From Acidobacteriota bacterium (GTDB lineage Bacteria; Acidobacteriota; Thermoanaerobaculia; Gp7-AA8): a DNA stretch of 64,000 nt. Location of the stretch: contig QHVT01000013.1 in the NCBI GenBank assembly GCA_003223645.1, forward strand, positions 1 to 64,000, read 5' to 3'. Both the position numbers and the translations under genes were made by a program. A model generated the notes under the pieces. The model ran no database searches. It was not told the origin of the DNA and saw only the letters and a program-made list of their open reading frames with translations. Shown one piece after another: positions 1-64,000 of the stretch. The number at the start of each line of letters is the position of its first letter. Positions within the stretch are counted from its first letter, which is position 1.

Positions 1-254
1 CCAACGCCTTCGACAGTTGCATAGATCCAGAGCGCCAGAAAGATCTGGGGATCGATTGCCGGCCGCCCGGCCTTCCCCTCCCGCGATTGAATGCGCGCGT
101 AGAACTCGCCCAGATCGAGCCGGTCCACGAAGCTCCACACCGCACGCGCCTGATGATCGGCCGGCAGCAACGATTCCAGATCCATCGGGACCAGTCGCAT
201 CTGGGCCCGATTCACTTCCACCACTCGCGCTTTCGACTCTTGCTTCTCGCTCAT
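1..254 (-). mobile_element. IS1182-like transposase, N-terminal part (cut by window edge)
   Basis: Reading the minus strand from an ATG at 254 gives an open frame of about 84 codons that runs off the window start. It begins MSEKQESKARVVEVN and contains DLESLLPADHQARAVWSFVD and later GRPAIDPQIFLALWIYAT. This is the typical N-terminal region (DUF772) of IS1182/IS5-type DDE transposases, which cut and paste their own insertion sequence. The catalytic DDE residues would lie outside the window. No terminal inverted repeat was identified upstream of the start. The downstream GIY-YIG remnant and repeat fragments suggest this end of the window is an unstable region. Confidence 0.85.
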
Positions 255-384
255 GAACCGATGGTACGGTCATTGTCACTTTTCCACAGCACGCGCGAAT
301 TCTTCACACCCTCTCGGAATGACAGGGGCTACAAGAGGTGGAGTTTTGCAGCGAATTGCGAATTCCGAGGTAGGCTCGGATTGC

Positions 385-660
385 ATGAAGCTTTACCACG
401 TCTATCTCCTCGCAAGCCGCGCTCGCGTGCTCTATATCGGAATTACGAGCAATCGAATACCGACTCGCCGAGCACAAATCGCACAAATATCCGCGGTCAT
501 TCACGTCGCAGTACAAGGTGACGAAGCTTGTTTATGTCGAGGAGTACACGCGTGTTGTCGACGCGATCACGCGTGAGAAGCAGATGAAAGCGTGGCGACG
601 ATCGAAGAAGGTTGCGCTGATCGAAGCGACAATCCGGAGTGGGAGGATCTGGCTTCGTGA
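385..660 (+). pseudogene. GIY-YIG nuclease family protein, broken by two frameshifts
   Basis: An ATG at 385 opens with MKLYHVYLLASRARVLYIGI, matching small GIY-YIG proteins of about 90 residues (UPF0213/YhbQ type). After the ITSN residues near 450 the homology jumps by one frame (EYRLAEHKSHKYPRSFTSQY, then VTKLVYVEEYTRVVDAITRE and KQMKAWRRSKKVALIEA). Near 631 it jumps back (NPEWEDLAS, stop TGA at 658-660). The two shifts cancel, so the net length is a multiple of three and the family length is kept. In the original frame a stop occurs at 574-576, so no full protein is made. Either two small deletions have inactivated the gene or the assembly contains two errors. Catalytic GIY is partly recognisable as YIG in LYIGI; function is not predicted for the remnant. 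Confidence 0.75.
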
Positions 661-662
661 GC

Positions 663-696
663 GCGGGTGGGCGGCATTTTGGTGCCGCCCACCCGC
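663..696. terminator. perfect hairpin between convergent genes
   Basis: A 14-bp perfect stem (GCGGGTGGGCGGCA pairing with TGCCGCCCACCCGC) closes a 6-nt loop TTTTGG. It lies three bases after the GIY-YIG remnant stop and 31 bp from the stop of the convergent sortilin-like gene. Its position fits a bidirectional terminator, although no U-tract follows on either strand. A REP-like fragment (CTCGCTCACGCTCGGGATGA) sits directly to its right. Confidence 0.55.
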
Positions 697-726
697 CCGG
701 GTCCCTCGCTCACGCTCGGGATGACA

Positions 727-3700
727 TTAGGGTTGGATCGCTTCGTAGTCGGGTAACAGCACGAGGTTTTGCTTGCGCACGGCCTCCCGATACTTGCCCA
801 CATCCTCGCTGTACAACCTGTTGTACTCCCCCAAAACCTCCTTCAACACGCCTTCGGCGTACGTGAGGTAGGTGAGCTGCGCCGGAGTCGGGGCATCCCA
901 CGAGGACTGCAACGACTGGATCGGGTACTGTACTTTCGACATGGCGTCGAGGTCGGCGACGAGGCCTTTGGTCTTGGGCGGGTTCCACAACCGGCGCTCG
1001 ATGGCGTCGAGTTGCTTCTTCAACGCGTTGCCTTGTTTGATGAGGGGGTCGGGCTCGGCGCTGTCGTCGTCTTTTTTCAGCTTCGCGGCGACGGCGTCGA
1101 TGTCCGCGCGGGTTTTTCGGATGCGCTCGATGGCCTCCGTTGTTTTTTCCTGGAGTGCGCCGGCGCGGAGGATGACGGCGTATTTGGCGTTGCGTGTTTC
1201 GAGCGGGGTGGTCTCGCGCGGGTCGGGGACGACGGTCACGCTCTGCTTCGCTTCGTTGCCTTTGTATTTGATCGTGACGGTGTACGTGCCCGGAGGGACT
1301 TCGGGGCCGGTGCGCGGGCGGAAGGACTCGACTTCGGGCTCGTCGGACCGCGGCTGCTTGAATGCGTCGCGCGTGAGGTCCCAGTTCGTGCGGTTCACGC
1401 CGAGCTTCGCCGGACCTTTGAATTTGCGGATGACTTTTCCGGATGCGTCTGCGACTTCGATGTTGATCTGCGGTTCTTTGTCATCGGCAGGTTTCGCATC
1501 CGAAGGCGTTGCTTTCACCGGTTCTTTCGGAACGTCGGGCGGCACGCCGGTTTCGGGAAACACTTCTTTCTGCAGTGACTCGCGTTCCTTTGCTTTCCGC
1601 TCGCGCTCTTTTTCTTCGATCGGATGCGGCAGGCCCGCGACGTTCAGCGAATAGGTGAGGAGCGCGCCGTATGGTTCGTTCTCGCCGCGGAATTCCGAGT
1701 CGGCGACGAAGCGCGATCCTTCTTTCTGCCGCGTGACGTGCTGCATCGCTTCCGGAACTTCGAAGAAGTGGATCGGCTTGGCGAGGATGTCCTTCGTCAC
1801 GCTGCGCAACGGGCGGATGTCGTCGAGGATGTACGCCGCGCGGCCGTGCGTGGCGATGATGAGATCGTGATCGCGCGGATGGACTTGCAGTCCCATCACC
1901 GACGCGGTCGGGAAGCCGTGCTTCCACTTGAACCAGCTCTTGCCGGCGTCCTGCGAAACCCACAAACCGAACTCCGTGCCGAGGAAGAGCAGATCGGCGT
2001 CGATCGGATCCTGCTCGATCGAGAGCGCGTAGCCCTGAATGTCTTTCGTGACAAGCGACGTCCACGTCTTGCCGTAGTCGTTCGTGCGATAGACGTATGG
2101 CGTCCAGTTCGATCGGCGGTGATCGTCGAAGACGATGAACGCGGTGCCGGCGTCGTAGCGCGAGGCCTTGATCTCCGGCACCCACGTGTTCGCCGGCACA
2201 CTTTTGATGTTGTTCTCGAGGCTCGTCCAGTTCGCGCCGCCGTCGCGCGTGACGTGCACGCGGCCGTCGTCGGTGCCGGCCCAGATCGTGTTGCGATCGA
2301 GCGGGCTCGGCGCGATCGCGATCATCGTCGTGTAGTTCTCGGCACCGCTGACGTCGGGCGTGATGCCGCCGCTCTTCGCCTGCTGCTGCCACTCTTTCTT
2401 GTTCGTCGTGAGGTCGGGACTGATGATCTTCCACGTCTCGCCGCGGTCGCTAGATTTGTGGAGAAACTGGCTGCCGTAGTAGATGCCGTTCGGATCAAAT
2501 GGATCGACGGCCATTCCGGCATTCCAGTTGAACCGCAGATCGGTCTTCGCGTCCGGCGCCGAAGGTCGGATGTCCTTCCGCTCGCCGGTGCGCAGGTTCC
2601 AGCGGACGAGGAATCCTTCCTGGCTCATCGCGTAGCCGGTCATCGGATCGTTCGGAATCGGCGCGGTGCCGAAGCCGTCGCCGAAGCCGACTTCCTGCCA
2701 GTCCCAGTTGCGGATGCCCGCCGTCTCCCACGTCGTGTTCGGCCCCTTCCACGAGCCGTTGTCCTGCATGCCGCCGTAGATGTTGTACGGCTGCTCCATG
2801 TCGTAATTGATGTGGTAGTACTGGCCGACCGGCAGTGTGGCGACGAAGCGCCAGCTTCCGCCGCGATCCTCGCTCTCGAACACGCCGCCGTCGTTGCCGG
2901 CGAAGATGTGTCCCGGATTTTTCGGATCGATCCACATCGCGTGAAAGTCGGGGTGCACGCGCGAGAACGGCACGAGTCCCTTGAACGTCTTGCCGCCGTC
3001 GTTCGAGACGGTGATCTGTGTCGCGATGTTGTAGACGCGATTCGGATCGGCGGGATCGACGCGGATGTCGGCGTAGTAGAACGGACGGCTGGCGATGTTG
3101 GTCTCGGTGTTGACAGCGGTCCATTTCAGTCCGCCGTCGTCCGATCGCAGGAGCGCGCTCTTCTCCGCTTCGACGAGCGCGTAGACGATGTTCGGATTTG
3201 AATGCGAGAAGGCGATCCCGATGCGCCCGAGGTTGCCTTTCGGCATTCCGTCTTCCTCGGCGTACCGCTTCCAGTTCGCGCCGCCGTCGTACGTCACGTA
3301 CAAACCGGAGCCGGGACCGCCGGAGTTGAAGAACCACGGCCAGCGCCGGTACTCCCACAGCGCGGCGAAGAGCTTGTTCGGATTTTCCGGATCGATCACC
3401 AGCTCCGCGGCGCCGCTCCGCTCATTGCTGAAAAGTACTTTGGTCCAGCTCTTTCCGCCGTCGACGGTCTTGAACACGCCGCGGTCGGCGTTCTGTCCCC
3501 ACGCCTGTCCCATCGCCGCGACCCAGGCAATGTTCGGATCGCGCGGATGCAGCACGATGCGATAAATGCGCTCGGTTTTGTCGAGGCCGAGGTGCTGCCA
3601 GGTCTTGCCGCCGTCCATCGATTTGTAGACGCCGTTGCCGACCGACATCGAGTTGCGCACGTTGCCTTCGCCCGTGCCGGCCCACACGATCTCGGGACTC

Positions 3701-3990
3701 GCCTGATAGACCGCGACCGCACCGATCGCGGCGACCGGCTGGTCGTCGAAGATCGGCGTGAACGTCAGTCCGCCGTTCGTCGACTTCCAGAGCCCGCCCG
3801 TCGCGGCGCCGACGTAGACGATGTTCGGATTCGATTCCACGACGTCGATCGCGGCGATGCGTCCGCTCATCGATGCGGGACCGATCGAGCGCGCTTTCAT
3901 CCCCGCGAGGAGATCGGGATCGACTTGTGCGTGAAGGGCGGCGGCGAGCGTGAATGAGAGAACGAGGACCCCGATTCGCCTCATCTGCAT
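727..3990 (-). CDS. secreted sortilin-like BNR/VPS10 beta-propeller protein
   Basis: The 1,087-residue product has a signal peptide (RRIGVLVLSFTLAAALHAQ), so it is exported. Residues of about 22-690 hold many BNR/Asp-box motifs of the S-x-D-x-G-x-T-W type: KSTNGGLTF, KSMDGGKTW, KTVDGGKSW, VTYDGGANW, RSDDGGLKW, VSNDGGKTF, VTRDGGANW and RTNDYGKTW. These mark large VPS10/sortilin or xyloglucanase-like propellers. Residues of about 700-1087 form a charged C-terminal part with an Ig/FnIII-like stretch and a likely coiled coil. Such proteins are common in Acidobacteriota and usually annotated only as glycosyl hydrolase; the substrate is unknown. A second ATG six bases in (3984) has better spacing to AGGG and may be the true start. 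The gene follows the YfiR-like gene on the same strand, separated by a hairpin at 3997-4037. Confidence 0.85.
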   Translation of the reverse strand: MQMRRIGVLVLSFTLAAALHAQVDPDLLAGMKARSIGPASMSGRIAAIDVVESNPNIVYVGAATGGLWKSTNGGLTFTPIFDDQPVAAIGAVAVYQASPEIVWAGTGEGNVRNSMSVGNGVYKSMDGGKTWQHLGLDKTERIYRIVLHPRDPNIAWVAAMGQAWGQNADRGVFKTVDGGKSWTKVLFSNERSGAAELVIDPENPNKLFAALWEYRRWPWFFNSGGPGSGLYVTYDGGANWKRYAEEDGMPKGNLGRIGIAFSHSNPNIVYALVEAEKSALLRSDDGGLKWTAVNTETNIASRPFYYADIRVDPADPNRVYNIATQITVSNDGGKTFKGLVPFSRVHPDFHAMWIDPKNPGHIFAGNDGGVFESEDRGGSWRFVATLPVGQYYHINYDMEQPYNIYGGMQDNGSWKGPNTTWETAGIRNWDWQEVGFGDGFGTAPIPNDPMTGYAMSQEGFLVRWNLRTGERKDIRPSAPDAKTDLRFNWNAGMAVDPFDPNGIYYGSQFLHKSSDRGETWKIISPDLTTNKKEWQQQAKSGGITPDVSGAENYTTMIAIAPSPLDRNTIWAGTDDGRVHVTRDGGANWTSLENNIKSVPANTWVPEIKASRYDAGTAFIVFDDHRRSNWTPYVYRTNDYGKTWTSLVTKDIQGYALSIEQDPIDADLLFLGTEFGLWVSQDAGKSWFKWKHGFPTASVMGLQVHPRDHDLIIATHGRAAYILDDIRPLRSVTKDILAKPIHFFEVPEAMQHVTRQKEGSRFVADSEFRGENEPYGALLTYSLNVAGLPHPIEEKERERKAKERESLQKEVFPETGVPPDVPKEPVKATPSDAKPADDKEPQINIEVADASGKVIRKFKGPAKLGVNRTNWDLTRDAFKQPRSDEPEVESFRPRTGPEVPPGTYTVTIKYKGNEAKQSVTVVPDPRETTPLETRNAKYAVILRAGALQEKTTEAIERIRKTRADIDAVAAKLKKDDDSAEPDPLIKQGNALKKQLDAIERRLWNPPKTKGLVADLDAMSKVQYPIQSLQSSWDAPTPAQLTYLTYAEGVLKEVLGEYNRLYSEDVGKYREAVRKQNLVLLPDYEAIQP

Positions 3991-3996
3991 GGCCCT

Positions 3997-4037
3997 AGTT
4001 TATCCCGCGCCTAGACGCGGGATCTCCGGGATAAACT
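3997..4037 (-). terminator. intergenic hairpin with two alternative stems
   Basis: Between the YfiR-like gene and the sortilin-like gene, AGTTTATCCCG pairs with CGGGATAAACT (11 bp, outer stem). TCCCGCG pairs with CGCGGGA inside it (7 bp). The two stems share bases, so they are mutually exclusive. It may terminate or attenuate read-through from the upstream operon. No U-run is present, so the role is inferred from position only. Confidence 0.45.
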
Positions 4038-4591
4038 CAATGAACGTCGACGAGCCGCGCCAGCTGCAGGAGCTGCGCGGGAAACGAGCTCCCCTCGGCG
4101 CGTGACGACGCGACGTTGATGACGATGAGCGGGCGGTCGTTGCGAACGTCCAGCGCGACGCTCACGCCTTCGTCGACGTATTCAGGCACACCCGTGATCG
4201 TGCGGATGTGGCGCGCGCGGGCGAGTCGCGCGATGTCCGCAACGTCCGCTCCGCGCAACGGCGCGATGTAGAAGACGTCGGCGTCGATGCTGTTGATCAT
4301 GGCGGCGATCGATGACGTCTGGTCGATCGCGACGGCGATGCTGCGGATGCGCTGTCCGCTCGTCGCGATCCATGACTCCACCTGCGACCTCACGATCGCC
4401 GACGGGCCGTGGCTTTCCTGAAAGAGGATGGCGATGACGATCTCGCCGCCGGCCGGGAACGCGCGATCGAGCTTCCAGATCTTCACGAACAGAGGCAGTT
4501 GCACGCTGACCGGAACCGGCATCGTCGATGCCGCCGCCGTGCCGCTGCATGCGAGCAGCAACAGCAAGGCGAGCCGTCGCGTGGCGGTCAT
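4037..4591 (-). CDS. YfiR/DUF4154-family periplasmic protein
   Basis: The 184-residue protein starts with a clear signal peptide (RLALLLLLACSGTAAAS) and continues with KIWKLDRAFPAGGEIVIAIL, the opening of the YfiR (DUF4154) domain. Later family segments are ADVFYIAP, the RTITGVPEYVDEG stretch and the C-terminal VNVASSRAEGSSFPAQLLQL. In Pseudomonas, YfiR is a periplasmic repressor of the diguanylate cyclase YfiN. Homologues elsewhere are often encoded beside TonB receptors and sensor kinases, as here. The ATG lies 4 bp after the TonB receptor stop, so the two are almost certainly co-transcribed. In this operon it more likely feeds a signal to the hybrid kinase than to a cyclase; that is inference. 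Confidence 0.75.
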   Translation of the reverse strand: MTATRRLALLLLLACSGTAAASTMPVPVSVQLPLFVKIWKLDRAFPAGGEIVIAILFQESHGPSAIVRSQVESWIATSGQRIRSIAVAIDQTSSIAAMINSIDADVFYIAPLRGADVADIARLARARHIRTITGVPEYVDEGVSVALDVRNDRPLIVINVASSRAEGSSFPAQLLQLARLVDVH

Positions 4592-4595
4592 CGGT

Positions 4596-6513
4596 TCATC
4601 GGCCTTTCGCGATGAGACGGACGACGAAGGTACGGCCGTCCTGCGGAATCGTGTCCTGCAGATGTTCGGGACCGCCCGGCGTGGCGTACGGCGTGTTGAA
4701 GAGATTGCGGATGGTGACGCCGAGGCTCAGACGCTTCGTGATCGCGGCGGTGAGATTCATGTTCGCGATCAGGCCGTTCGCAGTCTCCGCGCCGCCGATC
4801 GTCTTGCGTGCGGAGCCATAGAGCAATTCGATCGCGCCCTGCAGCGGCCGCGAGGTCGGAGTGGAGATCCCGGCTTTGGCGAGATGCTCCGGCGAGTTCG
4901 GCATGCGTTGCCCGTTCTCGGTCGCGTGCTGCCAGGAGTAATTGATGTAGCTCCAGATCCCGTTGCCGCGGCGATAGTCGCATTGCAGCTCGATCCCGTT
5001 GGAGCGAAGCTCGCCGGCATTCTTGTAGCCGAACGCCGTTCCGTCCTCGAAGTCCTGCCGGATGACATTGTCGACATCGATATTGAAGAGCGCGGCGGTC
5101 AGCATCATGTCCGAGGCGATGCGCTGTTCCCATACCAGCTCCACGGTCTGAATCGCCTCCGGCGCCGGCACCGAGAGGCCGTGAAAAAACAGTCTCGTAG
5201 ACGCTCGGCAGCCGGAATCCCTGACCGACCAGAAACTTCGTCGTCGTGCGCTCGTTCGGCGTATAGATCAGCGCCACGCGCCTTGTCAGGTGGTCGCCTT
5301 CGCCGGAATAGCGGTCGTAACTCGCGCCGGCCGTGAGCACGACACCCTTGCGCAGTCCCCATTCGCTCTGTGCGTAGATCGATCCGATAGTGAACGGCAG
5401 ATCGACGGCGGCTCGATCCTGCGGTGTGCCCCACTGGTAGCTCGCGTGCTGCGTGCGCGTCCAGCGCGTGCCGATGGTGAGTCGCCGGCTCGCGCTGAAG
5501 TCGCGCACATACTGTCCCTCGGCGCCGATCCGCGTGGAGACGGCGTCATCCGACCAGAGGGCGCCCGACGATTCCCCAGTCGTGGAGCCGCCTGGAAAAT
5601 CGCCGTAGTAATGAAAGCGGTCGAAGTACGAGCGCAGCGAGATCTGACTCGCCGCCGTGAAGCGATGCGCAAACTGAACGCCGGCCAACGTGCGGCTGTC
5701 AGTCGTCCGCGCGTCGCCTCCGAACGTACCTTCCCATGGAGCGGTCGGCACGCCTTTGGTCCGCGTCGATTGCAACGCGATCGCATGCAGTTCGCCGAAC
5801 GAGAGCGTCGCGAGCACGCTGCGGTAGTCGTCGAAGTCGTGGCCGCGCACGACGCCGTGATTCAAGCCGGGCCTGTCGAATTCGCGGAAATAGAGATCGC
5901 TGCCGTTGTTCTCCTGCCACGACATCGCGATGCTCGCGGAGAGCTTGCCGGCGCCGAATCCCGCGCGGCCGCTGGCGAATCGTGTTCCGCGAGTTCCCGT
6001 GGCCAGCGTCAGCTCGGAATGCTCCTGCGCGTCCTTCGTGATCAGATTGATCACGCCGAACATCGCGCCGGTACCGTACATGACCGAGCTCGGGCCGCGC
6101 ACGAACTCGATGCGCGAGAAAACCGACAGGTCGAGCGCGAGCGTGCTGCCGATGCCGACGCTGCCGGAGACGACCTCCTGCATCGGATGACCGTCGATCA
6201 GCACGAGAAAGCGGCTGTTGAAATCCGTCGGCAGGCCGACGCCGCGCACGCCGAGGTATGTGTAGCCGCGGTCGTACGTCGTGTACACGCCGCGCACCGC
6301 GCTCAGCACGTCGGCGAGCGTGTGCCATCCGTAGCGGCTGATCTCTTCGGACGAGATCACCGTCACCGAAGCCGGCACCTCGTTGATCCGCTGGTCGTAC
6401 TTCGCCGCCGTGCTGATCGGCGTCGACAGCAGATCATCGAGCGGAGCGCGGTCGTCGGCTTGAGCGATGGCAGCGAGGGACAAGAAAACGAGAGTGAGGG
6501 TGTGTCGGTACAT
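4596..6513 (-). CDS. TonB-dependent receptor, frameshifted in an A6 tract
   Basis: The start is ATG at 6513 (MYRHTLTLVFLSLAAIAQAD, a signal peptide) with AAAGGA upstream. It overlaps the preceding regulator's stop as TGATG. The plug domain follows (AKYDQRINEVPASVTVISSE, the ADVLSAVRGVYTTYDRGYTY region, IEFVRGPSSVMYGTGAMFGV), then barrel strands. At the homopolymer 5184-5189 (plus strand A6) the frame is lost after LPSVYETVF. Removing one base gives HGLSVPAPEAIQTVELVWEQ, and the barrel continues normally to the C-terminal motif RTFVVRLIAKGR at 4596. The family is an outer-membrane transporter of metal chelates or other large ligands, powered by TonB. The break may be a sequencing error, transcriptional slippage or a true mutation. 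The substrate is not predictable. Confidence 0.85.
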
Positions 6514-6893
6514 CAAACATTCCTTTCGGCGGGCACGCGGTTTACGCATTGTTCGATGACGTGCATGAGCTCATCGCAGTCGAACGGCTTCGGGACGTTG
6601 GCGAAGGCGGGGATGTCGCGGCCGCGCGTGAAGCGCGAGTAGCCGCTGAGAACGATCACGCGCTCGAGGATCTCGGGACGCGTCAGCTTCCAGTATTCGG
6701 TGAGGGTCTCGCCGTCGAAGACCGGCATGTTGAGATCGAGGACGATGACGTCGTAGTTGCGATCGAGATCGACGGCATGGATGCCGTCCGACTTCGTCTC
6801 CACGCGAAAGCCGCGCAGCTCGAGGAGCGTGGTCATGACTTCGACGATGTCGGGATCGTCGTCGATGATGAGCGCCGTTCGATCGCTCACCAT
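6513..6893 (-). CDS. single-domain response regulator
   Basis: A 126-residue receiver domain begins MVSDRTALIIDDDPDIVEVM. The acidic pocket is IDDDPD, the phospho-acceptor Asp lies in VIVLDLNMPVFDGE, the conserved Ser/Thr is in VIVLSGYS and the Lys in VPKPFD. There is no output domain, so it acts by protein contact or phospho-relay. Its ATG overlaps the kinase stop by a few bases and its TGA overlaps the TonB ATG, so the genes are translationally coupled. The open frame extends upstream without stops, but that extension is antisense-like sequence inside the kinase gene and is not part of this gene. Its likely partner is the adjacent hybrid kinase. Confidence 0.9.
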   Translation of the reverse strand: MVSDRTALIIDDDPDIVEVMTTLLELRGFRVETKSDGIHAVDLDRNYDVIVLDLNMPVFDGETLTEYWKLTRPEILERVIVLSGYSRFTRGRDIPAFANVPKPFDCDELMHVIEQCVNRVPAERNV

Positions 6894-9166
6894 GTGCTTC
6901 CTTCTTCGAGCGCCGCGATCGCGTCGATGAACGCCGGAATCTCGAACGGCTTCTGCAGGAACATCGCGCCCGCGCAGCTCGCGCGCACGAGCGCCTCGTC
7001 TGCGTGCCCGCTGGCGAACACGATCTTCATGTCCGCATCGAGCGCGCGCAGCTGCCGGCCGACTTCGACGCCGTCGATATCGGGCAGCCGCACGTCGATC
7101 AGCGCGACGTCCGGCCGCAGCACTCTCGCCGCCGGCTCGGCTTTTCTTCCGCGATCCACCGTCACCACGATCAATCCCCGGTCCCGCAGCGACATCGCCG
7201 TTCCCTCGGCGATGCTCGGCTCGTCTTCCACGATCAGGATCTTTCGCGCGCGAATTGCGCGCTCGGCGTTTGTTTGCGTTTCCGGCTCGTGCGTCTCCAC
7301 CGTCAGCGGCAGGAACAGATGGAACGTCGTGCCGCGATCGACTTCGCTCTCGACGAAAATCAGTCCGCCGTGGCGCGTGACGACCTGGTGCGCGACGGCG
7401 AGTCCGAGTCCCGTGCCGCCGTTCTTCTTGGTCGTGAACAGCGGATCGAACGCGTGGCGGTGTACGTGCTCCGGCATGCCGTGTCCGGAGTCCTCCACGC
7501 GGATGTGCGCGAAGTTCTGGCAGTGCGGCACGCTGCCGAACGACCGCGTCTCGCCGGGTCGCGCGCGCTCCGCGACGACGCGCAGCGTGCCGCCGCACGG
7601 CATCGCGTCGCGTGCGTTGTTGATGAGATTCGCGAACACCTGCGAGAGCTGCGCGGCATCGCCGCGGATGTGGAGCGACGGCTCGAACGACCAGGTGAAC
7701 TCGATGAGATTTCCGGTCGGCGCCTGCAGCTCGGGAACGAGCCGCTCCCACCATGCGCGGAGATCGACCGGCGCGATTGACGGCACCGCGGGACGCGCGA
7801 AGCGCAGCATGTCCTGCGCGACGCGCTTGCCGCGCGCGATCGAGCTGGCGATGTGAGACGCGCCTTTCGCAACCGACTCGGGTGACACGTTCGGACGCTG
7901 CAGCAGATCGGCGAACGGCTGCATCGACATCAGCACGTTGTTGAACTCGTGCGCGACCGTGGCGGTGAGCTGCCCGAGGCTCGTCAGGCGGTTTGCCTGC
8001 TGCAGCTGGTCCTCGAGTAGCCGGCGGTCCGTCACATCGCGGCCGTTGGTGATGATCGACACGCGGCCGTTCGACTGCACGGTGCGCGACTCGATCGAGA
8101 GCCAGCGCCACGAGCCATCGCGATGGCGCATGCGCAGGTCGATGTTGCCGACGAGTCCCGGCGACTCGATGTGCTTCTGAAAATACGCCGCCGCGCGCTC
8201 GCGATCCTCGGGATGCACGAAGTCCATCGAACGCCGCTGATCGAGCTCCTCCGGCGAATATCCGAGGAGCCGTTCGGCGGAAGGACTGTGATAGGTGATG
8301 AGCCCGTCCTGATCGATGATCGAGATTACGTCGAGGCAGTTCTCGATGATCGAGCGGAAGTGCCGCTCGCTGCTGCGCAGCGCGTGCAGCGCTTCCTCGC
8401 GATCGGTGACGTCATGCGCCAGCCCGCGAACGACTGGCCGGTCTCCCTCACCGCGGCGCAGCGCGTTGCGGTAGTGCCACGTGCGCTGCTGGCCGCTGCG
8501 CGACTGCAGCGCCATCAATCCTTCGGCGGCGCCGTTGCGCGTGATCGTGGCGAGGTAGTGCTCGAATCCCGCTTTGCCTTCGGGGCTCAGCAGGTCGCGG
8601 ATCGACATCGTGAGGAGCTCGTCGCGCGGAATGCCGAGGGCGCGCGCGGCCGCGGGATTCACAGAGACGATTTTCCCGTCGAGGTCGTGCTCGCACAGAA
8701 GATCGTGCGTCGACTCCACGAGCTCGCGATAGCGATACTCGGTCGCGATCAGCTGTGCGCGCGCGTTGTCGATCGCCCGCAGCTCACGCTCGGCGACCTT
8801 ACGGTCCGAGATGTCGTGGATCGTCGTCACGCGCACGCCCGACGTCTTGCCGGTCGCTCCGCGAACCTCGACCGGGATCCGTTCTCCATTCGCGCGCAGC
8901 GCCACGGCTTCGAACGACTCGAGGCGCGCTTCGCGGACGTGTTTCGCCACGAGCTCCCGGCATTCGGGAGCGGTGAACTCGAGGATCGATCGTCCGATGC
9001 AGTCAGCGATCTCGAATCCGAACATTCCCGCGCAGCGGTCATTCAAGGCGAGCACGCGTCCGTGGCGATGCACCATCACCGCGTCGAACGACACTTCGCA
9101 CAGGAGCCGGAACCATTCTTCGGAATCCGATTCGACTTCGGGAGGAGGCAGAGTCAATACCGTCAT
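6887..9166 (-). CDS. soluble hybrid histidine kinase with three PAS domains
   Basis: The 759-residue protein lacks membrane segments. Approximate order: PAS 15-130, PAS 140-260, PAS 265-385 (FHPED-like FVHPEDRERA with a PAC tail), HisKA-type dimerisation domain with the phospho-acceptor in TATVAHEFNNVLMSMQPFAD, HATPase with N-box NLINNARDAM and G-box GGTGLGLAVAHQ, then a receiver domain from about 645 (ILIVEDEPSIAEG, ALIDVRLPDIDGVE, FLQKPF). The AHEFNN box is typical of NtrB-like PAS kinases. It heads an operon with the single receiver, TonB receptor and YfiR-like protein. It is divergent from a second kinase, sharing an 82-bp intergenic region. The signal is probably cytoplasmic or relayed from the receptor. 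Confidence 0.9.
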   Translation of the reverse strand: MTVLTLPPPEVESDSEEWFRLLCEVSFDAVMVHRHGRVLALNDRCAGMFGFEIADCIGRSILEFTAPECRELVAKHVREARLESFEAVALRANGERIPVEVRGATGKTSGVRVTTIHDISDRKVAERELRAIDNARAQLIATEYRYRELVESTHDLLCEHDLDGKIVSVNPAAARALGIPRDELLTMSIRDLLSPEGKAGFEHYLATITRNGAAEGLMALQSRSGQQRTWHYRNALRRGEGDRPVVRGLAHDVTDREEALHALRSSERHFRSIIENCLDVISIIDQDGLITYHSPSAERLLGYSPEELDQRRSMDFVHPEDRERAAAYFQKHIESPGLVGNIDLRMRHRDGSWRWLSIESRTVQSNGRVSIITNGRDVTDRRLLEDQLQQANRLTSLGQLTATVAHEFNNVLMSMQPFADLLQRPNVSPESVAKGASHIASSIARGKRVAQDMLRFARPAVPSIAPVDLRAWWERLVPELQAPTGNLIEFTWSFEPSLHIRGDAAQLSQVFANLINNARDAMPCGGTLRVVAERARPGETRSFGSVPHCQNFAHIRVEDSGHGMPEHVHRHAFDPLFTTKKNGGTGLGLAVAHQVVTRHGGLIFVESEVDRGTTFHLFLPLTVETHEPETQTNAERAIRARKILIVEDEPSIAEGTAMSLRDRGLIVVTVDRGRKAEPAARVLRPDVALIDVRLPDIDGVEVGRQLRALDADMKIVFASGHADEALVRASCAGAMFLQKPFEIPAFIDAIAALEEGSTW

Positions 9167-9187
9167 TTCGCAGTGTGAGTCCGCCGG

Positions 9188-9231
9188 GGTGCCGAAAAAA
9201 TACAGAGCCCGCTTGTATTTTTTTTGACACC
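9188..9231. promoter_or_regulatory. dyad in the divergent kinase promoter region
   Basis: Between the two divergent kinase genes, GGTG-CCG-AAAAAATACA is mirrored by TGTATTTTTTTTGACACC around a 9-nt GC-rich centre. The 10-bp core AAAAAATACA/TGTATTTTTT is perfect, and the outer GGTG/CACC also pairs. It is the only strongly AT-rich patch nearby. It could be an operator shared by both genes or carry both -10 regions. Either reading is inference. Confidence 0.45.
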
Positions 9232-9248
9232 TTGCGGACTACGACGGC

Positions 9249-11549
9249 GTGAGACTGCTCAAACGCAATGCGACCGTTCGCGAGACCCTGCGGGGAATGA
9301 TGATGGCGACGACGCTGTCCGGCCTGCTCCTGGCCTGCGTCGCATTCGCCGGCGTGGATCTCTTCACCACCAAGCGCGCGCTGGAAGAGGATCTGACCGC
9401 GCTCGCCGGCGTGATCGGATCGAACAGCGCCGCCGCGCTGACGTTTGCCGATAAAGAATCGGATACGCAGATTCTCCAGGCGCTCGACGCGATGCCGGCG
9501 ATTGCCGCGGCGCGCGTCTACACGGCCAACGGACAACCGTTCGTCACGCGGATCACCGCCGCGACGGACATCCCGGCGACGGCGCCGCCGGAAGGCGCGC
9601 GCATGCACGGCGATCACATCGAGATCACGCGCAACATCTTTTTCAAAGGCGAGAAGATCGGCACGATCTTCATCGCCTCGGACCTGAGCCACTTCAAGGC
9701 CCGCGCGCGCCGTTATGCCTTGAGCGCGGTGTTGATCCTCGGCGTCTCGATCCTCGTCGCCTTCGTCATCTCCTCGAAATTACAAACGATCCTCTCGACG
9801 CCCATCCATGCACTCGCCGGCGTAGCCGATCGCGTGCGGCGCGAGCGCGACTACGGACTGCGATTCTCGGGCGAGGGCTCGAGCCCTCGCGAGATCGAGG
9901 ATCTGATGTCCGCGTTCAACGAGATGCTCGCGGAAATCCAACTGCGCGACGATGAGCTGCAGCGGCGGCGCGACTCTCTCGAAGGGCAGGTCGCCAGGCG
10001 CACCGGCGAACTGCACATCGCGAAAGACCGCGCCGAGCGCACTGCGCACCGGAACCAGAAAATCCTGAACACCGCGGCGGAAGGGATTCTCGAGCTCGAT
10101 GCATCGGGTGTCGTGACGTTCATCAACCTCGCCGCCGCGCGCATGCTCGGCTACAGCGTCGACGAATTGACGGGATGCCATTTGCACGACCTCGTGCATG
10201 TCGACGAAATGGCCGCGCTGCCGGTGCACGAGTGTCCCGTTTGCCGCGCGTCGCTCCGCGTGCCCATCCGCGCCGGACTCACGACGACGTTCGTGGCCAG
10301 TGACGGGCGGCGTTTTCCCGTCGAATATTCGACCGCTGCCGTGCCGGCCGGCCTCGCCACCGGCGTCGCCGTCGTTGTCACGTTCCGAGACGTGACGCAG
10401 CGGATGCAGATCGAGCGGATGAAGGACGAATTCGTCTCGACGGTCAGTCACGAGCTGCGCACGCCGCTCACGTCGATCCGCGGCGCCCTCGGTCTTCTCG
10501 CCAGCGGCGCGCTCGGCACGCTCGGCGGTCGCGCGGAGCGCATGCTCAACATCGCCGTCAGCAACACCGACCGGCTCGTGCGCATGATCAACGAGATCCT
10601 CGACCTCGAGCGCATCAGCTCGGGGCGCGTCGAGCTGAATCGCAGCGCGACCAGCGCATCCGAGGTGATGAAAGATGCGGTGGATGTCGTGCAGAGCGTG
10701 GCGGAGCGCGCGGGCGTCGCAATCGCGTACGAGCCCGATTACACGCTGCTCTGGATCGATCGCGACCGGATCGTTCAGACGTTGACCAATCTCCTCGGCA
10801 ACGCCGTGAAGTTCTCGCCGAGCGGATCGCGCGTCGTGTTGCGCGGCGAAGCAGGGGAAATGTTCACGTTCTCGGTCGAAGACCAGGGACGCGGCATTCC
10901 GGCCGACAAGCTGGACACGATCTTCGAGCGCTTCCGCCAGGTCGATGCATCCGACTCGCGCGACAAAGGCGGCACAGGCCTCGGCCTCGCGATCTGCCGC
11001 AGCATCGTGCACGCGCACGGCGGCGCGATCTCCGTCGAAAGCACGATCGGCTCCGGCAGCACGTTCCGTTTCACCGTGCCGGTCGCCGTCGCGTCTGCGC
11101 CGCGGAACAGCGCGGGACCGGCGTCGCGTCCGCGCGCGACTGAAACCGCGGATGCCGCGGTGCTCATTGTCGAAGACGACTCCGACCTCGCGCGCGTCAT
11201 CAGCGCGACGCTGGAGAGCCATGGACTGCGCTCGATCGTCGCCAGCACGGGCGAAGAAGCGATCGAGCTCTGCACGCGACTCAGGCCCGCGCTCGTCATC
11301 CTCGACCTGATGCTTCCCGACCTCGATGGCTTCGCGGTCGTGCAATGGTTGCGCGAACATCCCGATCTCGCGTCGCTCCCGCTTCTCGTGTACAGCGCGA
11401 ACGAAGTCTCGATCGCCGATCAGGCGCGCCTGCGGCTCGGCACGACGATCTTTCTCACCAAGAGCCGCATTCCGCTGTCCGATATCGAGCGCTACGTGCG
11501 CACGCTGCTCCACACCGCACAGCAGACGGAGGCTAATCATGCAATGTAG
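9249..11549 (+). CDS. membrane hybrid histidine kinase (CHASE8-HAMP-PAS-HisKA-HATPase-REC)
   Basis: A GTG start at 9249 gives 766 residues. A transmembrane segment (about 13-35) is followed by a periplasmic CHASE8-like sensor (the IGSNSAAALTFADKES signature), a second membrane segment (about 155-177), HAMP, and PAS (about 258-380, with EGILELDASGVVTFINLAAA). HisKA has DEFVSTVSHELRTPLTSIRG with the phospho-acceptor His, HATPase has NLLGNAVKFSPSG and GGTGLGLAICRSIV, and a receiver domain starts near 635 (VLIVEDDSDLARV, LVILDLMLPDLDGF). The PAS region carries a CPVC pair. The next gene, a lone receiver, overlaps its end by 11 bp, so they act together. CHASE8 ligands are unknown. Divergent orientation to the other hybrid kinase suggests cross-talk or co-regulation. 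Confidence 0.9.
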   Translation: MRLLKRNATVRETLRGMMMATTLSGLLLACVAFAGVDLFTTKRALEEDLTALAGVIGSNSAAALTFADKESDTQILQALDAMPAIAAARVYTANGQPFVTRITAATDIPATAPPEGARMHGDHIEITRNIFFKGEKIGTIFIASDLSHFKARARRYALSAVLILGVSILVAFVISSKLQTILSTPIHALAGVADRVRRERDYGLRFSGEGSSPREIEDLMSAFNEMLAEIQLRDDELQRRRDSLEGQVARRTGELHIAKDRAERTAHRNQKILNTAAEGILELDASGVVTFINLAAARMLGYSVDELTGCHLHDLVHVDEMAALPVHECPVCRASLRVPIRAGLTTTFVASDGRRFPVEYSTAAVPAGLATGVAVVVTFRDVTQRMQIERMKDEFVSTVSHELRTPLTSIRGALGLLASGALGTLGGRAERMLNIAVSNTDRLVRMINEILDLERISSGRVELNRSATSASEVMKDAVDVVQSVAERAGVAIAYEPDYTLLWIDRDRIVQTLTNLLGNAVKFSPSGSRVVLRGEAGEMFTFSVEDQGRGIPADKLDTIFERFRQVDASDSRDKGGTGLGLAICRSIVHAHGGAISVESTIGSGSTFRFTVPVAVASAPRNSAGPASRPRATETADAAVLIVEDDSDLARVISATLESHGLRSIVASTGEEAIELCTRLRPALVILDLMLPDLDGFAVVQWLREHPDLASLPLLVYSANEVSIADQARLRLGTTIFLTKSRIPLSDIERYVRTLLHTAQQTEANHAM

Positions 11550-11907
11550 ACGCATCCTGCTCGCCGACGACGAAAACGACATCCGCGAGATCGCCGGTGC
11601 GACGCTCGAAGTGACCGCGGACTGGCAAGTGCTCACCGCGACGTGCGGCAAAGAAGCGCTGGAGATGGCGCGCGAGAACAACGTCGACGCGATCCTCCTC
11701 GACGTGATGATGCCGGACATGGACGGCCTGACGACGTTCACCCACCTCCGCGCCGCCGCCAACCGCACGCCCGTCATCTTCCTAACCGCGAAAGTCCAAA
11801 CCGCCGACCGCCAGCGCTACACCCGGCTCGGCATCTCGGGCGTGATCGCGAAACCATTCGACCCGATGTCGCTCGCCAGGACGATCATGGAGATTCTCGG
11901 ATGGTGA
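11539..11907 (+). CDS. single-domain response regulator
   Basis: The ATG at 11539 overlaps the kinase's last codons (ATGCAATGTAG). The 122 residues form one receiver domain: ILLADDENDIREIAG with the acidic pair, AILLDVMMPDMDGL with the phospho-acceptor Asp, VIFLTAK with the switch Thr, and VIAKPFDP with the Lys. There is no effector domain. It probably accepts phosphate from the preceding hybrid kinase and passes it on or binds a partner. A large palindromic repeat begins at the base after its stop codon. Confidence 0.9.
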   Translation: MQCRRILLADDENDIREIAGATLEVTADWQVLTATCGKEALEMARENNVDAILLDVMMPDMDGLTTFTHLRAAANRTPVIFLTAKVQTADRQRYTRLGISGVIAKPFDPMSLARTIMEILGW

Positions 11908-11984
11908 GCTTTGGACTGCGGTAGCTACGCCGCCGCTTTCCACACGTTCAAGAAAGCGGCGGCGTAGCGGCCGCAGTCCAAAGC
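11908..11984. repeat. 32-bp-arm palindromic repeat (REP/MITE-like)
   Basis: Arm 11908-11939 (GCTTTGGACTGCGG...) pairs with arm 11953-11984 over 32 bp with only two mismatches, around a 13-nt loop. It abuts the stop of the response regulator gene and ends 15 bp before the next ATG. It would act as a strong mRNA hairpin. Comparable 'GGACTGCGG...GCCGCCGCTTT' palindromes are dispersed in some Acidobacteriota and Verrucomicrobiota genomes; that statement is from general recollection, not a search. Confidence 0.7.
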
Positions 11985-11998
11985 GTAAGATCGTCGCG

Positions 11999-12814
11999 AT
12001 GTCCCCCCGCGCCATCACGTCCATCGCCGCCGCGGCCGCCTTTCTACTGTTCACGCTCTTCGAGATCGCGTGGCCTCTCCGCCGCAGCGTCGAATCGAAA
12101 GTGCGGCGGATCGTTCGCAATCTGACGCTCGGCGGGATCTCGTTCGCGATTCTCTCGCTCGTGCAGGCGCCGCTGCTCACGCCGCTCGCGATGTGGTCGG
12201 AGCGGAATGAGATCGGACTGCTGTATCGGCTCGGCATTCCGCGTCCGTGGCTCACCGTCGCGATGATCGTGCTGCTCGATTACACGCTCTGGTTCTGGCA
12301 CTGGCTCAATCACAAGGTGCCGCTGCTGTGGCGGTTTCATCTCGTGCATCACGTCGATCGCGATCTCGATGCGTCGACGGCGCTGCGCTTTCACCTCGGC
12401 GAGCTGCTGCTCTCCGTCGCGTTTCGCGCCGCGCACATCGTCGTCCTCGGCGCGGACGTCACCGCGCTCTGGCTCTGGCAGACCATCCTCTTCGTCTCCA
12501 TCCTCTTTCATCATTCCAACATTCGCCTGCCCGCCGCCGTCGATCGCGCGCTCGTGCGCCTCATCGTCACGCCGCGCATGCACGGCATCCATCACTCCGA
12601 CCGGCGCGAGGAGACGGACAGCAACTGGTCGAGCATCCTCAGCGTGTGGGATTTCCTGCATCGCACGATGCGCGTCGACGTGCCGCAGGAGTCCGTCACG
12701 ATCGGCGTTCCGGCGTACGACGATCCGCGCGACGTGACGATCGGGAAAGCGCTCTTGTTGCCGTTTCGGAAGCAAACCGACGACTGGTCTCGACGTACAC
12801 TCCACCAGCCATGA
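11999..12814 (+). CDS. sterol desaturase/fatty acid hydroxylase family membrane protein
   Basis: The 271-residue protein has four or so membrane helices and the histidine clusters of the family: HWLNH (about 101-105), HLVHH (about 116-120), HHSN (about 172) and MHGIHHSD (about 194). These bind a di-iron centre that oxidises unactivated C-H bonds in lipids. Family members include hydroxylases and ring desaturases acting on sterols, carotenoids or fatty acids; the substrate cannot be set here. The gene ends ATGA, overlapping the start of the DUF885 gene, so both are in one transcript, although a functional link is not obvious. Confidence 0.85.
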   Translation: MSPRAITSIAAAAAFLLFTLFEIAWPLRRSVESKVRRIVRNLTLGGISFAILSLVQAPLLTPLAMWSERNEIGLLYRLGIPRPWLTVAMIVLLDYTLWFWHWLNHKVPLLWRFHLVHHVDRDLDASTALRFHLGELLLSVAFRAAHIVVLGADVTALWLWQTILFVSILFHHSNIRLPAAVDRALVRLIVTPRMHGIHHSDRREETDSNWSSILSVWDFLHRTMRVDVPQESVTIGVPAYDDPRDVTIGKALLLPFRKQTDDWSRRTLHQP

Positions 12815-14577
12815 AGAAAGTTCTCTGCGCTCTCCTGCTCTTCGTCGCAACCGCCGCCACGCTTCACGCCCAGGAGCTCTCGGCCTCCGATCTCGATCAG
12901 CGTCGCAAAGCGCTGAGCGATCTGCTCGACGAGCAGTGGGATTACACGATGCGGACGAATCCGGAGTACGCATCGATCCTCGGCGACCGGCGCTTCAACG
13001 ATCAGGTCAGCGACGTCTCCGAGGCCGCGGTGAAAGCGGATTTGCAGCAGACGAGAAACTTTCTGAAGCGCTTCGAGGCGATCAGCACGACCGGCTTCAG
13101 CGAACAGGAGCGCCTCAATCGCGATCTCATGGTGCGCGATCTGCGCGAAGGCATCGAGGGGTCGAAGTTCAACGGATGGCAGACGCCGGTCAATCAGATG
13201 AGCGGCATTCATCTCAACACGGCGCAGTTGCCATCCGCGCTGCCGTTCCAGATGACCAAGGACTACGACGACTACGTCACGCGACTCCACAAATTTCCGA
13301 AGACGTTCGACGACACAATCGCGAACATGCGCAAAGGCATGGCCGCGAAGCTGATGCCTCCGAAGTTCCTGCTCGAGAAAGTCGCGAGTCAGGCGGAGAG
13401 CATCGCCAATACGCCGGCCGACAAGTCGCCGTTCGCGCTTCCGCTCGCCAAGTTCCCGGACAATGTCCCGGACGCGGACCGGCAGCGCATTCGTACGGCG
13501 GTGATCGCGGCGATCAACGACTCGATCATCCCGGCGTACAAAAAATTCGCGGCATTCGTGAAAAACGAATACGCACCGAAGGGTCGGACCGAAGTCGGCA
13601 TCTGGGCGCTGCCGAACGGAAAGGCGCGCTACGCCTTTCGCGTGAAGCAGCAGACGACGAGCAATCTGACGCCCGAGCAAATCCATCAGATCGGTCTCAG
13701 CGAAGTCGCGCGCATCGAAGGCGACATGCTGAAGATCGCCAAGAGCCAGGGCTTCAACGACCTGAAGTCGTTCAACGCCGCGATCGAGAAGAATCCCGAG
13801 CTCCATTTCAAATCGCCGCAGGACATCATCGATCGCTACCGGCACTTCATCGATCAGATGTACGCGCGCCTGCCGCAGCTCTTCGGCCGCTTGCCGAAAG
13901 CGAAGCTCGAGGTCGTGCCGGTCGAGCCGTTCCGCGAGAAAGAAGCGGCCGCTGCGTCCTACGACACCGGCTCGCCCGACGGCTCGCGCCCGGGGCGCGT
14001 GTACGTGAACACGTACGAGGCGACGTCGCGCCAGACGCTGTCGACTGAGTCGACGTCGTATCACGAAGGCGTTCCCGGTCATCACATGCAGCTCTCGATC
14101 GCGCAGGAGATGACCGGCCTGCCAAAGTTCCGGCAGCAGGGCGGCTACACCGCGTTCGTCGAAGGGTGGGCGTTGTATTCGGAGCGACTCGGCAAGGAAG
14201 TCGGTTACTACCAGGATCCCTTCAGCGACTACGGCCGCCTCAACGACGAAATGCTGCGCGCGATCCGTCTCGTCGTCGACACGGGCCTGCACGACAAGAA
14301 GTGGACGCGCGATCAGGTCGTCCAGTTTTTCCGCGACCATTCGGCGACCGACGAAGTGGAGATCCAGTCCGAGACCGACCGCTACATCGTCTGGCCGGGG
14401 CAGGCGCTCGCGTACAAAGTCGGACAGCTGAAGATCCTCGAGTTGCGCGAGCGCGCCCAAAAGAAGCTCGGCGCGAAATTCGATATCCGCAAATTCCACG
14501 ATCAGGTGCTCGGCTCCGGCGCGTTGCCGCTGGACGAGCTGGAAAAGAGCATCGACATGTGGATCGCGCGGAACTAG
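12811..14577 (+). CDS. secreted DUF885 protein (putative zinc-dependent hydrolase)
   Basis: 588 residues with a signal peptide (KKVLCALLLFVATAATLHAQ). The DUF885 signature HEGVPGHHMQLSIAQ (about residue 422) gives an HExxxGHH metal site, and EGWALYSERLGKE follows about 40 residues later, supplying a further Glu. Length agrees with the family (about 570-600). DUF885 proteins resemble M3/M32-type metallopeptidases, and the usual guess is an extracytoplasmic peptidase. The ATG is embedded in the preceding gene's ATGA. A second paralogue lies at 50561-52327 with the same layout, so this genome keeps several copies. Confidence 0.85.
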   Translation: MKKVLCALLLFVATAATLHAQELSASDLDQRRKALSDLLDEQWDYTMRTNPEYASILGDRRFNDQVSDVSEAAVKADLQQTRNFLKRFEAISTTGFSEQERLNRDLMVRDLREGIEGSKFNGWQTPVNQMSGIHLNTAQLPSALPFQMTKDYDDYVTRLHKFPKTFDDTIANMRKGMAAKLMPPKFLLEKVASQAESIANTPADKSPFALPLAKFPDNVPDADRQRIRTAVIAAINDSIIPAYKKFAAFVKNEYAPKGRTEVGIWALPNGKARYAFRVKQQTTSNLTPEQIHQIGLSEVARIEGDMLKIAKSQGFNDLKSFNAAIEKNPELHFKSPQDIIDRYRHFIDQMYARLPQLFGRLPKAKLEVVPVEPFREKEAAAASYDTGSPDGSRPGRVYVNTYEATSRQTLSTESTSYHEGVPGHHMQLSIAQEMTGLPKFRQQGGYTAFVEGWALYSERLGKEVGYYQDPFSDYGRLNDEMLRAIRLVVDTGLHDKKWTRDQVVQFFRDHSATDEVEIQSETDRYIVWPGQALAYKVGQLKILELRERAQKKLGAKFDIRKFHDQVLGSGALPLDELEKSIDMWIARN

Positions 14578-14578
14578 G

Positions 14579-14611
14579 TTGCGCGGTTGCGCAGTCGCGC
14601 GGTTGCTCGAC
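14579..14611 (+). repeat. GCGCGGTTGC short tandem repeat before fpg
   Basis: Imperfect copies of the 10-mer GCGCGGTTGC fill the whole gap between the DUF885 stop and the fpg ATG. The inverse complement of the same sequence lies inside fpg at 14800-14836 and again around 55639-55709. It therefore belongs to a dispersed repeat family. Confidence 0.65.
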
Positions 14612-15412
14612 ATGCCTGAACTTCCAGAAGTCGAAACGTACGCCCGTTACTTCGCCAGTCACGCGCTGCATCAACGCATTGCGCGCGTGAACGTGCGCGA
14701 CGAGCGCATCCTCGCGGACATCCGCAAGGAGGCTTTTGTTCGCAGGCTCAGGGGTCGTGAGTTCACCGCTGTACGCCGCCACGGCAAACACCTCTTCGCC
14801 CGCGCAACTGCGAAACCGAGCAACCGCGCAACCGAGGAAACCTGGCTGCACCTCCATTTCGGCATGACCGGCGATCTCGCGTACTACCGCGACGCCGCCG
14901 GCGAGCCGCGGTTCGCGAAAGTCGTCTTCGACTTCGACGACGGCGCGCATCTCGCGTTCGAGGACGTCCGTCTGTTCGGACTCGCGAACGTCGTCGACTC
15001 GCCGGACGCGTTCATCGCCGAGCGCGGCCTCGGTCCCGATCCGCTGGAACGCTCATTCACCTACAAGCGCTTCGCGGAGATCCTCGACAAGCGCCGCGGC
15101 GCGATCAAGTCGCTCCTGATGTCGCAGGAGATCATCGCCGGCCTCGGCAATCTCTACGCGGACGAAATCCTCTTCCAGTCTTCGATCCATCCGCGCCGCA
15201 CGATCGACCGCCTGCGCGACGCGGAGAAGCGTGCGATCTACGACGCGATGCGCCGCATCCTGAAGACCGCACTCAAACGCGATCTTCCGCCGCGCTCACT
15301 CTTCCATCATCGCGAAGAAGGGGAGCGCTGCCCGCGTTGTGGCACGGGCACACTCCGCCGCACGGTCGTCTTCGGCCGCACGACCTACTACTGCTCCGCG
15401 CATCAGCGCTGA
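14612..15412 (+). CDS. mutM: formamidopyrimidine-DNA glycosylase
   Basis: The start MPELPEVETYAR at 14612 fixes the N-terminus, because the catalytic Pro follows the initiator Met. The enzyme removes oxidised purines (8-oxoG, FapyG) and nicks the strand by beta,delta-elimination. Also visible are the Lys in RRHGKHLF, the HFGMTGDL loop, IIAGLGNLYADEILF (helix-two-turn-helix) and a C-terminal zinc finger CPRCGTGT...YYCSAHQR. Two oddities: the last zinc ligand is His where the family normally has Cys, and residues of about 63-76 (ATAKPSNRATEE) are an insertion made from a dispersed short repeat, between GKHLF and WLHLHFGMTG. Its 3' end overlaps the convergent secreted gene by 10 bp. 266 residues is about normal. 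Confidence 0.92.
   Translation: MPELPEVETYARYFASHALHQRIARVNVRDERILADIRKEAFVRRLRGREFTAVRRHGKHLFARATAKPSNRATEETWLHLHFGMTGDLAYYRDAAGEPRFAKVVFDFDDGAHLAFEDVRLFGLANVVDSPDAFIAERGLGPDPLERSFTYKRFAEILDKRRGAIKSLLMSQEIIAGLGNLYADEILFQSSIHPRRTIDRLRDAEKRAIYDAMRRILKTALKRDLPPRSLFHHREEGERCPRCGTGTLRRTVVFGRTTYYCSAHQR
14800..14836 (-). repeat. in-frame repeat insertion inside fpg
   Basis: CGCAACTGCG and GCAACCGCGCAACCGAG are minus-strand copies of the GCGCGGTTGC family found before the gene. They encode the extra residues ATAKPSNRATEE at a surface loop position and keep the frame. Confidence 0.6.
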
Positions 15413-15915
15413 CGCCGCTCGGCGCGCCCGTCGCGCACCGCGCGCTCGAAGATCGACGCGAGCGACTCGCCGCGCTCGGTCGAGCGCTTCTCTTCGACCG
15501 CTCTCCGCTCGCGCTCCACATCCCGCCGCTTCTCTTCGATCCCGCGCCGTTTTTCCTCGATCCGCCTCCGCGCCTCCTCGGAGTCGTCGCCGCTGCGCGC
15601 GAGCTGCGCTTCCTCGCGTCCGATCGCCGCTTCTTCGCGGCCCAGGCGCGCTTCTTCACGGCCGAGGCGGGCTTCTTCGCGGCCGTAGCCGGAACTGCGC
15701 TCCAGCTCGGTCTCCAGCTCTTCGAGCACGCGGAGATCGCGCGTGATGTAGCGGACGCCGTTCTTCTCGTACGTCGCGTAATGCTCGTCGTCATCGTGGA
15801 CGACACTGATCCGCGTCGTCGTCCCGTCGTCTCGCGTGTCGACGTATTCCGAATGATGCGAGGCCGAGGCAGTGAGCGCGAAAATTGAAAGCATGAGTGC
15901 GAGCAGGTTCTTCAT
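15403..15915 (-). CDS. secreted charged coiled-coil protein, unknown function
   Basis: 170 residues with a signal peptide (KNLLALMLSIFALTASASHH). After a small domain (about 20-65: SEYVDTRDDGTTTRISVVHD and YEKNGVRYITRD) come near-identical heptads REEARLGREEARLGREEAAI and then EEKRRGIEEKRRDVERERRA. These form a highly charged, probably single alpha helix or coiled coil to the end. No catalytic motif is present and the family is not recognised. Overlap with the fpg end is 10 bp, tail to tail. It may be a periplasmic spacer or scaffold; this is a guess from composition. Confidence 0.7.
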   Translation of the reverse strand: MKNLLALMLSIFALTASASHHSEYVDTRDDGTTTRISVVHDDDEHYATYEKNGVRYITRDLRVLEELETELERSSGYGREEARLGREEARLGREEAAIGREEAQLARSGDDSEEARRRIEEKRRGIEEKRRDVERERRAVEEKRSTERGESLASIFERAVRDGRAERRQR

Positions 15916-16000
15916 GTGGGGATAGACGTCGCGCGTGGCGCAGAAGTTAGAAGTTCATGTATCGGGATGCCGGCGTTCCGATGCTCTCCTCCATTCCACA

Positions 16001-16030
16001 TTTCTGCTTTCTGCTTTTTGCTTTCTGCTC
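16001..16030. repeat. TTTCTGC heptamer tandem repeat, about four units
   Basis: TTTCTGCTTTCTGC, then TTTTTGC and TTTCTGC. The same 7-mer array occurs at 53124-53147, 53258-53293 and 59088-59154, always outside genes, so it is a dispersed simple repeat. Confidence 0.7.
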
Positions 16031-16067
16031 TCACCGGTTACAATTCCGCCCTTCCCCGGGGTCCGCG

Positions 16068-16514
16068 ATGGCAGACGAATTGATACAAATCCTCCGCGAA
16101 CTGCGGGTGGACGTGCCGTACGACAGCTGCTCCGTGCAGGAGCTGCGGGAGAACCGGCTCGTCATCATCGGCGGGGTCGGGTTCGCCGACCTCGACGTCA
16201 TCGTCGGCGAGAGCTTCGAGATCGACAACATCGAGGTCCCGAACGGCGAGGTGATCTACCGCCGCCGCCCGCTCATCGTGCGCGACGTCGAGTCGTATCG
16301 CGCGTTCCGCCGCGGGCTGCACGTCGGCACCGGCATCCGCTCGTGGCTCGGCGTGCCGCTCATGGCCGGCGACCGACTCCTCGGCATGATCGCGCTCGAC
16401 AAAGCCGAGGCCGACTTCTACAAAGCGCATCATTCGAGCGCGGCGCTAGAGCACGCCGCGCGTCTCGCGGAGATGCTGGAGCGCGATGAGATACCCTCTG
16501 CCGAATGCGGGTGA
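16068..16514 (+). CDS. GAF-domain protein
   Basis: The ATG at 16068 (MADELIQILRELRVDVPYDS) was chosen over upstream in-frame codons because those lie in a heptamer repeat. The 148 residues form one GAF-like fold: PYDSCSVQELRENRLVIIGG, then FADLDVIVGESF, and the conserved C-terminal GIRSWLGVPLMAGDRLLGMI with ALDKAEADFY. GAF domains bind small molecules such as cyclic nucleotides or haem, or serve as dimer modules. Here there is no attached output domain, so it may work with a separate partner. It overlaps the DUF72 gene by 10 bp, so the two are co-translated. Confidence 0.75.
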   Translation: MADELIQILRELRVDVPYDSCSVQELRENRLVIIGGVGFADLDVIVGESFEIDNIEVPNGEVIYRRRPLIVRDVESYRAFRRGLHVGTGIRSWLGVPLMAGDRLLGMIALDKAEADFYKAHHSSAALEHAARLAEMLERDEIPSAECG

Positions 16515-17194
16515 TCGCCGGCACGAGCGGCTACAGCTACAAAGAATGGAAGGGGACGTTCTATCCGGACGATCTCCCGGCGTCGAAGATGTTGTCCTTT
16601 TACGCGAGACACTTCGGCGCGGTCGAGATCAATAACACGTTCTACCGGATGCCGAACGAGACGCTGATCGGGAAATGGGAGTCCGAGGTCCCGGAGGGAT
16701 TCACGTTCATCCTCAAGGCGCCGAACTGGATTGAGTACCGTCCCGGTCCGGAGCCCGTCGGCAAATTTTTTGACATCGCCGCGCTTCTCGGATCGAAGCT
16801 CGGTCCCGCGCTGTTCCGCCGCCACAGCGTCAATGGACTGCGCGACCTTCTCAGCTTCGTGCCGGAGGAACAACGCGTGTGCATCGAGTTCCGCCGCGAC
16901 ATCGCAATCGACGACGACACGCTGGCCGCGCTCCGCGAGCACAACGCCGCGCTCTGCATCGCCGACACGGACGAAGTGGCCGATCCCGACTCGCTTCTCG
17001 TCTCGACCGCGTCGTGGGGTTACCTCCGTTTGCGCCGCAGCGAATATTCAGACAGGGAGCTGAAGGCGTGGGTGCGGCGCGTGAAGGCGCAGCCGTGGTC
17101 GGAGGCGTACGTCTTTTTCAAACATGAAGACGAAGGGAAGGGACCGCGCTTCGCGAAGCGGTTCCTGGAGCTGCTTGGAAAAAATTCGGATTGA
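16505..17194 (+). CDS. DUF72 (YecE-like) family protein
   Basis: 229 residues opening MRVIAGTSGYSYKEWKGTFY, the family hallmark, followed by FYARHFGAVEINNTFYRMP and FKHEDEGKGPRFAKRFLEL near the end. DUF72 proteins adopt a TIM-barrel fold and may be related to nucleases or phosphoesterases; their reaction is not established. The middle (about 75-115, APNWIEYRPGPEPVGKFFDI, then KLGPALFRRHSVNGLRDLL) departs from the usual ...LGPxLFQLPP... pattern, as if a short out-of-frame stretch is present, while the reading frame stays open. It overlaps the GAF gene upstream and the SRPBCC gene downstream, forming a compact three-gene unit. Confidence 0.8.
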   Translation: MRVIAGTSGYSYKEWKGTFYPDDLPASKMLSFYARHFGAVEINNTFYRMPNETLIGKWESEVPEGFTFILKAPNWIEYRPGPEPVGKFFDIAALLGSKLGPALFRRHSVNGLRDLLSFVPEEQRVCIEFRRDIAIDDDTLAALREHNAALCIADTDEVADPDSLLVSTASWGYLRLRRSEYSDRELKAWVRRVKAQPWSEAYVFFKHEDEGKGPRFAKRFLELLGKNSD

Positions 17195-17669
17195 GCTCTG
17201 GATCGCCGCGCCGGCCGAGCGCTGCTTCGACGCCGCGCGCGATCTCGACCTGCACGTGAAGTCGATGACGCACACGAACGAGCGCGCGGTCGGCGGACGC
17301 ACGTCCGGTCTCATCGAGCTCGGCGAGGAGGTGACGTGGCGCGCGCGACACCTCGGCGTCACGCAGCACTTCACGTCGAAGATCACGGCGTTCGACCGCC
17401 CGCGCCATTTTCGAGACGAGATGCAGCGCGGCGCGTTCCGCTCGTTCGTGCACGATCACTTCTTCGAAGTGGACGACAGGCAATCCTGCCTGTCCGGACA
17501 GGCAGGATTGCCGGTCGTCCACTGCACGAAGATGATCGACGCCCTCGAGTTCTCCGCGCCGCTCGGCATCTTCGGCCGCATCGCCGAAAAACTCTTCCTG
17601 CGCCGCTACCTGACGCGCCTCCTGACGGATCGCGCGAAGGTGATCCGCGAGTTTGCCGAGCTACAATAA
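17175..17669 (+). CDS. SRPBCC-family (START-like) lipid-binding-fold protein with palindromic insertion
   Basis: The probable start is TTG at 17175 with GGAG four bases upstream, overlapping the DUF72 end. The ligand-binding SRPBCC fold is seen in IRIELWIAAPAERCFDAARD, DLHVKSMTHTNERAVGG, VTWRARHLGVTQHFTSKITA and the C-terminal FSAPLGIFGRIAEKLFLRRY. Related proteins are called cell-division inhibitor or polyketide cyclase-like; the role is unknown. Between FVHDHFFE and MIDALEF the residues VDDRQSCLSGQAGLPVVHC are encoded by a 54-bp near-perfect palindrome (17469-17522). The family normally has only a short turn there. The frame is kept, so the protein can still be made with an extra loop. Confidence 0.75.
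   Translation: MEKIRIELWIAAPAERCFDAARDLDLHVKSMTHTNERAVGGRTSGLIELGEEVTWRARHLGVTQHFTSKITAFDRPRHFRDEMQRGAFRSFVHDHFFEVDDRQSCLSGQAGLPVVHCTKMIDALEFSAPLGIFGRIAEKLFLRRYLTRLLTDRAKVIREFAELQ
17469..17522. repeat. 54-bp palindrome inserted in frame within a gene
   Basis: The sequence is its own reverse complement at 26 of 27 base pairs (the only mismatch is positions 17478/17513), with centre TCCGGA and no loop. Each arm carries GGCAATCCTGCCTGTC. It lies in the beta-sheet region of the SRPBCC gene and adds about 18 codons without a stop, in the manner of Rickettsia palindromic elements. Confidence 0.8.
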
Positions 17670-17708
17670 TCAGCAGATCGCAGCAGAGAAAGAGAGCAAG
17701 GCCCGTCG

Positions 17709-19997
17709 ATGTCCACAACACACTTCCGTATGCGATTGGTGTTTCTCGTCGTCATGCTCGCGGCAGCAGTCTCCGCGCTCGCCGGTGAGGCGAGCGTCTT
17801 CACTCCAGGCTTGCGGCGCGCGCTCCAGACCCTCGGCAAGGACGGGAAGACCACGCTGCGCGGCGTCTCGCTGCGCGAAGGAAAGCTCGACACGATCGAG
17901 CTCGAGCCGATGGAAGTGTGGGCGAAGGACGCGAAGATCGTCGTGTTCGGCGCGGCAGGCGAACAGACCGTCATCCCGCCGCCGGCGGTGAAGTACTTCC
18001 AGGGTCGCGTTCAGGGAGAGCCCGACTCGGTGGTCTTCTTCTCGATGTCCGCCGACGGGTCCATCCGCGGCATGATCCTCGTTGGTGAACGGCGGTGGCA
18101 CGTAGGCTCGGGCGTCCGCAAGTCGTCGCGCTCGCGGCCGAAGGTCGACGAAGCTCCTGTTTTCATGCGCGAAGCGGACGAGATCGAGGAGCTCAGCGAG
18201 CCGGGAGCGGACTGGCAATGCGCGACGGACGCGGCGGGCATTCATCCTCACCTTGGCGCGCGCGAGCTGACGATGAGGCAGAAGCCGGTGGCCAACGCCG
18301 GGAACGTCACGGGCGCAACGTACCAATTGCGCATCGCCATCGAAACCGACAATGAATTCTGCGCGGCGTTTGGAAACAACGACACCGCGATCGCGACGTA
18401 CATCGGCGACCTCGTCGGAAAATCGTCGATCGTGTATCAGCGCGATCTCAAAACCACGCTGGTCCTCGGCGACACGCATATTCGCAGCGCCGGAACCGAT
18501 CCATGGAACGTCCAGCCGGGCGCCAATCCGAACCAGTCTTCGACGCTGCCGAACGCGCTCGCCGAATTCGGTCTGTACTGGCACAACAACTATTCGCAGG
18601 CATCCGTGCCGCGATCCAGTGCTGTGTTTCTTAGCGGAAAGGACTTCCGCGGCGGCAAAGCATGGCTCGGGGATCCTGTTTCCGGTTATGTGCCGTTGTG
18701 CGATGACGACTTCTTCTGCGGCGCGGACGGCTCGGACTGCGGTTCCGCTGTATACGCGAACTCGTACGCCGGCCCCTACGCCTTCAGCGGCTCGGCTTTC
18801 GGAATCGAGACGACCGTACCGGATCCCGAAGCCACCCAGAACGGCGTCCAATACGGTGAGCCGCAAACCAACTTCCGGATGCTGAAGCAGTTCATGCACG
18901 AGCTCGGGCACAACGTCAACGGGCCACACACCCACTGCGTCGCGCTGACGGCCGGCGAGAAGACGATGTACGGCGTGACGCGTAACTTCGTCGACGAATG
19001 CGGAAACTTCGACGGATCGCCCTGCTTCACCGGGACGGCGTCCGTGCCCCCCGAGAAGGGCACGATCATGAGCTACTGCGACCTCTTCTTCTCCGCCGGC
19101 TATCCGCAGTCCCGATTCCTGTTCGGCAAGGCCGGCGAGCCGAGCGAGAAAATGCTCGGGCTTTTCCATACTGCAATCGAGATCGTGACCCCCGACCCGA
19201 CGATCACGACGCAAACCGAACCCGTGGCCTGTTCCGCCGGCAGAACCGCATCCGTTCCGTCGTGCAGCGGCTGCACGTATGCGTGGCAGATCTCCGGCGG
19301 CACGCTCAGCGGCTCGACGTCGAATGCGATCACCTACACGCCGTCCCTGCCGACCGTGACGCTGACCGCCACCATCACCACGACGCGCGGATGCGGCATC
19401 ACCGCATCGAAGACGATCACCACTTCCTGCGCGGCGTTGCAGCCGCCGACGAACGTCGTCGCGGCGGCGACGAGCACGACGGCGGTCGGTGTCTCGTGGA
19501 CCGCCGCCGGCGGCGCAACGTCATACAACGTCTATCGCTCGACGGATGGAGTGACGTACGCGTTGGCCGGTTCGACCGGGACGACTTCGCTCAACGACGG
19601 CGGCCGTGCCGTCAATACCGCGTATCTCTACAAAGTCCGCTCCGTCAACGGCGGCGAGTCCGCCGACAGCAATCGCGATCTCGCGACGACCGTCATCTTC
19701 ACCGACCCGACGCTTACGACCGGGACGTCCCTCAGGCCGGCGCACATCACCGAGCTCCGCACCGCGGTCGACGCCGTGCGCACGCTCGCAGGCCTCGGCG
19801 CCGGCTCGTACACCGACACGACGATCACCGCTACGACGCCGATCAAGCGGCTGCACGTCATCGATCTTCGAACCGCGCTCGATGCCGCGCGCTCGAATCT
19901 GTCGCTGTCCGCGCTGACCTACGGCGAGTCGATCACGGTGAATGTCACGACGGTCAAGGCCTCGCACCTGAACGAATTGCGCGCGGGCGTACAGTAA
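17709..19997 (+). CDS. secreted M12B/reprolysin-like metalloprotease with FnIII and LR repeats
   Basis: 762 residues. Signal peptide about 8-25; a pro-region (about 26-190) resembles reprolysin propeptides. The zinc peptidase domain (about 205-490) carries MHELGHNVNGPHTHC (about 395) and a Met-turn TIMSYCD. The usual motif is HExxHxxGxxH; here the Gly position is Asn and the Gly follows, though all three His are kept. Cys-rich CDDDFFCGADGSDCGS lies just before. Then come a PKD/Ig-like part (about 500-580), a fibronectin III domain (PPTNVVAAATSTTAVGVSW to about 665) and three C-terminal repeats LRPAHITELRTAVDAVR, IKRLHVIDLRTALDAAR and VKASHLNELRAGVQ. It probably degrades extracellular protein. 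The C-terminal repeats may be a surface-retention or export module. Confidence 0.85.
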   Translation: MSTTHFRMRLVFLVVMLAAAVSALAGEASVFTPGLRRALQTLGKDGKTTLRGVSLREGKLDTIELEPMEVWAKDAKIVVFGAAGEQTVIPPPAVKYFQGRVQGEPDSVVFFSMSADGSIRGMILVGERRWHVGSGVRKSSRSRPKVDEAPVFMREADEIEELSEPGADWQCATDAAGIHPHLGARELTMRQKPVANAGNVTGATYQLRIAIETDNEFCAAFGNNDTAIATYIGDLVGKSSIVYQRDLKTTLVLGDTHIRSAGTDPWNVQPGANPNQSSTLPNALAEFGLYWHNNYSQASVPRSSAVFLSGKDFRGGKAWLGDPVSGYVPLCDDDFFCGADGSDCGSAVYANSYAGPYAFSGSAFGIETTVPDPEATQNGVQYGEPQTNFRMLKQFMHELGHNVNGPHTHCVALTAGEKTMYGVTRNFVDECGNFDGSPCFTGTASVPPEKGTIMSYCDLFFSAGYPQSRFLFGKAGEPSEKMLGLFHTAIEIVTPDPTITTQTEPVACSAGRTASVPSCSGCTYAWQISGGTLSGSTSNAITYTPSLPTVTLTATITTTRGCGITASKTITTSCAALQPPTNVVAAATSTTAVGVSWTAAGGATSYNVYRSTDGVTYALAGSTGTTSLNDGGRAVNTAYLYKVRSVNGGESADSNRDLATTVIFTDPTLTTGTSLRPAHITELRTAVDAVRTLAGLGAGSYTDTTITATTPIKRLHVIDLRTALDAARSNLSLSALTYGESITVNVTTVKASHLNELRAGVQ

Positions 19998-20034
19998 TTG
20001 ACGCGCCGCGCCAACGTGCGTACCCTTCCGCGCC

Positions 20035-20745
20035 GTGGGACTCCTTCGTAGCGTTTTCATTTTCACGCTGCTCGTTTCACTCAAATTTCTGAGCAAGCTG
20101 TTCTACCGCCACGACTTCGCGTGGGTCGGGGAAACGCCGGAAGATCCGTGGGCGAACGTCCGCCTGGTTGCATTTCTCAATCACACCAGCCTTTTCGAGC
20201 CGGTCTTCCTCGGCGCCGTTCCGAACCGTTTTATCTGGCGCCTCGCCGCGCACGGCGTCGTCCCCGCGGCCGACAAGACGACCGATCGCCCGCTGGTCGG
20301 ACTGATCTTCCGCTTCGTCGCCCATCACGTCATCGCCATCACGCGGCAGCGCGACGACACGTGGTTTCAGGTCCTGAGCAAAATCGATCCCGACTCGATG
20401 GTCGTCCTCGCACCCGAGGGACGAATGAAGCGCGAGACCGGACTCGACCTGCACGGCAATCCGATGACCGTGCGCGGCGGCATCGCCGACATCCTCCTCG
20501 CGGTGAAAGACGGACGCTTCCTCATCGCCTACAGCGGCGGTTTGCATCACGTGCAGATCCCCGGAAAAGTACCGCGCGTCTTCAAGACCGTGCGCCTGCG
20601 CGTCGAGAACGTCGACATCGCGTCGTACATCAGCGAGCTGATGTCGCGCGGCGGCGCGGAGCAGTTCAAGCGCAACGTGATCAAAGACCTCGAAGCTCGC
20701 CGCAATCAGTACTGCCCCGAAGAGCGGCCGGCGAAGGTGGCGTAG
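20035..20745 (+). CDS. PlsC-like acyltransferase
   Basis: A GTG start at 20035 gives 236 residues with an N-terminal hydrophobic anchor (LLRSVFIFTLLVSLKFLSKL). The acyltransferase box is NHTSLFEP (an Hx4E version of the usual Hx4D), followed by PNRFIWRLAAHGVVPAADKT and the substrate-loop motif LAPEGRMKRETG. Enzymes of this fold move acyl groups onto glycerolipids or other alcohols at the inner membrane. Asp-to-Glu in the first box still leaves an acidic residue, so it could be active. The acceptor is unknown. No co-transcribed partner is evident; a palindromic repeat follows the gene. Confidence 0.75.
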   Translation: MGLLRSVFIFTLLVSLKFLSKLFYRHDFAWVGETPEDPWANVRLVAFLNHTSLFEPVFLGAVPNRFIWRLAAHGVVPAADKTTDRPLVGLIFRFVAHHVIAITRQRDDTWFQVLSKIDPDSMVVLAPEGRMKRETGLDLHGNPMTVRGGIADILLAVKDGRFLIAYSGGLHHVQIPGKVPRVFKTVRLRVENVDIASYISELMSRGGAEQFKRNVIKDLEARRNQYCPEERPAKVA

Positions 20746-20799
20746 TGATCGCCTCCGAGGCCACACCCCTCACCCGGCTACACGGAGAACAGTCCCGCG

Positions 20800-20890
20800 C
20801 CCGCGCCCGCGCCCGCTTCCGAGCCCGGGGTGGGCGAGCGAAGCGACTGCGTTCCCCCGCCCCGGGCGCGGAAGCGGGCGCGGGCTCGGG
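20800..20890. repeat. GC-rich inverted repeat, 31-bp arms
   Basis: Arm 20800-20830 pairs with 20860-20890 over 31 bp with two mismatches around a 29-nt loop. The left arm is preceded by extra CGCGCC copies. It fills the gap between the acyltransferase and a membrane protein gene, and its right end lies 15 bp before the next GTG start. It is probably a dispersed palindromic element that also acts as a transcript hairpin. Confidence 0.65.
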
Positions 20891-20905
20891 TCCGGGAGCG
20901 CGTGC

Positions 20906-21550
20906 GTGACAGCCGAGACGTTCCCCGTCCATTCCAAACGCGCCGACCGCGTCAGACGCATCGGTACGGTCCAGCACATCGTCGCGGCGCTCATCCTCAT
21001 CCTCACCGCATACGATCACCTCACCAATCCGCATCATCATGGCGTCGTGTGGCTGCCGGTGCTGGAGATCATCGCCGGCGCCGCGCTCATCGTCACCGCG
21101 ATCATCGAGAAGAGGCGCAAGTCGCACGCGCGCGTCGGATGGATCGAGCTCGCCGGCGCGGCGATGACGTACGTCGAGGCCTTCGCGAAACTGCAGGAGC
21201 GGCATCACCTCTCGTTTCACATCCTCACGTTCGTCTCGCCGACGATGCTCCTGCTCTTCGGACTCTTCGACGAGCGCATCCGCAAGGGCATGCGTCTCGA
21301 AGCGAACGACGAGCATTTCTTCGCGCGCATGCGCGTCATCCGCTCGCATCGCGTGCCGTGGGGGGCGATGCGCTCGTTTCGCTTCACGCCGACGCATCTC
21401 GAGATCGTGCGGCACGACGATCGCGTGAAGCGATTGAAGCTGAGCGATCTGCACGATCACCACGACGCGAAGGCGTGGGTCACCGCGCAGTTTGCGAAGC
21501 GCGGCGTTCCAGAAGAGACGCGAACGCCTCCGGCGCCATCGGCCGGCTGA
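20906..21550 (+). CDS. membrane protein of unknown function
   Basis: 214 residues from GTG at 20906. Four predicted membrane helices: TVQHIVAALILILTAYDHL, VWLPVLEIIAGAALIVTAII, VGWIELAGAAMTYVEAF and ILTFVSPTMLLLFGLFD. They are followed by a soluble tail (about 135-205) with FRFTPTHLEIVRHDDRVKRL, which looks like a small PH-like beta fold. A His-rich segment NPHHHG sits in the first loop. The family is not recognised. The last 71 bp overlap the 3' end of the convergent EAL gene, so either the true end is shorter or the two genes share sequence. Confidence 0.65.
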   Translation: MTAETFPVHSKRADRVRRIGTVQHIVAALILILTAYDHLTNPHHHGVVWLPVLEIIAGAALIVTAIIEKRRKSHARVGWIELAGAAMTYVEAFAKLQERHHLSFHILTFVSPTMLLLFGLFDERIRKGMRLEANDEHFFARMRVIRSHRVPWGAMRSFRFTPTHLEIVRHDDRVKRLKLSDLHDHHDAKAWVTAQFAKRGVPEETRTPPAPSAG

Positions 21551-22256
21551 AGAGAAACCCCTGCACGTATTCGCATCCGTGCTCGACGAGGAAGTCGAGC
21601 TGCTCCTGCTTCTCGACCTCCTCGGCGACGACGTGGATGTCGAGGTCATGGGCGAGGGTGAGGAGGGAGCGGACGATGGCGAGACAGCGCCGATCGTGCG
21701 GCAGCGGCTTCACGAACGCGCCGGGAAGTTTCAAACCGTCGAGCGGGAAGTGCTGCAGATGCGTAATTGATGAGTGTCCGGTGCCGAAGTCGTCGAGCCA
21801 CAGACCGAAGCCGAGGTCTTTGATCGCGCGCAGCACGTCCTCCGTCTCCTTCGGATGCGCGATGTACGACGTCTCCGTGATCTCGAGATTGAGCTTCTTC
21901 ATTTCCGCGAAGGGCTTGATGCGATCGAGCACTTTGCCGCCCTCGAACTCCTTCGGCGAGAGGTTCACGTTCAGATGCACCTCGCGCGGCCAGCGCGCCG
22001 CGTCCTCGTACGCCGTCTGCATCACGATCGAGTCCAGCTCGAAGAGCTCATATCCGCCGCGCTCCTCCGCCGCCTTGGTGATCATCGACGCACTGCGCAC
22101 TTCGCCCGTTTCCCGGCGCTGCCGCAACAATGCCTCCGCGCCGTAAATCGCGCCGCTCTTCGCGTCGTGAATCGGCTGATAGAGGAGGAGCAGCTGATCG
22201 GTGTCGTCGAGCGCGCGATCGAGTGCCTGCTGTGCGACGCGGCTCGTCACTACCAC
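21480..22256 (-). CDS. stand-alone EAL-domain protein (c-di-GMP phosphodiesterase-like)
   Basis: 258 residues from a GTG start. It is almost entirely an EAL domain: LYQPIHDAKSGAIYGAEALL holds the EAL motif, and HLNVNLSPKEFE the metal-binding Asn. Also present are LEITETS, LWLDDFGTGHSS (the DDFGTG pair), LKLPGAFVK (the catalytic Lys kept, but the usual Asp of KIDxxFV replaced by Pro), VVAEEVEKQEQ (AEGVE variant) and YVQGFLFSRP. The enzyme would cleave cyclic di-GMP to pGpG. Most metal ligands are present, but the changed KID and AEG motifs may weaken activity. The gene overlaps the end of the upstream secreted-protein gene by 7 bp, so they form an operon. Confidence 0.85.
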   Translation of the reverse strand: MVVTSRVAQQALDRALDDTDQLLLLYQPIHDAKSGAIYGAEALLRQRRETGEVRSASMITKAAEERGGYELFELDSIVMQTAYEDAARWPREVHLNVNLSPKEFEGGKVLDRIKPFAEMKKLNLEITETSYIAHPKETEDVLRAIKDLGFGLWLDDFGTGHSSITHLQHFPLDGLKLPGAFVKPLPHDRRCLAIVRSLLTLAHDLDIHVVAEEVEKQEQLDFLVEHGCEYVQGFLFSRPMAPEAFASLLERRASQTAR

Positions 22257-22921
22257 CGCTTGATCAGCTGGATGGTCGCCAGCAACGCGCCGACCAACGC
22301 CAGCGCGACCAGCAGCTTGTTTCGCTCGAGGACGCTCCGCAGCGAGGAATCCGCGCGGCGCTGCTGCTCCATGATCTGCATCCGCTCGATTTCCTGCTTC
22401 GCGCGCATCCGCTCATGCACGCGCTCCTCGAAATCGCGCAACGTCGACACCGACTCCGGCGCCACCGCCATCCCGCGCTGCGTGTCCACCAGCACCGCGT
22501 TCGAGACCGCCGGCCGCACGATCCGCTCGCCGCGCACGCTCTCGACCGCGTAGTCCCCCTGATCGAAATAGAGCACCGTCGGTCCCGAGTGCGTGTTGCG
22601 CACGAACACGACATGATCGTCGCCGACGTCGAACGTCGGCACGCCGATCGTCTCCTGATGAATCCCGTTCACCACGCCCCCCGGCGTCACGATCGTAATC
22701 TCCTGCGCCGGCTCTCCCTTCATCGACTTCTCGATGCGAAAGGTGGAGTAGGTGAGGATCCACTTGTGCGCCGCATCCCACCGCGTCGTCTGATCCGTGA
22801 CCTTGCCGAGGATGATCGAGGCGGCGTTGTCGACCTTCTCCTCGAAGGAAATCGCGCGGGAAATCGTCGCGCCCGCCTGGGCCGCGATAAGGATTGTGAG
22901 AGCGAGGGCCGGGACTTTCAT
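22250..22921 (-). CDS. exported protein with C-terminal membrane anchor, unknown function
   Basis: 223 residues. Signal peptide KVPALALTILIAAQAGATIS; a beta-rich domain (about 22-140: EEKVDNAASIILGKVTDQTT, YSTFRIEKSMKGEPAQEITI, VTPGGVVNGIHQETIG, FDVGDDHVVFVRN); a helical, charged linker (about 160-195); and a terminal membrane helix (LLVALALVGALLATIQLI). The beta part resembles proteins that sit at the cell surface with a C-terminal anchor. GGAAGG precedes the ATG. It is co-transcribed with the EAL protein, so it may be part of a c-di-GMP-controlled surface function; this is inferred from position only. Confidence 0.65.
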   Translation of the reverse strand: MKVPALALTILIAAQAGATISRAISFEEKVDNAASIILGKVTDQTTRWDAAHKWILTYSTFRIEKSMKGEPAQEITIVTPGGVVNGIHQETIGVPTFDVGDDHVVFVRNTHSGPTVLYFDQGDYAVESVRGERIVRPAVSNAVLVDTQRGMAVAPESVSTLRDFEERVHERMRAKQEIERMQIMEQQRRADSSLRSVLERNKLLVALALVGALLATIQLIKRW

Positions 22922-22970
22922 TGATGGCCTTCCGTAGCAATCGGTAAGCCATCATCAGTAGCGGCGGGAG

Positions 22971-23011
22971 ATCGAGGATCGCGCGAAATGATGCTTCGCG
23001 CGATGCTCGAT
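22971..23011 (-). terminator. hairpin after the sialidase-like gene
   Basis: ATCGAGGATCGCGCGAA pairs with TTCGCGCGATGCTCGAT (17 bp, one mismatch) around a 7-nt loop. It starts 11 bp past the stop of the gene at 23022-24563. It is a strong stem without a clear U-tract and fits a terminator or mRNA 3'-end stabiliser. Confidence 0.6.
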
Positions 23012-23021
23012 TCGCGTTTCA

Positions 23022-24563
23022 TTACGGCTGGATCTGATCGTTCCAGATGTCACCCTGATTGGCCCAGAAACCGACGTCGCCGGTTTGCCAGACCATTCGG
23101 GAGTTCACCGGGTCGTACCAGCTCCAGATGTCGTGATACTCGCCGAGAAGGATGGCGTTCCTGCCGGTGTACGGCTCATAGATCGTGGGATCGTAGTTAT
23201 AGCCGGGGCGGCCGGGGCTCACTTGCGTGTCGATCCATTCCAGGCGATCGCCGGCGGCATTGAGCATGGTCGCGTATACGGCATATTGCCGGTTGTTCGG
23301 GTCGTCGCGACGGTCGTACCAGGCCACGATGTAATGGCCGTTGAGGTCGTAGTCGAGCGCGCCGTTCCATTGATCGTTGGTGGAGCTGGACGAATTCACC
23401 TTCTTCACGCCGCGCCATCCCGGCGGGCTCGACGTCGTCGAGTAGCTGTTGAAGTAGACGTCGGTCTTCGTGCTGTTCGGCTCGCGACGGTGCCAGACCA
23501 CGCCGATGCTGTGATCGACGGCGTTGTAGCGGGCGTGCAGCAGCGTGCGCGCGACGATGCAGACATTCGAGCTGTCGCAGACCAGATCGCCGGTATTGGG
23601 AGCGAGGAATGGCTCGGTCGCCGAAGCGGCATCGAAGCCGACGGGGGCTGCCCAGCTCACGCCGCCGTTGGTGGTGTTGGTGATGTAGATCTTGTTGTCG
23701 AGATAGGAAACGTACAGGAGATAGACGACTCCGGTGTTGCTGTCGACGAGGATCGTCGGCGAATGAATGCCGGGCGCGCTGATCGTTCCCGGCATCTGCC
23801 CGAAGTTCACCCCGTCGATGCTGCGATAGACGTAAATCGTGCTGTTGGAACCGCCGAGGATCGGAACTTTCACATAAGTCGCCCAGACCCATCCGCGATC
23901 GGGCGGATACCAGGAGACGGTGACCCACGGCTTGTCGTCGAACATCGTGGTGTCGGTGTTCACGGCCAGCACGGTCTGTTGCCAGACGATCTCGCCGTCG
24001 CGCAGCCACCACAGCATGATGCCGTTTTGCAGCGATCCGCCGGTCCCGGTATACGCCTGCACGGTTCCGACGACGTAATACGACCGCGGATTGGTGCCGT
24101 CGTTGTACGGATTCGCGGCGACGATCGGATCGGCCGAAGTCGTGTAAGGCGCGGGCAGCGGCAGCGGACCAGGATTCGGCACATAGGTGTCGCCGTCGGT
24201 GAAGAGCGCGTTGAGGCGGTATTTGCCGTTGGCGAACCGCTTCATGTACGCGACCATCGTGGTATCGATCGGATTGCCCTGCGGATTCGATCGCTGTGCG
24301 CGGATGATCGCCGGCTCGACGTCCTCGGCGGCGTCATTGCACAGACGCCAGTTGCCCCATCCGGCCGTGTTGGGCATCGCGATGAAGGGCCGCCGCGTGA
24401 TGTCTTCCGCGCTCGCCGCGTCGCGCGTCTCCTTCGGATCGAGCCGGACGATCGACTTCCCCTTTCGAGGACCGGGCGGAGCGAGTTGCGGAATCGGCGA
24501 GGCGAATGCGACGACTGACAGAAAACATAACGAAATCGTGAGAGTGCGGATCAACGCTTTCAT
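23022..24563 (-). CDS. secreted sialidase-like beta-propeller protein
   Basis: 513 residues with a signal peptide (IRTLTISLCFLSVVAFASPI) and a well-placed AGGAGG before the ATG. The mature part (about 60-510) shows the six-bladed exo-alpha-sialidase/BNR fold pattern: DPIVAANPYNDGTNPRSYYV, WLRDGEIVWQQTVL, DDKPWVTVSWYPPDRGWVWA, YRSIDGVNFGQ, SYLDNKIYITNTTNGGVSWA and HYIVAWYDRRDDPNNRQYAV. Asp-box-like repeats (S-x-D-G-x-x-F, T-N-G-G-V-S-W) are present. The classical sialidase Arg triad cannot be assigned by eye. It may bind or cleave extracellular glycan, or be a non-enzymatic propeller. It is transcribed alone, with a hairpin behind it. Confidence 0.75.
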   Translation of the reverse strand: MKALIRTLTISLCFLSVVAFASPIPQLAPPGPRKGKSIVRLDPKETRDAASAEDITRRPFIAMPNTAGWGNWRLCNDAAEDVEPAIIRAQRSNPQGNPIDTTMVAYMKRFANGKYRLNALFTDGDTYVPNPGPLPLPAPYTTSADPIVAANPYNDGTNPRSYYVVGTVQAYTGTGGSLQNGIMLWWLRDGEIVWQQTVLAVNTDTTMFDDKPWVTVSWYPPDRGWVWATYVKVPILGGSNSTIYVYRSIDGVNFGQMPGTISAPGIHSPTILVDSNTGVVYLLYVSYLDNKIYITNTTNGGVSWAAPVGFDAASATEPFLAPNTGDLVCDSSNVCIVARTLLHARYNAVDHSIGVVWHRREPNSTKTDVYFNSYSTTSSPPGWRGVKKVNSSSSTNDQWNGALDYDLNGHYIVAWYDRRDDPNNRQYAVYATMLNAAGDRLEWIDTQVSPGRPGYNYDPTIYEPYTGRNAILLGEYHDIWSWYDPVNSRMVWQTGDVGFWANQGDIWNDQIQP

Positions 24564-24713
24564 ACGTCCTCCTGATCGCCTTTTTAACAGAAGGATGGCA
24601 AGGAGGATGTGATGCGCTGCACGGAAGAACGTTTATCGAGGAGCCATTGCCTTGATGCAGGGTGGAATCGCAAGGGTGGGCCTTGGAGTGAGGGAGCTGT
24701 GGTCCGGCTCGTT

Positions 24714-25256
24714 TTACTCCGTCTTCTTCTTACGCTTTCCCGTCGCCGCGTTGCGTCGTCCGAGGTGGCGGCGGATGGTGGCGACGTGGGCCGCGAGCTC
24801 CGCCTCCTTCGGATCCTCGGCCAGGGTGCTGGCGATCACATAGGCCTGCATCGCCTGAGCGACAACTTCCGCCCATCGAGCCTCGGCGGTGTACTTGACT
24901 TGAGAGCGAAGCAAATCGAGCCGTTCGCCGAGAAGCCGATAGGCGTCCGCGGAGCCCAGGACCTCATGGGCCCGGTCGATCTTCATCGGCAGGACGCCTT
25001 GGAGCAAAGGCGACGCCTCCACCATGGCGACGATGGAACTGACGGCCTCGCGTGGAACCGTCCGTGCGCCACGCACCTTCTTCGCCGTTGCGGGATGTGG
25101 CTTGCGCAGATCGGGAACCAGCGCCGCGATCATGTCCAGCGCGGCGATGATTTTCGTCGCCACTTCGCCGACGGCCATAGGCACCAGTACGGCCGTCTCG
25201 TTCTCCGTGAGCGCACTCTCGTCCTGCACCGGCACGAGCCGAGTCTCTTCGTCCAT
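24714..25256 (-). CDS. conserved-looking protein of unknown function
   Basis: 180 residues from an ATG with GGAGGA four bases upstream. It is mostly helical by composition: VATKIIAALDMIAALVPDLR, AVSSIVAMVEASPLLQGVLP, ADAYRLLGERLDLLRSQV, ARWAEVVAQAMQAYVIASTL. It ends in a basic tail GRRNAATGKRKKKTE. No signal peptide or known motif. The helical-bundle character and lysine tail could suit a nucleic-acid-associated or scaffold protein. The good ribosome site and codon use support a real gene. It borders the minisatellite at 25373-25850. Confidence 0.6.
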   Translation of the reverse strand: MDEETRLVPVQDESALTENETAVLVPMAVGEVATKIIAALDMIAALVPDLRKPHPATAKKVRGARTVPREAVSSIVAMVEASPLLQGVLPMKIDRAHEVLGSADAYRLLGERLDLLRSQVKYTAEARWAEVVAQAMQAYVIASTLAEDPKEAELAAHVATIRRHLGRRNAATGKRKKKTE

Positions 25257-25372
25257 CTCTTCCTCCGAATGTCAGGCCTGCGCCATAAGGATACGCGGAC
25301 GCATGAGAAAAATCCTCGCCCGCGGTCTGCCTGCCAGAGTTGCATGCGTTCTTCGGTGCCATGATTGAGAAC

Positions 25373-25850
25373 GATGTGGTCGCGCAGGTCTGAGCGTCAG
25401 GGCCGGATGACATCCGCGACCATATGAATGACCAGAGCGTCAGAGACGATGACATCCGCGATCACATGAATGACCAGAATGTGGTCGCGCGGGTCTGAGC
25501 GTCAGAGCCGGATGACTGCCGCGACTACATGAATGACCAGAATGTGGTCACGCGGGTCTGAGCGTCAGAGCCGGATGACATCCGCGACCACATGAATGAC
25601 CAGAATGTGGTCACGTAGGTCTGAGCGTCAGAGCCGGATGACATCCGCGACCACATGAATGACCAGAGCGTCAGAGACGATGACATCCGCGACCACATGA
25701 ATGACCAGAATGTGGTCGCGCGGGTCTGAGCGTCAGAGCCGGATGACATCCGCGACTCCATGAATGACCAGAAAGTGGTCACGCGGGTCTGAGCGCCAGA
25801 GTTGAATGACCTCTTCGTCAGCATGAATGACGAGAAAGTGGTCACGCGCC
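25373..25850. repeat. minisatellite of 63-bp and 42-bp units (order L-S-L-L-L-S-L-L-partial)
   Basis: Long units (63 bp) start at 25373, 25478, 25541, 25604, 25709 and 25772. Short units (42 bp) start at 25436 and 25667. A 16-bp partial unit closes the array. The short unit is the long unit lacking about 21 bp at its left end. Both lengths are multiples of 21. Inside each long unit TGTGGTCGCG and CGCGACCACA can pair around a loop of about 35 nt. The minus strand is open over much of the array (25525-25845, with repeated peptides TTFWSFMWSRMSSGSDAQ), but a TGG-to-TAG change in the second long unit ends it. No unique spacers exist, so it is not a CRISPR array. Bases 25257-25372 and 25851-25980 hold no recognisable gene. 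Confidence 0.85.
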
Positions 25851-25980
25851 ACTGCTCACAGCTGCAGCGCTTCCAGTGCCGCCCATCTGCTCATCCAACG
25901 TCCTGTCTGCCAGCCAGCGTCGCGGAGCCAATGCTTCGCCTCTCGTTGTGCGTGATGTGCGGTGCATCAGCTAACGAAAG

Positions 25981-26172
25981 ATGCCGGTCCCGCTTATACT
26001 CGCCCCTCCGATCGGGGGCGACTTGGCCTATCGCATACGCACGCGCGATCAACACTTCGACAAGGACGGCGAGCCGAAACGGATACTCGCCCTCGACGGC
26101 GGCGGGCTGGGCGGCATGTTCACCCTCGGAATCCTCCGGCAGATCGAGATTTCCCCTTCGCGTTCGACCTGA
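25981..26172 (+). pseudogene. truncated patatin-like phospholipase
   Basis: 63 codons. The sequence RILALDGGGLGGMFTLGILR is the start of a patatin domain, with the DGGGxxG oxyanion-hole loop and a hydrophobic helix. Normal patatins run for at least 250 more residues and include the GxSxG nucleophile and DGG motif, all absent. After RQIE the sequence becomes unrelated (ISPSRST, stop) and leads straight into the 3' end of the giant RHS gene. The 3' portion has therefore been deleted or replaced, consistent with rearrangement at this border. A product, if made, would not be an enzyme. Confidence 0.75.
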
Positions 26173-26252
26173 AGTGAGCCATGGCCTCGTCTTGACCGCT
26201 CTGCCTGCCCGTTCTCCAAAGGCCGGCGCTGACGCGCCGGCCTTTCCTCGCT

Positions 26253-29200
26253 CTACAGCGGCACTCCGGAGAATGTCGACAGCATCACGGCCTCGGCGAC
26301 CTCGTCCTGCACGGCTCCGATCACGTATTGCACGATGAGCCGCGGGGCGGACTGGAGCAACAGCTCGAGTTGTACCGAGACCGTGCCGCCGCCCTCGATC
26401 ACCGTCACCGCTTCGGCGGTGGTCTCGCCCGCGACCTCGACCGCGAGCTCTTCTCCGGCGAAGAGCTCTTCGTTCTCCTCGATTGCCCTCACCGCGTCCC
26501 GCAGATCCTGCAGCCAGCTTTTCGAGTAGAGCACCGTTCCGGCCGGCGTGATCGGCGGGGCGATGATGTGGCAGCCGAGCTCCGGCTCGAGGTTGTACCA
26601 CGGGAACGTGTCCTGGCCGAGTCGCCACGCGCCGGACACCGGGACGCCGTTGGTCTCGATCGGAGACGTGGCGAGGCCGACGGCGTAGGCGACCGCCTGG
26701 ACGCGGGCCAGGATCACCGATGCGAGCGGTTTGATCTCGTAGACGTCGCCATAGGTGTACTCGCGCAGATCGGGACGGAGGCCGATCTCCATCAATACGT
26801 TCCACGCTCTGTCCAGCCCGCGGATGGCGCGGTCATACGCCGCCGTACCATTTTCGAAGTAGGTCCGTGGGAAGCCTTGGTTCGGACGGCGGCCGAGCTC
26901 CGTGACGAAGTAGTCGCCGAACCTGGCGATGTAGATCTTGCCGCAGAACTTGTGCACGGCCATGCCGGTCATGGCGTCGGCGAGATCGTGCCCGGTCGGA
27001 TCGATATTGTTGACCGGATCGTTCTCCGTGTAGGCGTACTGGTTCCGCGACTGAGACCGGTCCAATGTGCCGAAGCGGCTGTCGCGCTGCAGGAACCGGC
27101 CGATCCCCGGTGAGTAGTAGCGGCTGCGGAGGAAGTAGAGACCGGTCTCGGCGTCCTGCTGTTCGCCGGCGAAACGGAACGGATTGGGGGTGCTGCCGGT
27201 CGACGCCGCCAGCGTACCGAACGCGGTGTAGTCGTACCGGTCGGTGACGTTGCCGCCGGCGTCGACGAGCATGCGCACCGAGCCGAGAGCGTCAGTGACG
27301 TAGTAATAGTCACCGCCGTTCCGGGTCATGGTGGAGACGCCTGCTGCGCCGTATGCGTACGTCGCCGCCACGTGGCCGGATCCGTCGGTCTCCGCCACCA
27401 CCGTGGCCAGGTTGCCGGAGGTGTCGAGGACGTAATTGGTGACGTTGCCGGCGGCATCGGTCGAGCGCACGCGGTCGTTGTTCGCGTCGTAGTCGTACGT
27501 CAGGGCGCCGCCGGAACTGAACGCGATGCGCTCGAGCCGGCCGCGCACGTCGTACTCGTAGGAGGTCGTGGTCGAGCCTTGCGTCGCGCTCTTGACGTTC
27601 CCGGCCTCGTCGTACTCATACGAATGTTGCCCGTCACTGGCGAGCAACGCGCCGTTGTACGCATAGGGCTGGGTCCCCGCGGCTGCGCTGTCGGAGACGG
27701 ACGTGCGGTTGCCGGCGGCGTCGTACGCGTAGCCGATCGTCCGCACGGCGCTGCCGCCGGCGTCTTTGTAGGTCTCGGTCAAGAGCCGGCCGAGATCGTC
27801 GTAGCCGTATCCGACCGATGAACCGTCCTGCCGCGTGACTTTGCTGATTCTGCCGGAGCCGAGATGCTCATACGTCTCGGCGAACAACACGGTGCCGGTC
27901 GCGGAGACCGCGCGCACTGCCGTCAACTCCTCATGCGTTCCGTACTCGCGCGTGGCCACCATTCCGTTTGGATAGGTGATGCTGGTCAGCTTGCTGTCGT
28001 GATCGTAGCCGTACTTCGTCTCGCGGCCCCGCCCGTCGGTCATCTTGGTCATCCGTCCGGCGCCGTCGTAGTCGTACGAAGTCGTGCCCGCCGGCGAACT
28101 GACGGACGTGATGTGGCCCGATGCGTCGTAGGTGTACTGCAGCTCCGGACCGGCGCTGCGGTGGACCGCGGTGATGTGGCCGAGGAGGTCGTAGTCGTAA
28201 TCGAGGTTGCCTGCGGCATCGGTGAGCACATCGGGCCGGCCGGACGGGGTGTAGGTTCTGGACAGGCTGGTGCCGTCGTCGAACGTCGTCTTCACCGGCC
28301 GCTCGGACGGATCGGAGTCGGTGGTGACGAGGTGGCCGTCGCGGCGGCGAACCTGCTGCACCACCTGCTCGGCGGAGTAGGTGAACGTCTCGTAGGAGCC
28401 GTCCGGATACGTGCGCTTCACGAGGCGATCGGACGAGTCGTACTCGAATCGGAACGTGTCCTGCGACGGACCGACGATCGACGTGAGGTTGCCGTCCTCG
28501 TCGTAGGTGTAGGTCGTGGCGGAGCCGTCCGGCTCGGTGGTCTTGCCGAGGCGGCCGGCGACGTCGTACTCGTACTTCGTGACGTGTCCGCCGCTGTCGC
28601 GCCGGGTGGCCGGCTGGCCGCGCCAGTTGTAGGTGAGCTCCTCGTACCTTCCGTCCGCCGCGGTCACGCGGAGGACGCGGCCGTAGGCGTCGTACGTGCG
28701 CGTCGTGGTGTGCGACTCCGGATCGGTGACGGTGGTCATGTTGCCGACGTCGTCGTATCCGAACTGCGTCCGCTCTCCGGCGCCGTCGGTTCGCGACTCC
28801 TGCTCGCCGCTGGCCGTGTAGGTGGTTTTCGAAGTGTAGCCGCGCGCGTCGGTCTCGTTGGTCATGCGGCCGAGCGCATCATTCGTGTAGGTGCTGGTGA
28901 GACCGCCGATGGTCACGCCCGTGACCTGATCGTGGTCGTCGAGGGCGAGCGAGCCGGAGGCGGCGCCGGTGTTGGTCGTTCCGACGACGTTGTCGTTGGC
29001 GTCGTAGGCCACGCCGAACTGCGATCCATCGGTCATCGTGCTGGTGGTCGGCAGGCCGCGCGTGTTGAGCGTCGACTCGCCGCGCCCGCCGAAGGCATTG
29101 GTCACGGCGTTCATCTGTCCGGCGGCGTCGTATCCGAACTGCCACTTGTCACCGTCGGGAGCGGTGGTCTGGGTCTTCCGGCCCGCGTCGTCGTAGCCGA

Positions 29201-32200
29201 CCGACACCGCGCCGCCGCGCGGCAACGTCGTCGAGGTACGGCGGCCAAGGTCGTCATAGGTGTGGAGGGTGGTGTGCTGGGCCTCGTCGGTGACGGCGAC
29301 CGCGCGCCCCTTGGTGTCGTAGATGAGCGAGACATGGGTGCCGTCGGGATTCTTCACGTCGGTGATGTTTCCCTGGCTGTCGCGCGTGTACACGGTGCGA
29401 TCGCCGTCCGGAGTGACGAGCGCCAAGACGTTCCCCAATCCGTCGTATTCGCGGGTGATGGTGTGATGGCCGGCGTCGGTGCGTGTGGTGATCTCGTTCC
29501 ACTGGTTGTACGTCATCGTGGTCACGTGACCGGCCGCATCGCGGACCGTCAGGAGATTGCCGCGAGCGTCATAGGTCATCGTCTTCGTCTGCCCAAGGAC
29601 GTTCGTATGGGTCAGCATGTGGCCCTCGGCGTCATACGTGGCGGAGACGCCCTTCCCGTCGGGGTCGACGATGGAGAGGATGTTGCCGCTGCCGTCGTAC
29701 GTGTAGACGCGTACGTGTCCCTTGCGGTCGGTGTTCACCTGATGGTGGGCGTCGAGGTCGTAGCTCATGGTCAGGCGGTGACCGTCGCCGTCGGTGACGG
29801 CGATGACGCGGCCGCTTTCGTCGTATTCCGTCTTGGCGGCGTGACGTCCCGCCGAATCGAAGTAGTCGACGAGGTCGTGGCGGTCGTCGTACGTGAAACG
29901 GGTGGTCTCGCCGACCTGGTTCGTGACCGTGGCGAGGTCGCCGTGCGCGTCGTAGGAGTAGTTGATGTAATTGCCCGCGGGATCCGTCACCGTGCCGATG
30001 CGCCCCTGCGCATCGCGGGTGAAACCGACGGACAGGCCGGTGGAGCTGGTGACGCCGTTGGCGCTGAAAGTCAGCTTGTTGCCGTTGCGGTCGCGGACGG
30101 ACTGCACCCCTCCCGTCTCATCGACCTCGTACACGTATCCGTGCTCGGTGGTCAGGCGGAAGCGCGTGGGATTGAAGACCGAGCCGTCGGAGGTGAGCAG
30201 TTGCACGTTCCCGGGCTTGCTGCCGTCGACGACGACCGTCTGCTCGCCGACGACCTGCAGCGTGCCGTGGCGCGAGCCGACCGGCTGGAAGACGACGTCC
30301 GCCGCGTCGATGGACGCCAGCGCCTGGCAGGCCGGCGACGTCGCCATCCGGAAGCGGTAGACGTGGTCGCCGGGCAGGGTGACGGTGACGAAGCGCGAGA
30401 GCGTCGGGGTGAGGCAGTACTGGCGATCGAAGACGGCTCCGGTGAGCGTCTCCTGCCATCCGGTGCCGAGCACGCCGCTCTTCTCGACGTGCCCGCGGTC
30501 GTAGGAGAGCGTCCAGCCGTAGCCGAAGTCGCCGACACGCTTGTCGCGGCTGTCGTAGGTGCGAGTGACGTCGAGCTCGAGGCCCGCCACCGGCACGACG
30601 AGGTCGTGGAACTCGAGCGAGAACAGACCCGGCTTGAGGTGTCCTTCCACGCTCACGGCGATGGAGGTGCCGATGCTGTCGCCCGCGCTGTTGGTCGCGG
30701 AGAGCCGGATCTTGTACGTGCCGTTCACCAGCGTGGTCGGATCGAACGTACCGAGGGGCGCGTCCGTCACCGATGTCGTGCCGGTGGCGATCGTCATCCA
30801 GGGGTTGTTCGCCGCCGCTTGATCGTTGGCGTTGAGACGGTACTCCAGACGCCAGCTCGCCGCGTTGGCGATGGTGCCGCGCACCACCGTCCGGTCGGTG
30901 ATGACCGCGCCGTCGGCCGGAGACGTAATCTCCACTGACGGCGGCGGAGACGCCGGATTCACCGTAATCGTGACGTCATCGCTCGCCGAGAGCGCGCTGT
31001 CCGTCGCCGTAATGCGCACGACATACGTTCCTTCCGCGGAGAAGGTCGCCGTAGTGGTCGTCGAAGTGGACGACGCGAACGTCACCTCGCCGGGGCCGCT
31101 GACTTTCGTCCAGCTCACGGTCACCGGCGCGGGCTGGCCGTCATCGGCGACGGTTGCGCTGAGGGTGACTTGGTTGTTCGGAAGGTAGATCGTCTGATCG
31201 GCGCCGGCGTTGACGGTGGGCGCCTGGTTGGGGAGGGGATCGGCGAGCGTGACGACGACGTCGTCGGAAGACGTCAGCACGCCGTCGGAGACGGTGAGGC
31301 GGAAGGTGTAATTGCCGACGGTGGTGTTCGTGCCGAACGCGATCGCCGTCGTCAGGGTGTGGCGTGACTGGATGAGCGACTGGGTCGTGCAGTTCGTGCA
31401 CGTCCAGAGGTACGACACGGGTCCGGCGGCGGGAGCGCCGTCGTCGGTGTAGGAGCCGGTGAGCGTCGCCGTAAATGTCGGTTTGTTGATCGTGCGATCG
31501 GCGCCGGCGTTGGCGACCGGCGCGGTGTTCGTGCCGCGATCGATCGTCACTTCGTTGGAGATGGCGGTCGTGCCGGCGGCAGTCGACGTCGCCTGCAGCA
31601 CGTCGCCGCCGGAGTGGACGCCGGTGTACTGGAACGTCACATGACCGCCGGCATCGGTCGTACCGTGCAGCGTCTGTGCGTTTGCACCTGTAATGCGGAG
31701 GTCGACCGGCAGGGATGCGATCGGCGCGCCCGCAGCGTCGAACGCGCGCACGTCGACGCTCTTCGTCGATCCGGCCGGCTGTGCGTCGAACTTGTACGGC
31801 GACATGGCGAGCGAGATCGTCGGCGGAATGATGCGATCGCCGGCCGCCGACGTGGTGCCCATCGTCAGTGCGAGTCCTTGTACGCAGCATTCCGCGTAGT
31901 CGACTTCGAATGGGTAGCTGCCCGGCGCGGGGAAATGAACCGTCACGAGACGCGGCTGATCGGCGCCGGTGCCGGTGTTGTACGCACCCGCAAGCGGATA
32001 GCCCTCGAATCCCGTGACGCCGGACGCGGGCGGGTTGAAATTCACGCCGCTGACGCGCGATGCGCCCTTGCCGACGCCGAACACGAACCCGTCATCCGCC
32101 CAGAACTTGAAGGTGATGTCCCCCGCGGAGGCGACATTGAGCGAGCCGGTGAAGACGCCGTTGAAGTCCTGGAGGTAGTCGTAACCGAGCGAGGCGCCGT

Positions 32201-35200
32201 TGCCGCGAGGAATGATGATGCCGGTGAAATTGCCGTCGACATCCGTCGTCACGTCGACCATCGGCCGATTGAGGACGTCGACGCCGGAGACGTTGCCCGG
32301 CACGGTGCCTGCCGGCGGATTCAGATTCAGCGTCGGAAGGTTCTGCTCGAAGATCAATGGTTGATCCGGAGCTGCATTGAATCCGCCGCTGCCATTGGAG
32401 GTGAAGAAGCGCGCGCGGATCGTCGTCGCGGAGATCGTCTGCTTCGGTACGACCCACGTCACCGCCGCGGGATTGGAAGTGATGACCGCCGCCGTGCCGG
32501 CCGTGGCGACGACGGTGTCATTGCCGGCAGTGGAGCCGGTGTACGTGAAGAATGCGGCACCGGTCGTGTCGGTGACGGTCGAGAACGTCCGGCCGTTGGC
32601 GCCTTCGATGCTGAAGGTGACGGTCTCGCCGAACAGCGCATTGCTGCCGGAGTCGGTGAGCACGGCCTTCATCGTCTGCGTTGCGCCAACGACGTTCGGT
32701 CCGGCGGCGCCCGGTGTCAGCGCCAAGGTGCCGATGAACGCGTGCACGGCGACGGTGTCGCTCGTAGACAGCGCGCCGTCGTTCGCGGTGAGCTTCACGA
32801 CGTAATCGCCGGCGACGCTGAACGTTGCCTTCGTCGATTGCGCGGTGCCGGCCGCGAACGTGACGTCGCCCGGTCCGCTGACCTTGGTCCAGGTGATCGA
32901 CAGCGTGCTGCCGGAGGGGAGTCCGTCGTCCTGGACCGTGCCGTTGAGATTGGCGCTCGATTGCGCGTTGACGAAGTGAACGTCGGCGCCGGCATCGACG
33001 ACCGGCGCCTTGTTGATCGGAGCCGGCGTCACGGTGATGACGACGTCGTCGGTCCCGTCGAACTGCGTGTCGTTGACGGTCAGGCGGAGGATGTACGTGC
33101 CTGCCGCGGGGAAGGTCGCCGTGGTAATCGCTGCGTGCGCATCGGCAAACGCCGCGACGGCGCCATTCGGTCCGTTCACGGTCGTCCAGGTCGCGGTGAG
33201 CGTGCTGCCGGCGGGTAGTCCGTCATCCATCGAAATGCCGTGCAGCGAGGCGCTGGTCGACGGATACACGATCGTTTGATCCGCGCCCGCGTCGACGACC
33301 GGGGCGTGGTTGCCTTCACTGACGCGCACGACGACGTCGTCGGTCGCGGTCAGCGCGCCGTCGTTCGCGGTCAAACGGAGCGTGTAATCGCCGGGGACGA
33401 TGAACCGCGCCTGTGAGATCGCCGATGCGCTTGGATTGAAGCTGATCTGCGCCGGACCGCTGACCTGGGTCCAGCCGACGGTCGGAACGCCGTCGATCGG
33501 CAGGCCGTCGTCGTTCACGCTGCCGGTGAGAGTCGCCGCGACGCCGATCGGTCCGATGTCGCCGAGTCCGGCCGGCGCGAAGGTGACGTGCTCCCAATGC
33601 TGGGTCTGGGCGACGAGGACTTTCTGGAACGCCGCGCCGTCCCACCAGACGTGATACATCTGGCCGGTCTCGGCGACGATGATGAAGTCTCCGATCCAGT
33701 TGCCGAACGCCGCCGCCGGCGCGCCCAGCACCAGTGAACGGTCATAGTCGATGCCGAAGAAGTTCTCATTGGCCGGAATGAGGTCGATGTCTTCCGGTGC
33801 GATGCCGAGGGAATGGCTCGCCACTTTGCCCTGGGGATCGATCGAGTAAATGAGCGTCTGGTCTTCCGCGCCGGCGATGATCTTGCCGGCCCACGGTCCA
33901 TAACGCGGGTCATTGGGAACGGTGGTCACGCCCTCGAGGTGCGTATTGACGCGCGCGAGCTGCGTCGCCTGCCCCGCGGCGTTGATGCGCCATACGCCGC
34001 CCGCGGTCGTGACGACGACGAGATCGCCGCCGAACACGCCGGTGCGGTCGATATAAAGACTGCCGCGCATCAGACCGGTCTCGCCGGGCAAGGTGACCCA
34101 CGGGTTCTGCACGACCTTGCCGTCGGGCGAGATGCGGATGACGACGCCGGGCGCGCCGGAGCCGGAGAAGAGCTCGCCCGGCTGGAAGCCGCCGCGGCTC
34201 ATGCCGTTGCCCTCGTCGCGCGCGGTGGCGATTTTCAATTCATCGGTGAGGCCGGAGACGCTGGAGAAGTTCGTGCGCGTTCCGTCCGCGTCGATGAGCG
34301 CGAAGTTCGACGGCACGCCGGTCGGGTAGTCGACGGAGAAGACGACTTTGTTCGTCGGCTGGTGATAGTCGATGCCGATCGGACGGGAGCTGCTGCCAAT
34401 GGTGTGCAACGACAGCGGCGGAACCGGCGGCACCGGCGGCACGCTGACGAAAAGATCGGGTCCCGCATTGACGACCGGCGGGAGGTTGACGATGTCGGCG
34501 TCGACGGTGATGGTGACGTCGTCACTCGTCGCGTACTGCTGGTCGTTTGCGGTGAGGCGCAGTACGTATGTGCCGCGCGTGTCGAAGCTGACGCTCGTCG
34601 TGCGCGTGGCAGGTGTATCGAAGCGCACTTTCCCCGGGCCGCTGACCTTCGACCAGAGGACCGCTGGTCCGGCCGGCGGAATGCCGTCGTCGGTGACGGT
34701 GCCGGTGAGCGTCGTCTTCGCGGCGGTGATCGTCTGATCGGGTCCCGCATCGACCACCGGCGCGACGTTGGCCACATGACAGATCGCGCCTTCGACGTTG
34801 ACGAGCGTGGCGAGGAGGTCGCTGTAACTGCGGGCGATGTAGAAGTCGGAGGACGACGAAGCGAGCGCACGGAGGTTGTTCTCCATGTTCGTGTCGACGC
34901 CGCCGACGTACACGACGACGAGGCGCGTGGCGGTCGCCTTGAGGTTCGTTGCCGCGGCAGGCGCGAGCGTGTTGTAGCTCGCGCCGTCGGTGATGACGAC
35001 CGCGATCGGAACGGCGAGACCGGAGTGGCGCGAACTGGTGAGCTCCGTGCGCGCGGAGTCGAGCGCGGCGCTGATCAAGCCGCTGCCGTAGATCGTGAAG
35101 CCGTCGATCGCCTTGCGCGCGGCCTCGTAGTCGCTCGTCAGCGTTTGCAGCATGCGCGGCGGATTGCCGTAGCCGATGATTGAGATCTGGTCGCCGTTGC

Positions 35201-38200
35201 GTCGCGCGTCGCTGAACGCGATCTCCGCCAGCTCGAGCTGATTGAGCTGCATCGAGGTGCGGCTGCGAACGAGATCGGTCGCGACGACGACGTCGAGCTT
35301 CTGTGTCGCGGCCGGGCAGGTGACGGTGAACGAGAGCGAGCTCGCGTCATAGAGCGTGTTGCCGGCAAACGATGCGGAGATGGCCGGATTCGTCGACGAG
35401 CCGGTGTACACGAGGCTCGCGACGGCTTCGCCGGTCGCGCTCGTGACCGCGCTCGCGGTCTGGCCGCCGACGTTGAAGACGACGGTCTCGTTGGCGATGC
35501 GCTCGTGGGTGATGCCTTCGCGCAGCAGCGCCTTCAGCGCGATCGGCTGATTGATCGTGACGGCGCGCTCGCCTTCATACGAAACGAGCGACGGGCGGCG
35601 GGTGACGGTGGTGCGGACGACGTCGCTCGACGCGCCGCCGTCCTTGTCGGTGACGGTGACGTGCGCGTCGTAGGTGCCGGGTGTGGCGTAGCTGTGCTTC
35701 GGCGCGGCCGCCGTGGAGCAGTTCGGCACGTCTAGCGTCGCGCCGTCCCCAAAGTCCCATGTACAGCGGATGGTCGGACGATCGCTCACGCTCACGTCGC
35801 TGAACGACGGCTGCACGCCCCAGTCGAGTCCCCACGCAACCGTGAGATCCGGACCGGCGTTCGCTGTCGGCGGTACGTTCGCAATCGTCACCGGCTTCGT
35901 CACCGTCGCCGTGATGCCGCGTCCGTTCGTGATCGTGTGCGTGACGTTGTAGATGCCGTTGTCGGCCCACGCGTGGCTCGCGGCCGCGGCGTAGATGTTG
36001 TCGTTCGTGTTGTCGCCCCACGACCAGTTGCTGGACGTGAAGAGGCCGAAGTTGTTCGTCGAGGCGTCGGTGAATCCGACCTGCGCGACTTCGTTCCCGA
36101 TCGTCGGCGACCAGGTGAAGTCGGCCGCCGGCGCGCCGACGATGTGGTACGGCATCGTGCGGCGGCTGGTCTGTCCGCCGGCGTCGGTGATGGTGAGCGA
36201 GACGTCGTAGGTGCCGGGCTGCGCGTACGTGTGCTGCGGATCGCGCTCGCTGCTCGTCGCGCCGTCGCCGAAGTCCCACGCGTAGGAGACAATGTTCGCG
36301 CCCGCGGTCGACGACATATCGACGAAGCGCGTCTCCTGCGTGCCGAACTGCGGCGAGAACGCCCATGCCGAGAGGAGTTGGAACTCACCCGCGCCCGCGT
36401 AGTTGTTGCGCAGCACGAAGCGGACGTAGCGCGCCAGCGCCGGCTTGAAGGTGAAGTACTGGATCGTGTGATCCGGCTGCAGAGCGCCGGTGAACACGGT
36501 CTGATACGACGCGTCGCTGCCGTCGCCGGCCGAGACCTGAATGTCGAACTGGCGGACCATTGCGCCGTCGCACGGCGTGCCGCAGTCGGTGCGGCCGAGG
36601 AGTGCGACCCGGTCGATGCGCCAGACGGCGCCGTTGGGAAGCGCGACGCCGATGACTTCCGGAATCGCGTGCGTGGTGCCGCTCAGCCAGAGACCGTTGC
36701 TGACGTCGGCGTCGAGGAGCTGATTCGGTAAATAGGAAGTCGTGATGCCGTCGGTGATGCCGAGCGGCGCAGCGCCGTCTTCGGTCATCGTCAGGAGATT
36801 CATCTCGGTGATGCTGATGACCGAGCCGTAGCCGGACTTCCATAGGAGCTTGACGTACTTCGCCTCGAACGTGCGGCCGAAGTAGAAGTCGCGCTGATTG
36901 AGGTTGACCGTGCCGCTGTAGGCGAGCGTGAACGCCGCGTCGTCCGGCGTCGTCGTGGAGACGAGGACGTCGTAGTCCTTCGGCGCGGAGCTCGAGCTGA
37001 GGAAGTCGAAGTGCATGCCGTACAGCAGGCGCGCCGCGTTGTCCGGCATCGCGAACGTCAGCGACGGTTGCGCCGACGTGTTGGCGCTCCAGCTGTTGTT
37101 CGTGCCGTCGGTGGCGAGCTGCGGGAACGCGCCGCCGTTGAACGCGGAGCCGGCGATGACGCCGCCCGGCGGTGCCGGCAGCAGGACGTCGAAGAGACCG
37201 GTGACGATGTTGACGCGCGCCGGATCGGAGTTCGACAGCGGGACGTACTTCACGTAGCGCGCGCTCACCGCGCCGCCGGGGAAGGAGAAGTCCTGCATCG
37301 CCGTGTTCGGCGGCATCGTGGTGGTCAACACGTTGACGAACGCCGATGGATCGGTCGTCGTGGAGGAGACCCACACTTCGAAGTTGCGGATCTGATCGGT
37401 GCCGTTGATCGAGCTGCTCCACGGGCCGACGCGGACGCCGCTGATGGTCTGCGGATCCGTGCCGCCGAGCTGAATGACGGCGAATTGATTCGTGCGCGCC
37501 GGCGTGATCCACGGCGGGCCTTCGATGTAGTCGAGCAGCACGTCGGGACTGCCGCCGCTGGAGGCGACGATCTTCGCGCCGTTCGCTGCCTGTCCCGGCG
37601 ACTGATTGCGGATGGCGATCGATGCCAGCGGCGCGGAGATGAGGTTGCCCTCGCTGCGCGCGGTGCGGATCTCGAACATCGAGACCTGGATCGACGGCCC
37701 GCCGTAGTTGTTCTTCGCGAGGAGCTTCACGTACTTCGCGCGCACCGGGCCGCCGGGGAAGACGAATTCGTGCGGGCGGAAGTCGTTGACGAGCGTGCCG
37801 CTGACGACCGTGGTGAATGCGGCGTCGTCGTCGGTCGTGTTGGAGGCGAGGATGTCGAAGTCCTTCAGCGACTCCGCGGCGCTCGTCAGCGACATCAACG
37901 CGACGCGATCGATCGGCGCCGGATCGGCGTCGTCGAGCCGGACGACGACACTCTCGTTCACCGTGTGGCCGCTCTGCGTGTACCAGCCGGTCTGGTTGTT
38001 GTTGTCGAACATCCACTCCGGCCGTTCCCAGATGTTGTCGTAGTTGCTGACCGACGAGCGGGAGCCCGCCGGCGGCACGAGGCGGAGCTCGACGATGACC
38101 GAGGAGCCGCTCGCGCCGTAGTTGCTGGCGGCGACGAACTTCACGACGCCGGCGGAGATCGGACCGTTCGGGAAGACGATGTCCTGGTAGCCGTTGGCGG

Positions 38201-41200
38201 CGGTGCCGATGAGCGTCGCGGTTGCGGCGACGGTGAACGGACCGGCCGCGGTATCCGCGACTTCGATGCGGACGTCTTTCACCGCGGAAGTCCCTTCGCC
38301 GTTGAGCACCTGCACGCGATCGATGAGCGCGTGCTGCGGAAGCTGGAGCGTGAAGTACGCGCCGCTCGTTGCCGCCCCCCACCAGTAGGTCGTCGTGTTC
38401 TCGTCGATGGCCAGCGACGGATTGCGCACCCAGGTGGAGGAGTCGATGACCGTCGCGCCCTCGCGCGAGGAGGCGAGGTTGTTCGGATAGACGTAGTGCG
38501 CGATGCCGGCGAGGCCGGTGCCGATCACTTCGATGTCGCGGATGGAGGCGCCGGTGCCGCCGTAGTTGTCGACCGCGACGAGGCGCACGTAGCGCGCTTC
38601 GACCGGCGCGCTGAAGGGGAACTCCTGAATGCGGTCGTGGTACGCCGCGACGTCGGTGAGGACGGTCGTGAACGCGGCGTCGTCGGCGGTCGTCGCCGAC
38701 ACCTGCACGCGGAAGTTGCGGATGCCTTCGTTCGACTGATTGAAGTTGAGGATGCGGACGCGATCGATCGTACGCGGGCCGCTGCCGGCGAGTGCGATGG
38801 TCAACGACTGATTCGCGACCTGTCCGTTTGCGGTGCGCCAGCGGCTGTAGGGGTTGTGATCGATCGCGAAGAGCGCCGGGCCGGTGTTGGTGTCGAGCTG
38901 GCTCGTGAACGCGGCGACGTTGGCGCCGTCGCCGAAGTAGGCGACGTCGTTGTGGAAGCGCGCGACGTTGCGGCGATTGCCGGCGGTGGTGAAGTCGGCG
39001 ACCGGGATGTGCCCGACGTGGATCGTGACGTCGTCGCTGCCGCTCAGCGCGGAGTCGCTGACGGTGAGGCGGAGGACGTACGTTCCGACGGCGGTGAAGG
39101 TCGCGGTGGTCGTCGCCGCCGACGCGTTGCTGAAGGTGACGCCGGGCGCGTTGCCGGCGACGGACCATTGATAGGTGAGCGCGCTGCCGGCGGGGAGGCC
39201 GTCGTCGGTCGCGCTGCCGGCGAGGATCGCCGGCTGTGAGAAGTCGATCGATTGATCGGCGCCGGCGTTGACGACCGGCGCGGCATTCCCGGGATTCACG
39301 ACGACCGTCATGTCCGCGCTCGCCGAGAGCTCGCCGTCGGATGCGGTGAGGCGGAGGACGTACGTGCCGGCGAGTGTGAATGTGGCCGTCGTCGCCGCTG
39401 CTGCCGGCGTCGCGAAGGTGACGTCGGCCGGACCGCTGACCTTCGTCCACGCGTACGTGAGCGGCGACGGCACGCCGTCGTCGGTCGCGGTTCCCTGCAG
39501 CGTGGCGGCGGCCGGCAGGGTGATGGTCTGATTCGCGCCGGCGCTGACCACCGGTGCGGTGTTGGCTGGAAGCACCGTGACGGTCAGCTCGTCGCTGGCC
39601 TGCAGCTTCGAGTCGTTGGCGGTGATGCGGAGAACGTACGTGCCCGGCGCATTGAACGTGGCGATCGTGCTCGCGGCATGCGGATCGGCGAACGTCACGC
39701 CGGCGGGGCCGCTCCAGGTGATCGCGAGTTGCGCGCCGGATGGACGGCCGTCGTCGTTGACGGTGGCGGAGAGTGCCGCGGTCTTCGGCAGGCGGATCGT
39801 CTGATCCGCACCGGCGTTGACGGCCGGTGCCTGATTCGGATCGCGAACGTCGATGACGACGTCGTCGGAGGTGGTGAGCGTGCCGTCGGTGGCGGTGAGG
39901 CGAAGCGTGTAAAGACCGGCCGCCGCGAAGGTCGCAGTCGTTGCGGCGGCGTGCGGGTCTGCGAAGACGACGGATGATGGACCGCTCCAGGTGATCGCGA
40001 GCTGCGATCCGCGCGGATAGCCGTCGTCGGTCGCGGTTCCCGCGAGCGTCGCGGCCGCGGGGAGCTCGACGATCTGATCGGCGCCGGCGTTGACGACCGG
40101 CGCGGCATTCTGCGGATCTACGGTGATGACGACTTCGTCGAACGCCGTGAGCGTTCCGTCGGTGGCGGTTAGACGGAGCGTGTACGTGCCTGCTGCGGCA
40201 AACGTGGCGGTCGTTATCGACGCATGCGCGTCCGTGAACGTCACGCCGGATGGGCCGCTCCACGTGACGCCGAGCTGCGATCCGCGTGGATAGTTGTCGT
40301 CGGTGGCCGTGCCTGCGAGCGTCGCGGTGGCCGGGAGCGCGATGGTTTGATCGGCGCCGGCGTTGACGACGGGCGCGGCATTCTGCGGATCGACGGTGAT
40401 GACGACTTCGTCAAACGCGGTGAGCGTTCCGTCGGTGGCGGTTAGACGGAGCGTGTACGTGCCTGCTGCGGCAAACGTGGCGGTCGTTGTCGTCGCATGC
40501 GCGGCCGTGAACGTCACGCCGGATGGGCCGCTCCACGTGACACTGAGCTGCGATCCGCGCGGATAGCCGTCGTCGGTCGCGGTGCCTGCGAGTGTGGCAG
40601 TGGTTGGCAACGCGATGGCCTGATCGGCGCCGGCGTTGACGACCGGCGAGGCATTCTGCGGATCGACGGTGATCACGACTTCGTCGAACGTGGTGAGCGC
40701 GTCGTCGGTGGCCGTAAGCCGGAGTGTGTACGTGCCCGCCGCGGCGAACGTGGCGATGGTCGTCGTCGCGTGCGCGTCGGCGAACGTCACACCGGCGGGG
40801 CCGCTCCACGTGACGCCCAGCTGCGATCCGCGTGGATAGCCGTCGTCAGTGGCTGTTCCCGCGAGCGTCGCGGTCGCGGGCAGTGCGATGGTCTGATCGG
40901 CGCCGGCGTTGACGACCGGCGCGGTGTTCGGCGGATCGACGGTGATCGTCACGTCGTCCGCCGACGCCAGGAGAGTGTCGCTCGCGGTCAGCCGCAGCAC
41001 GTACGTGCCGGGAGCGGTGAACGTGACCGCAGGCGAGAGGGAGTGCACGTCGGAGAACGCGACGTCCGCCGGTCCGCTGACGCGGCTCCACGTCGTGGCG
41101 AGCGTGCTGCCGTTCGGGAGACCGTCGTCGGTCGCCGCGCCGTGCAGCGTCAGCGAATCGGGGAGCACCACCCACGCGTCGGCGCCCGCATCGGCAACCG

Positions 41201-43079
41201 GCGGACGGTTCACGGGCGGGGGAGGAATGTCGGTGTCGGTGAGCTGCAGGGTGCCGCTGAGATCGAGACGATCGCAGGACAACGTGCCGCGCAGACGGCC
41301 GCCGCCGTCGATCGTCACGGTCGACTGCGGCGCGCGAACGATGGCGTAGAGCACGCTCTTGCCTTCGATGCGCAGCGCTCCGCCGGCCAGCCGAACGATG
41401 AGCTGCCGCGGCGACTCCGCTGCGCCGATGGTCGAGCCGGTGAGCGTCGCGCCGTTGTTGAGCGTGAGGACGACCGGACCGGCGATGCGCAGGTCGCTGC
41501 CGCCGCTGAGCGTCAGCGAGTCGAGCTCGTACTCGGCCGGCGTCGTCGCTCCGGCCGTGCCGAAGATGAATGTCGTGCGCCCGCTCGCGGAAAAGCGGCC
41601 GTAGCGTCCCGGCGGCACGGTCACCGGAGCGGCCTTGCCGGAAATGGTCAGGTCGCGCAGCGTGGCGAAGTCGCCCGCCGTATCCGTGGCCGTGGTGAGG
41701 ACGGCGTCGCGCGTGTTGGTGGTAGGAGTGAATGCCGCGACGGCGCCGAGGGACATCGCGTCGGTGCGGGTGATGAGATGGCCGAGCGTCGAGCTGCCGG
41801 TGATGGTGACGGCGTGCGTGGACGGCGTGCGCTCGCCGGCTCCTTCGATGGTGCCGCCGAATGTTGGATTGCCGCTGACTGTCACCTGCGGCGTGCCGGG
41901 CACGAGGAGGTCGGAAGTGATGGCGTCGTTGCCGTCGAGCGTCACGCTCTCCGGCGCGAGTTGCCACAGTGCGCCCTCGACGCGGCCGCTGCTGAGAAGC
42001 GGCGCGTGACGGACGACGGCGATCCGGTCGTACGGCTTTTTCGCGCTCTTGATCTCCGAGAGGGCGGCCGGCGAGAAGACGATCTGTTGCCACTGCGACA
42101 CGCGCGCGACTTCGGTGGACTCGAAGGACGTGCCGTTCCAATGGATGCGCTGCAGGATTCCGGGCGAAGCCTGGGCGACGAGCACGTCGCCGATGACGTC
42201 CGCGAACGCGTCGGCGGGCGCGCCCCACACCTTTCGGTCGGCGCTGTCGATCCCGAAGAAGTTCTCGTGCGGCGTGACGACGGCGAGATCGCGCGCCACG
42301 ATGCTGTTCTGTTGCGGAGTGACGGTGCCGGCCGCGGTGACGGCGTAGAGCACCGGCTGCTGCGCGGCGCCGGCGACGATGCAGCCAGCCCACGGACCGT
42401 GACGGTCCGGATCATTGGCCAGCGTGACGACCGAGCCGAGGGGAACGCCGATCGAGGCGACGCGTGTCGCCGTCGACGAGGCGTTGATGCGCCACACGTT
42501 TCCGGCGGCGGTGACGGCGATGACGTCGCCGCCGAACGCGCCGGTGCGATCGACGGTCAGCGCGGTGATCGTCGTCTCGCCGGCCAGCGTCGCCCAGACG
42601 CTCTGCACAGTGGCACCGTCGGCGGAAACGCGAACGATCTCATTCCCCGCCGCGGCGAAAAGCTCGCCGGCGCGGAAAGCGCCGTCGCCTCGTGCCGTGG
42701 CAATCCGCGCGCTGCTGGCCACGCCGTTCGCGGATGAGAACGGGCGGTGCGTGCCGTCGGCGGCGATCAACTCGAAGTCGTGGCCGGCGGCATCGGAGGC
42801 GATGGCCAGCTCGTTCGTCGGCTCATACGCGGCGATGCCGCTGATGCCGTCGAAGCCGGTCGTCAGCGCATTCAGGACGACGCTGTACGTCGGGGACGAG
42901 GCTGTCGCCGCGAGGCGACCGAGTGCTTGCGGCGTCCTCGGCGGCGGCGTCTGTGCGGCCGCCGGGACGGCGAAGCCGCCGGCGACGAGCAACTGCAGCA
43001 GAAGTAAATAGGCCGTGACGGCAGCGGTGAAGCGGCGGGCGGAGGACACACGTGGCACAGCGGGGAAACCCGTTCTCAT
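26253..43079 (-). CDS. giant RHS-repeat surface protein (5,608 aa) with candidate nuclease C-terminus
   Basis: One uninterrupted frame; AAGGTGAT precedes the ATG. Approximate order: signal/hydrophobic segment 1-43; propeller-like module 48-375; beta-rich region 385-615; eight Ig/PKD-like repeats 621-1356; six discoidin (F5/8-C-like) modules 1375-2240; three PKD domains 2245-2480; Ig-like; vWA-like domain 2590-2765 (LDVVVATDLVRSRTSM, VVITDGAS); PKD; second copy of the propeller module 2887-3175; more PKD/Ig; PA14-like domain 3546-3760; RHS entry region from 4145; dozens of YD repeats to 5250; RHS core with RSRYYSPGIGRFLQRDS at about 5317-5333 and DPTG shortly after; variable C-terminus 5345-5608. 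RHS barrels usually encapsulate and release a C-terminal toxin; here residues 5432-5450 (LRPDLREYTYGDVYEIKP) suggest a PD-(D/E)XK nuclease. No immunity gene follows. It lies 186 bp behind a LytTR operon on the same strand. Alternatively it is an adhesin without toxin activity. Confidence 0.93.
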   Translation of the reverse strand: MRTGFPAVPRVSSARRFTAAVTAYLLLLQLLVAGGFAVPAAAQTPPPRTPQALGRLAATASSPTYSVVLNALTTGFDGISGIAAYEPTNELAIASDAAGHDFELIAADGTHRPFSSANGVASSARIATARGDGAFRAGELFAAAGNEIVRVSADGATVQSVWATLAGETTITALTVDRTGAFGGDVIAVTAAGNVWRINASSTATRVASIGVPLGSVVTLANDPDRHGPWAGCIVAGAAQQPVLYAVTAAGTVTPQQNSIVARDLAVVTPHENFFGIDSADRKVWGAPADAFADVIGDVLVAQASPGILQRIHWNGTSFESTEVARVSQWQQIVFSPAALSEIKSAKKPYDRIAVVRHAPLLSSGRVEGALWQLAPESVTLDGNDAITSDLLVPGTPQVTVSGNPTFGGTIEGAGERTPSTHAVTITGSSTLGHLITRTDAMSLGAVAAFTPTTNTRDAVLTTATDTAGDFATLRDLTISGKAAPVTVPPGRYGRFSASGRTTFIFGTAGATTPAEYELDSLTLSGGSDLRIAGPVVLTLNNGATLTGSTIGAAESPRQLIVRLAGGALRIEGKSVLYAIVRAPQSTVTIDGGGRLRGTLSCDRLDLSGTLQLTDTDIPPPPVNRPPVADAGADAWVVLPDSLTLHGAATDDGLPNGSTLATTWSRVSGPADVAFSDVHSLSPAVTFTAPGTYVLRLTASDTLLASADDVTITVDPPNTAPVVNAGADQTIALPATATLAGTATDDGYPRGSQLGVTWSGPAGVTFADAHATTTIATFAAAGTYTLRLTATDDALTTFDEVVITVDPQNASPVVNAGADQAIALPTTATLAGTATDDGYPRGSQLSVTWSGPSGVTFTAAHATTTTATFAAAGTYTLRLTATDGTLTAFDEVVITVDPQNAAPVVNAGADQTIALPATATLAGTATDDNYPRGSQLGVTWSGPSGVTFTDAHASITTATFAAAGTYTLRLTATDGTLTAFDEVVITVDPQNAAPVVNAGADQIVELPAAATLAGTATDDGYPRGSQLAITWSGPSSVVFADPHAAATTATFAAAGLYTLRLTATDGTLTTSDDVVIDVRDPNQAPAVNAGADQTIRLPKTAALSATVNDDGRPSGAQLAITWSGPAGVTFADPHAASTIATFNAPGTYVLRITANDSKLQASDELTVTVLPANTAPVVSAGANQTITLPAAATLQGTATDDGVPSPLTYAWTKVSGPADVTFATPAAAATTATFTLAGTYVLRLTASDGELSASADMTVVVNPGNAAPVVNAGADQSIDFSQPAILAGSATDDGLPAGSALTYQWSVAGNAPGVTFSNASAATTTATFTAVGTYVLRLTVSDSALSGSDDVTIHVGHIPVADFTTAGNRRNVARFHNDVAYFGDGANVAAFTSQLDTNTGPALFAIDHNPYSRWRTANGQVANQSLTIALAGSGPRTIDRVRILNFNQSNEGIRNFRVQVSATTADDAAFTTVLTDVAAYHDRIQEFPFSAPVEARYVRLVAVDNYGGTGASIRDIEVIGTGLAGIAHYVYPNNLASSREGATVIDSSTWVRNPSLAIDENTTTYWWGAATSGAYFTLQLPQHALIDRVQVLNGEGTSAVKDVRIEVADTAAGPFTVAATATLIGTAANGYQDIVFPNGPISAGVVKFVAASNYGASGSSVIVELRLVPPAGSRSSVSNYDNIWERPEWMFDNNNQTGWYTQSGHTVNESVVVRLDDADPAPIDRVALMSLTSAAESLKDFDILASNTTDDDAAFTTVVSGTLVNDFRPHEFVFPGGPVRAKYVKLLAKNNYGGPSIQVSMFEIRTARSEGNLISAPLASIAIRNQSPGQAANGAKIVASSGGSPDVLLDYIEGPPWITPARTNQFAVIQLGGTDPQTISGVRVGPWSSSINGTDQIRNFEVWVSSTTTDPSAFVNVLTTTMPPNTAMQDFSFPGGAVSARYVKYVPLSNSDPARVNIVTGLFDVLLPAPPGGVIAGSAFNGGAFPQLATDGTNNSWSANTSAQPSLTFAMPDNAARLLYGMHFDFLSSSSAPKDYDVLVSTTTPDDAAFTLAYSGTVNLNQRDFYFGRTFEAKYVKLLWKSGYGSVISITEMNLLTMTEDGAAPLGITDGITTSYLPNQLLDADVSNGLWLSGTTHAIPEVIGVALPNGAVWRIDRVALLGRTDCGTPCDGAMVRQFDIQVSAGDGSDASYQTVFTGALQPDHTIQYFTFKPALARYVRFVLRNNYAGAGEFQLLSAWAFSPQFGTQETRFVDMSSTAGANIVSYAWDFGDGATSSERDPQHTYAQPGTYDVSLTITDAGGQTSRRTMPYHIVGAPAADFTWSPTIGNEVAQVGFTDASTNNFGLFTSSNWSWGDNTNDNIYAAAASHAWADNGIYNVTHTITNGRGITATVTKPVTIANVPPTANAGPDLTVAWGLDWGVQPSFSDVSVSDRPTIRCTWDFGDGATLDVPNCSTAAAPKHSYATPGTYDAHVTVTDKDGGASSDVVRTTVTRRPSLVSYEGERAVTINQPIALKALLREGITHERIANETVVFNVGGQTASAVTSATGEAVASLVYTGSSTNPAISASFAGNTLYDASSLSFTVTCPAATQKLDVVVATDLVRSRTSMQLNQLELAEIAFSDARRNGDQISIIGYGNPPRMLQTLTSDYEAARKAIDGFTIYGSGLISAALDSARTELTSSRHSGLAVPIAVVITDGASYNTLAPAAATNLKATATRLVVVYVGGVDTNMENNLRALASSSSDFYIARSYSDLLATLVNVEGAICHVANVAPVVDAGPDQTITAAKTTLTGTVTDDGIPPAGPAVLWSKVSGPGKVRFDTPATRTTSVSFDTRGTYVLRLTANDQQYATSDDVTITVDADIVNLPPVVNAGPDLFVSVPPVPPVPPLSLHTIGSSSRPIGIDYHQPTNKVVFSVDYPTGVPSNFALIDADGTRTNFSSVSGLTDELKIATARDEGNGMSRGGFQPGELFSGSGAPGVVIRISPDGKVVQNPWVTLPGETGLMRGSLYIDRTGVFGGDLVVVTTAGGVWRINAAGQATQLARVNTHLEGVTTVPNDPRYGPWAGKIIAGAEDQTLIYSIDPQGKVASHSLGIAPEDIDLIPANENFFGIDYDRSLVLGAPAAAFGNWIGDFIIVAETGQMYHVWWDGAAFQKVLVAQTQHWEHVTFAPAGLGDIGPIGVAATLTGSVNDDGLPIDGVPTVGWTQVSGPAQISFNPSASAISQARFIVPGDYTLRLTANDGALTATDDVVVRVSEGNHAPVVDAGADQTIVYPSTSASLHGISMDDGLPAGSTLTATWTTVNGPNGAVAAFADAHAAITTATFPAAGTYILRLTVNDTQFDGTDDVVITVTPAPINKAPVVDAGADVHFVNAQSSANLNGTVQDDGLPSGSTLSITWTKVSGPGDVTFAAGTAQSTKATFSVAGDYVVKLTANDGALSTSDTVAVHAFIGTLALTPGAAGPNVVGATQTMKAVLTDSGSNALFGETVTFSIEGANGRTFSTVTDTTGAAFFTYTGSTAGNDTVVATAGTAAVITSNPAAVTWVVPKQTISATTIRARFFTSNGSGGFNAAPDQPLIFEQNLPTLNLNPPAGTVPGNVSGVDVLNRPMVDVTTDVDGNFTGIIIPRGNGASLGYDYLQDFNGVFTGSLNVASAGDITFKFWADDGFVFGVGKGASRVSGVNFNPPASGVTGFEGYPLAGAYNTGTGADQPRLVTVHFPAPGSYPFEVDYAECCVQGLALTMGTTSAAGDRIIPPTISLAMSPYKFDAQPAGSTKSVDVRAFDAAGAPIASLPVDLRITGANAQTLHGTTDAGGHVTFQYTGVHSGGDVLQATSTAAGTTAISNEVTIDRGTNTAPVANAGADRTINKPTFTATLTGSYTDDGAPAAGPVSYLWTCTNCTTQSLIQSRHTLTTAIAFGTNTTVGNYTFRLTVSDGVLTSSDDVVVTLADPLPNQAPTVNAGADQTIYLPNNQVTLSATVADDGQPAPVTVSWTKVSGPGEVTFASSTSTTTTATFSAEGTYVVRITATDSALSASDDVTITVNPASPPPSVEITSPADGAVITDRTVVRGTIANAASWRLEYRLNANDQAAANNPWMTIATGTTSVTDAPLGTFDPTTLVNGTYKIRLSATNSAGDSIGTSIAVSVEGHLKPGLFSLEFHDLVVPVAGLELDVTRTYDSRDKRVGDFGYGWTLSYDRGHVEKSGVLGTGWQETLTGAVFDRQYCLTPTLSRFVTVTLPGDHVYRFRMATSPACQALASIDAADVVFQPVGSRHGTLQVVGEQTVVVDGSKPGNVQLLTSDGSVFNPTRFRLTTEHGYVYEVDETGGVQSVRDRNGNKLTFSANGVTSSTGLSVGFTRDAQGRIGTVTDPAGNYINYSYDAHGDLATVTNQVGETTRFTYDDRHDLVDYFDSAGRHAAKTEYDESGRVIAVTDGDGHRLTMSYDLDAHHQVNTDRKGHVRVYTYDGSGNILSIVDPDGKGVSATYDAEGHMLTHTNVLGQTKTMTYDARGNLLTVRDAAGHVTTMTYNQWNEITTRTDAGHHTITREYDGLGNVLALVTPDGDRTVYTRDSQGNITDVKNPDGTHVSLIYDTKGRAVAVTDEAQHTTLHTYDDLGRRTSTTLPRGGAVSVGYDDAGRKTQTTAPDGDKWQFGYDAAGQMNAVTNAFGGRGESTLNTRGLPTTSTMTDGSQFGVAYDANDNVVGTTNTGAASGSLALDDHDQVTGVTIGGLTSTYTNDALGRMTNETDARGYTSKTTYTASGEQESRTDGAGERTQFGYDDVGNMTTVTDPESHTTTRTYDAYGRVLRVTAADGRYEELTYNWRGQPATRRDSGGHVTKYEYDVAGRLGKTTEPDGSATTYTYDEDGNLTSIVGPSQDTFRFEYDSSDRLVKRTYPDGSYETFTYSAEQVVQQVRRRDGHLVTTDSDPSERPVKTTFDDGTSLSRTYTPSGRPDVLTDAAGNLDYDYDLLGHITAVHRSAGPELQYTYDASGHITSVSSPAGTTSYDYDGAGRMTKMTDGRGRETKYGYDHDSKLTSITYPNGMVATREYGTHEELTAVRAVSATGTVLFAETYEHLGSGRISKVTRQDGSSVGYGYDDLGRLLTETYKDAGGSAVRTIGYAYDAAGNRTSVSDSAAAGTQPYAYNGALLASDGQHSYEYDEAGNVKSATQGSTTTSYEYDVRGRLERIAFSSGGALTYDYDANNDRVRSTDAAGNVTNYVLDTSGNLATVVAETDGSGHVAATYAYGAAGVSTMTRNGGDYYYVTDALGSVRMLVDAGGNVTDRYDYTAFGTLAASTGSTPNPFRFAGEQQDAETGLYFLRSRYYSPGIGRFLQRDSRFGTLDRSQSRNQYAYTENDPVNNIDPTGHDLADAMTGMAVHKFCGKIYIARFGDYFVTELGRRPNQGFPRTYFENGTAAYDRAIRGLDRAWNVLMEIGLRPDLREYTYGDVYEIKPLASVILARVQAVAYAVGLATSPIETNGVPVSGAWRLGQDTFPWYNLEPELGCHIIAPPITPAGTVLYSKSWLQDLRDAVRAIEENEELFAGEELAVEVAGETTAEAVTVIEGGGTVSVQLELLLQSAPRLIVQYVIGAVQDEVAEAVMLSTFSGVPL
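39835..41199 (-). repeat. five tandem 273-bp coding repeats in the giant gene
   Basis: Equivalent positions recur at exactly 273-bp steps (39835, 40108, 40381, 40654, 40927), each unit being 91 codons and one PKD/Ig-like domain (VVNAGADQTIALPATATLAG...). The units starting at 40108 and 40381 differ at very few bases over their first 100 nt, including synonymous sites. This points to recent duplication or gene conversion. Confidence 0.8.
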
Positions 43080-43265
43080 GTCTGGATCACCTTGATCTGT
43101 TCACTGACCGCGTGCGGGCCTACGCGATTTTGGAACTAAGTGAGGTGAGACTAGAGATGCGCCGGAGTCACCGCAATGGCGATGGGATGAGAGTCGGGCT
43201 CGTGGTGATGAAGGGGGTCAGCGCGGTGGTGAATCCCTGCTCGCGTTTACCGGACGTTCACTTCT

Positions 43266-44006
43266 TCACAGTTTCTGGCCGAGAAAACTCTCGAGACGAT
43301 CGCGGTAACTCGGTCCAAGCGAAACGGACGCGTCGTTTTGAAGAACGATCGAGAAGCCGCCGTCCTCGGCGGTCACGAGCTTCTTCACCTTCTCGATGTT
43401 CACGATCCCGCTGCGGTGCACGCGCACGAATATGTTGGGGTCGAGTTGCGACTCGAGTTTCTGCAGCGAGTCGCGGATGAGGAACGACTCCGCGCCGGTG
43501 TACAAGCGCGCGTAGTTCCCTTCCGCCCCGATCCATTGGATGGTCTCGGCCTTGATCAGGATCACTTGTCCACGTACGCGGACTGCGAATCGCTCGCGAT
43601 GCCGTGACGGAGCCGCAGGCTCGGGCTCCGGCTCGTTTCCAGGCGCGAGAAAACGCCGCGCGCGCTCCAGCGCACGGTCGAATCGCTCGTGCGAGAACGG
43701 CTTTACCAGATAGTCGACCGCATTCGCTTCGAACGCGTCCAGCGCGAACTCCTCGTGCGCGGTGATGAAGATGACGGCAGGGCGCTGTGCCGCGCCGAGC
43801 GCGCCGAGTGCCGCGAAGGCACCGACGCGGGGCATGTCGACGTCGAGGAAGAGGAGGTCGGGCGCGAGATGCGGCGCCATGAGGATGACTTCCTCGCCGT
43901 CGGCGCATTCGCCGGCGATCTCGACGTCGCGGTGCCGCTCCAGAAAGAGCCGCACTCTCTGGCGGGCCAGCGGTTCGTCGTCAACGATCAAAGCACGAAT
44001 GGACAT
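43266..44006 (-). CDS. LytTR-family response regulator
   Basis: 246 residues. The receiver domain is at about 1-120 (ALIVDDEPLARQRVRLFLER, LLFLDVDMPRVGAF with the phospho-acceptor Asp, VIFITAHEEFALDAF, DYLVKPFSHERF). The LytTR DNA-binding domain is at about 140-246 (FAVRVRGQVILIKAETIQWI, IGAEGNYARLYTG, LIRDSLQKLESQLDPNIFVR, VHRSGIVNIEKVKKL). Such regulators pair with LytS/AlgZ-type kinases, which lie just upstream. The ATG is 5 bp after the pseudokinase stop. The next gene downstream on this strand is the giant RHS gene, whose 186-bp leader is the nearest possible target; no LytTR site could be assigned with confidence. Confidence 0.92.
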   Translation of the reverse strand: MSIRALIVDDEPLARQRVRLFLERHRDVEIAGECADGEEVILMAPHLAPDLLFLDVDMPRVGAFAALGALGAAQRPAVIFITAHEEFALDAFEANAVDYLVKPFSHERFDRALERARRFLAPGNEPEPEPAAPSRHRERFAVRVRGQVILIKAETIQWIGAEGNYARLYTGAESFLIRDSLQKLESQLDPNIFVRVHRSGIVNIEKVKKLVTAEDGGFSIVLQNDASVSLGPSYRDRLESFLGQKL

Positions 44007-44011
44007 GGTTT

Positions 44012-45046
44012 TCAGGCGGTCAGGGTTTCTTCCAGCAGCGGAATGCGAAGGGTGGTGGCCATGGCGGCGTTGTCGAGGACGAACTCGGCACCGAAGAGCC
44101 GTTGCAGACGTATGCGCGCCGCTTCCACGATCTCGCCGGCATGCGGCCGGATGTCGATCAACAGGCCGGAGTCATCGGGACATTGCACCGTGACCTCGAT
44201 CGCCGCGCCGTCGCGCCCCGCGCTCGCGCGGATGGCGTCGTCGACGAACGGCTGCAGGAGAAAGGCGGGAACCGGGATGTCGAGAAGGTCGTCGTCGACG
44301 TGGCAACGAAAGGTCAGCGATTTTCCGGTGGCCATGGCGTGCAGCTCGACGTAGCGCGCGACGAGCTCGAGGTCGTCGCCCAGCGGGACGGCGCCGGCGT
44401 GGGCGAGACTGCGGCGGATGACCTGGCTCAGCGTGACGATCATCGCGTCCGCCGATGCCGCGTCTTTCTCGATCACCGCGGCGATGGTCTCCAGCATGCG
44501 GAAGATCAGTTCCGGCTGCAGTTGCGCGCGCAGCGAGTCCATCTCCATCCGCGTCAGCCGGGTGCGGAGCGCGATCTGACGGCGCTCGCTCTCGCCGGTC
44601 TCTCGCGCCAGCCGCATCATGTTCGTCGCGCCGACGATGATCGCCGCCAGCAGGCTGTACGAGTGCGTTCGGATGGCCACGGACAACTTGAACATGTCCA
44701 CCGAGATCCGATCTCCTTCGCTGAGGTTGAGGACCGCGCCGCCCAACGCGGCGCGAGCGATGCCCAGCGCCGGCAGCAGGAGGATGAGCAGGATCACGTT
44801 GCGCAGCGCGTGCGGACGGCGGATCGGAAGCGCGTCCGCGATGGCAATGATGAAGGGGGTGAACGTCGCCCACAGGAGACTGGAGCACATCTGGAACTGC
44901 AGCACCGGAAACCATTCGATCTCGCCCAGCGTCGTGGCGAGGGCGCGCCGGTGGATGAGGCTTGCGTTGAACACGCCGAAGACGAACCAGACGCCGAGGA
45001 GCATCAGCGTGAAGCGCAGCAGTTCGCGTGTTCGTACGTTGCTCAT
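44012..45046 (-). CDS. LytS-type histidine pseudokinase (phospho-acceptor and ATP-site motifs lost)
   Basis: 344 residues with four or more N-terminal membrane helices (for example FTLMLLGVWFVFGVFNASLI and VILLILLLPALGIARAALGG). A linker and a kinase-like region align with the LytS-type kinase encoded just before it. The HPK motif that should read LRAQLQPHFLFN is LRAQLQPELIFR, so His is Glu at residue 179. The N-box that should read LQPLxENAxxHG is LQPFVDDAIRAS, and the D-x-G and G-x-G loops of the ATP lid are absent. The frame is intact and coupled by ATGA to the kinase gene and by 5 bp to the regulator, so it is probably expressed as a non-catalytic partner, such as a heterodimer subunit or sensor. 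Confidence 0.85.
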   Translation of the reverse strand: MSNVRTRELLRFTLMLLGVWFVFGVFNASLIHRRALATTLGEIEWFPVLQFQMCSSLLWATFTPFIIAIADALPIRRPHALRNVILLILLLPALGIARAALGGAVLNLSEGDRISVDMFKLSVAIRTHSYSLLAAIIVGATNMMRLARETGESERRQIALRTRLTRMEMDSLRAQLQPELIFRMLETIAAVIEKDAASADAMIVTLSQVIRRSLAHAGAVPLGDDLELVARYVELHAMATGKSLTFRCHVDDDLLDIPVPAFLLQPFVDDAIRASAGRDGAAIEVTVQCPDDSGLLIDIRPHAGEIVEAARIRLQRLFGAEFVLDNAAMATTLRIPLLEETLTA

Positions 45047-46125
45047 GCCACGAACCTCAATGGAATGCGGACGTCGGCGACGAACTCACGATTGTCGCGG
45101 CGGAAGCGGAGCTGTTCCTGGTTCGGATACAAATGTTCGAGGCGCGCCATCGTGTTCCGCACGCCGATGCCGCCGGTCGTGAACGGAACGGCCGGATCAC
45201 AGCCCGGACCTTCGTCGCGCACTTCGATGTGCAACAGACCGTCAGTGGCGAAGGCCTTCACCGTCACCGCTCCTCCTTCTGTCTTCTTACGCACGCCGTG
45301 GATGATCGAATTTTCGATCAGCGGCTGCAGCAGAAAGCGGGGCACGGCGGCATTCAGGAGATCCTCATCGGCGACGTCGATGTGCGTCCGCAGCTTCTCG
45401 CCGAAGCGAAGTTTCTGCAGGTCGAGATAGCGCGACGCGAACGCGAGCTCTTCGCGCAGCGCCACCGATTTCTCGTCGCGCGCCTCGAAGGAGTCGCCGA
45501 GGAGATCGATCAGCTTGCCGACGCTCTCGCGTGCGGCGACCGGATCGAGGTGCACCAGCGTCGCCAGCGCGTTGAGGGTGTTGAAGAGAAAGTGCGGCTG
45601 CAGATCCGCCCGCAGTCGCCGCAGCTGCGCGTCCGCCAGCTCCGCCTCGACCCGCGCCTCGGCGTCCCGCCGCTCGTCCGCTTCTCGCCGGAGACGCGCG
45701 TAGTTCGTCCCCAGCACGATCACGGTGTAGAAGAAAAAGTGCGAGTGGAAGAGCGCGAAGACCATTTGGCGAAACTTGATGGGCGAGAGCGGGCCACCTT
45801 CAAAGATCGCGGGCATCGTTGCGTCCACCACCGCACGGCCGAGCGCGAAGACGCTGCCGAAGAGCACGAGCAGCATGGCATTCCACAGCCGGTGCGGCCG
45901 CTGAATCGGCAGACGCATCGCCACGTAGACCACGACCGGCGTCACCAGCGCCCAGACCATCATGCTCGTGAAGTGCTCGACGTCCGGCGTGTAAAGCGCC
46001 GCCGCCCATCCGCGCGCGCTGCCGATCGTCCTCTGCTGTGTCGTGAGGAACAGAGCCATCCCCGCCCAGCCGAGATAGGTGATGACGGCGTACTTCAGCA
46101 ACTGCAGAAAGCGCTCGCGGGACAT
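45043..46125 (-). CDS. LytS/AlgZ-type sensor histidine kinase
   Basis: 360 residues with several N-terminal membrane helices (VITYLGWAGMALFLTTQQ, HFTSMMVWALVTPVVVYVAM, LWNAMLLVLFGSVFALGRAV, FYTVIVLGTNYARLR). The HPK domain contains LRADLQPHFLFNTLNALATL with His178, and an ATPase domain has LQPLIENSIIHGVRKK, VRDEGPGCDP and GGIGVRNTMARLEHLYP. All key motifs are intact. It likely phosphorylates the LytTR regulator two genes on. First gene of a three-gene operon with an ATGA overlap to the pseudokinase. Confidence 0.92.
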   Translation of the reverse strand: MSRERFLQLLKYAVITYLGWAGMALFLTTQQRTIGSARGWAAALYTPDVEHFTSMMVWALVTPVVVYVAMRLPIQRPHRLWNAMLLVLFGSVFALGRAVVDATMPAIFEGGPLSPIKFRQMVFALFHSHFFFYTVIVLGTNYARLRREADERRDAEARVEAELADAQLRRLRADLQPHFLFNTLNALATLVHLDPVAARESVGKLIDLLGDSFEARDEKSVALREELAFASRYLDLQKLRFGEKLRTHIDVADEDLLNAAVPRFLLQPLIENSIIHGVRKKTEGGAVTVKAFATDGLLHIEVRDEGPGCDPAVPFTTGGIGVRNTMARLEHLYPNQEQLRFRRDNREFVADVRIPLRFVA

Positions 46126-46238
46126 ACGACGTACCTGCGAACAGCGTTAGGCGCCGTTGTCATCCTCGCGATGTGACTTGTAACGCTTGCGTGTTTCGTC
46201 CTGCGCGGCGGACGCCGTCATCCCGAACACCTGGTCTG

Positions 46239-46658
46239 TCAGTCGCGCGTCACTGCCGTCAGGTTCATCGTCAGCAGAAATCCCGGTTTCGGAAGCTCGC
46301 TCACGCCGATTACTGTCCTCGCGGGACGATGATCTCCCATCGTTTCCACATACGCGCGGTTCATTTCTTCGAAGTCACTCATCGATTTCAGAAAGACATT
46401 GATGTGGAGGACATGGTGCAGGTCCGAGCCGGCTGATTCGAGGCAGACTCGAAACGACTCCAGGATCTGTCTGGCCTGTGAATAGACGTCGGGTCCGGCC
46501 AGTTGCCCCGTCGCCGGGTTGATCCCGGCGATCCCGCCGACGCTGAGAAAGGGACCGGCTTTGGCCACGTGGTTGTAGGGCCCGATCGGTGTCGGAGTAT
46601 TGGGAGGTGTAGAGGTCTCGATGATGTTCGCCATGCCTCCGATGATATCCGCCGGCAT
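46239..46658 (-). CDS. RidA/YjgF-family protein
   Basis: 139 residues from the first ATG; a second ATG at 46634 (MANIIETSTPPN) matches the family's usual start better, but a GGAGG directly abuts it, so the start is uncertain. The RidA fold is clear: PIGPYNHVAKAGPFLSVGGI, GINPATGQLAGPDVYSQARQ, FRVCLESAGSDLHHVLHINV and the C-terminal PARTVIGVSELPKPGFLLTM, where the Arg normally binds the substrate carboxylate. RidA enzymes hydrolyse reactive enamine/imine intermediates to ketoacids and ammonia. It follows the beta-rich esterase-like gene by about 16 bp, so they may share a transcript. Confidence 0.85.
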   Translation of the reverse strand: MPADIIGGMANIIETSTPPNTPTPIGPYNHVAKAGPFLSVGGIAGINPATGQLAGPDVYSQARQILESFRVCLESAGSDLHHVLHINVFLKSMSDFEEMNRAYVETMGDHRPARTVIGVSELPKPGFLLTMNLTAVTRD

Positions 46659-46673
46659 GGCGATCGCCGTCGA

Positions 46674-49600
46674 TCAGTGCCGCACCGCCCTCCCTCGCGT
46701 CCCTCCGGGCTTGAGGCTCCGTTCGAGAAAGCTCTCGACCTCGGCGAAGGCGCCGTCGGACGACCAGAAGGAGCTGTCGTGGTCGATGCCGTCGATCGTG
46801 TGCAAGGTCGCGTCGACCCCGGCGTGAGTCAGCGCGCCGTAGAGGTTCTCCGACTGCGCCGGTGAGATGAAGCAGTCGGCGCTGCCGTGCATGAGGAGCA
46901 TCGGGGGATTTCCCCGGCGGGCGTAGCGCGCCGGCGCGGCCGCGGCCGCGGAGTCGGGGCAATCGGCGGGGGAGCAGCCGATCAGCAGTGCCGCGGGCGA
47001 CGTCGGGGCGTTCCAGTCGATCGTGCTGCAGCCGAGGGCGTCGGTTTGCAGCGTTGCGGGATCGGCGATGCCGCTCCAGTCGATCACGGCCTGCACGCCG
47101 CGGCGCGTGCCGAGGAGCGCGGCGAGGTGTCCGCCCGCGCCTGCGCCCCAGGCGGCGACGCGCTTCGGATCGATGTTCAGCGTGGATGCGTTCGCGCGCA
47201 GCCAGTCCACGGCGGCGATGAGATCGTCGAGCTGCGCGGGGAACGGCGCCGCTGAAACCGGACGATAGGCGACGCTCGCGACGGCATAGCCGCGTGCGGT
47301 CTCCCGAACCGCGGTGACGTCGCCGGCGGCGTCGTAGGCGGAGTTGCCCGGAACCCAGACGATCAGCGGCCACGGGCCGTCGCCGTTCGCCGGCGCGTAG
47401 AACGTGGCGCGGAGCGGGACGCCGTCGATCATTTCATAGCTGTAGTCGACCGGCGTGCGATACGCCGGCTTGGCGTCGCGGGCGATCGTGACGGTCGCGC
47501 GCGGCCCGGCGATGGATGCACCGTTCGGATTCGCCAGCTCGATCGCGAAACTCCGCTGGGATGCGGCGGCGTTGCCGAGAATGCCGATCGGAATCGTCGC
47601 GGACGTCTGGCCGGGCTGGAACGTGAGCATTCCTTGCGCAGCGATGTAGTCGGCGCCGGCGATGGCGCTTTCATCGATCGTGCGGTAGTTGACGCTGACG
47701 ACCAGCGCCGAAGTCGCGGAGAGCTTCACCTGAATCGAGTCGTTGCGTGACTCGCTCCCGGCCGCGAGCGTGGCATTCGCGATGGACAGCGCCGGCTCGG
47801 CGACGTGTTGCATCAGATTCTTGTTGCTGCGCTCGAAGTTGCTGTTGCCCGCGTACGAAATGGTGAGTGCATGGTCGCCGCCGGGCAGCGCGCCGACATT
47901 CAGCGCGGCCGAGCTGCCTGCGAGCGGCGCCTGCGCGACGATCCGGCCGTCTCTCGTCGCGTATACGGTGCCGTCGAGTGTCATCGACGGATGCGCGGCC
48001 GCGACGACCTGCACGTTGAATGTGACGGCGACGCCGGACGGCGACGGGTTCACCGGTGAATTGACGGTGAGGGTGGTCACCGCCTTCTCGACGGTCAGCG
48101 AAGTGGCGGCCGTCGCGGCGCTGAACGCAGCATCGCCCGAATACGCGGCCTCGACGAGGTGTGGTCCCGCGGTGATCAGCGGAACGGTGATCGTCGCATT
48201 TCCGCCGGCGAGCGTTGCCGTTCCGACGGAGGCGTGATCGATCGTTAGCGACACACTGCCGCCCGCGTCGCGTTCGACCGAGACGGCGAAGGGGATGCTG
48301 TCGCCGTACGCGGCATGCGTCATTGAAGACGTGATCGTGAGGTGAGGATTGCCTTTGACGACGTGGTGCACCAGCGGCGTCGAGGAACTCGCGCTGAACG
48401 AATTGTTGCCGGCGTACGACGCGGTAATCGAGTGATCGCCGAGGGCAAGCGCGTTCGTCGTCCAGCTGGCGGTGCCGTTCTGCAGCGGCACGGAGGCGAG
48501 CGTCGTCGAGCCGTCGAGGAACCGGACGACGCCGGTCGGGACGCCGTTCGCCGAGGTCACCACGGCCGTGAACGTCACCGGCTGGTGCCATTCCGTCGTG
48601 TCGCGATCCTGCGCGATCGTCGTGGTCGTGGCTGATGTGCTGGTAGTTCCGACGGCGCTCAACACAACGTCGTTGCCGTCACCGCCTTTGTAGGTGATGT
48701 GAAGGGTCCGGTTCGTGCCGTACCCGTTGCTGAACGTCGCTCCTTCCGGAAGGCCGCTGAACGCCCCGCTCACCGCATCGCTGCCGTCGTTGTCGATCAG
48801 CGTCCACGATTGCCCGGGCGAGGGGGGATTGATGAAGAACAGCTGCAGCGTGCCGCCGAGCGAGACGCTTCCCGTGACGTCGACACGATCCGAGGTCGCG
48901 CTGACGGGATCGATGTCGGCGATGTACTTCGCCGAGATCGACAGCGCACCCGTCTTCAGCGTCGCCGTCTGATGCGGCGGCCCTCCCGCCTCGGCGTCAT
49001 TGCTCGGAGTCCACGAGCCCGGCGAAACAGTCCCGGCAGTGACGGCGCCGAGCGTTCCTTCGCCGCTCACGCGCGGACCGTTCACCGTGGCGTTCGGATA
49101 CGAGCCGGTGACGTTCACGACTCCGCTGATCGGCCCGTTGAACGAGCCGCTGCTCTCGAGCGAGATGCCGTTGCCCGGCGCGGCGATCGCGCCGTTGCCG
49201 TTGATCGCGCCGAGGAATCGCGCATTACGGCTCGTGACGGTTAAGGTGTTGCCGTTCATGTCGATCGAGCCGTTGAAGATCGACGACTCGGCTTGATCGA
49301 CGCGAATCGAGTTGCCGAGCTTCAGCGGCGCGTTGCAGACGAGACTGCCCGTGAAACCGGCGTTCACGAAATCGAGGTCGTTCGTGAGCGTCAGAAGGTT
49401 GCCGCCGATCGTGTAGTTACGGTTGAACGTCAGCGTGCCGGGGTTGAAGCCGGCCGGCAGGTCATTGGTCGACTGCTCGCGCGCATAACAGCAGGGCGGG
49501 AAGAGCAGCGGCTCGCCGGCCGACGGCACTCCCTGCGGCTGCCAATTCGCCGGATCCGACCACTTGTCGCTGTTCGATCCGATCCATGTTTTTGTTGGCT

Positions 49601-50474
49601 TGCCCGCGGTCAACACGACGTCATTGCCGTCGCCGCCGTGATAGCTGATCGTGAACGTGTACTTCCCGGCGGCGATCGTCGCTCCTTCCGGTAGTCCCGA
49701 AAACGTCCCCTGCACCGGATCGCTGCCGTCGTTGTCGATGATCGGGAAACGCATACCGTCGCTCGGCGGCCACAGCCCTGCCATCGTCACCGTGAGGGTG
49801 CCGGCGATCGAGACCGGGCCGGTCACGAAGACCTCCTCGAGGTTGCCTTCCGGCTGGATGTCGATCGCGTAGTGCGACGTGATCGTGAGCGGTCCGCTGT
49901 ACATCCACCACGCGTCGTGCGGATCGCTGGCGACGCCCGGCTTCCATCGGCCGGGACTGAGTTCGCCGGCGGTGACGGCGCCGAGCGTTCCGATGCCGGT
50001 GAGCCACGCGCCGTGGAACGTCGCATTCGGATACACGCCACTGACGTACGCGTAGCCTTCGATCGTGCCCGAAAAGGATCCGCCGCCGATGAACGACGAT
50101 CCCGGACTCGCCGCGTTGACCGTTCCGGCGCCGCTCAGCGGTCCATTGAAGACGCTCGAAGAGGCGAAAGAGATCGTTCGACCGTTGACGTCGACCGCGC
50201 CGTCGATGCTCATCGCGTTGCCGGCGAAGCTGTAATCGCCGAGGAACGTCATCGATCCAACGCTGGTGCCGGACGGCAAGTCGAAAAGGACGTTGCGGTG
50301 CGGCGAGGCAGCCGGAAAGGTCAGGTCATCGCCCGCCGCAGGGACGGCCGGAGGACTCCAGTTCAGCGGATTGGACCAGTTGGCGTCGATGGTGCCGGTC
50401 CAGGAACGGCTTGCCGCCATCGCGCGACCGGAGAGCAGCACTGCGAGAACTGCCAGGGCAACGGCTCGTTGCAT
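46674..50474 (-). CDS. secreted beta-rich protein fused to an esterase-like domain lacking its nucleophile
   Basis: The start is ATG at 50474 (MQRAVALAVLAVLLSGRAMA, signal peptide) with GGAGGTGGAGGA just before it; 1,266 residues. Two copies of an autotransporter-like beta-strand module (SWTGTIDANWSNPLNWSPPA, TWIGSNSDKWSDPANWQPQG, each ending GGDGNDVVL) span about 20-620. Then come Ig-like domains (FTAVVTSANGVPTGVVRFLD), a Calx-beta-like domain (about 900-985) and an alpha/beta-hydrolase domain (about 1000-1250: PWPLIVWVPGNSAYD, NIDPKRVAAWGAGAGGHLAA, LLMHGSADCFISP, GIDHDSSFW). The nucleophile elbow GxSxGG is GAGAGG; codon 47139-47141 is GGC (Gly, residue 1112), one transition from Ser. The Asp and His remain. 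It is either a dead hydrolase used for binding or a recent mutation. Confidence 0.85.
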   Translation of the reverse strand: MQRAVALAVLAVLLSGRAMAASRSWTGTIDANWSNPLNWSPPAVPAAGDDLTFPAASPHRNVLFDLPSGTSVGSMTFLGDYSFAGNAMSIDGAVDVNGRTISFASSSVFNGPLSGAGTVNAASPGSSFIGGGSFSGTIEGYAYVSGVYPNATFHGAWLTGIGTLGAVTAGELSPGRWKPGVASDPHDAWWMYSGPLTITSHYAIDIQPEGNLEEVFVTGPVSIAGTLTVTMAGLWPPSDGMRFPIIDNDGSDPVQGTFSGLPEGATIAAGKYTFTISYHGGDGNDVVLTAGKPTKTWIGSNSDKWSDPANWQPQGVPSAGEPLLFPPCCYAREQSTNDLPAGFNPGTLTFNRNYTIGGNLLTLTNDLDFVNAGFTGSLVCNAPLKLGNSIRVDQAESSIFNGSIDMNGNTLTVTSRNARFLGAINGNGAIAAPGNGISLESSGSFNGPISGVVNVTGSYPNATVNGPRVSGEGTLGAVTAGTVSPGSWTPSNDAEAGGPPHQTATLKTGALSISAKYIADIDPVSATSDRVDVTGSVSLGGTLQLFFINPPSPGQSWTLIDNDGSDAVSGAFSGLPEGATFSNGYGTNRTLHITYKGGDGNDVVLSAVGTTSTSATTTTIAQDRDTTEWHQPVTFTAVVTSANGVPTGVVRFLDGSTTLASVPLQNGTASWTTNALALGDHSITASYAGNNSFSASSSTPLVHHVVKGNPHLTITSSMTHAAYGDSIPFAVSVERDAGGSVSLTIDHASVGTATLAGGNATITVPLITAGPHLVEAAYSGDAAFSAATAATSLTVEKAVTTLTVNSPVNPSPSGVAVTFNVQVVAAAHPSMTLDGTVYATRDGRIVAQAPLAGSSAALNVGALPGGDHALTISYAGNSNFERSNKNLMQHVAEPALSIANATLAAGSESRNDSIQVKLSATSALVVSVNYRTIDESAIAGADYIAAQGMLTFQPGQTSATIPIGILGNAAASQRSFAIELANPNGASIAGPRATVTIARDAKPAYRTPVDYSYEMIDGVPLRATFYAPANGDGPWPLIVWVPGNSAYDAAGDVTAVRETARGYAVASVAYRPVSAAPFPAQLDDLIAAVDWLRANASTLNIDPKRVAAWGAGAGGHLAALLGTRRGVQAVIDWSGIADPATLQTDALGCSTIDWNAPTSPAALLIGCSPADCPDSAAAAAPARYARRGNPPMLLMHGSADCFISPAQSENLYGALTHAGVDATLHTIDGIDHDSSFWSSDGAFAEVESFLERSLKPGGTRGRAVRH

Positions 50475-50560
50475 TCCTCCACCTCCCGGCGACTGCGATT
50501 CGTTACGGGCTGCAAAAAGAGAACCCACATCGGGAATGGCCGCGCTCTAGAATCCAACCA

Positions 50561-52327
50561 ATGAAACGAGCGCTGCCGGTCCTTCTCTGCCTCGCGTTCA
50601 CGCTCTCGCTTTTCGCGCAAACCGAAACGGAGAAGCTCTACAAGATCTTCGACGACGACTGGGAATGGAGTCTGCGCGACTCGCCCGAGTTCGCGACCAA
50701 CACCGGCGATCATCGCTTCGACGACAAGCTGCACGAACGGACGGCGGAGTCGTTCGAGCGGCGGAAGGCGCACGACCGCGACGTGCTGCAGCGGATCGAA
50801 GGCGTCGATCGCGCGAAGTTGAGTGAATCCGATCGGTTGAACTACGACCTCTTTCTTCTGCGCGCGCGCAATTCCGTCGAAGGCGCCCGCTTCCCCTCGG
50901 AGCTGATGCCGATCACCGCACGCGGCGGCGTCTTCGAGGAACTGAGCGAGCTCGCGCTGCGTGTGCCGCACGATACCGTCAAGGACTACGAGAACTTTCT
51001 CGCGCGCATCCATGCGTATCCGAAGGCGGTCGACGACACGATCGCGCTGATGAAACGCGGCATGGCCGCGGGCCTCATGCCCGCGCGCGAAGTCAGCGGT
51101 CACATCGCCGAGAACATCGCCAATCAGCTAAGCGACGATCCGACGAAATCGCCGATTTATCAAACCGTCTTTGCGAAGTTTCCGTCCACGATTTCGGCGG
51201 GGGACCAGGAGCGGCTGCAGAAAGCCGCGGTGGACGCGCTGCAGAAAGACTTCTTCCCCGCGATCCGCAAGCTGCACGACTACTGGGTCGACGAGTACTA
51301 CCCGAAGACGCGCGCGACGATCGCGTGGACGGACTTGCCGAACGGGAAGGAGTGGTACGCGAACCGCGTCCGCGTGATGACGACGACCGACATGACGCCC
51401 GATCAGATCTACGAGCTCGGGCAGTCGGAAGTGAAGCGCATCCGCGCGGAGATGGAGAAGGTCATCGCGCAGACCGGCTTCAAGGGATCGTTCGCCGAGT
51501 TCCTCACGTTCCTGCGCACCGATCCGCAGTTCTTCTACACCACGCGCGAGGATTTGCTGCGCGGCTACCGCGACATCGCCAAGCGCATCGATCCCGAGCT
51601 GATGAGACTCTTCGGCAAGCTGCCGCGCACGTGGTACGGCGTGATTCCCGTCCCCGCGTATTCGGAGAAGACGACGACCACCGCGTACTACCAGCCCGGC
51701 TCGCCCGACGTGCACCGCCCCGGCTACATGAACGCGAATCTGTACGATCTCAAGTCGCGTCCGAAGTGGGAGATGGAAGCGCTGACGCTGCACGAGGCCG
51801 TGCCCGGACATCACCTGCAGATCGCGCTCGCGCAGGAGCAGGAACAAGTGCCGCGCTTCCGCCGCTACAGCGGCTTCACCGCCTTCTCCGAGGGGTGGGG
51901 CCTCTACGCCGAATCCCTCGGCGCGGACCTCGGCTTGTACACCGATCCGTACTCGAAATTCGGTCAACTCACGTACGAAATGTGGCGCGCCGTGCGGCTC
52001 GTCGTCGACACCGGCATGCACACGAAACGGTGGACGCGCCAGCAGGCCATCGACTTCTTCGCAGCCAACTCCTCGAAGCCGATGCACGACATCGAACAGG
52101 AGATCGACCGCTACATCTCCTGGCCCGCGCAGGCGCTCGCCTACAAAATCGGCGAGCTGAAATTCAAGGAGCTGAAAGCGCGCGCGCAGAAAGCGCTCGG
52201 CGAAAAATTTGACATCCGCGCATTCCACGATCAGGTGCTGGGCGCGGGACCGCTGCCGATGTCGGTGTTGGAGGCGCGAACGAACGAATGGATCGAGAAG
52301 CACGCGCATGGGCGCACAGGCTCATAG
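50561..52327 (+). CDS. secreted DUF885 protein, second paralogue
   Basis: 588 residues with a signal peptide (KRALPVLLCLAFTLSLFAQ). It has the metal site HEAVPGHHLQIALAQEQEQV (about residue 411) and EGWGLYAESLGADLGLYTD. It is the same length as the DUF885 protein at 12811 and shares motifs from DRRF/DHRFDD to the C-terminal KFDIRAFHDQVLGAGPLPMS. Likely an extracytoplasmic metallo-hydrolase. The last codons, stop included (GRTGS then TAG), come from a repeat that continues into the intergenic region, so the C-terminus has been recast by the repeat. Confidence 0.85.
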   Translation: MKRALPVLLCLAFTLSLFAQTETEKLYKIFDDDWEWSLRDSPEFATNTGDHRFDDKLHERTAESFERRKAHDRDVLQRIEGVDRAKLSESDRLNYDLFLLRARNSVEGARFPSELMPITARGGVFEELSELALRVPHDTVKDYENFLARIHAYPKAVDDTIALMKRGMAAGLMPAREVSGHIAENIANQLSDDPTKSPIYQTVFAKFPSTISAGDQERLQKAAVDALQKDFFPAIRKLHDYWVDEYYPKTRATIAWTDLPNGKEWYANRVRVMTTTDMTPDQIYELGQSEVKRIRAEMEKVIAQTGFKGSFAEFLTFLRTDPQFFYTTREDLLRGYRDIAKRIDPELMRLFGKLPRTWYGVIPVPAYSEKTTTTAYYQPGSPDVHRPGYMNANLYDLKSRPKWEMEALTLHEAVPGHHLQIALAQEQEQVPRFRRYSGFTAFSEGWGLYAESLGADLGLYTDPYSKFGQLTYEMWRAVRLVVDTGMHTKRWTRQQAIDFFAANSSKPMHDIEQEIDRYISWPAQALAYKIGELKFKELKARAQKALGEKFDIRAFHDQVLGAGPLPMSVLEARTNEWIEKHAHGRTGS

Positions 52328-52497
52328 GCGCATAGAGAAATCTATGAGCTTGTGCGTCTATGAGCCCAGGAGCCTCGTAAGGGAACCGACAAGCAGGCGC
52401 AGAGGCGCACGGGCGCAGAGGCGCACGGGCTCATAGGCGCATAGAAACGAAACTATGAGCCCCTGCGCCTATGAGCCTATGAGCCTCGTAAGGAACG
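52313..52497. repeat. two copies of a palindromic GGCTCATAGGCGCATAG repeat
   Basis: Copy A (about 52313-52386) and copy B (about 52423-52497) each contain GGCTCATAGGCGCATAG, an inverted CTATGAGC, and end AGCCTCGTAAGG. Between them lie GCGCAGAGGCGCACGG repeats. Copy A overlaps the end of the DUF885 gene and copy B the end of the convergent esterase gene. Both stop codons are the TAG of CATAG (plus strand in A, minus strand in B). Confidence 0.75.
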
Positions 52498-53107
52498 CGC
52501 GCACTGCTTCGATCTCCTCCACCACGATCTGATGCCCCATCGGATACTCGTGATAGTCGACGTCGAACCGGAGCTCTTCGAGCACGAGTCGGGCGCGGCG
52601 GCCGTACGAGACTGATACGACGTCGTCCATCGTGCCGTGCGCGATGAACACCGGTCGCGGTGATGTCTTCTCCGGCAGATGCGGCTCGTACAATCCGCCG
52701 CTCATCGCGATGATCGCGGCGACCTCGGTCCGCAGTCCCACTTCGAGCGCCATCATCGCGCCCTGCGAGAAGCCGGCGAGGATCAGCGCGGACGTCGGAT
52801 AGCGCTCTTTCACTTCGTCGATGAACTTCAAGAGCGCTTCGCGCGACGCGGCGACCGACTCCGATTCCGGTGGCCAGCCGTCGAACCACGTGAAGCCGAA
52901 ACGCATCCCCGGCGCCGCCTCCCACGCGCGCGGCGCGTTGGGAAGAATGAAACGGCAGCCCGGCGCGACGTCGAGCATCGGCGCGAGATCGAGGAGGTCG
53001 TGCGCGTCCGCGCCGCGGCCATGCATGAGGATGATCGTCGGCATCGGCTCGGTGTCCGGACACTTCGAAGGAACGTCGATGAGGTAGCGCAACGTGAGTT
53101 CCGTCAC
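52469..53107 (-). CDS. alpha/beta hydrolase, carboxylesterase/phospholipase family
   Basis: The likely start is GTG at 53107 (VTELTLRYLIDVP); upstream in-frame codons lie in a palindromic repeat and were rejected. 212 residues. The fold is shown by PTIILMHGRGADAHDLLDLA (oxyanion HG), the nucleophile elbow LILAGFSQGAMMALEVGL (GFSQG), RPVFIAHGTMDDVVSVS (Asp) and YHEYPMGHQI (His). This is the YpfH/Est-like carboxylesterase family acting on short acyl esters. The last residues LIGS and stop are encoded in the GGCTCATAG repeat shared with the convergent DUF885 gene. Confidence 0.87.
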   Translation of the reverse strand: MTELTLRYLIDVPSKCPDTEPMPTIILMHGRGADAHDLLDLAPMLDVAPGCRFILPNAPRAWEAAPGMRFGFTWFDGWPPESESVAASREALLKFIDEVKERYPTSALILAGFSQGAMMALEVGLRTEVAAIIAMSGGLYEPHLPEKTSPRPVFIAHGTMDDVVSVSYGRRARLVLEELRFDVDYHEYPMGHQIVVEEIEAVRAFLTRLIGS

Positions 53108-53123
53108 GCGTGCTAGTAAAGCA

Positions 53124-53296
53124 GAAATCAGAAAGCAGAAAGCAGAAATGGAGGGCGGATGGCGGAGCGCTCTGTGGAGCGGCGGCCGCTTCGGCCGCCG
53201 AGTCGTCACGAGTACCGACGCCCGAAGCGGGCGCCGCTCCACAGAAGCTGCCCTCCATTTCTGCTTTCTGCTTTTTGCTTTCTGCTTTCTGATTTC
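53124..53296. repeat. composite inverted repeat with heptamer ends
   Basis: Outer arms are heptamer arrays (GAAATCAGAAAGCAGAAAGC, 53124 on, against ...CTGCTTTCTGATTTC ending 53296) plus GAGGGC/GCCCTC. The right arm carries two more heptamers. Inner arms 53173-53196 and 53220-53243 (TGTGGAGCGGCG...) pair over 24 bp with two mismatches. The element fills most of the 263-bp gap upstream of both the esterase and pilT genes. Confidence 0.7.
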
Positions 53297-53370
53297 CACC
53301 GTGCCCTGCGTCACAAGCCGCCGCGCTCGGATTCGAGCTAGAATTCCGGGCATAACTGCCGAGGTGACCC

Positions 53371-54549
53371 TTGCATATCAATGATTTGCTGAAGATTGCC
53401 GCGGAGCGCCGCGCATCCGACCTGCACGTCAAAGTCGGATCGCATCCGGTCATCCGCGTGGACGGCGAGCTGGTTCCGCTCGTCGAGCTGAAGCGCCTCA
53501 TGCAGGAAGACACGATCGCGATGGCGTTCTCGATCATGTCTTCGCGCCAGAAAGAAAAATTCAAGAACAACTACGAGATCGACATCGCCTACTCGGTCCC
53601 CGGCCTCGGCCGCTTCCGCTGCAACATCTTTCAACAGCGCGGCACCGTCGGCATGGTCCTGCGCGTCATTCCGGTCAAGATCCTGTCCATCCGCGAGCTG
53701 ATGCTTCCGACGGTGCTCGAGAAGATCGCTGAAGAGCGCCGCGGGCTGATCCTCTGCACCGGCACCACCGGCTCCGGCAAATCGACCACGCTGGCCGCGA
53801 TGATCGACTACATCAACGCGCATCGCACTGAACACATCATGACGGTCGAGGACCCGATCGAGTTCCTGCATCGCGACAAGAAATCGATCGTCAATCAGCG
53901 CGAAGTCGAAGTCGACACCAAGTCGTTCTCGCAGGCGCTGCGCAGCGCGCTGCGTCAGGATCCCGACGTCATTCTCGTCGGCGAAATGCGCGACTACGAA
54001 ACGATCGAGACCGCGCTCACCGCCGCGGAAACGGGCCACCTCGTGCTCTCCACGCTGCACACGATGGACGCGACCGAGACGGTCAACCGCATCATCTCCG
54101 TCTTCCCGCCGCACCAGCAGAAACAGATCCGCCTGCAGCTCGCGGCCGTGCTGAAAGCCGTGGTCTCGCTGCGCCTCCTGCCGCGCGCCGACGGACTCGG
54201 ACGCGTGCCCGCGGCCGAAGTCCTCATCTCGACCGCGTACATCCGCGACTGCATCGAGAACAAGGAAAAGACGAAGCTCATCAAGGACGCGATCTCCGCC
54301 GGCACATCGCAGTACGGCATGCAGACGTTCGATCAGTCGCTGTACATCCTTTACAAGAATGGACTGATCACGCTCGATGAAGCGCTGCGCCGCGCGTCGA
54401 ATCCCGACGAGTTCCGCCTCAAGCTCTCCGGCATCCAGTCGACTTCCGACCAGGCCAAGGACGAGATGGATGCGAAGCTCACCGTCAGTGGACAGAGCGA
54501 CGATCCGTTTGGCGACGAGTCGCCGTTCGACTTCTCGAACACTCTCTGA
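53371..54549 (+). CDS. pilT: type IV pilus retraction ATPase PilT
   Basis: The start is TTG at 53371 behind GAGGTGACCC; the N-terminus MHINDLLKIAAERRASDLHV matches PilT starts. 392 residues. Walker A GTTGSGKSTTLAAMIDYI, Asp box MTVEDPIEFLHRDKKSIVNQ, Walker B DPDVILVGEMRDYETIETAL, His box TGHLVLSTLHTMDATETVNR, and the retraction-type AIRNLIRE-like region at DCIENKEKTKLIKDAISAG. It powers pilus disassembly in twitching motility and DNA uptake. A C-terminal extension (about 350-392, acidic DDPFGDESPFDFSN) is additional. Its stop overlaps the alkaline phosphatase ATG (TGATG). No other pilus genes are in the window. Confidence 0.93.
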   Translation: MHINDLLKIAAERRASDLHVKVGSHPVIRVDGELVPLVELKRLMQEDTIAMAFSIMSSRQKEKFKNNYEIDIAYSVPGLGRFRCNIFQQRGTVGMVLRVIPVKILSIRELMLPTVLEKIAEERRGLILCTGTTGSGKSTTLAAMIDYINAHRTEHIMTVEDPIEFLHRDKKSIVNQREVEVDTKSFSQALRSALRQDPDVILVGEMRDYETIETALTAAETGHLVLSTLHTMDATETVNRIISVFPPHQQKQIRLQLAAVLKAVVSLRLLPRADGLGRVPAAEVLISTAYIRDCIENKEKTKLIKDAISAGTSQYGMQTFDQSLYILYKNGLITLDEALRRASNPDEFRLKLSGIQSTSDQAKDEMDAKLTVSGQSDDPFGDESPFDFSNTL

Positions 54550-55628
54550 TGCGACGAATCATTTGCCTTCTCTTTCTCGCCGCTGGAGTGGTGCGCGCCT
54601 CGGGCGCGCCTCCGTCCAAGGGCGCGCCGGAGGCGCGCACCACTCCCAGGCCGAAGAACGTCATCCTCGTCGTCGGCGACGGCATGGGTCCCGCGCACGT
54701 CACCGCCGCGCGCTGGCTCCTCGGCGACAAACTGCAGCTGCTGCGCATGCCGCAGGCCGCATTCATGTCGACGTACTGCGCCGATGAAGCCGTCACGGAC
54801 TCCGGTGCCGCCGCGTCCGCATTTGCAACGGGCGAGAAAGCGAATTACCACGCGATCAGCGTCGCTCCGGACGGAACGCCGCGCACGACCGTCGTCGAAG
54901 TCGCGCATGCGAACGGAAAAGCGACGGGACTCGTCACGACGACGGACTTCTGGGACGCGACGCCTGCGGCCTTTGCAGCGCATGCGAAAGAGCGATACGA
55001 AGAAGCGGCGTCGATCGCGAAGCAGATGGTTGCGAGCGGCACCGACGTCATCATCGGCGGCGGCATCGACGAGCGCGGCACGGCGCCGCTCCCGACGCCC
55101 GACGAGCTGAAAGCCGCGAATCGCGTGATGGCCAAAGGTCTCGCCGAACTGCAGGCCACCACCGCGCCGCGCGTCCTCGGCGTGATGCAGCGGCAGGACG
55201 ACGATCTCGAAGATCCGGCCGCGCCGCTGGCCGTGCTCGCGAAGTGGACGATCGACAAACTGAGCAAGGATCCGGACGGATTCTTTCTGCTGATCGAGGA
55301 AGAAGGCATCGACTCCTCGAGCCACAGTAACCGCACCGACAATCTGCGCAAGGCGCTGGCGCAGTACGACGCGGCCCTCGGCGTCGCGCTCGATTTCGCC
55401 AGCGCGCACGGCGACACGCTCGTCATCGCCGTCGGAGATCACGAGACCGGCGGCCTGCGCATCTTCCAGACGCGCGACAAACACCGCTGGCGCATCGAGT
55501 GGTCGAGCGTCGAGCACACCGGCACGTCGATCCCGCTGTTCGCGTTCGGCCCCGGTGCGGAAACGTTCCACGGCTACATCGACAACACCGACGTCGGCAA
55601 AGCGCTGTTGTCGTTCGTGGGCAAATGA
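54549..55628 (+). CDS. alkaline phosphatase family protein
   Basis: 359 residues with a short hydrophobic N-terminus (RRIICLLFLAAGVV). Metal and active-site motifs of PhoA-type phosphatases: VILVVGDGMGPAHVTAARW (Asp), AVTDSGAAASAFATGEK (nucleophile Ser), LIEEEGIDSSSHSN (metal Asp/His), IAVGDHETGGLRIF (Asp-His) and VEHTGTSIPLFAFGPGAET (His). It hydrolyses phosphate monoesters outside the cytoplasm. Residues 13-33 (AGVVRASGAPPSKGAPEART), covering the end of the signal region, are encoded by a 60-bp inverted repeat (54586-54645), so cleavage and export could be affected. It is translationally coupled to pilT by TGATG, a link with no obvious functional reason. Confidence 0.9.
   Translation: MRRIICLLFLAAGVVRASGAPPSKGAPEARTTPRPKNVILVVGDGMGPAHVTAARWLLGDKLQLLRMPQAAFMSTYCADEAVTDSGAAASAFATGEKANYHAISVAPDGTPRTTVVEVAHANGKATGLVTTTDFWDATPAAFAAHAKERYEEAASIAKQMVASGTDVIIGGGIDERGTAPLPTPDELKAANRVMAKGLAELQATTAPRVLGVMQRQDDDLEDPAAPLAVLAKWTIDKLSKDPDGFFLLIEEEGIDSSSHSNRTDNLRKALAQYDAALGVALDFASAHGDTLVIAVGDHETGGLRIFQTRDKHRWRIEWSSVEHTGTSIPLFAFGPGAETFHGYIDNTDVGKALLSFVGK
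54586..54645. repeat. in-frame inverted repeat in the alkaline phosphatase leader
   Basis: Arm 54586-54610 pairs with 54621-54645 over 25 bp with one mismatch, around a 10-nt loop. GAGTGGTGCGCGCCTC is the outer arm sequence. It encodes about 20 residues between the hydrophobic start and the catalytic domain. Confidence 0.75.
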
Positions 55629-55638
55629 TTCCGGTTAG

Positions 55639-55709
55639 GCGGTTGCTCGGTCGCGCGGTTGCGCGGAAGGAAAAACCGCGTAACTGCGCGACCGCGCAAC
55701 TGCGCGACC
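55639..55709. repeat. GCGCGGTTGC-family palindrome before recX
   Basis: GGTTGCTCGGTCGCGCGGTT is mirrored by GCGCGACCGCGCAACTGCGC around GGAAGGAAAAA. It is the same repeat family as at 14579-14611 and inside fpg, and it fills the gap between the phosphatase stop and the recX ATG. Confidence 0.65.
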
Positions 55710-55713
55710 ATCC

Positions 55714-56157
55714 ATGACCGACGCTGAACGCGCCTACGTCGCCGCGCTGCGCATCCTCGGCTATCGCTTCAACAGCGAGCTGGAGCTGCGCCGCAAACTG
55801 CAGCGCAAGAAATTCGAGAAGGCGATCATCGACGCGACGATCGCGCGATTGCGCGACGAGAAGTGGCTCGATGACGAGCGCTTCGCCGGTGCGTTCACGC
55901 GGACGCGCTCGCGCAAACGCATCGGGGCGAAGCGGATCGTGCTCGAGCTTCGCGCGGCGGGCGTCGATGACGAGGTCGCGGCGCGTGCGGTGAAAGAGAA
56001 TATCGACCCCGAACTCGAGCGCGAGCAGATCCGCGCAATCGTGCAGCGCCGCGCAGGATGGGAGCGAAACAAATTGCGCGCGTATCTGTTGAAGCAGGGT
56101 TACGATGCCGCGCTCGTTGCGGACGTTGTCCGCGAATTGAAAGCTCCGTCATCCTGA
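55714..56157 (+). CDS. recX: regulatory protein RecX
   Basis: 147 residues. The three-helix tandem repeats of RecX are seen in AYVAALRILGYRFNSELELR, then FEKAIIDATIARLRDEKWLD, DDERFAGAFTRTRSRKRIGA, and KRIVLELRAAGVDDEVAARA. RecX binds RecA filaments in the cytoplasm and limits recombination. recA is not in the window. The stop codon lies in the left arm of a large palindrome that extends to the alaS leader. Length is normal for the family. Confidence 0.88.
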   Translation: MTDAERAYVAALRILGYRFNSELELRRKLQRKKFEKAIIDATIARLRDEKWLDDERFAGAFTRTRSRKRIGAKRIVLELRAAGVDDEVAARAVKENIDPELEREQIRAIVQRRAGWERNKLRAYLLKQGYDAALVADVVRELKAPSS

Positions 56158-56245
56158 GCCGCGAAGACGGCGAAGGATCTCAAAATTGCAGGCAGTCGCA
56201 TTTTGAGATCCTTCGTCGCGCTTCGCCGACTCAGGATGACGGAGC
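56143..56245. repeat. GTCATCCTGAG-type palindrome joining recX end and alaS leader
   Basis: Outer arms 56143-56158 and 56230-56245 (GCTCCGTCATCCTGAG and complement) pair perfectly over 16 bp. Inner arms 56172-56186 and 56200-56214 (GAAGGATCTCAAAAT) pair perfectly over 15 bp. The recX stop is inside the left arm and an in-frame ATG (56236) inside the right arm. From general recollection, this sequence type (ATCCTGAGCGAAGCGAAGGA) is a frequent dispersed repeat in Acidobacteriota; not searched here. Confidence 0.75.
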
Positions 56246-56262
56246 AGCACAGGAGACCACGG

Positions 56263-58923
56263 TTGCTCACGACCAATCAAATCCGTGAAAAATTTCTCGA
56301 GTATTTCGAGAACAACGGCCACCGCCGCGTGCCCAGCTCTTCGCTGGTCCCCGCGGGCGATCCGACCCTGCTTTTCACCAACGCGGGGATGAATCAGTTC
56401 AAGGACGTTTTCCTCGGCCGCGAGCAGCGCGACTACAACCGCGCCGCGACCTCGCAGAAATGCGTCCGCGCCGGCGGCAAGCACAACGACCTGGAGAACG
56501 TCGGCCGCACCGCGCGCCATCACACGTTCTTCGAGATGCTCGGCAACTTCTCGTTCGGCGACTACTTCAAGAAAGACGCGATCAAGTTCGCGATGGACCT
56601 GCTCGTCAACGTCTTCGGCCTCGACACCGAGCGCCTTTGGTTCACCGTGTTCGAAGGCGACGACAACGTGCCGGCGGACGAAGAAGCGGAGCAGCTTTGG
56701 ATCAAGGCCGGCGCGGACCCCTCGCGCGTGCTGCGCTTCGGACGCAAAGACAACTTCTGGCAGATGGGCGACACCGGCCCGTGCGGACCGTGCTCGGAGA
56801 TTCACTACTTCCGCGGCGAGGATCTGTCGCGCAATGTGCCGGAGCTGGTGAACGGGGCCGGCGACGACACGATGGAAGTCTGGAACCTCGTCTTCATGCA
56901 GTACAACCGCGACGAGAACGGCGTGCTCCATCCGCTGCCCGCGCCGTCGGTGGACACCGGCATGGGGCTCGAGCGACTCGCGCTCGTACTCCAGAACGCG
57001 GGGACGAACTACGACACCGATCTGTTCCGCGCGATCATGCGCCGCGTCGAAGAAGTCGCCGGCTACACGTATCGCGGCGACATGGAGGACGATCTCGACA
57101 CCGCGGTGCGCGTCCTCTGCGATCACGCGCGCGCCGCGACGTTCCTCATCACCGACGGCGTGATCGCGTCGAACGAAGGGCGCGGCTACGTCTTGCGCCG
57201 CATCATCCGCCGCGCGATCCGCTTCGGACGCAAGCTACCGAACGCCGTGCTGCTGACGCATCTTGTCGACTCCGTCATCGAGTCGATGGGAAGCGCGTAT
57301 CCCGATCTGCGCGAGCGGCGCGAAGCCATCGTCAAGACGCTGGAGGCGGAAGAAGAACGCTTCTCTCGCACGCTGACAACCGGCATGGAGCGCGTTGGTC
57401 AAGTGCTTGACGAGGTTAGGCGTCGCGGCGAGACCACCCTCGGCGGCGCGGAGATCTTCCGCCTCTACGACACCTACGGCATCCCGATCGACCTCATCGC
57501 CGAGATGGCCGAGGAGGAAGGCGTGACGCTCGACCGCCAAGGCTTCGAAGTGATGATGGCCGATGCGCGCAAGAAGGCGAAGGCGAGCTCGAAATTTCAG
57601 GCGACGGACGTCGAAGTATTCGCGTCGATCGCATCCGGCAGCGTTGAATTTGTCGGATACGAGCGCTACAGCGATGTGCCGTCCGAGGTGAAGGCGATCG
57701 TCGTCGACGGCGAACAGCGCGATGCCATTCATCACGGCAGCGAAGGCGATGTCGTATTGTCGCCGACGCCGTTCTACGCGGAGTCGGGCGGGCAGATCGG
57801 CGACACCGGAACGCTCGAATGGGGTGGAGCGGCGGGCTCTCAGCCTGCCGGCCGTGCAACCGTGCTCGACACGCAGAAGCCGGTCGGCGACGTGATCGTG
57901 TCGCGCGTGCGCGTCGAAGAAGGCTCGCTGCCGTTGAACGCAACCGTTCGCGCATCAGTGCCGGTGCCGCAGCGACTCGACACGACCGCGAATCACACGG
58001 CCACACATCTTCTCCACAAAGCGCTGAAGGACATCCTCGGACCGACCGTTCAGCAGGCCGGCTCGCTCGTCGCGCCCGATCGCCTGCGCTTCGACTACAC
58101 CTATCACCAGCCGCTCACCGAACAGCAGACGAAGGCGATCGAGGACGCGGTCAACGAGAAGATCCGCGCGAACCTCGAAGTGACGAAGACGGTCATGCCG
58201 ATCGAAGAGGCGAAGAAGAGCGGCGCGGTCGCAATGTTCGGCGAGAAATACGGTGAGCAGGTGCGCATCGTCGCCGCCGGCGACTACTCGCGCGAATTCT
58301 GCGGCGGCTGCCACGTCAACCGCACCGGCGACATCGGCCTCTTCAAGATCGTCAGCGACCGATCGATTGCCGCGGGCGTGCGCCGCATGGAAGCGCTCAC
58401 CGGCCGCGGCGCGCTCGCGTACTTCCACCGGCTCGAGACGAACGTCGAAGAGCTCCAGCGCCAGCTGCTTGAAAAACAAAAGCAGTTCGACAAGGAAATC
58501 AAGCAGCTGAAAACGACAATAGCGACACGAGCTGTCGGATTTGAGAACCAACAGCAGTTCGGCGTCGCGACCGCAACTGAGACATCTGATGTCGATGGCG
58601 TCAAACTGCTCAAGGGTCGCTTTGATGATATGAGCGGCGGCGACCTCCGCAACCTCGCCGACACTTTCCGCGGCAAACTCAAAAGCGGAGTCGTCGTCCT
58701 CGGCAGCGCCACGGATGGAAAGGTAACGCTCTTAACCGCTGTCACGAAGGACCTGTTGGATCGCGTCCAGGCCAACACCCTCATCGGCAAACTCGCCCCG
58801 ATCGTCGGAGGCAAAGGCGGCGGCAAACCCGACCTCGCGCAAGCGGGCGGCAAGGACGCCGATCGCCTCAACGAAGCTCTCGACCACGCGCCTTCGGCGC
58901 TGCGGGAGATTTTGGAGGGATAG
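56263..58923 (+). CDS. alaS: alanine-tRNA ligase
   Basis: The start was chosen as TTG at 56263, because AGGAG lies seven bases upstream and the peptide LLTTNQIREKFLEYFENNGH then has the family's usual short N-terminus. An earlier ATG at 56236 sits in a palindrome. 886 residues. Class II catalytic core: PTLLFTNAGMNQFKDVFLGR, RHHTFFEMLGNFSFGDYFKK, VWNLVFMQYNRDENG and DTGMGLERLALVLQ. The editing domain has NHTATHLLHKALKDIL and EFCGGCHVNRTGDIGLF (the metal-binding HxxxH and CxxxH pairs), and a C-terminal domain follows. It charges tRNA-Ala and clears mischarged Ser/Gly. Confidence 0.95.
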   Translation: MLTTNQIREKFLEYFENNGHRRVPSSSLVPAGDPTLLFTNAGMNQFKDVFLGREQRDYNRAATSQKCVRAGGKHNDLENVGRTARHHTFFEMLGNFSFGDYFKKDAIKFAMDLLVNVFGLDTERLWFTVFEGDDNVPADEEAEQLWIKAGADPSRVLRFGRKDNFWQMGDTGPCGPCSEIHYFRGEDLSRNVPELVNGAGDDTMEVWNLVFMQYNRDENGVLHPLPAPSVDTGMGLERLALVLQNAGTNYDTDLFRAIMRRVEEVAGYTYRGDMEDDLDTAVRVLCDHARAATFLITDGVIASNEGRGYVLRRIIRRAIRFGRKLPNAVLLTHLVDSVIESMGSAYPDLRERREAIVKTLEAEEERFSRTLTTGMERVGQVLDEVRRRGETTLGGAEIFRLYDTYGIPIDLIAEMAEEEGVTLDRQGFEVMMADARKKAKASSKFQATDVEVFASIASGSVEFVGYERYSDVPSEVKAIVVDGEQRDAIHHGSEGDVVLSPTPFYAESGGQIGDTGTLEWGGAAGSQPAGRATVLDTQKPVGDVIVSRVRVEEGSLPLNATVRASVPVPQRLDTTANHTATHLLHKALKDILGPTVQQAGSLVAPDRLRFDYTYHQPLTEQQTKAIEDAVNEKIRANLEVTKTVMPIEEAKKSGAVAMFGEKYGEQVRIVAAGDYSREFCGGCHVNRTGDIGLFKIVSDRSIAAGVRRMEALTGRGALAYFHRLETNVEELQRQLLEKQKQFDKEIKQLKTTIATRAVGFENQQQFGVATATETSDVDGVKLLKGRFDDMSGGDLRNLADTFRGKLKSGVVVLGSATDGKVTLLTAVTKDLLDRVQANTLIGKLAPIVGGKGGGKPDLAQAGGKDADRLNEALDHAPSALREILEG

Positions 58924-58955
58924 AATCGGGGTTCGGATGTGAAGAAGCTCGAATC

Positions 58956-59084
58956 ATGAACGTCAACTACTCCGAGCGCGCCGTCACCGTCCGCATTCGG
59001 CAGCTGTCCGAGTTGAGTAAACTCGGCCTCTCCCTCCCACACGCACCCAAACCCGCCCCACCTCCCACCCCGACAAAGAAGTAA
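58956..59084 (+). CDS. possible small protein, 42 aa
   Basis: ATG at 58956 to TAA at 59082-59084, beginning MNVNYSERAVTVRIRQLSEL and ending with a Pro/Lys tail (KPAPPPTPTKK). It lies 32 bp after alaS on the same strand. GAAG occurs upstream, but no strong ribosome site. Similar short acidobacterial proteins with a VxxRLRxxSEL helix are remembered, but this could not be checked. Could be non-coding. Confidence 0.4.
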   Translation: MNVNYSERAVTVRIRQLSELSKLGLSLPHAPKPAPPPTPTKK

Positions 59085-59087
59085 TCT

Positions 59088-59154
59088 CTTTCTGCTTTCT
59101 GCTTTCTGCTTTCTGCTTTCTGCTTTCTGCCTTCTGCCTTCTGCCTTCTGCTTT
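59088..59154. repeat. TTTCTGC/CTTCTGC heptamer array, about nine units
   Basis: Six or so TTTCTGC units are followed by three CTTCTGC units and a final partial copy, immediately downstream of the small ORF. It is the longest of four heptamer loci in the window. The unit number is likely variable between strains. Confidence 0.8.
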
Positions 59155-59230
59155 CCCCCCTGCACACCCCCTTGTGCTAAGCTTTTTTCCTTCCCCGGTT
59201 CATTCGCGAGGCGGTGTGCGGAGGTGCAAG

Positions 59231-60541
59231 ATGCAGAGGCGAATGTCATTCGTGGTCGCCGCGCTGGTGGTGCTGTGGGCGACGCCCGCGTTCTCGTTGA
59301 TGACGACGAAGAGCGTCGAGCAAGGCGTCACTTCGGCCGACCTAGCGGCCAAGCTGACCGGCCCCGGTACGGTGATCTCCAATGTCAAACTGACCGGTTC
59401 GACGAAAGCCTTCGGCACGTTTACCGGCGGCAATCTCGGCGTCCCGAGCGGCGTGATCATCAGCAGCGGCGACGTCGCGACGGCCGTTGGGCCGAATGAC
59501 GATGAAGGCGCCGGCACCGACCTCGGCCTGGCCGGCGATGCCCAGCTCGACGCCATCGTCGCACCGAACACCACGCACGATGCCGCGGCCCTCGAATTCG
59601 ACGTCGTCACGAAGACCGTCTTCTTCACCATCAGCTACGTCTTCGCGTCGGAGGAATACCGCGAATTCGTCGACAAGGGATTCAACGACGTGTTCGCGTT
59701 CTATTTCGACGGCCACAACATCGCCATCACGCCGGGCTCGGACAAGCGCGTCACCATCGACTCGATCAATCACCTCCGCAACACCGAGTTCTATCGCGAC
59801 AACGAGGGCGGCGGCGATACGCAGTTCGATGGTTACACGACGTTGCTGTTCGCCTTCTCCGACGTCGAGCCGAACGTGACGCATCACATCAAGATCGCGA
59901 TCGCGGATACGGGTGACGGGATCTTGGACTCTGCGGTCTTTCTCGCCGAGGGCGGCATCGCCGGCACGACCGCGCCGGTGATCGTGCCGCTGCAGAGCGA
60001 GATTTTCCTCAACTACGACGTGCCGGTCGAAGTGCCGGCGAACGTCTACTTCGTCTTCCCTTCGATTCCCTACAACTTCTCCGCGGACGGCATCCCCGGC
60101 GCGACCGTGACGTTCAGCCCGGTCGTGAAAGACGCGCAGGGAAATCTCTCGACGGTCATCAAAGTGCTCGCGGGTCAGGAGACGCCGCAAGGCGACTACC
60201 AGCTGAATATTCATTCGACGACAGCGGACACGTCACGCACGGTCACGATCCTCGCGCACATCGATTGTCGTCCGCCCGCGCTCCTCGGCACGGGACAGCC
60301 GATTACGCAAGTCGTCGATCGAGGCCAGACGGCGAAGTTCACCGTCACACCGTTCGGCAGTCCTCCGTATCGATACCAGTGGTACTCGGGCTACTCGGGC
60401 ATGACGGGCTCGCCGATCAGCGGCGCGACCGGCGCGACGTTCACGACGCCGGCCGTCACCGATACGGCTGCCTACTGGGTGCGCATCACAAACGCGTGTG
60501 GATCATTTGACAGCAACACTGCGTTTGCGACGCCGAGGTGA
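59231..60541 (+). CDS. secreted choice-of-anchor L domain protein
   Basis: ATG at 59231 with GGAGGTGCAAG upstream; 436 residues. Signal peptide RRMSFVVAALVVLWATPAFS. The choice-of-anchor L family signature is clear: LTGSTKAFGTFTGGNLGVPS, GVIISSGDV, TVFFTISYVFASEEYREFVD, GFNDVFAFYFDG and HIKIAIADTGDGILDSAVFL. It is followed by a PKD/Ig-like part (about 260-345) and a final Ig-like domain (VDRGQTAKFTVTPFGSPPYR to the end). These proteins are extracellular and sometimes anchored; the function is unknown. It overlaps the methyltransferase start (GTGA), so both are on one transcript. Confidence 0.85.
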   Translation: MQRRMSFVVAALVVLWATPAFSLMTTKSVEQGVTSADLAAKLTGPGTVISNVKLTGSTKAFGTFTGGNLGVPSGVIISSGDVATAVGPNDDEGAGTDLGLAGDAQLDAIVAPNTTHDAAALEFDVVTKTVFFTISYVFASEEYREFVDKGFNDVFAFYFDGHNIAITPGSDKRVTIDSINHLRNTEFYRDNEGGGDTQFDGYTTLLFAFSDVEPNVTHHIKIAIADTGDGILDSAVFLAEGGIAGTTAPVIVPLQSEIFLNYDVPVEVPANVYFVFPSIPYNFSADGIPGATVTFSPVVKDAQGNLSTVIKVLAGQETPQGDYQLNIHSTTADTSRTVTILAHIDCRPPALLGTGQPITQVVDRGQTAKFTVTPFGSPPYRYQWYSGYSGMTGSPISGATGATFTTPAVTDTAAYWVRITNACGSFDSNTAFATPR

Positions 60542-61299
60542 CGAAAAGCGGGACCCACGCGTGGGGCACACAGGCCGAAATGTTCGGCCCGCGACACGAG
60601 CATCGCCTCGCGATGATCGTGCGTGAAGTCGATCGCATTCCGAAAGGCGGACGCGTCCTCGACGGCGCGATCGGACTCGGCCAACTCGCGGGGCGCATGC
60701 AGCAGCGCGGCTACCGCGTCGTCGGCATCGACTACGCGTTCGAAGCCGCGCTGCACGTGAAGCGAACGTCGACGATCCCCGCGATCGTCGGCGACATGAC
60801 GCGCATGCCTTTCCTCGACGGCGCATTCGACGGCGTCACCACCGGCGAAACGCTCGAGCACCTCGACGACGACGCCTCCGCCGCGCGCGAGATCGCGCGC
60901 GTCCTCCGCGACGGAGGCACGAGCATCGCGACCGTCCCCGCGCTGCAGAGTCTCTGGAACGCGTCGGACGTCTACTTCGAACACCGCCGCCGCTACTCCG
61001 CCGCGCAACTGCAGTCGCTCTTCAAAAACGCCGGCCTCGAAATCGCGAAGTCGACGTACTGGGGATTCCCCGTCGTCCTCACCTACGACACGCTGTTCCT
61101 TCTCCCGATGAACAAACGCCGCGCGCGACGCAAAGTCGACGAAGACGCTGCGCTCCAATCCGTCGCGCGCGCCGGCCGTTCGCGCGTGCTCGTCAATCTC
61201 GTCCGCGCGGTGTTCGCGGTCGACGCGCTCTTTGCGTGGCTGCCGTTTGGGCCGGGGTTGTTGTTGGTGGGGAGGAAGGGGATCAGGCGAGGGGATTGA
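60538..61299 (+). CDS. class I SAM-dependent methyltransferase
   Basis: GTG start overlapping the preceding stop; 253 residues. The SAM-binding region is RVLDGAIGLGQLAGRMQQRG followed by YRVVGIDYAFEAALHVK and IVGDMTRMPFLDGAFDGVTT, then ETLEHLDDDASAAREIARVL. The Gly loop (DGAIGLG) is a little unusual, as the family usually has D-x-GxGxG. The C-terminal part has hydrophobic segments (YDTLFLLPMNKRRARR, LFAWLPFGPGLLLVG), suggesting membrane contact or a lipid or polyketide-like substrate. Related enzymes include UbiE/type 11 methyltransferases; the acceptor is unknown. Confidence 0.8.
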   Translation: MTKSGTHAWGTQAEMFGPRHEHRLAMIVREVDRIPKGGRVLDGAIGLGQLAGRMQQRGYRVVGIDYAFEAALHVKRTSTIPAIVGDMTRMPFLDGAFDGVTTGETLEHLDDDASAAREIARVLRDGGTSIATVPALQSLWNASDVYFEHRRRYSAAQLQSLFKNAGLEIAKSTYWGFPVVLTYDTLFLLPMNKRRARRKVDEDAALQSVARAGRSRVLVNLVRAVFAVDALFAWLPFGPGLLLVGRKGIRRGD

Positions 61300-61711
61300 T
61301 CACGCGGACGCCGGGGAAGCGTTTGAAGTCGTTGTCGGCGGTGCAAACGGTGGCATTGTTCTCGATCGCGAGCACCGCGAGATGAGCGTCGATGACCATG
61401 TTGCCTTTGAACGTCGCTTCGCGGGCGAGTCGCAGAAAGATATCCCAATACCTCGCGCCGGGCTCGACGACACGCACATTCGGCTGATTGAGCCATGACA
61501 TGACGTGACCGATTGCTTGTTCCATCGTGAAAGCCGGCTTCACGATTCGGTCATTGGTCGTGATGCGCAGGAATGCGTGAATGCTGCTCCATGCCAGCAG
61601 AATCGTCTCTACGCCGGATAGGACGGTTTCCAACCACTGCCGCGCCGCTGAATGACGTTCATTGCCTTGATCGTAGGCGTAGATCAGCAGGTTCGAGTCG
61701 ATCGTGATCAC
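61283..61711 (-). CDS. vapC: PIN-domain toxin of a VapBC module
   Basis: 142 residues from a GTG start. The PIN domain has four acidic sites: MITIDSNLLIYAYDQ (Asp), the helix after RHSAARQWLE, FKGNMVIDAHLAVLA (Asp) and VCTADNDFKRF (Asp). VapC enzymes are Mg-dependent RNases that cut tRNA or rRNA and halt growth unless bound by antitoxin. The antitoxin gene overlaps upstream (GTGA). The gene's 3' end overlaps the convergent methyltransferase by 17 bp. Confidence 0.88.
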   Translation of the reverse strand: MITIDSNLLIYAYDQGNERHSAARQWLETVLSGVETILLAWSSIHAFLRITTNDRIVKPAFTMEQAIGHVMSWLNQPNVRVVEPGARYWDIFLRLAREATFKGNMVIDAHLAVLAIENNATVCTADNDFKRFPGVRVINPLA

Positions 61712-61947
61712 TTGCGAAGCGGTCCCTCGACCTCATCGAGGACTTCTTCGACTCGCGTCATTTGAATTCCGGGTCTCGATCGAACGAACGGTCCGTCGAT
61801 CCGAAACGGCTTACGGATCGTTGATGCGGTTGGATACTTCTCGCGCACCGCGTCATTTCCCAGCTCTTCCACGGTCTTCTGCGTCCGCCGTGCTTCTGCC
61901 TCGAGTCGCGCCGCGGCATCGTCATCGAGTTCGATCATCCTTCCCAT
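61708..61947 (-). CDS. vapB: VapB-type antitoxin
   Basis: 79 residues beginning MGRMIELDDDAAARLEAEAR, then RTQKTVEELGNDAVREKY. This is a ribbon-helix-helix-like N-terminus followed by a disordered toxin-binding tail (KPFRIDGPFVRSRPGIQMTR). It overlaps the VapC start by 4 bp, the usual antitoxin-first order, and would neutralise the toxin and repress the operon. A later Met (MIELDD, three residues on) could also be the start. Confidence 0.82.
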   Translation of the reverse strand: MGRMIELDDDAAARLEAEARRTQKTVEELGNDAVREKYPTASTIRKPFRIDGPFVRSRPGIQMTRVEEVLDEVEGPLRK

Positions 61948-62010
61948 CCCCCAATCATCCTCGGCACCCCCCTCTTGTCAAGTTAGAATCCGCCCCCGAG
62001 GAGGCACGCG

Positions 62011-62319
62011 ATGTCCGACTATGAAAAGCCGAGCCGCGCGGAAGATGAGTACTTTGCGAGGCAGGAGCTGGAGCGCCGCAAGAAGTGGGCGCAGGAGCAG
62101 TCGGCGAAGATGGCCGGCGACGAGAAGGAGCACGTCAAGCAGTTGCACTGGATGAAGTGTCCGAAGTGCGGGATGGATTTGAAAGAGATCCAACTGCACG
62201 GCGTCACCGTCGATCAGTGCGCACATTGCGGCGGGGTCTTCCTCGACAAAGGCGAGCTGGAGCGGCTCGAGCATCATGAAGAAGGCGTGATGAGTCGCGT
62301 CCTGCATTTCTTCCGCTGA
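62011..62319 (+). CDS. zinc-ribbon (zf-TFIIB) protein
   Basis: 102 residues with GAGGAGG six bases before the ATG. The charged N-terminus (YEKPSRAEDEYFARQELERR) resembles a coiled coil; the zinc ribbon at about 46-85 has MKCPKCGMDL and VDQCAHCGGVFLDKGELERL (CxxC...CxxC). The zf-TFIIB family is of unknown function in bacteria. Its stop overlaps the next ATG as TGATG, so it is translated together with the crotonase-like protein. Confidence 0.85.
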   Translation: MSDYEKPSRAEDEYFARQELERRKKWAQEQSAKMAGDEKEHVKQLHWMKCPKCGMDLKEIQLHGVTVDQCAHCGGVFLDKGELERLEHHEEGVMSRVLHFFR

Positions 62320-62795
62320 TGATTTTTCTGAGGGTTGCGGACATCCGTGATCTCGATGATCTCGTGCGGCGTCGCGAGTTGGTGGTTGCGATGGGGGAGG
62401 GCGACGTGAATGGCGTCGCCGCCGCGGCGTTGATGTTCGCCGACTTCGCCGTGCTCAAAGAAAACGCGACGCTGCACATCGACGCGGCGGAAGCGTGGGC
62501 GGGTGCGGTGTGGCGGCTTGGTCGCAAGGCGCTGCATGTGCAAAACGCGATGAGTGCGCGCGAGGCGAGAGACGCCGGCCTGTGCGATGACGTCACCGAC
62601 CACGAAGCAGAAATGTGGCTCGAGGAATGGATGCGCCACCGGAGCGTTGTGGCACTCGACAGCGCCGCCGCGTTGATTCGCTCGCGCGGTGGCGATCGCC
62701 TCGAACGCGCCGAGTTCGCCCGTCTCTTCGCCCTCGGCGAGCCGCAGAAGGGGCTCGACGCGTTCCTCGGCAAGAGAAAGCCGACGTATAGTTAG
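62319..62795 (+). CDS. short crotonase/enoyl-CoA hydratase-like protein
   Basis: 158 residues. [20 protein letters not shown] corresponds to the second oxyanion-hole segment (A..nG.a.GGG) of crotonases. It is followed by [20 protein letters not shown], the [19 protein letters not shown] tail and [13 protein letters not shown], the FxxKRxPxY end. The first half (about 95 residues, with the first oxyanion-hole loop) is missing, so the CoA-binding pocket is incomplete. It is coupled to the zinc-ribbon gene upstream and lies 29 bp before an acyl-CoA mutase gene, so a role beside acyl-CoA metabolism is plausible. It may be a regulatory or degenerate crotonase. Confidence 0.7.
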
Positions 62796-62824
62796 TGAGT
62801 CCGGTTACGCAACCGAGGAACAAC

Positions 62825-64000
<1,176 letters not shown>

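Follow-up and report, generated by a model that had tools for sequence, protein, structure and literature searches.

A 5,608-residue, putatively exported RHS protein with a PKD-nested propeller and numerous candidate binding modules in an Acidobacteriota bacterium

The window, i.e., the whole stretch of DNA analysed here (64,000 nucleotides of contig QHVT01000013.1, assembly GCA_003223645.1, from an Acidobacteriota bacterium), carries a giant open reading frame on the minus strand, preceded by regulatory genes and followed by a terminator-like hairpin (Table 1). An earlier note, which gave no strand, had proposed a single 16.8-kb gene at this locus, and the frame matches that proposal to the nucleotide. 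It runs without an internal stop across all 5,608 codons, with a codon-position GC of ~0.6/0.5/0.88 in each of the 19 sampled 900-nt blocks; because this signal is uniform, the frame is attributable neither to chance nor to a frame artefact. From the N-terminus, the encoded protein comprises a putative signal sequence, propeller 1 (six-bladed), eight PKD, six discoidin, and three PKD domains, an Ig domain, a vWA domain, and a further PKD domain; thereafter come propeller 2 inside a PKD domain, PKD, Ig, PA14-like, and Ig/PKD domains, the RHS/YD shell with its core, and a 244-aa C-terminus. Hits to Pfam and NCBIfam models fall in the order PKD (x8), discoidin (x6), PKD (x3), vWA, PKD, PKD/Ig, DUF6531, RHS repeats (x26), and core.

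Table 1. Features of the giant gene, its product, and its immediate surroundings (window positions; residues numbered from the N-terminus of the giant protein).
Feature	Coordinates	Strand	Residues	Evidence
Two LytS-type histidine kinases	44012..46125	-		PF06580 twice
LytTR response regulator, ending 186 nt ahead of giant gene	43266..44006	-		PF00072 + PF04397
Single ORF, giant RHS protein, putatively exported	26253..43079	-	5,608 aa	ATG at 43079, stop at 26253
Putative signal sequence (basic n-region, hydrophobic h-region 20-38, ...PAAAQ)	42951..43079	-	1-43	Hydropathy
Beta-propeller 1	42000..42932	-	~50-360	42-44% identical to propeller 2
DUF7305/bactofilin-like beta region, weak	41253..41495	-	529-609	PF23981 5.8e-4 + PF04519 0.11, both below cut-off
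Eight PKD domains	39015..41204	-	626-1355	Pfam + local PKD profile
Six discoidin (F5/8 type C) domains	36390..39008	-	~1358-2230	PF00754 5.6e-51, six stretches
Three PKD domains, first two partly from Pfam	35607..36362	-	~2240-2491	PKD_4/PKD + local profile
Putative Ig-like domain, Big-type	35316..35594	-	~2496-2588	Sequence pattern only
vWA domain	34779..35312	-	~2590-2767	PF00092 2.1e-9, PF13519 3e-8
PKD domain	34500..34763	-	2773-2860	Pfam + local PKD profile
PKD domain split by propeller 2	33321..34487	-	2865-3253	PKD halves either side, AF2, same layout in L020
Beta-propeller 2, six-bladed	33555..34427	-	~2885-3175	AF2 + VIA-align
Two PKD domains	32742..33305	-	3259-3446	Pfam, AF2, local PKD profile
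Ig-like domain, Big_1 type	32436..32741	-		PF02369, two stretches in piece, below cut-off
Divergent PA14-like domain	31824..32435	-	3549-3752	hhalign vs PA14 of related genomes
Ig-like domain, Big_1 type	31536..31811	-		PF02369, below cut-off
Two PKD domains	30957..31523	-	3853-4041	Pfam + local PKD profile
Big_7-like domain ahead of RHS region	30705..30941	-	4047-4125	PF17957 0.0042, below cut-off
RHS/YD shell: DUF6531 + 26 RHS repeats	27000..30644	-	4146-5360	PF05593 2.9e-104, PF20148 7e-7, TIGR01643 5e-88
RHS-associated core motif	26988..27230	-	5284-5364	TIGR03696 1.2e-22, over cut-off
Orphan C-terminal domain, candidate toxin (LRPD...YEIKP motif)	26256..26987	-	5365-5608 (244 aa)	No family hit
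Terminator-like hairpin, 12 bp stem, ~10 nt past stop, short U run only	26218..26245	-		MFE -26.2 kcal/mol, z -4.1

By hydropathy, residues 20-38 form the sole strong hydrophobic segment of the giant protein, consistent with a Sec-type signal and thus with probable export via Sec; no membrane anchor, lipobox, or sorting signal was identified in the protein. Both propellers read in the earlier note are present and homologous to each other. The AlphaFold2 (AF2) model of the propeller-2 region, built with 14 sequences, is confident (pLDDT mostly 85-96) and displays 24 strands arranged as six blades of four. Its best VIA-align row (Z 21.3, rmsd 2.6, 225 aligned residues) is closely followed in rank by six-bladed propellers of the SMP-30/NHL/YWTD type; the rows are confined almost entirely to the propeller, at model residues 21-307. 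This propeller is nested: the first strand of a PKD domain (NLPPVVNAGPDLFVSVP) precedes it and the remainder (VAATLTGSVNDDG...) follows it. Both PKD halves lie at the same place round the propeller of another Acidobacteriota protein, from Centralia_MAG_166 (L020), and the second half is likewise found in a gp7 AA11 locus (L014). The propeller family occurs at 18 loci in the searched collections (Acidobacteriota, Verrucomicrobia, one planctomycete, and others) and in 10 of 396 Acidobacteriota genomes, part of the latter being weak matches; no Pfam model for it was found in Pfam scans, nor did the propeller regions match any PDB sequence.

Between and beyond the propellers, the predicted complement of about 20 Ig/PKD domains is realized as ~17 PKD and ~4 Big-type Ig domains (Pfam plus a local PKD profile), with the position of the Big_7-like domain conserved in L020, L014, and a Leptolyngbya protein (L064). 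The six discoidin modules and the vWA domain anticipated from visible motifs were likewise recovered by Pfam (Table 1). For the PA14 module the outcome is mixed, as the corresponding region gave no Pfam hit, no PDB sequence match, and an AF2 pLDDT < 50, yet a divergent PA14 domain is backed by profile-profile comparison. When a query profile of ten PA14 domains from related genomes was aligned with the window sequence paired with its gp7 AA11 counterpart (L024), hhalign returned P 7.4e-6, and both homologues outranked 1000 shuffled copies; with the same profile, discoidin and PKD controls gave P 0.58 and 0.03, respectively. This supports assignment of residues 3549-3752 as a probable PA14-like domain. 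Discoidin, PA14, vWA, and propeller families usually function in binding, and membership in these families suggests such a role for the modules here.

The RHS cage is supported by 26 YD repeats, DUF6531, and the Rhs-associated core, all detected by Pfam and NCBIfam; judged by its YD repeats and core, the giant protein is assigned to the RHS/YD-repeat proteins. The RHS shell is an established fold in YD/RHS families, and known RHS structures lead us to expect that it closes round the tail here. In the three relatives retaining a C-terminus (L064, L065, and L050), RHS homology to the giant protein ends at residues 5363-5368, just past the DPxG core motif, and other RHS genes of the same genome encode tails unrelated to that of the giant. 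Because homology stops right after the core, the tails are exchangeable, as in polymorphic toxins; the homologues have the shell in common and differ in the C-terminal domain behind it.

The tail itself is an orphan. No homologue was found in 101 relatives, 396 Acidobacteriota genomes, plasmids, viral contigs, or PDB sequences, and no Pfam family matched; three weak matches among the 396 genomes were discounted as positioned over unrelated genes. It does carry a motif (GMAVH...GLRPDL...DVYEIKP) with counterparts in the RHS tail of L059 and, by way of L059, in two giant YD proteins of cyanobacteria (L064, L065), a link that is statistically no more than suggestive. The Tox-REase-9 motif has been tabulated as GxxxH, E, D, ELKP (Zhang et al. 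2012, PMC3482391), which the GxxxH ... LRPDL ... VYEIKP pattern resembles. Membership of the tail in Tox-REase-9 (PF15650) was rejected, as no profile match was obtained in this genome (G000) while the same phylum search found a true member in another (G205). Homology of the tail is weak: hhalign gave P 0.002-0.004, a profile search did not separate the tail from shuffles, a pairwise test (picked after the motif had already been seen) gave 3 of 2000 shuffles, and the tail modelled by AF2 alone, i.e., without relatives, reached a pLDDT of 35. The motif is nevertheless suggestive of a PD-(D/E)XK-type nuclease, which we treat as a lead.

As a hairpin follows the stop codon, no downstream gene is clearly co-transcribed with the giant gene, and no candidate immunity gene was found directly downstream. 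The next gene (24714-25256, minus strand) encodes a 180-aa protein without a Pfam hit, from a multicopy family absent from most relatives. It was rejected as an immunity gene, having at least 12 scattered copies in the same genome, while two further genomes of the bacterial family contain 24 and 27. Just upstream of it (25324-25860) lie tandem repeats, degenerate and spaced 63 and 105 nt apart (multiples of 21), in which GACCACAT...ATGTGGTC palindromes occur; some further copies of the gene also have 21-nt-based tandem arrays within the 3 kb covered. A short ORF (25981-26172, plus strand) that converges on the giant gene at its 3' end has a patatin-like GGGxxG stretch (RILALDGGGLGGMF) and appears to be a gene remnant; the patatin identity, read by eye, was dropped as Pfam gives it no support. 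On the other side, the LytTR/LytS genes might, as a guess, regulate the giant gene. Farther upstream (46674-50528, minus strand), a protein of 1,284 aa joins three Big_3_5 Ig domains to Calx-beta and to a hydrolase domain of the BD-FAE/alpha-beta type, i.e., it is a large esterase that is probably exported. Elsewhere in the genome (contig 17 near 37249; L095), a second giant frame of 4,151 aa is exported-looking and Ig-type, with a weak PA14 match and no RHS in the part examined.

Two MAGs provide independent copies of much of the architecture. In gp7 AA11 (G007 contig 249; same family, different genus), the order propeller-PKD-PKD-PKD-Ig-PA14-Ig-PKD...-RHS is that of the window protein; across the locus (L014/L024), propeller-PKD-Ig-PA14-Ig-PKD-Big-RHS is interrupted solely near stretches of masked N. 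In Centralia_MAG_166, a single frame, 5,091 aa or longer, runs off the contig end, encoding CARDB repeats, the PKD-nested propeller, a laminin-G-type lectin, a PKD stack, and RHS. It resembles the window protein in the PKD insertion point of its propeller, PKD stack, Big_7-like piece, and DUF6531/RHS (37-43% identical in shared parts); it differs in having CARDB repeats and the laminin-G-type lectin in place of discoidin, vWA, and PA14, and its C-terminus is lost at the contig end. The giant protein and that of Centralia_MAG_166 thus have in common an unusual conserved propeller-in-PKD unit without a Pfam model, and carry the richest sets of candidate binding modules on one RHS chain among those compared. 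Elsewhere, at L052:410-12280 (minus strand), the gene of a 3,332-aa RHS protein has directly behind it a second RHS gene, of 624 aa, which possesses a core of its own and another tail.

On balance, we favour, with modest confidence, the reading of the giant protein as a polymorphic toxin of the RHS type that a soil Acidobacteriota bacterium exports and displays at its surface, its toxicity being a prediction. The N-terminal signal would send the protein through Sec, with the PKD/Ig domains forming a long stalk. Judging from their families, the propellers, discoidin, vWA, and PA14-like modules would attach to glycans or proteins of a neighbouring cell or other surface. The C-terminal YD repeats would fold as an RHS shell enclosing the post-core tail, which would be the candidate effector, possibly (by its motif) a PD-(D/E)XK-type nuclease. 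The earlier suggestion of a contact-dependent effector or giant adhesin is therefore a fair one, given that binding modules precede the shell, the N-terminus looks Sec-type, and homology ends after DPxG; set against its effector half are an orphan tail with nothing beyond a nuclease-like motif and the lack of an adjacent immunity gene. A bolder version, which we hold to be rather unlikely, is that soil Acidobacteriota and relatives have in common a lineage of giant RHS proteins, exported and organized around the conserved PKD-nested six-bladed propeller, each a self-contained capture-and-kill device that needs no injection machine: the stalk would grip a chosen surface, and contact would make the shell release its nuclease-type tail. 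The propeller, discoidin block, PA14-like domain, and tail are in any case defined pieces with which to ask what the stalk's ligand is and whether the tail is toxic.

The lack of an adjacent immunity gene weakens the toxin reading and makes a pure giant adhesin its main rival. Such a protein, with a surface-adhesin or matrix role and no toxin activity, would attach cells to one another, to fungi, or to polymers in the soil, with the RHS shell and tail as an adhesive or structural end piece. Adhesion modules account for most of the protein mass, the tail is an orphan, and animal teneurins illustrate that a YD shell can serve adhesion (PMC5851990). However, the tail begins exactly at the polymorphic-toxin boundary and carries the acidic/EIKP motif present on other RHS tails; we regard the adhesin as a serious contender, albeit on the doubtful side. 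A predatory or cell-capture fibre akin to the grappling-hook protein GhpA, i.e., a very long self-assembling surface fibre gripping prey, appears improbable. GhpA is of similar length (5,898 aa; PMC13319060) and its base is the top Foldseek row for a 926-aa piece of the giant protein, but at a TM-score of 0.11-0.12 and rmsd of 78 the match reflects stacked Ig-like domains; there is no sign of oligomerization, an RHS shell is not known in GhpA, and with a TM of ~0.1 we rejected it as a relative.

Delivery by an injection machine, as for T6SS- or Tc-type RHS effectors, is very improbable. The RHS core is present and the genome encodes one stand-alone PAAR protein, but the giant has a signal-like N-terminus instead of PAAR/VgrG, Pfam detected neither PAAR nor SpvB/TcdB/TcdA families in it, and the VipB sheath was not found in the 96.7% complete genome. 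It thus has the hallmarks of neither a T6SS PAAR-Rhs effector nor a Tc toxin B/C component, and the N-terminus and missing sheath gene largely refute this alternative. That assembly or frame error fused separate genes is barely credible: repetitive PKD domains are prone to mis-assembly and relatives frequently end at contig breaks (L014, L020), but the coding signal is uniform and stop-free, with the propeller-PKD-PA14-RHS junction recurring in one independent MAG and propeller-PKD-RHS in another. The artefactual join that the earlier note had allowed for was thus not encountered; the N-terminal half, with propeller 1, the eight PKD domains, and the discoidins, lacks a counterpart in the independent MAGs, so the exact PKD number is that of one assembly.

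Compared to known systems, the size of the protein is less exceptional than first proposed; at 5,608 aa it does exceed usual RHS proteins, but relatives with an RHS region measure 5.1-7.5 thousand residues. Among these are cyanobacterial plasmid giants with Ig and YD regions, from Leptolyngbya boryana (NIES2135_66210; 7,046 aa) and Calothrix (NIES4105_109210; 7,546 aa). Their likeness to the window protein consists of (i) a very long Ig stalk, (ii) a Big_7 piece (Leptolyngbya), (iii) an RHS shell with 29-32% identity across 1.3-1.6 thousand residues, and (iv) a tail with CPDI...E[IV]KP. They differ in the types of their Ig domains, in matching neither the propellers nor the discoidins, in an N-terminus that is not signal-like, and in having ABC toxin-export and candidate immunity genes nearby. 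A pair of related genes (204/207 aa, 53% identical) adjoins each giant, and the cyanobacterial immunity candidates had no credible match in the window. On the Leptolyngbya plasmid (L064:8998-38052), several short YD-repeat cassettes, interspersed with small genes, come after the giant and lead up to the ABC toxin-export gene.

Discoidin, RicinB, bulb-lectin, and laminin-G modules have been described in RHS polymorphic toxins with Sec/T2SS-type trafficking (Zhang et al. 2012, PMC3482391). As in those toxins, the window protein joins a (here putative) N-terminal export signal, central adhesion modules and RHS repeats, and a variable post-core domain, and their Tox-REase tails bear D...E[LI]KP motifs; it differs in combining ~21 Ig/PKD domains, six discoidins, two propellers, vWA, and a PA14-like domain within 5,608 aa, in having no adjacent immunity gene, and in a tail outside defined Tox families. 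Bacterial teneurin-like proteins (TLPs), reported in 2026 and including Acidobacteriota members, are Sec-exported and surface-displayed, with variable adhesion domains, toxic tails, no obvious delivery machine, and nearly always a downstream immunity gene (PMC13018210). The window protein has in common with them the variable N-terminal adhesion domains, YD shell, and polymorphic tail, but differs in lacking a downstream immunity gene and any detected teneurin TTR or NHL (Pfam: PF25020/PF25021 absent, and the YD-shell model PF25023 at 45 bits, under the cut-off of 50). Without the superfold of TTR, NHL, and YD-shell in its sequence matches, it is placed outside the TLPs. One Acidobacteriota relative (L050:3029-10609, minus strand) is TLP-like, with TTR (teneurin), NHL, and YD-shell (PF25020 and PF25021 found); its N-terminus is a propeller of the family found in the window protein, and BACON and PKD domains come next. 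A giant exported protein of the PVC superphylum with carbohydrate-binding and Rhs domains, from Ca. Menyafoubacter (PMC12057145), likewise joins binding modules with an RHS toxin-like region, but with beta-helix/lyase modules; this likeness is by description, not sequence. The published surface-displayed RHS/teneurin-like toxins have no known delivery machine. Ultimately, the giant protein is of a kind already known, i.e., the discoidin/lectin RHS toxins and Sec-exported TLPs, within which its size, its module set, and its nested propeller set it apart.
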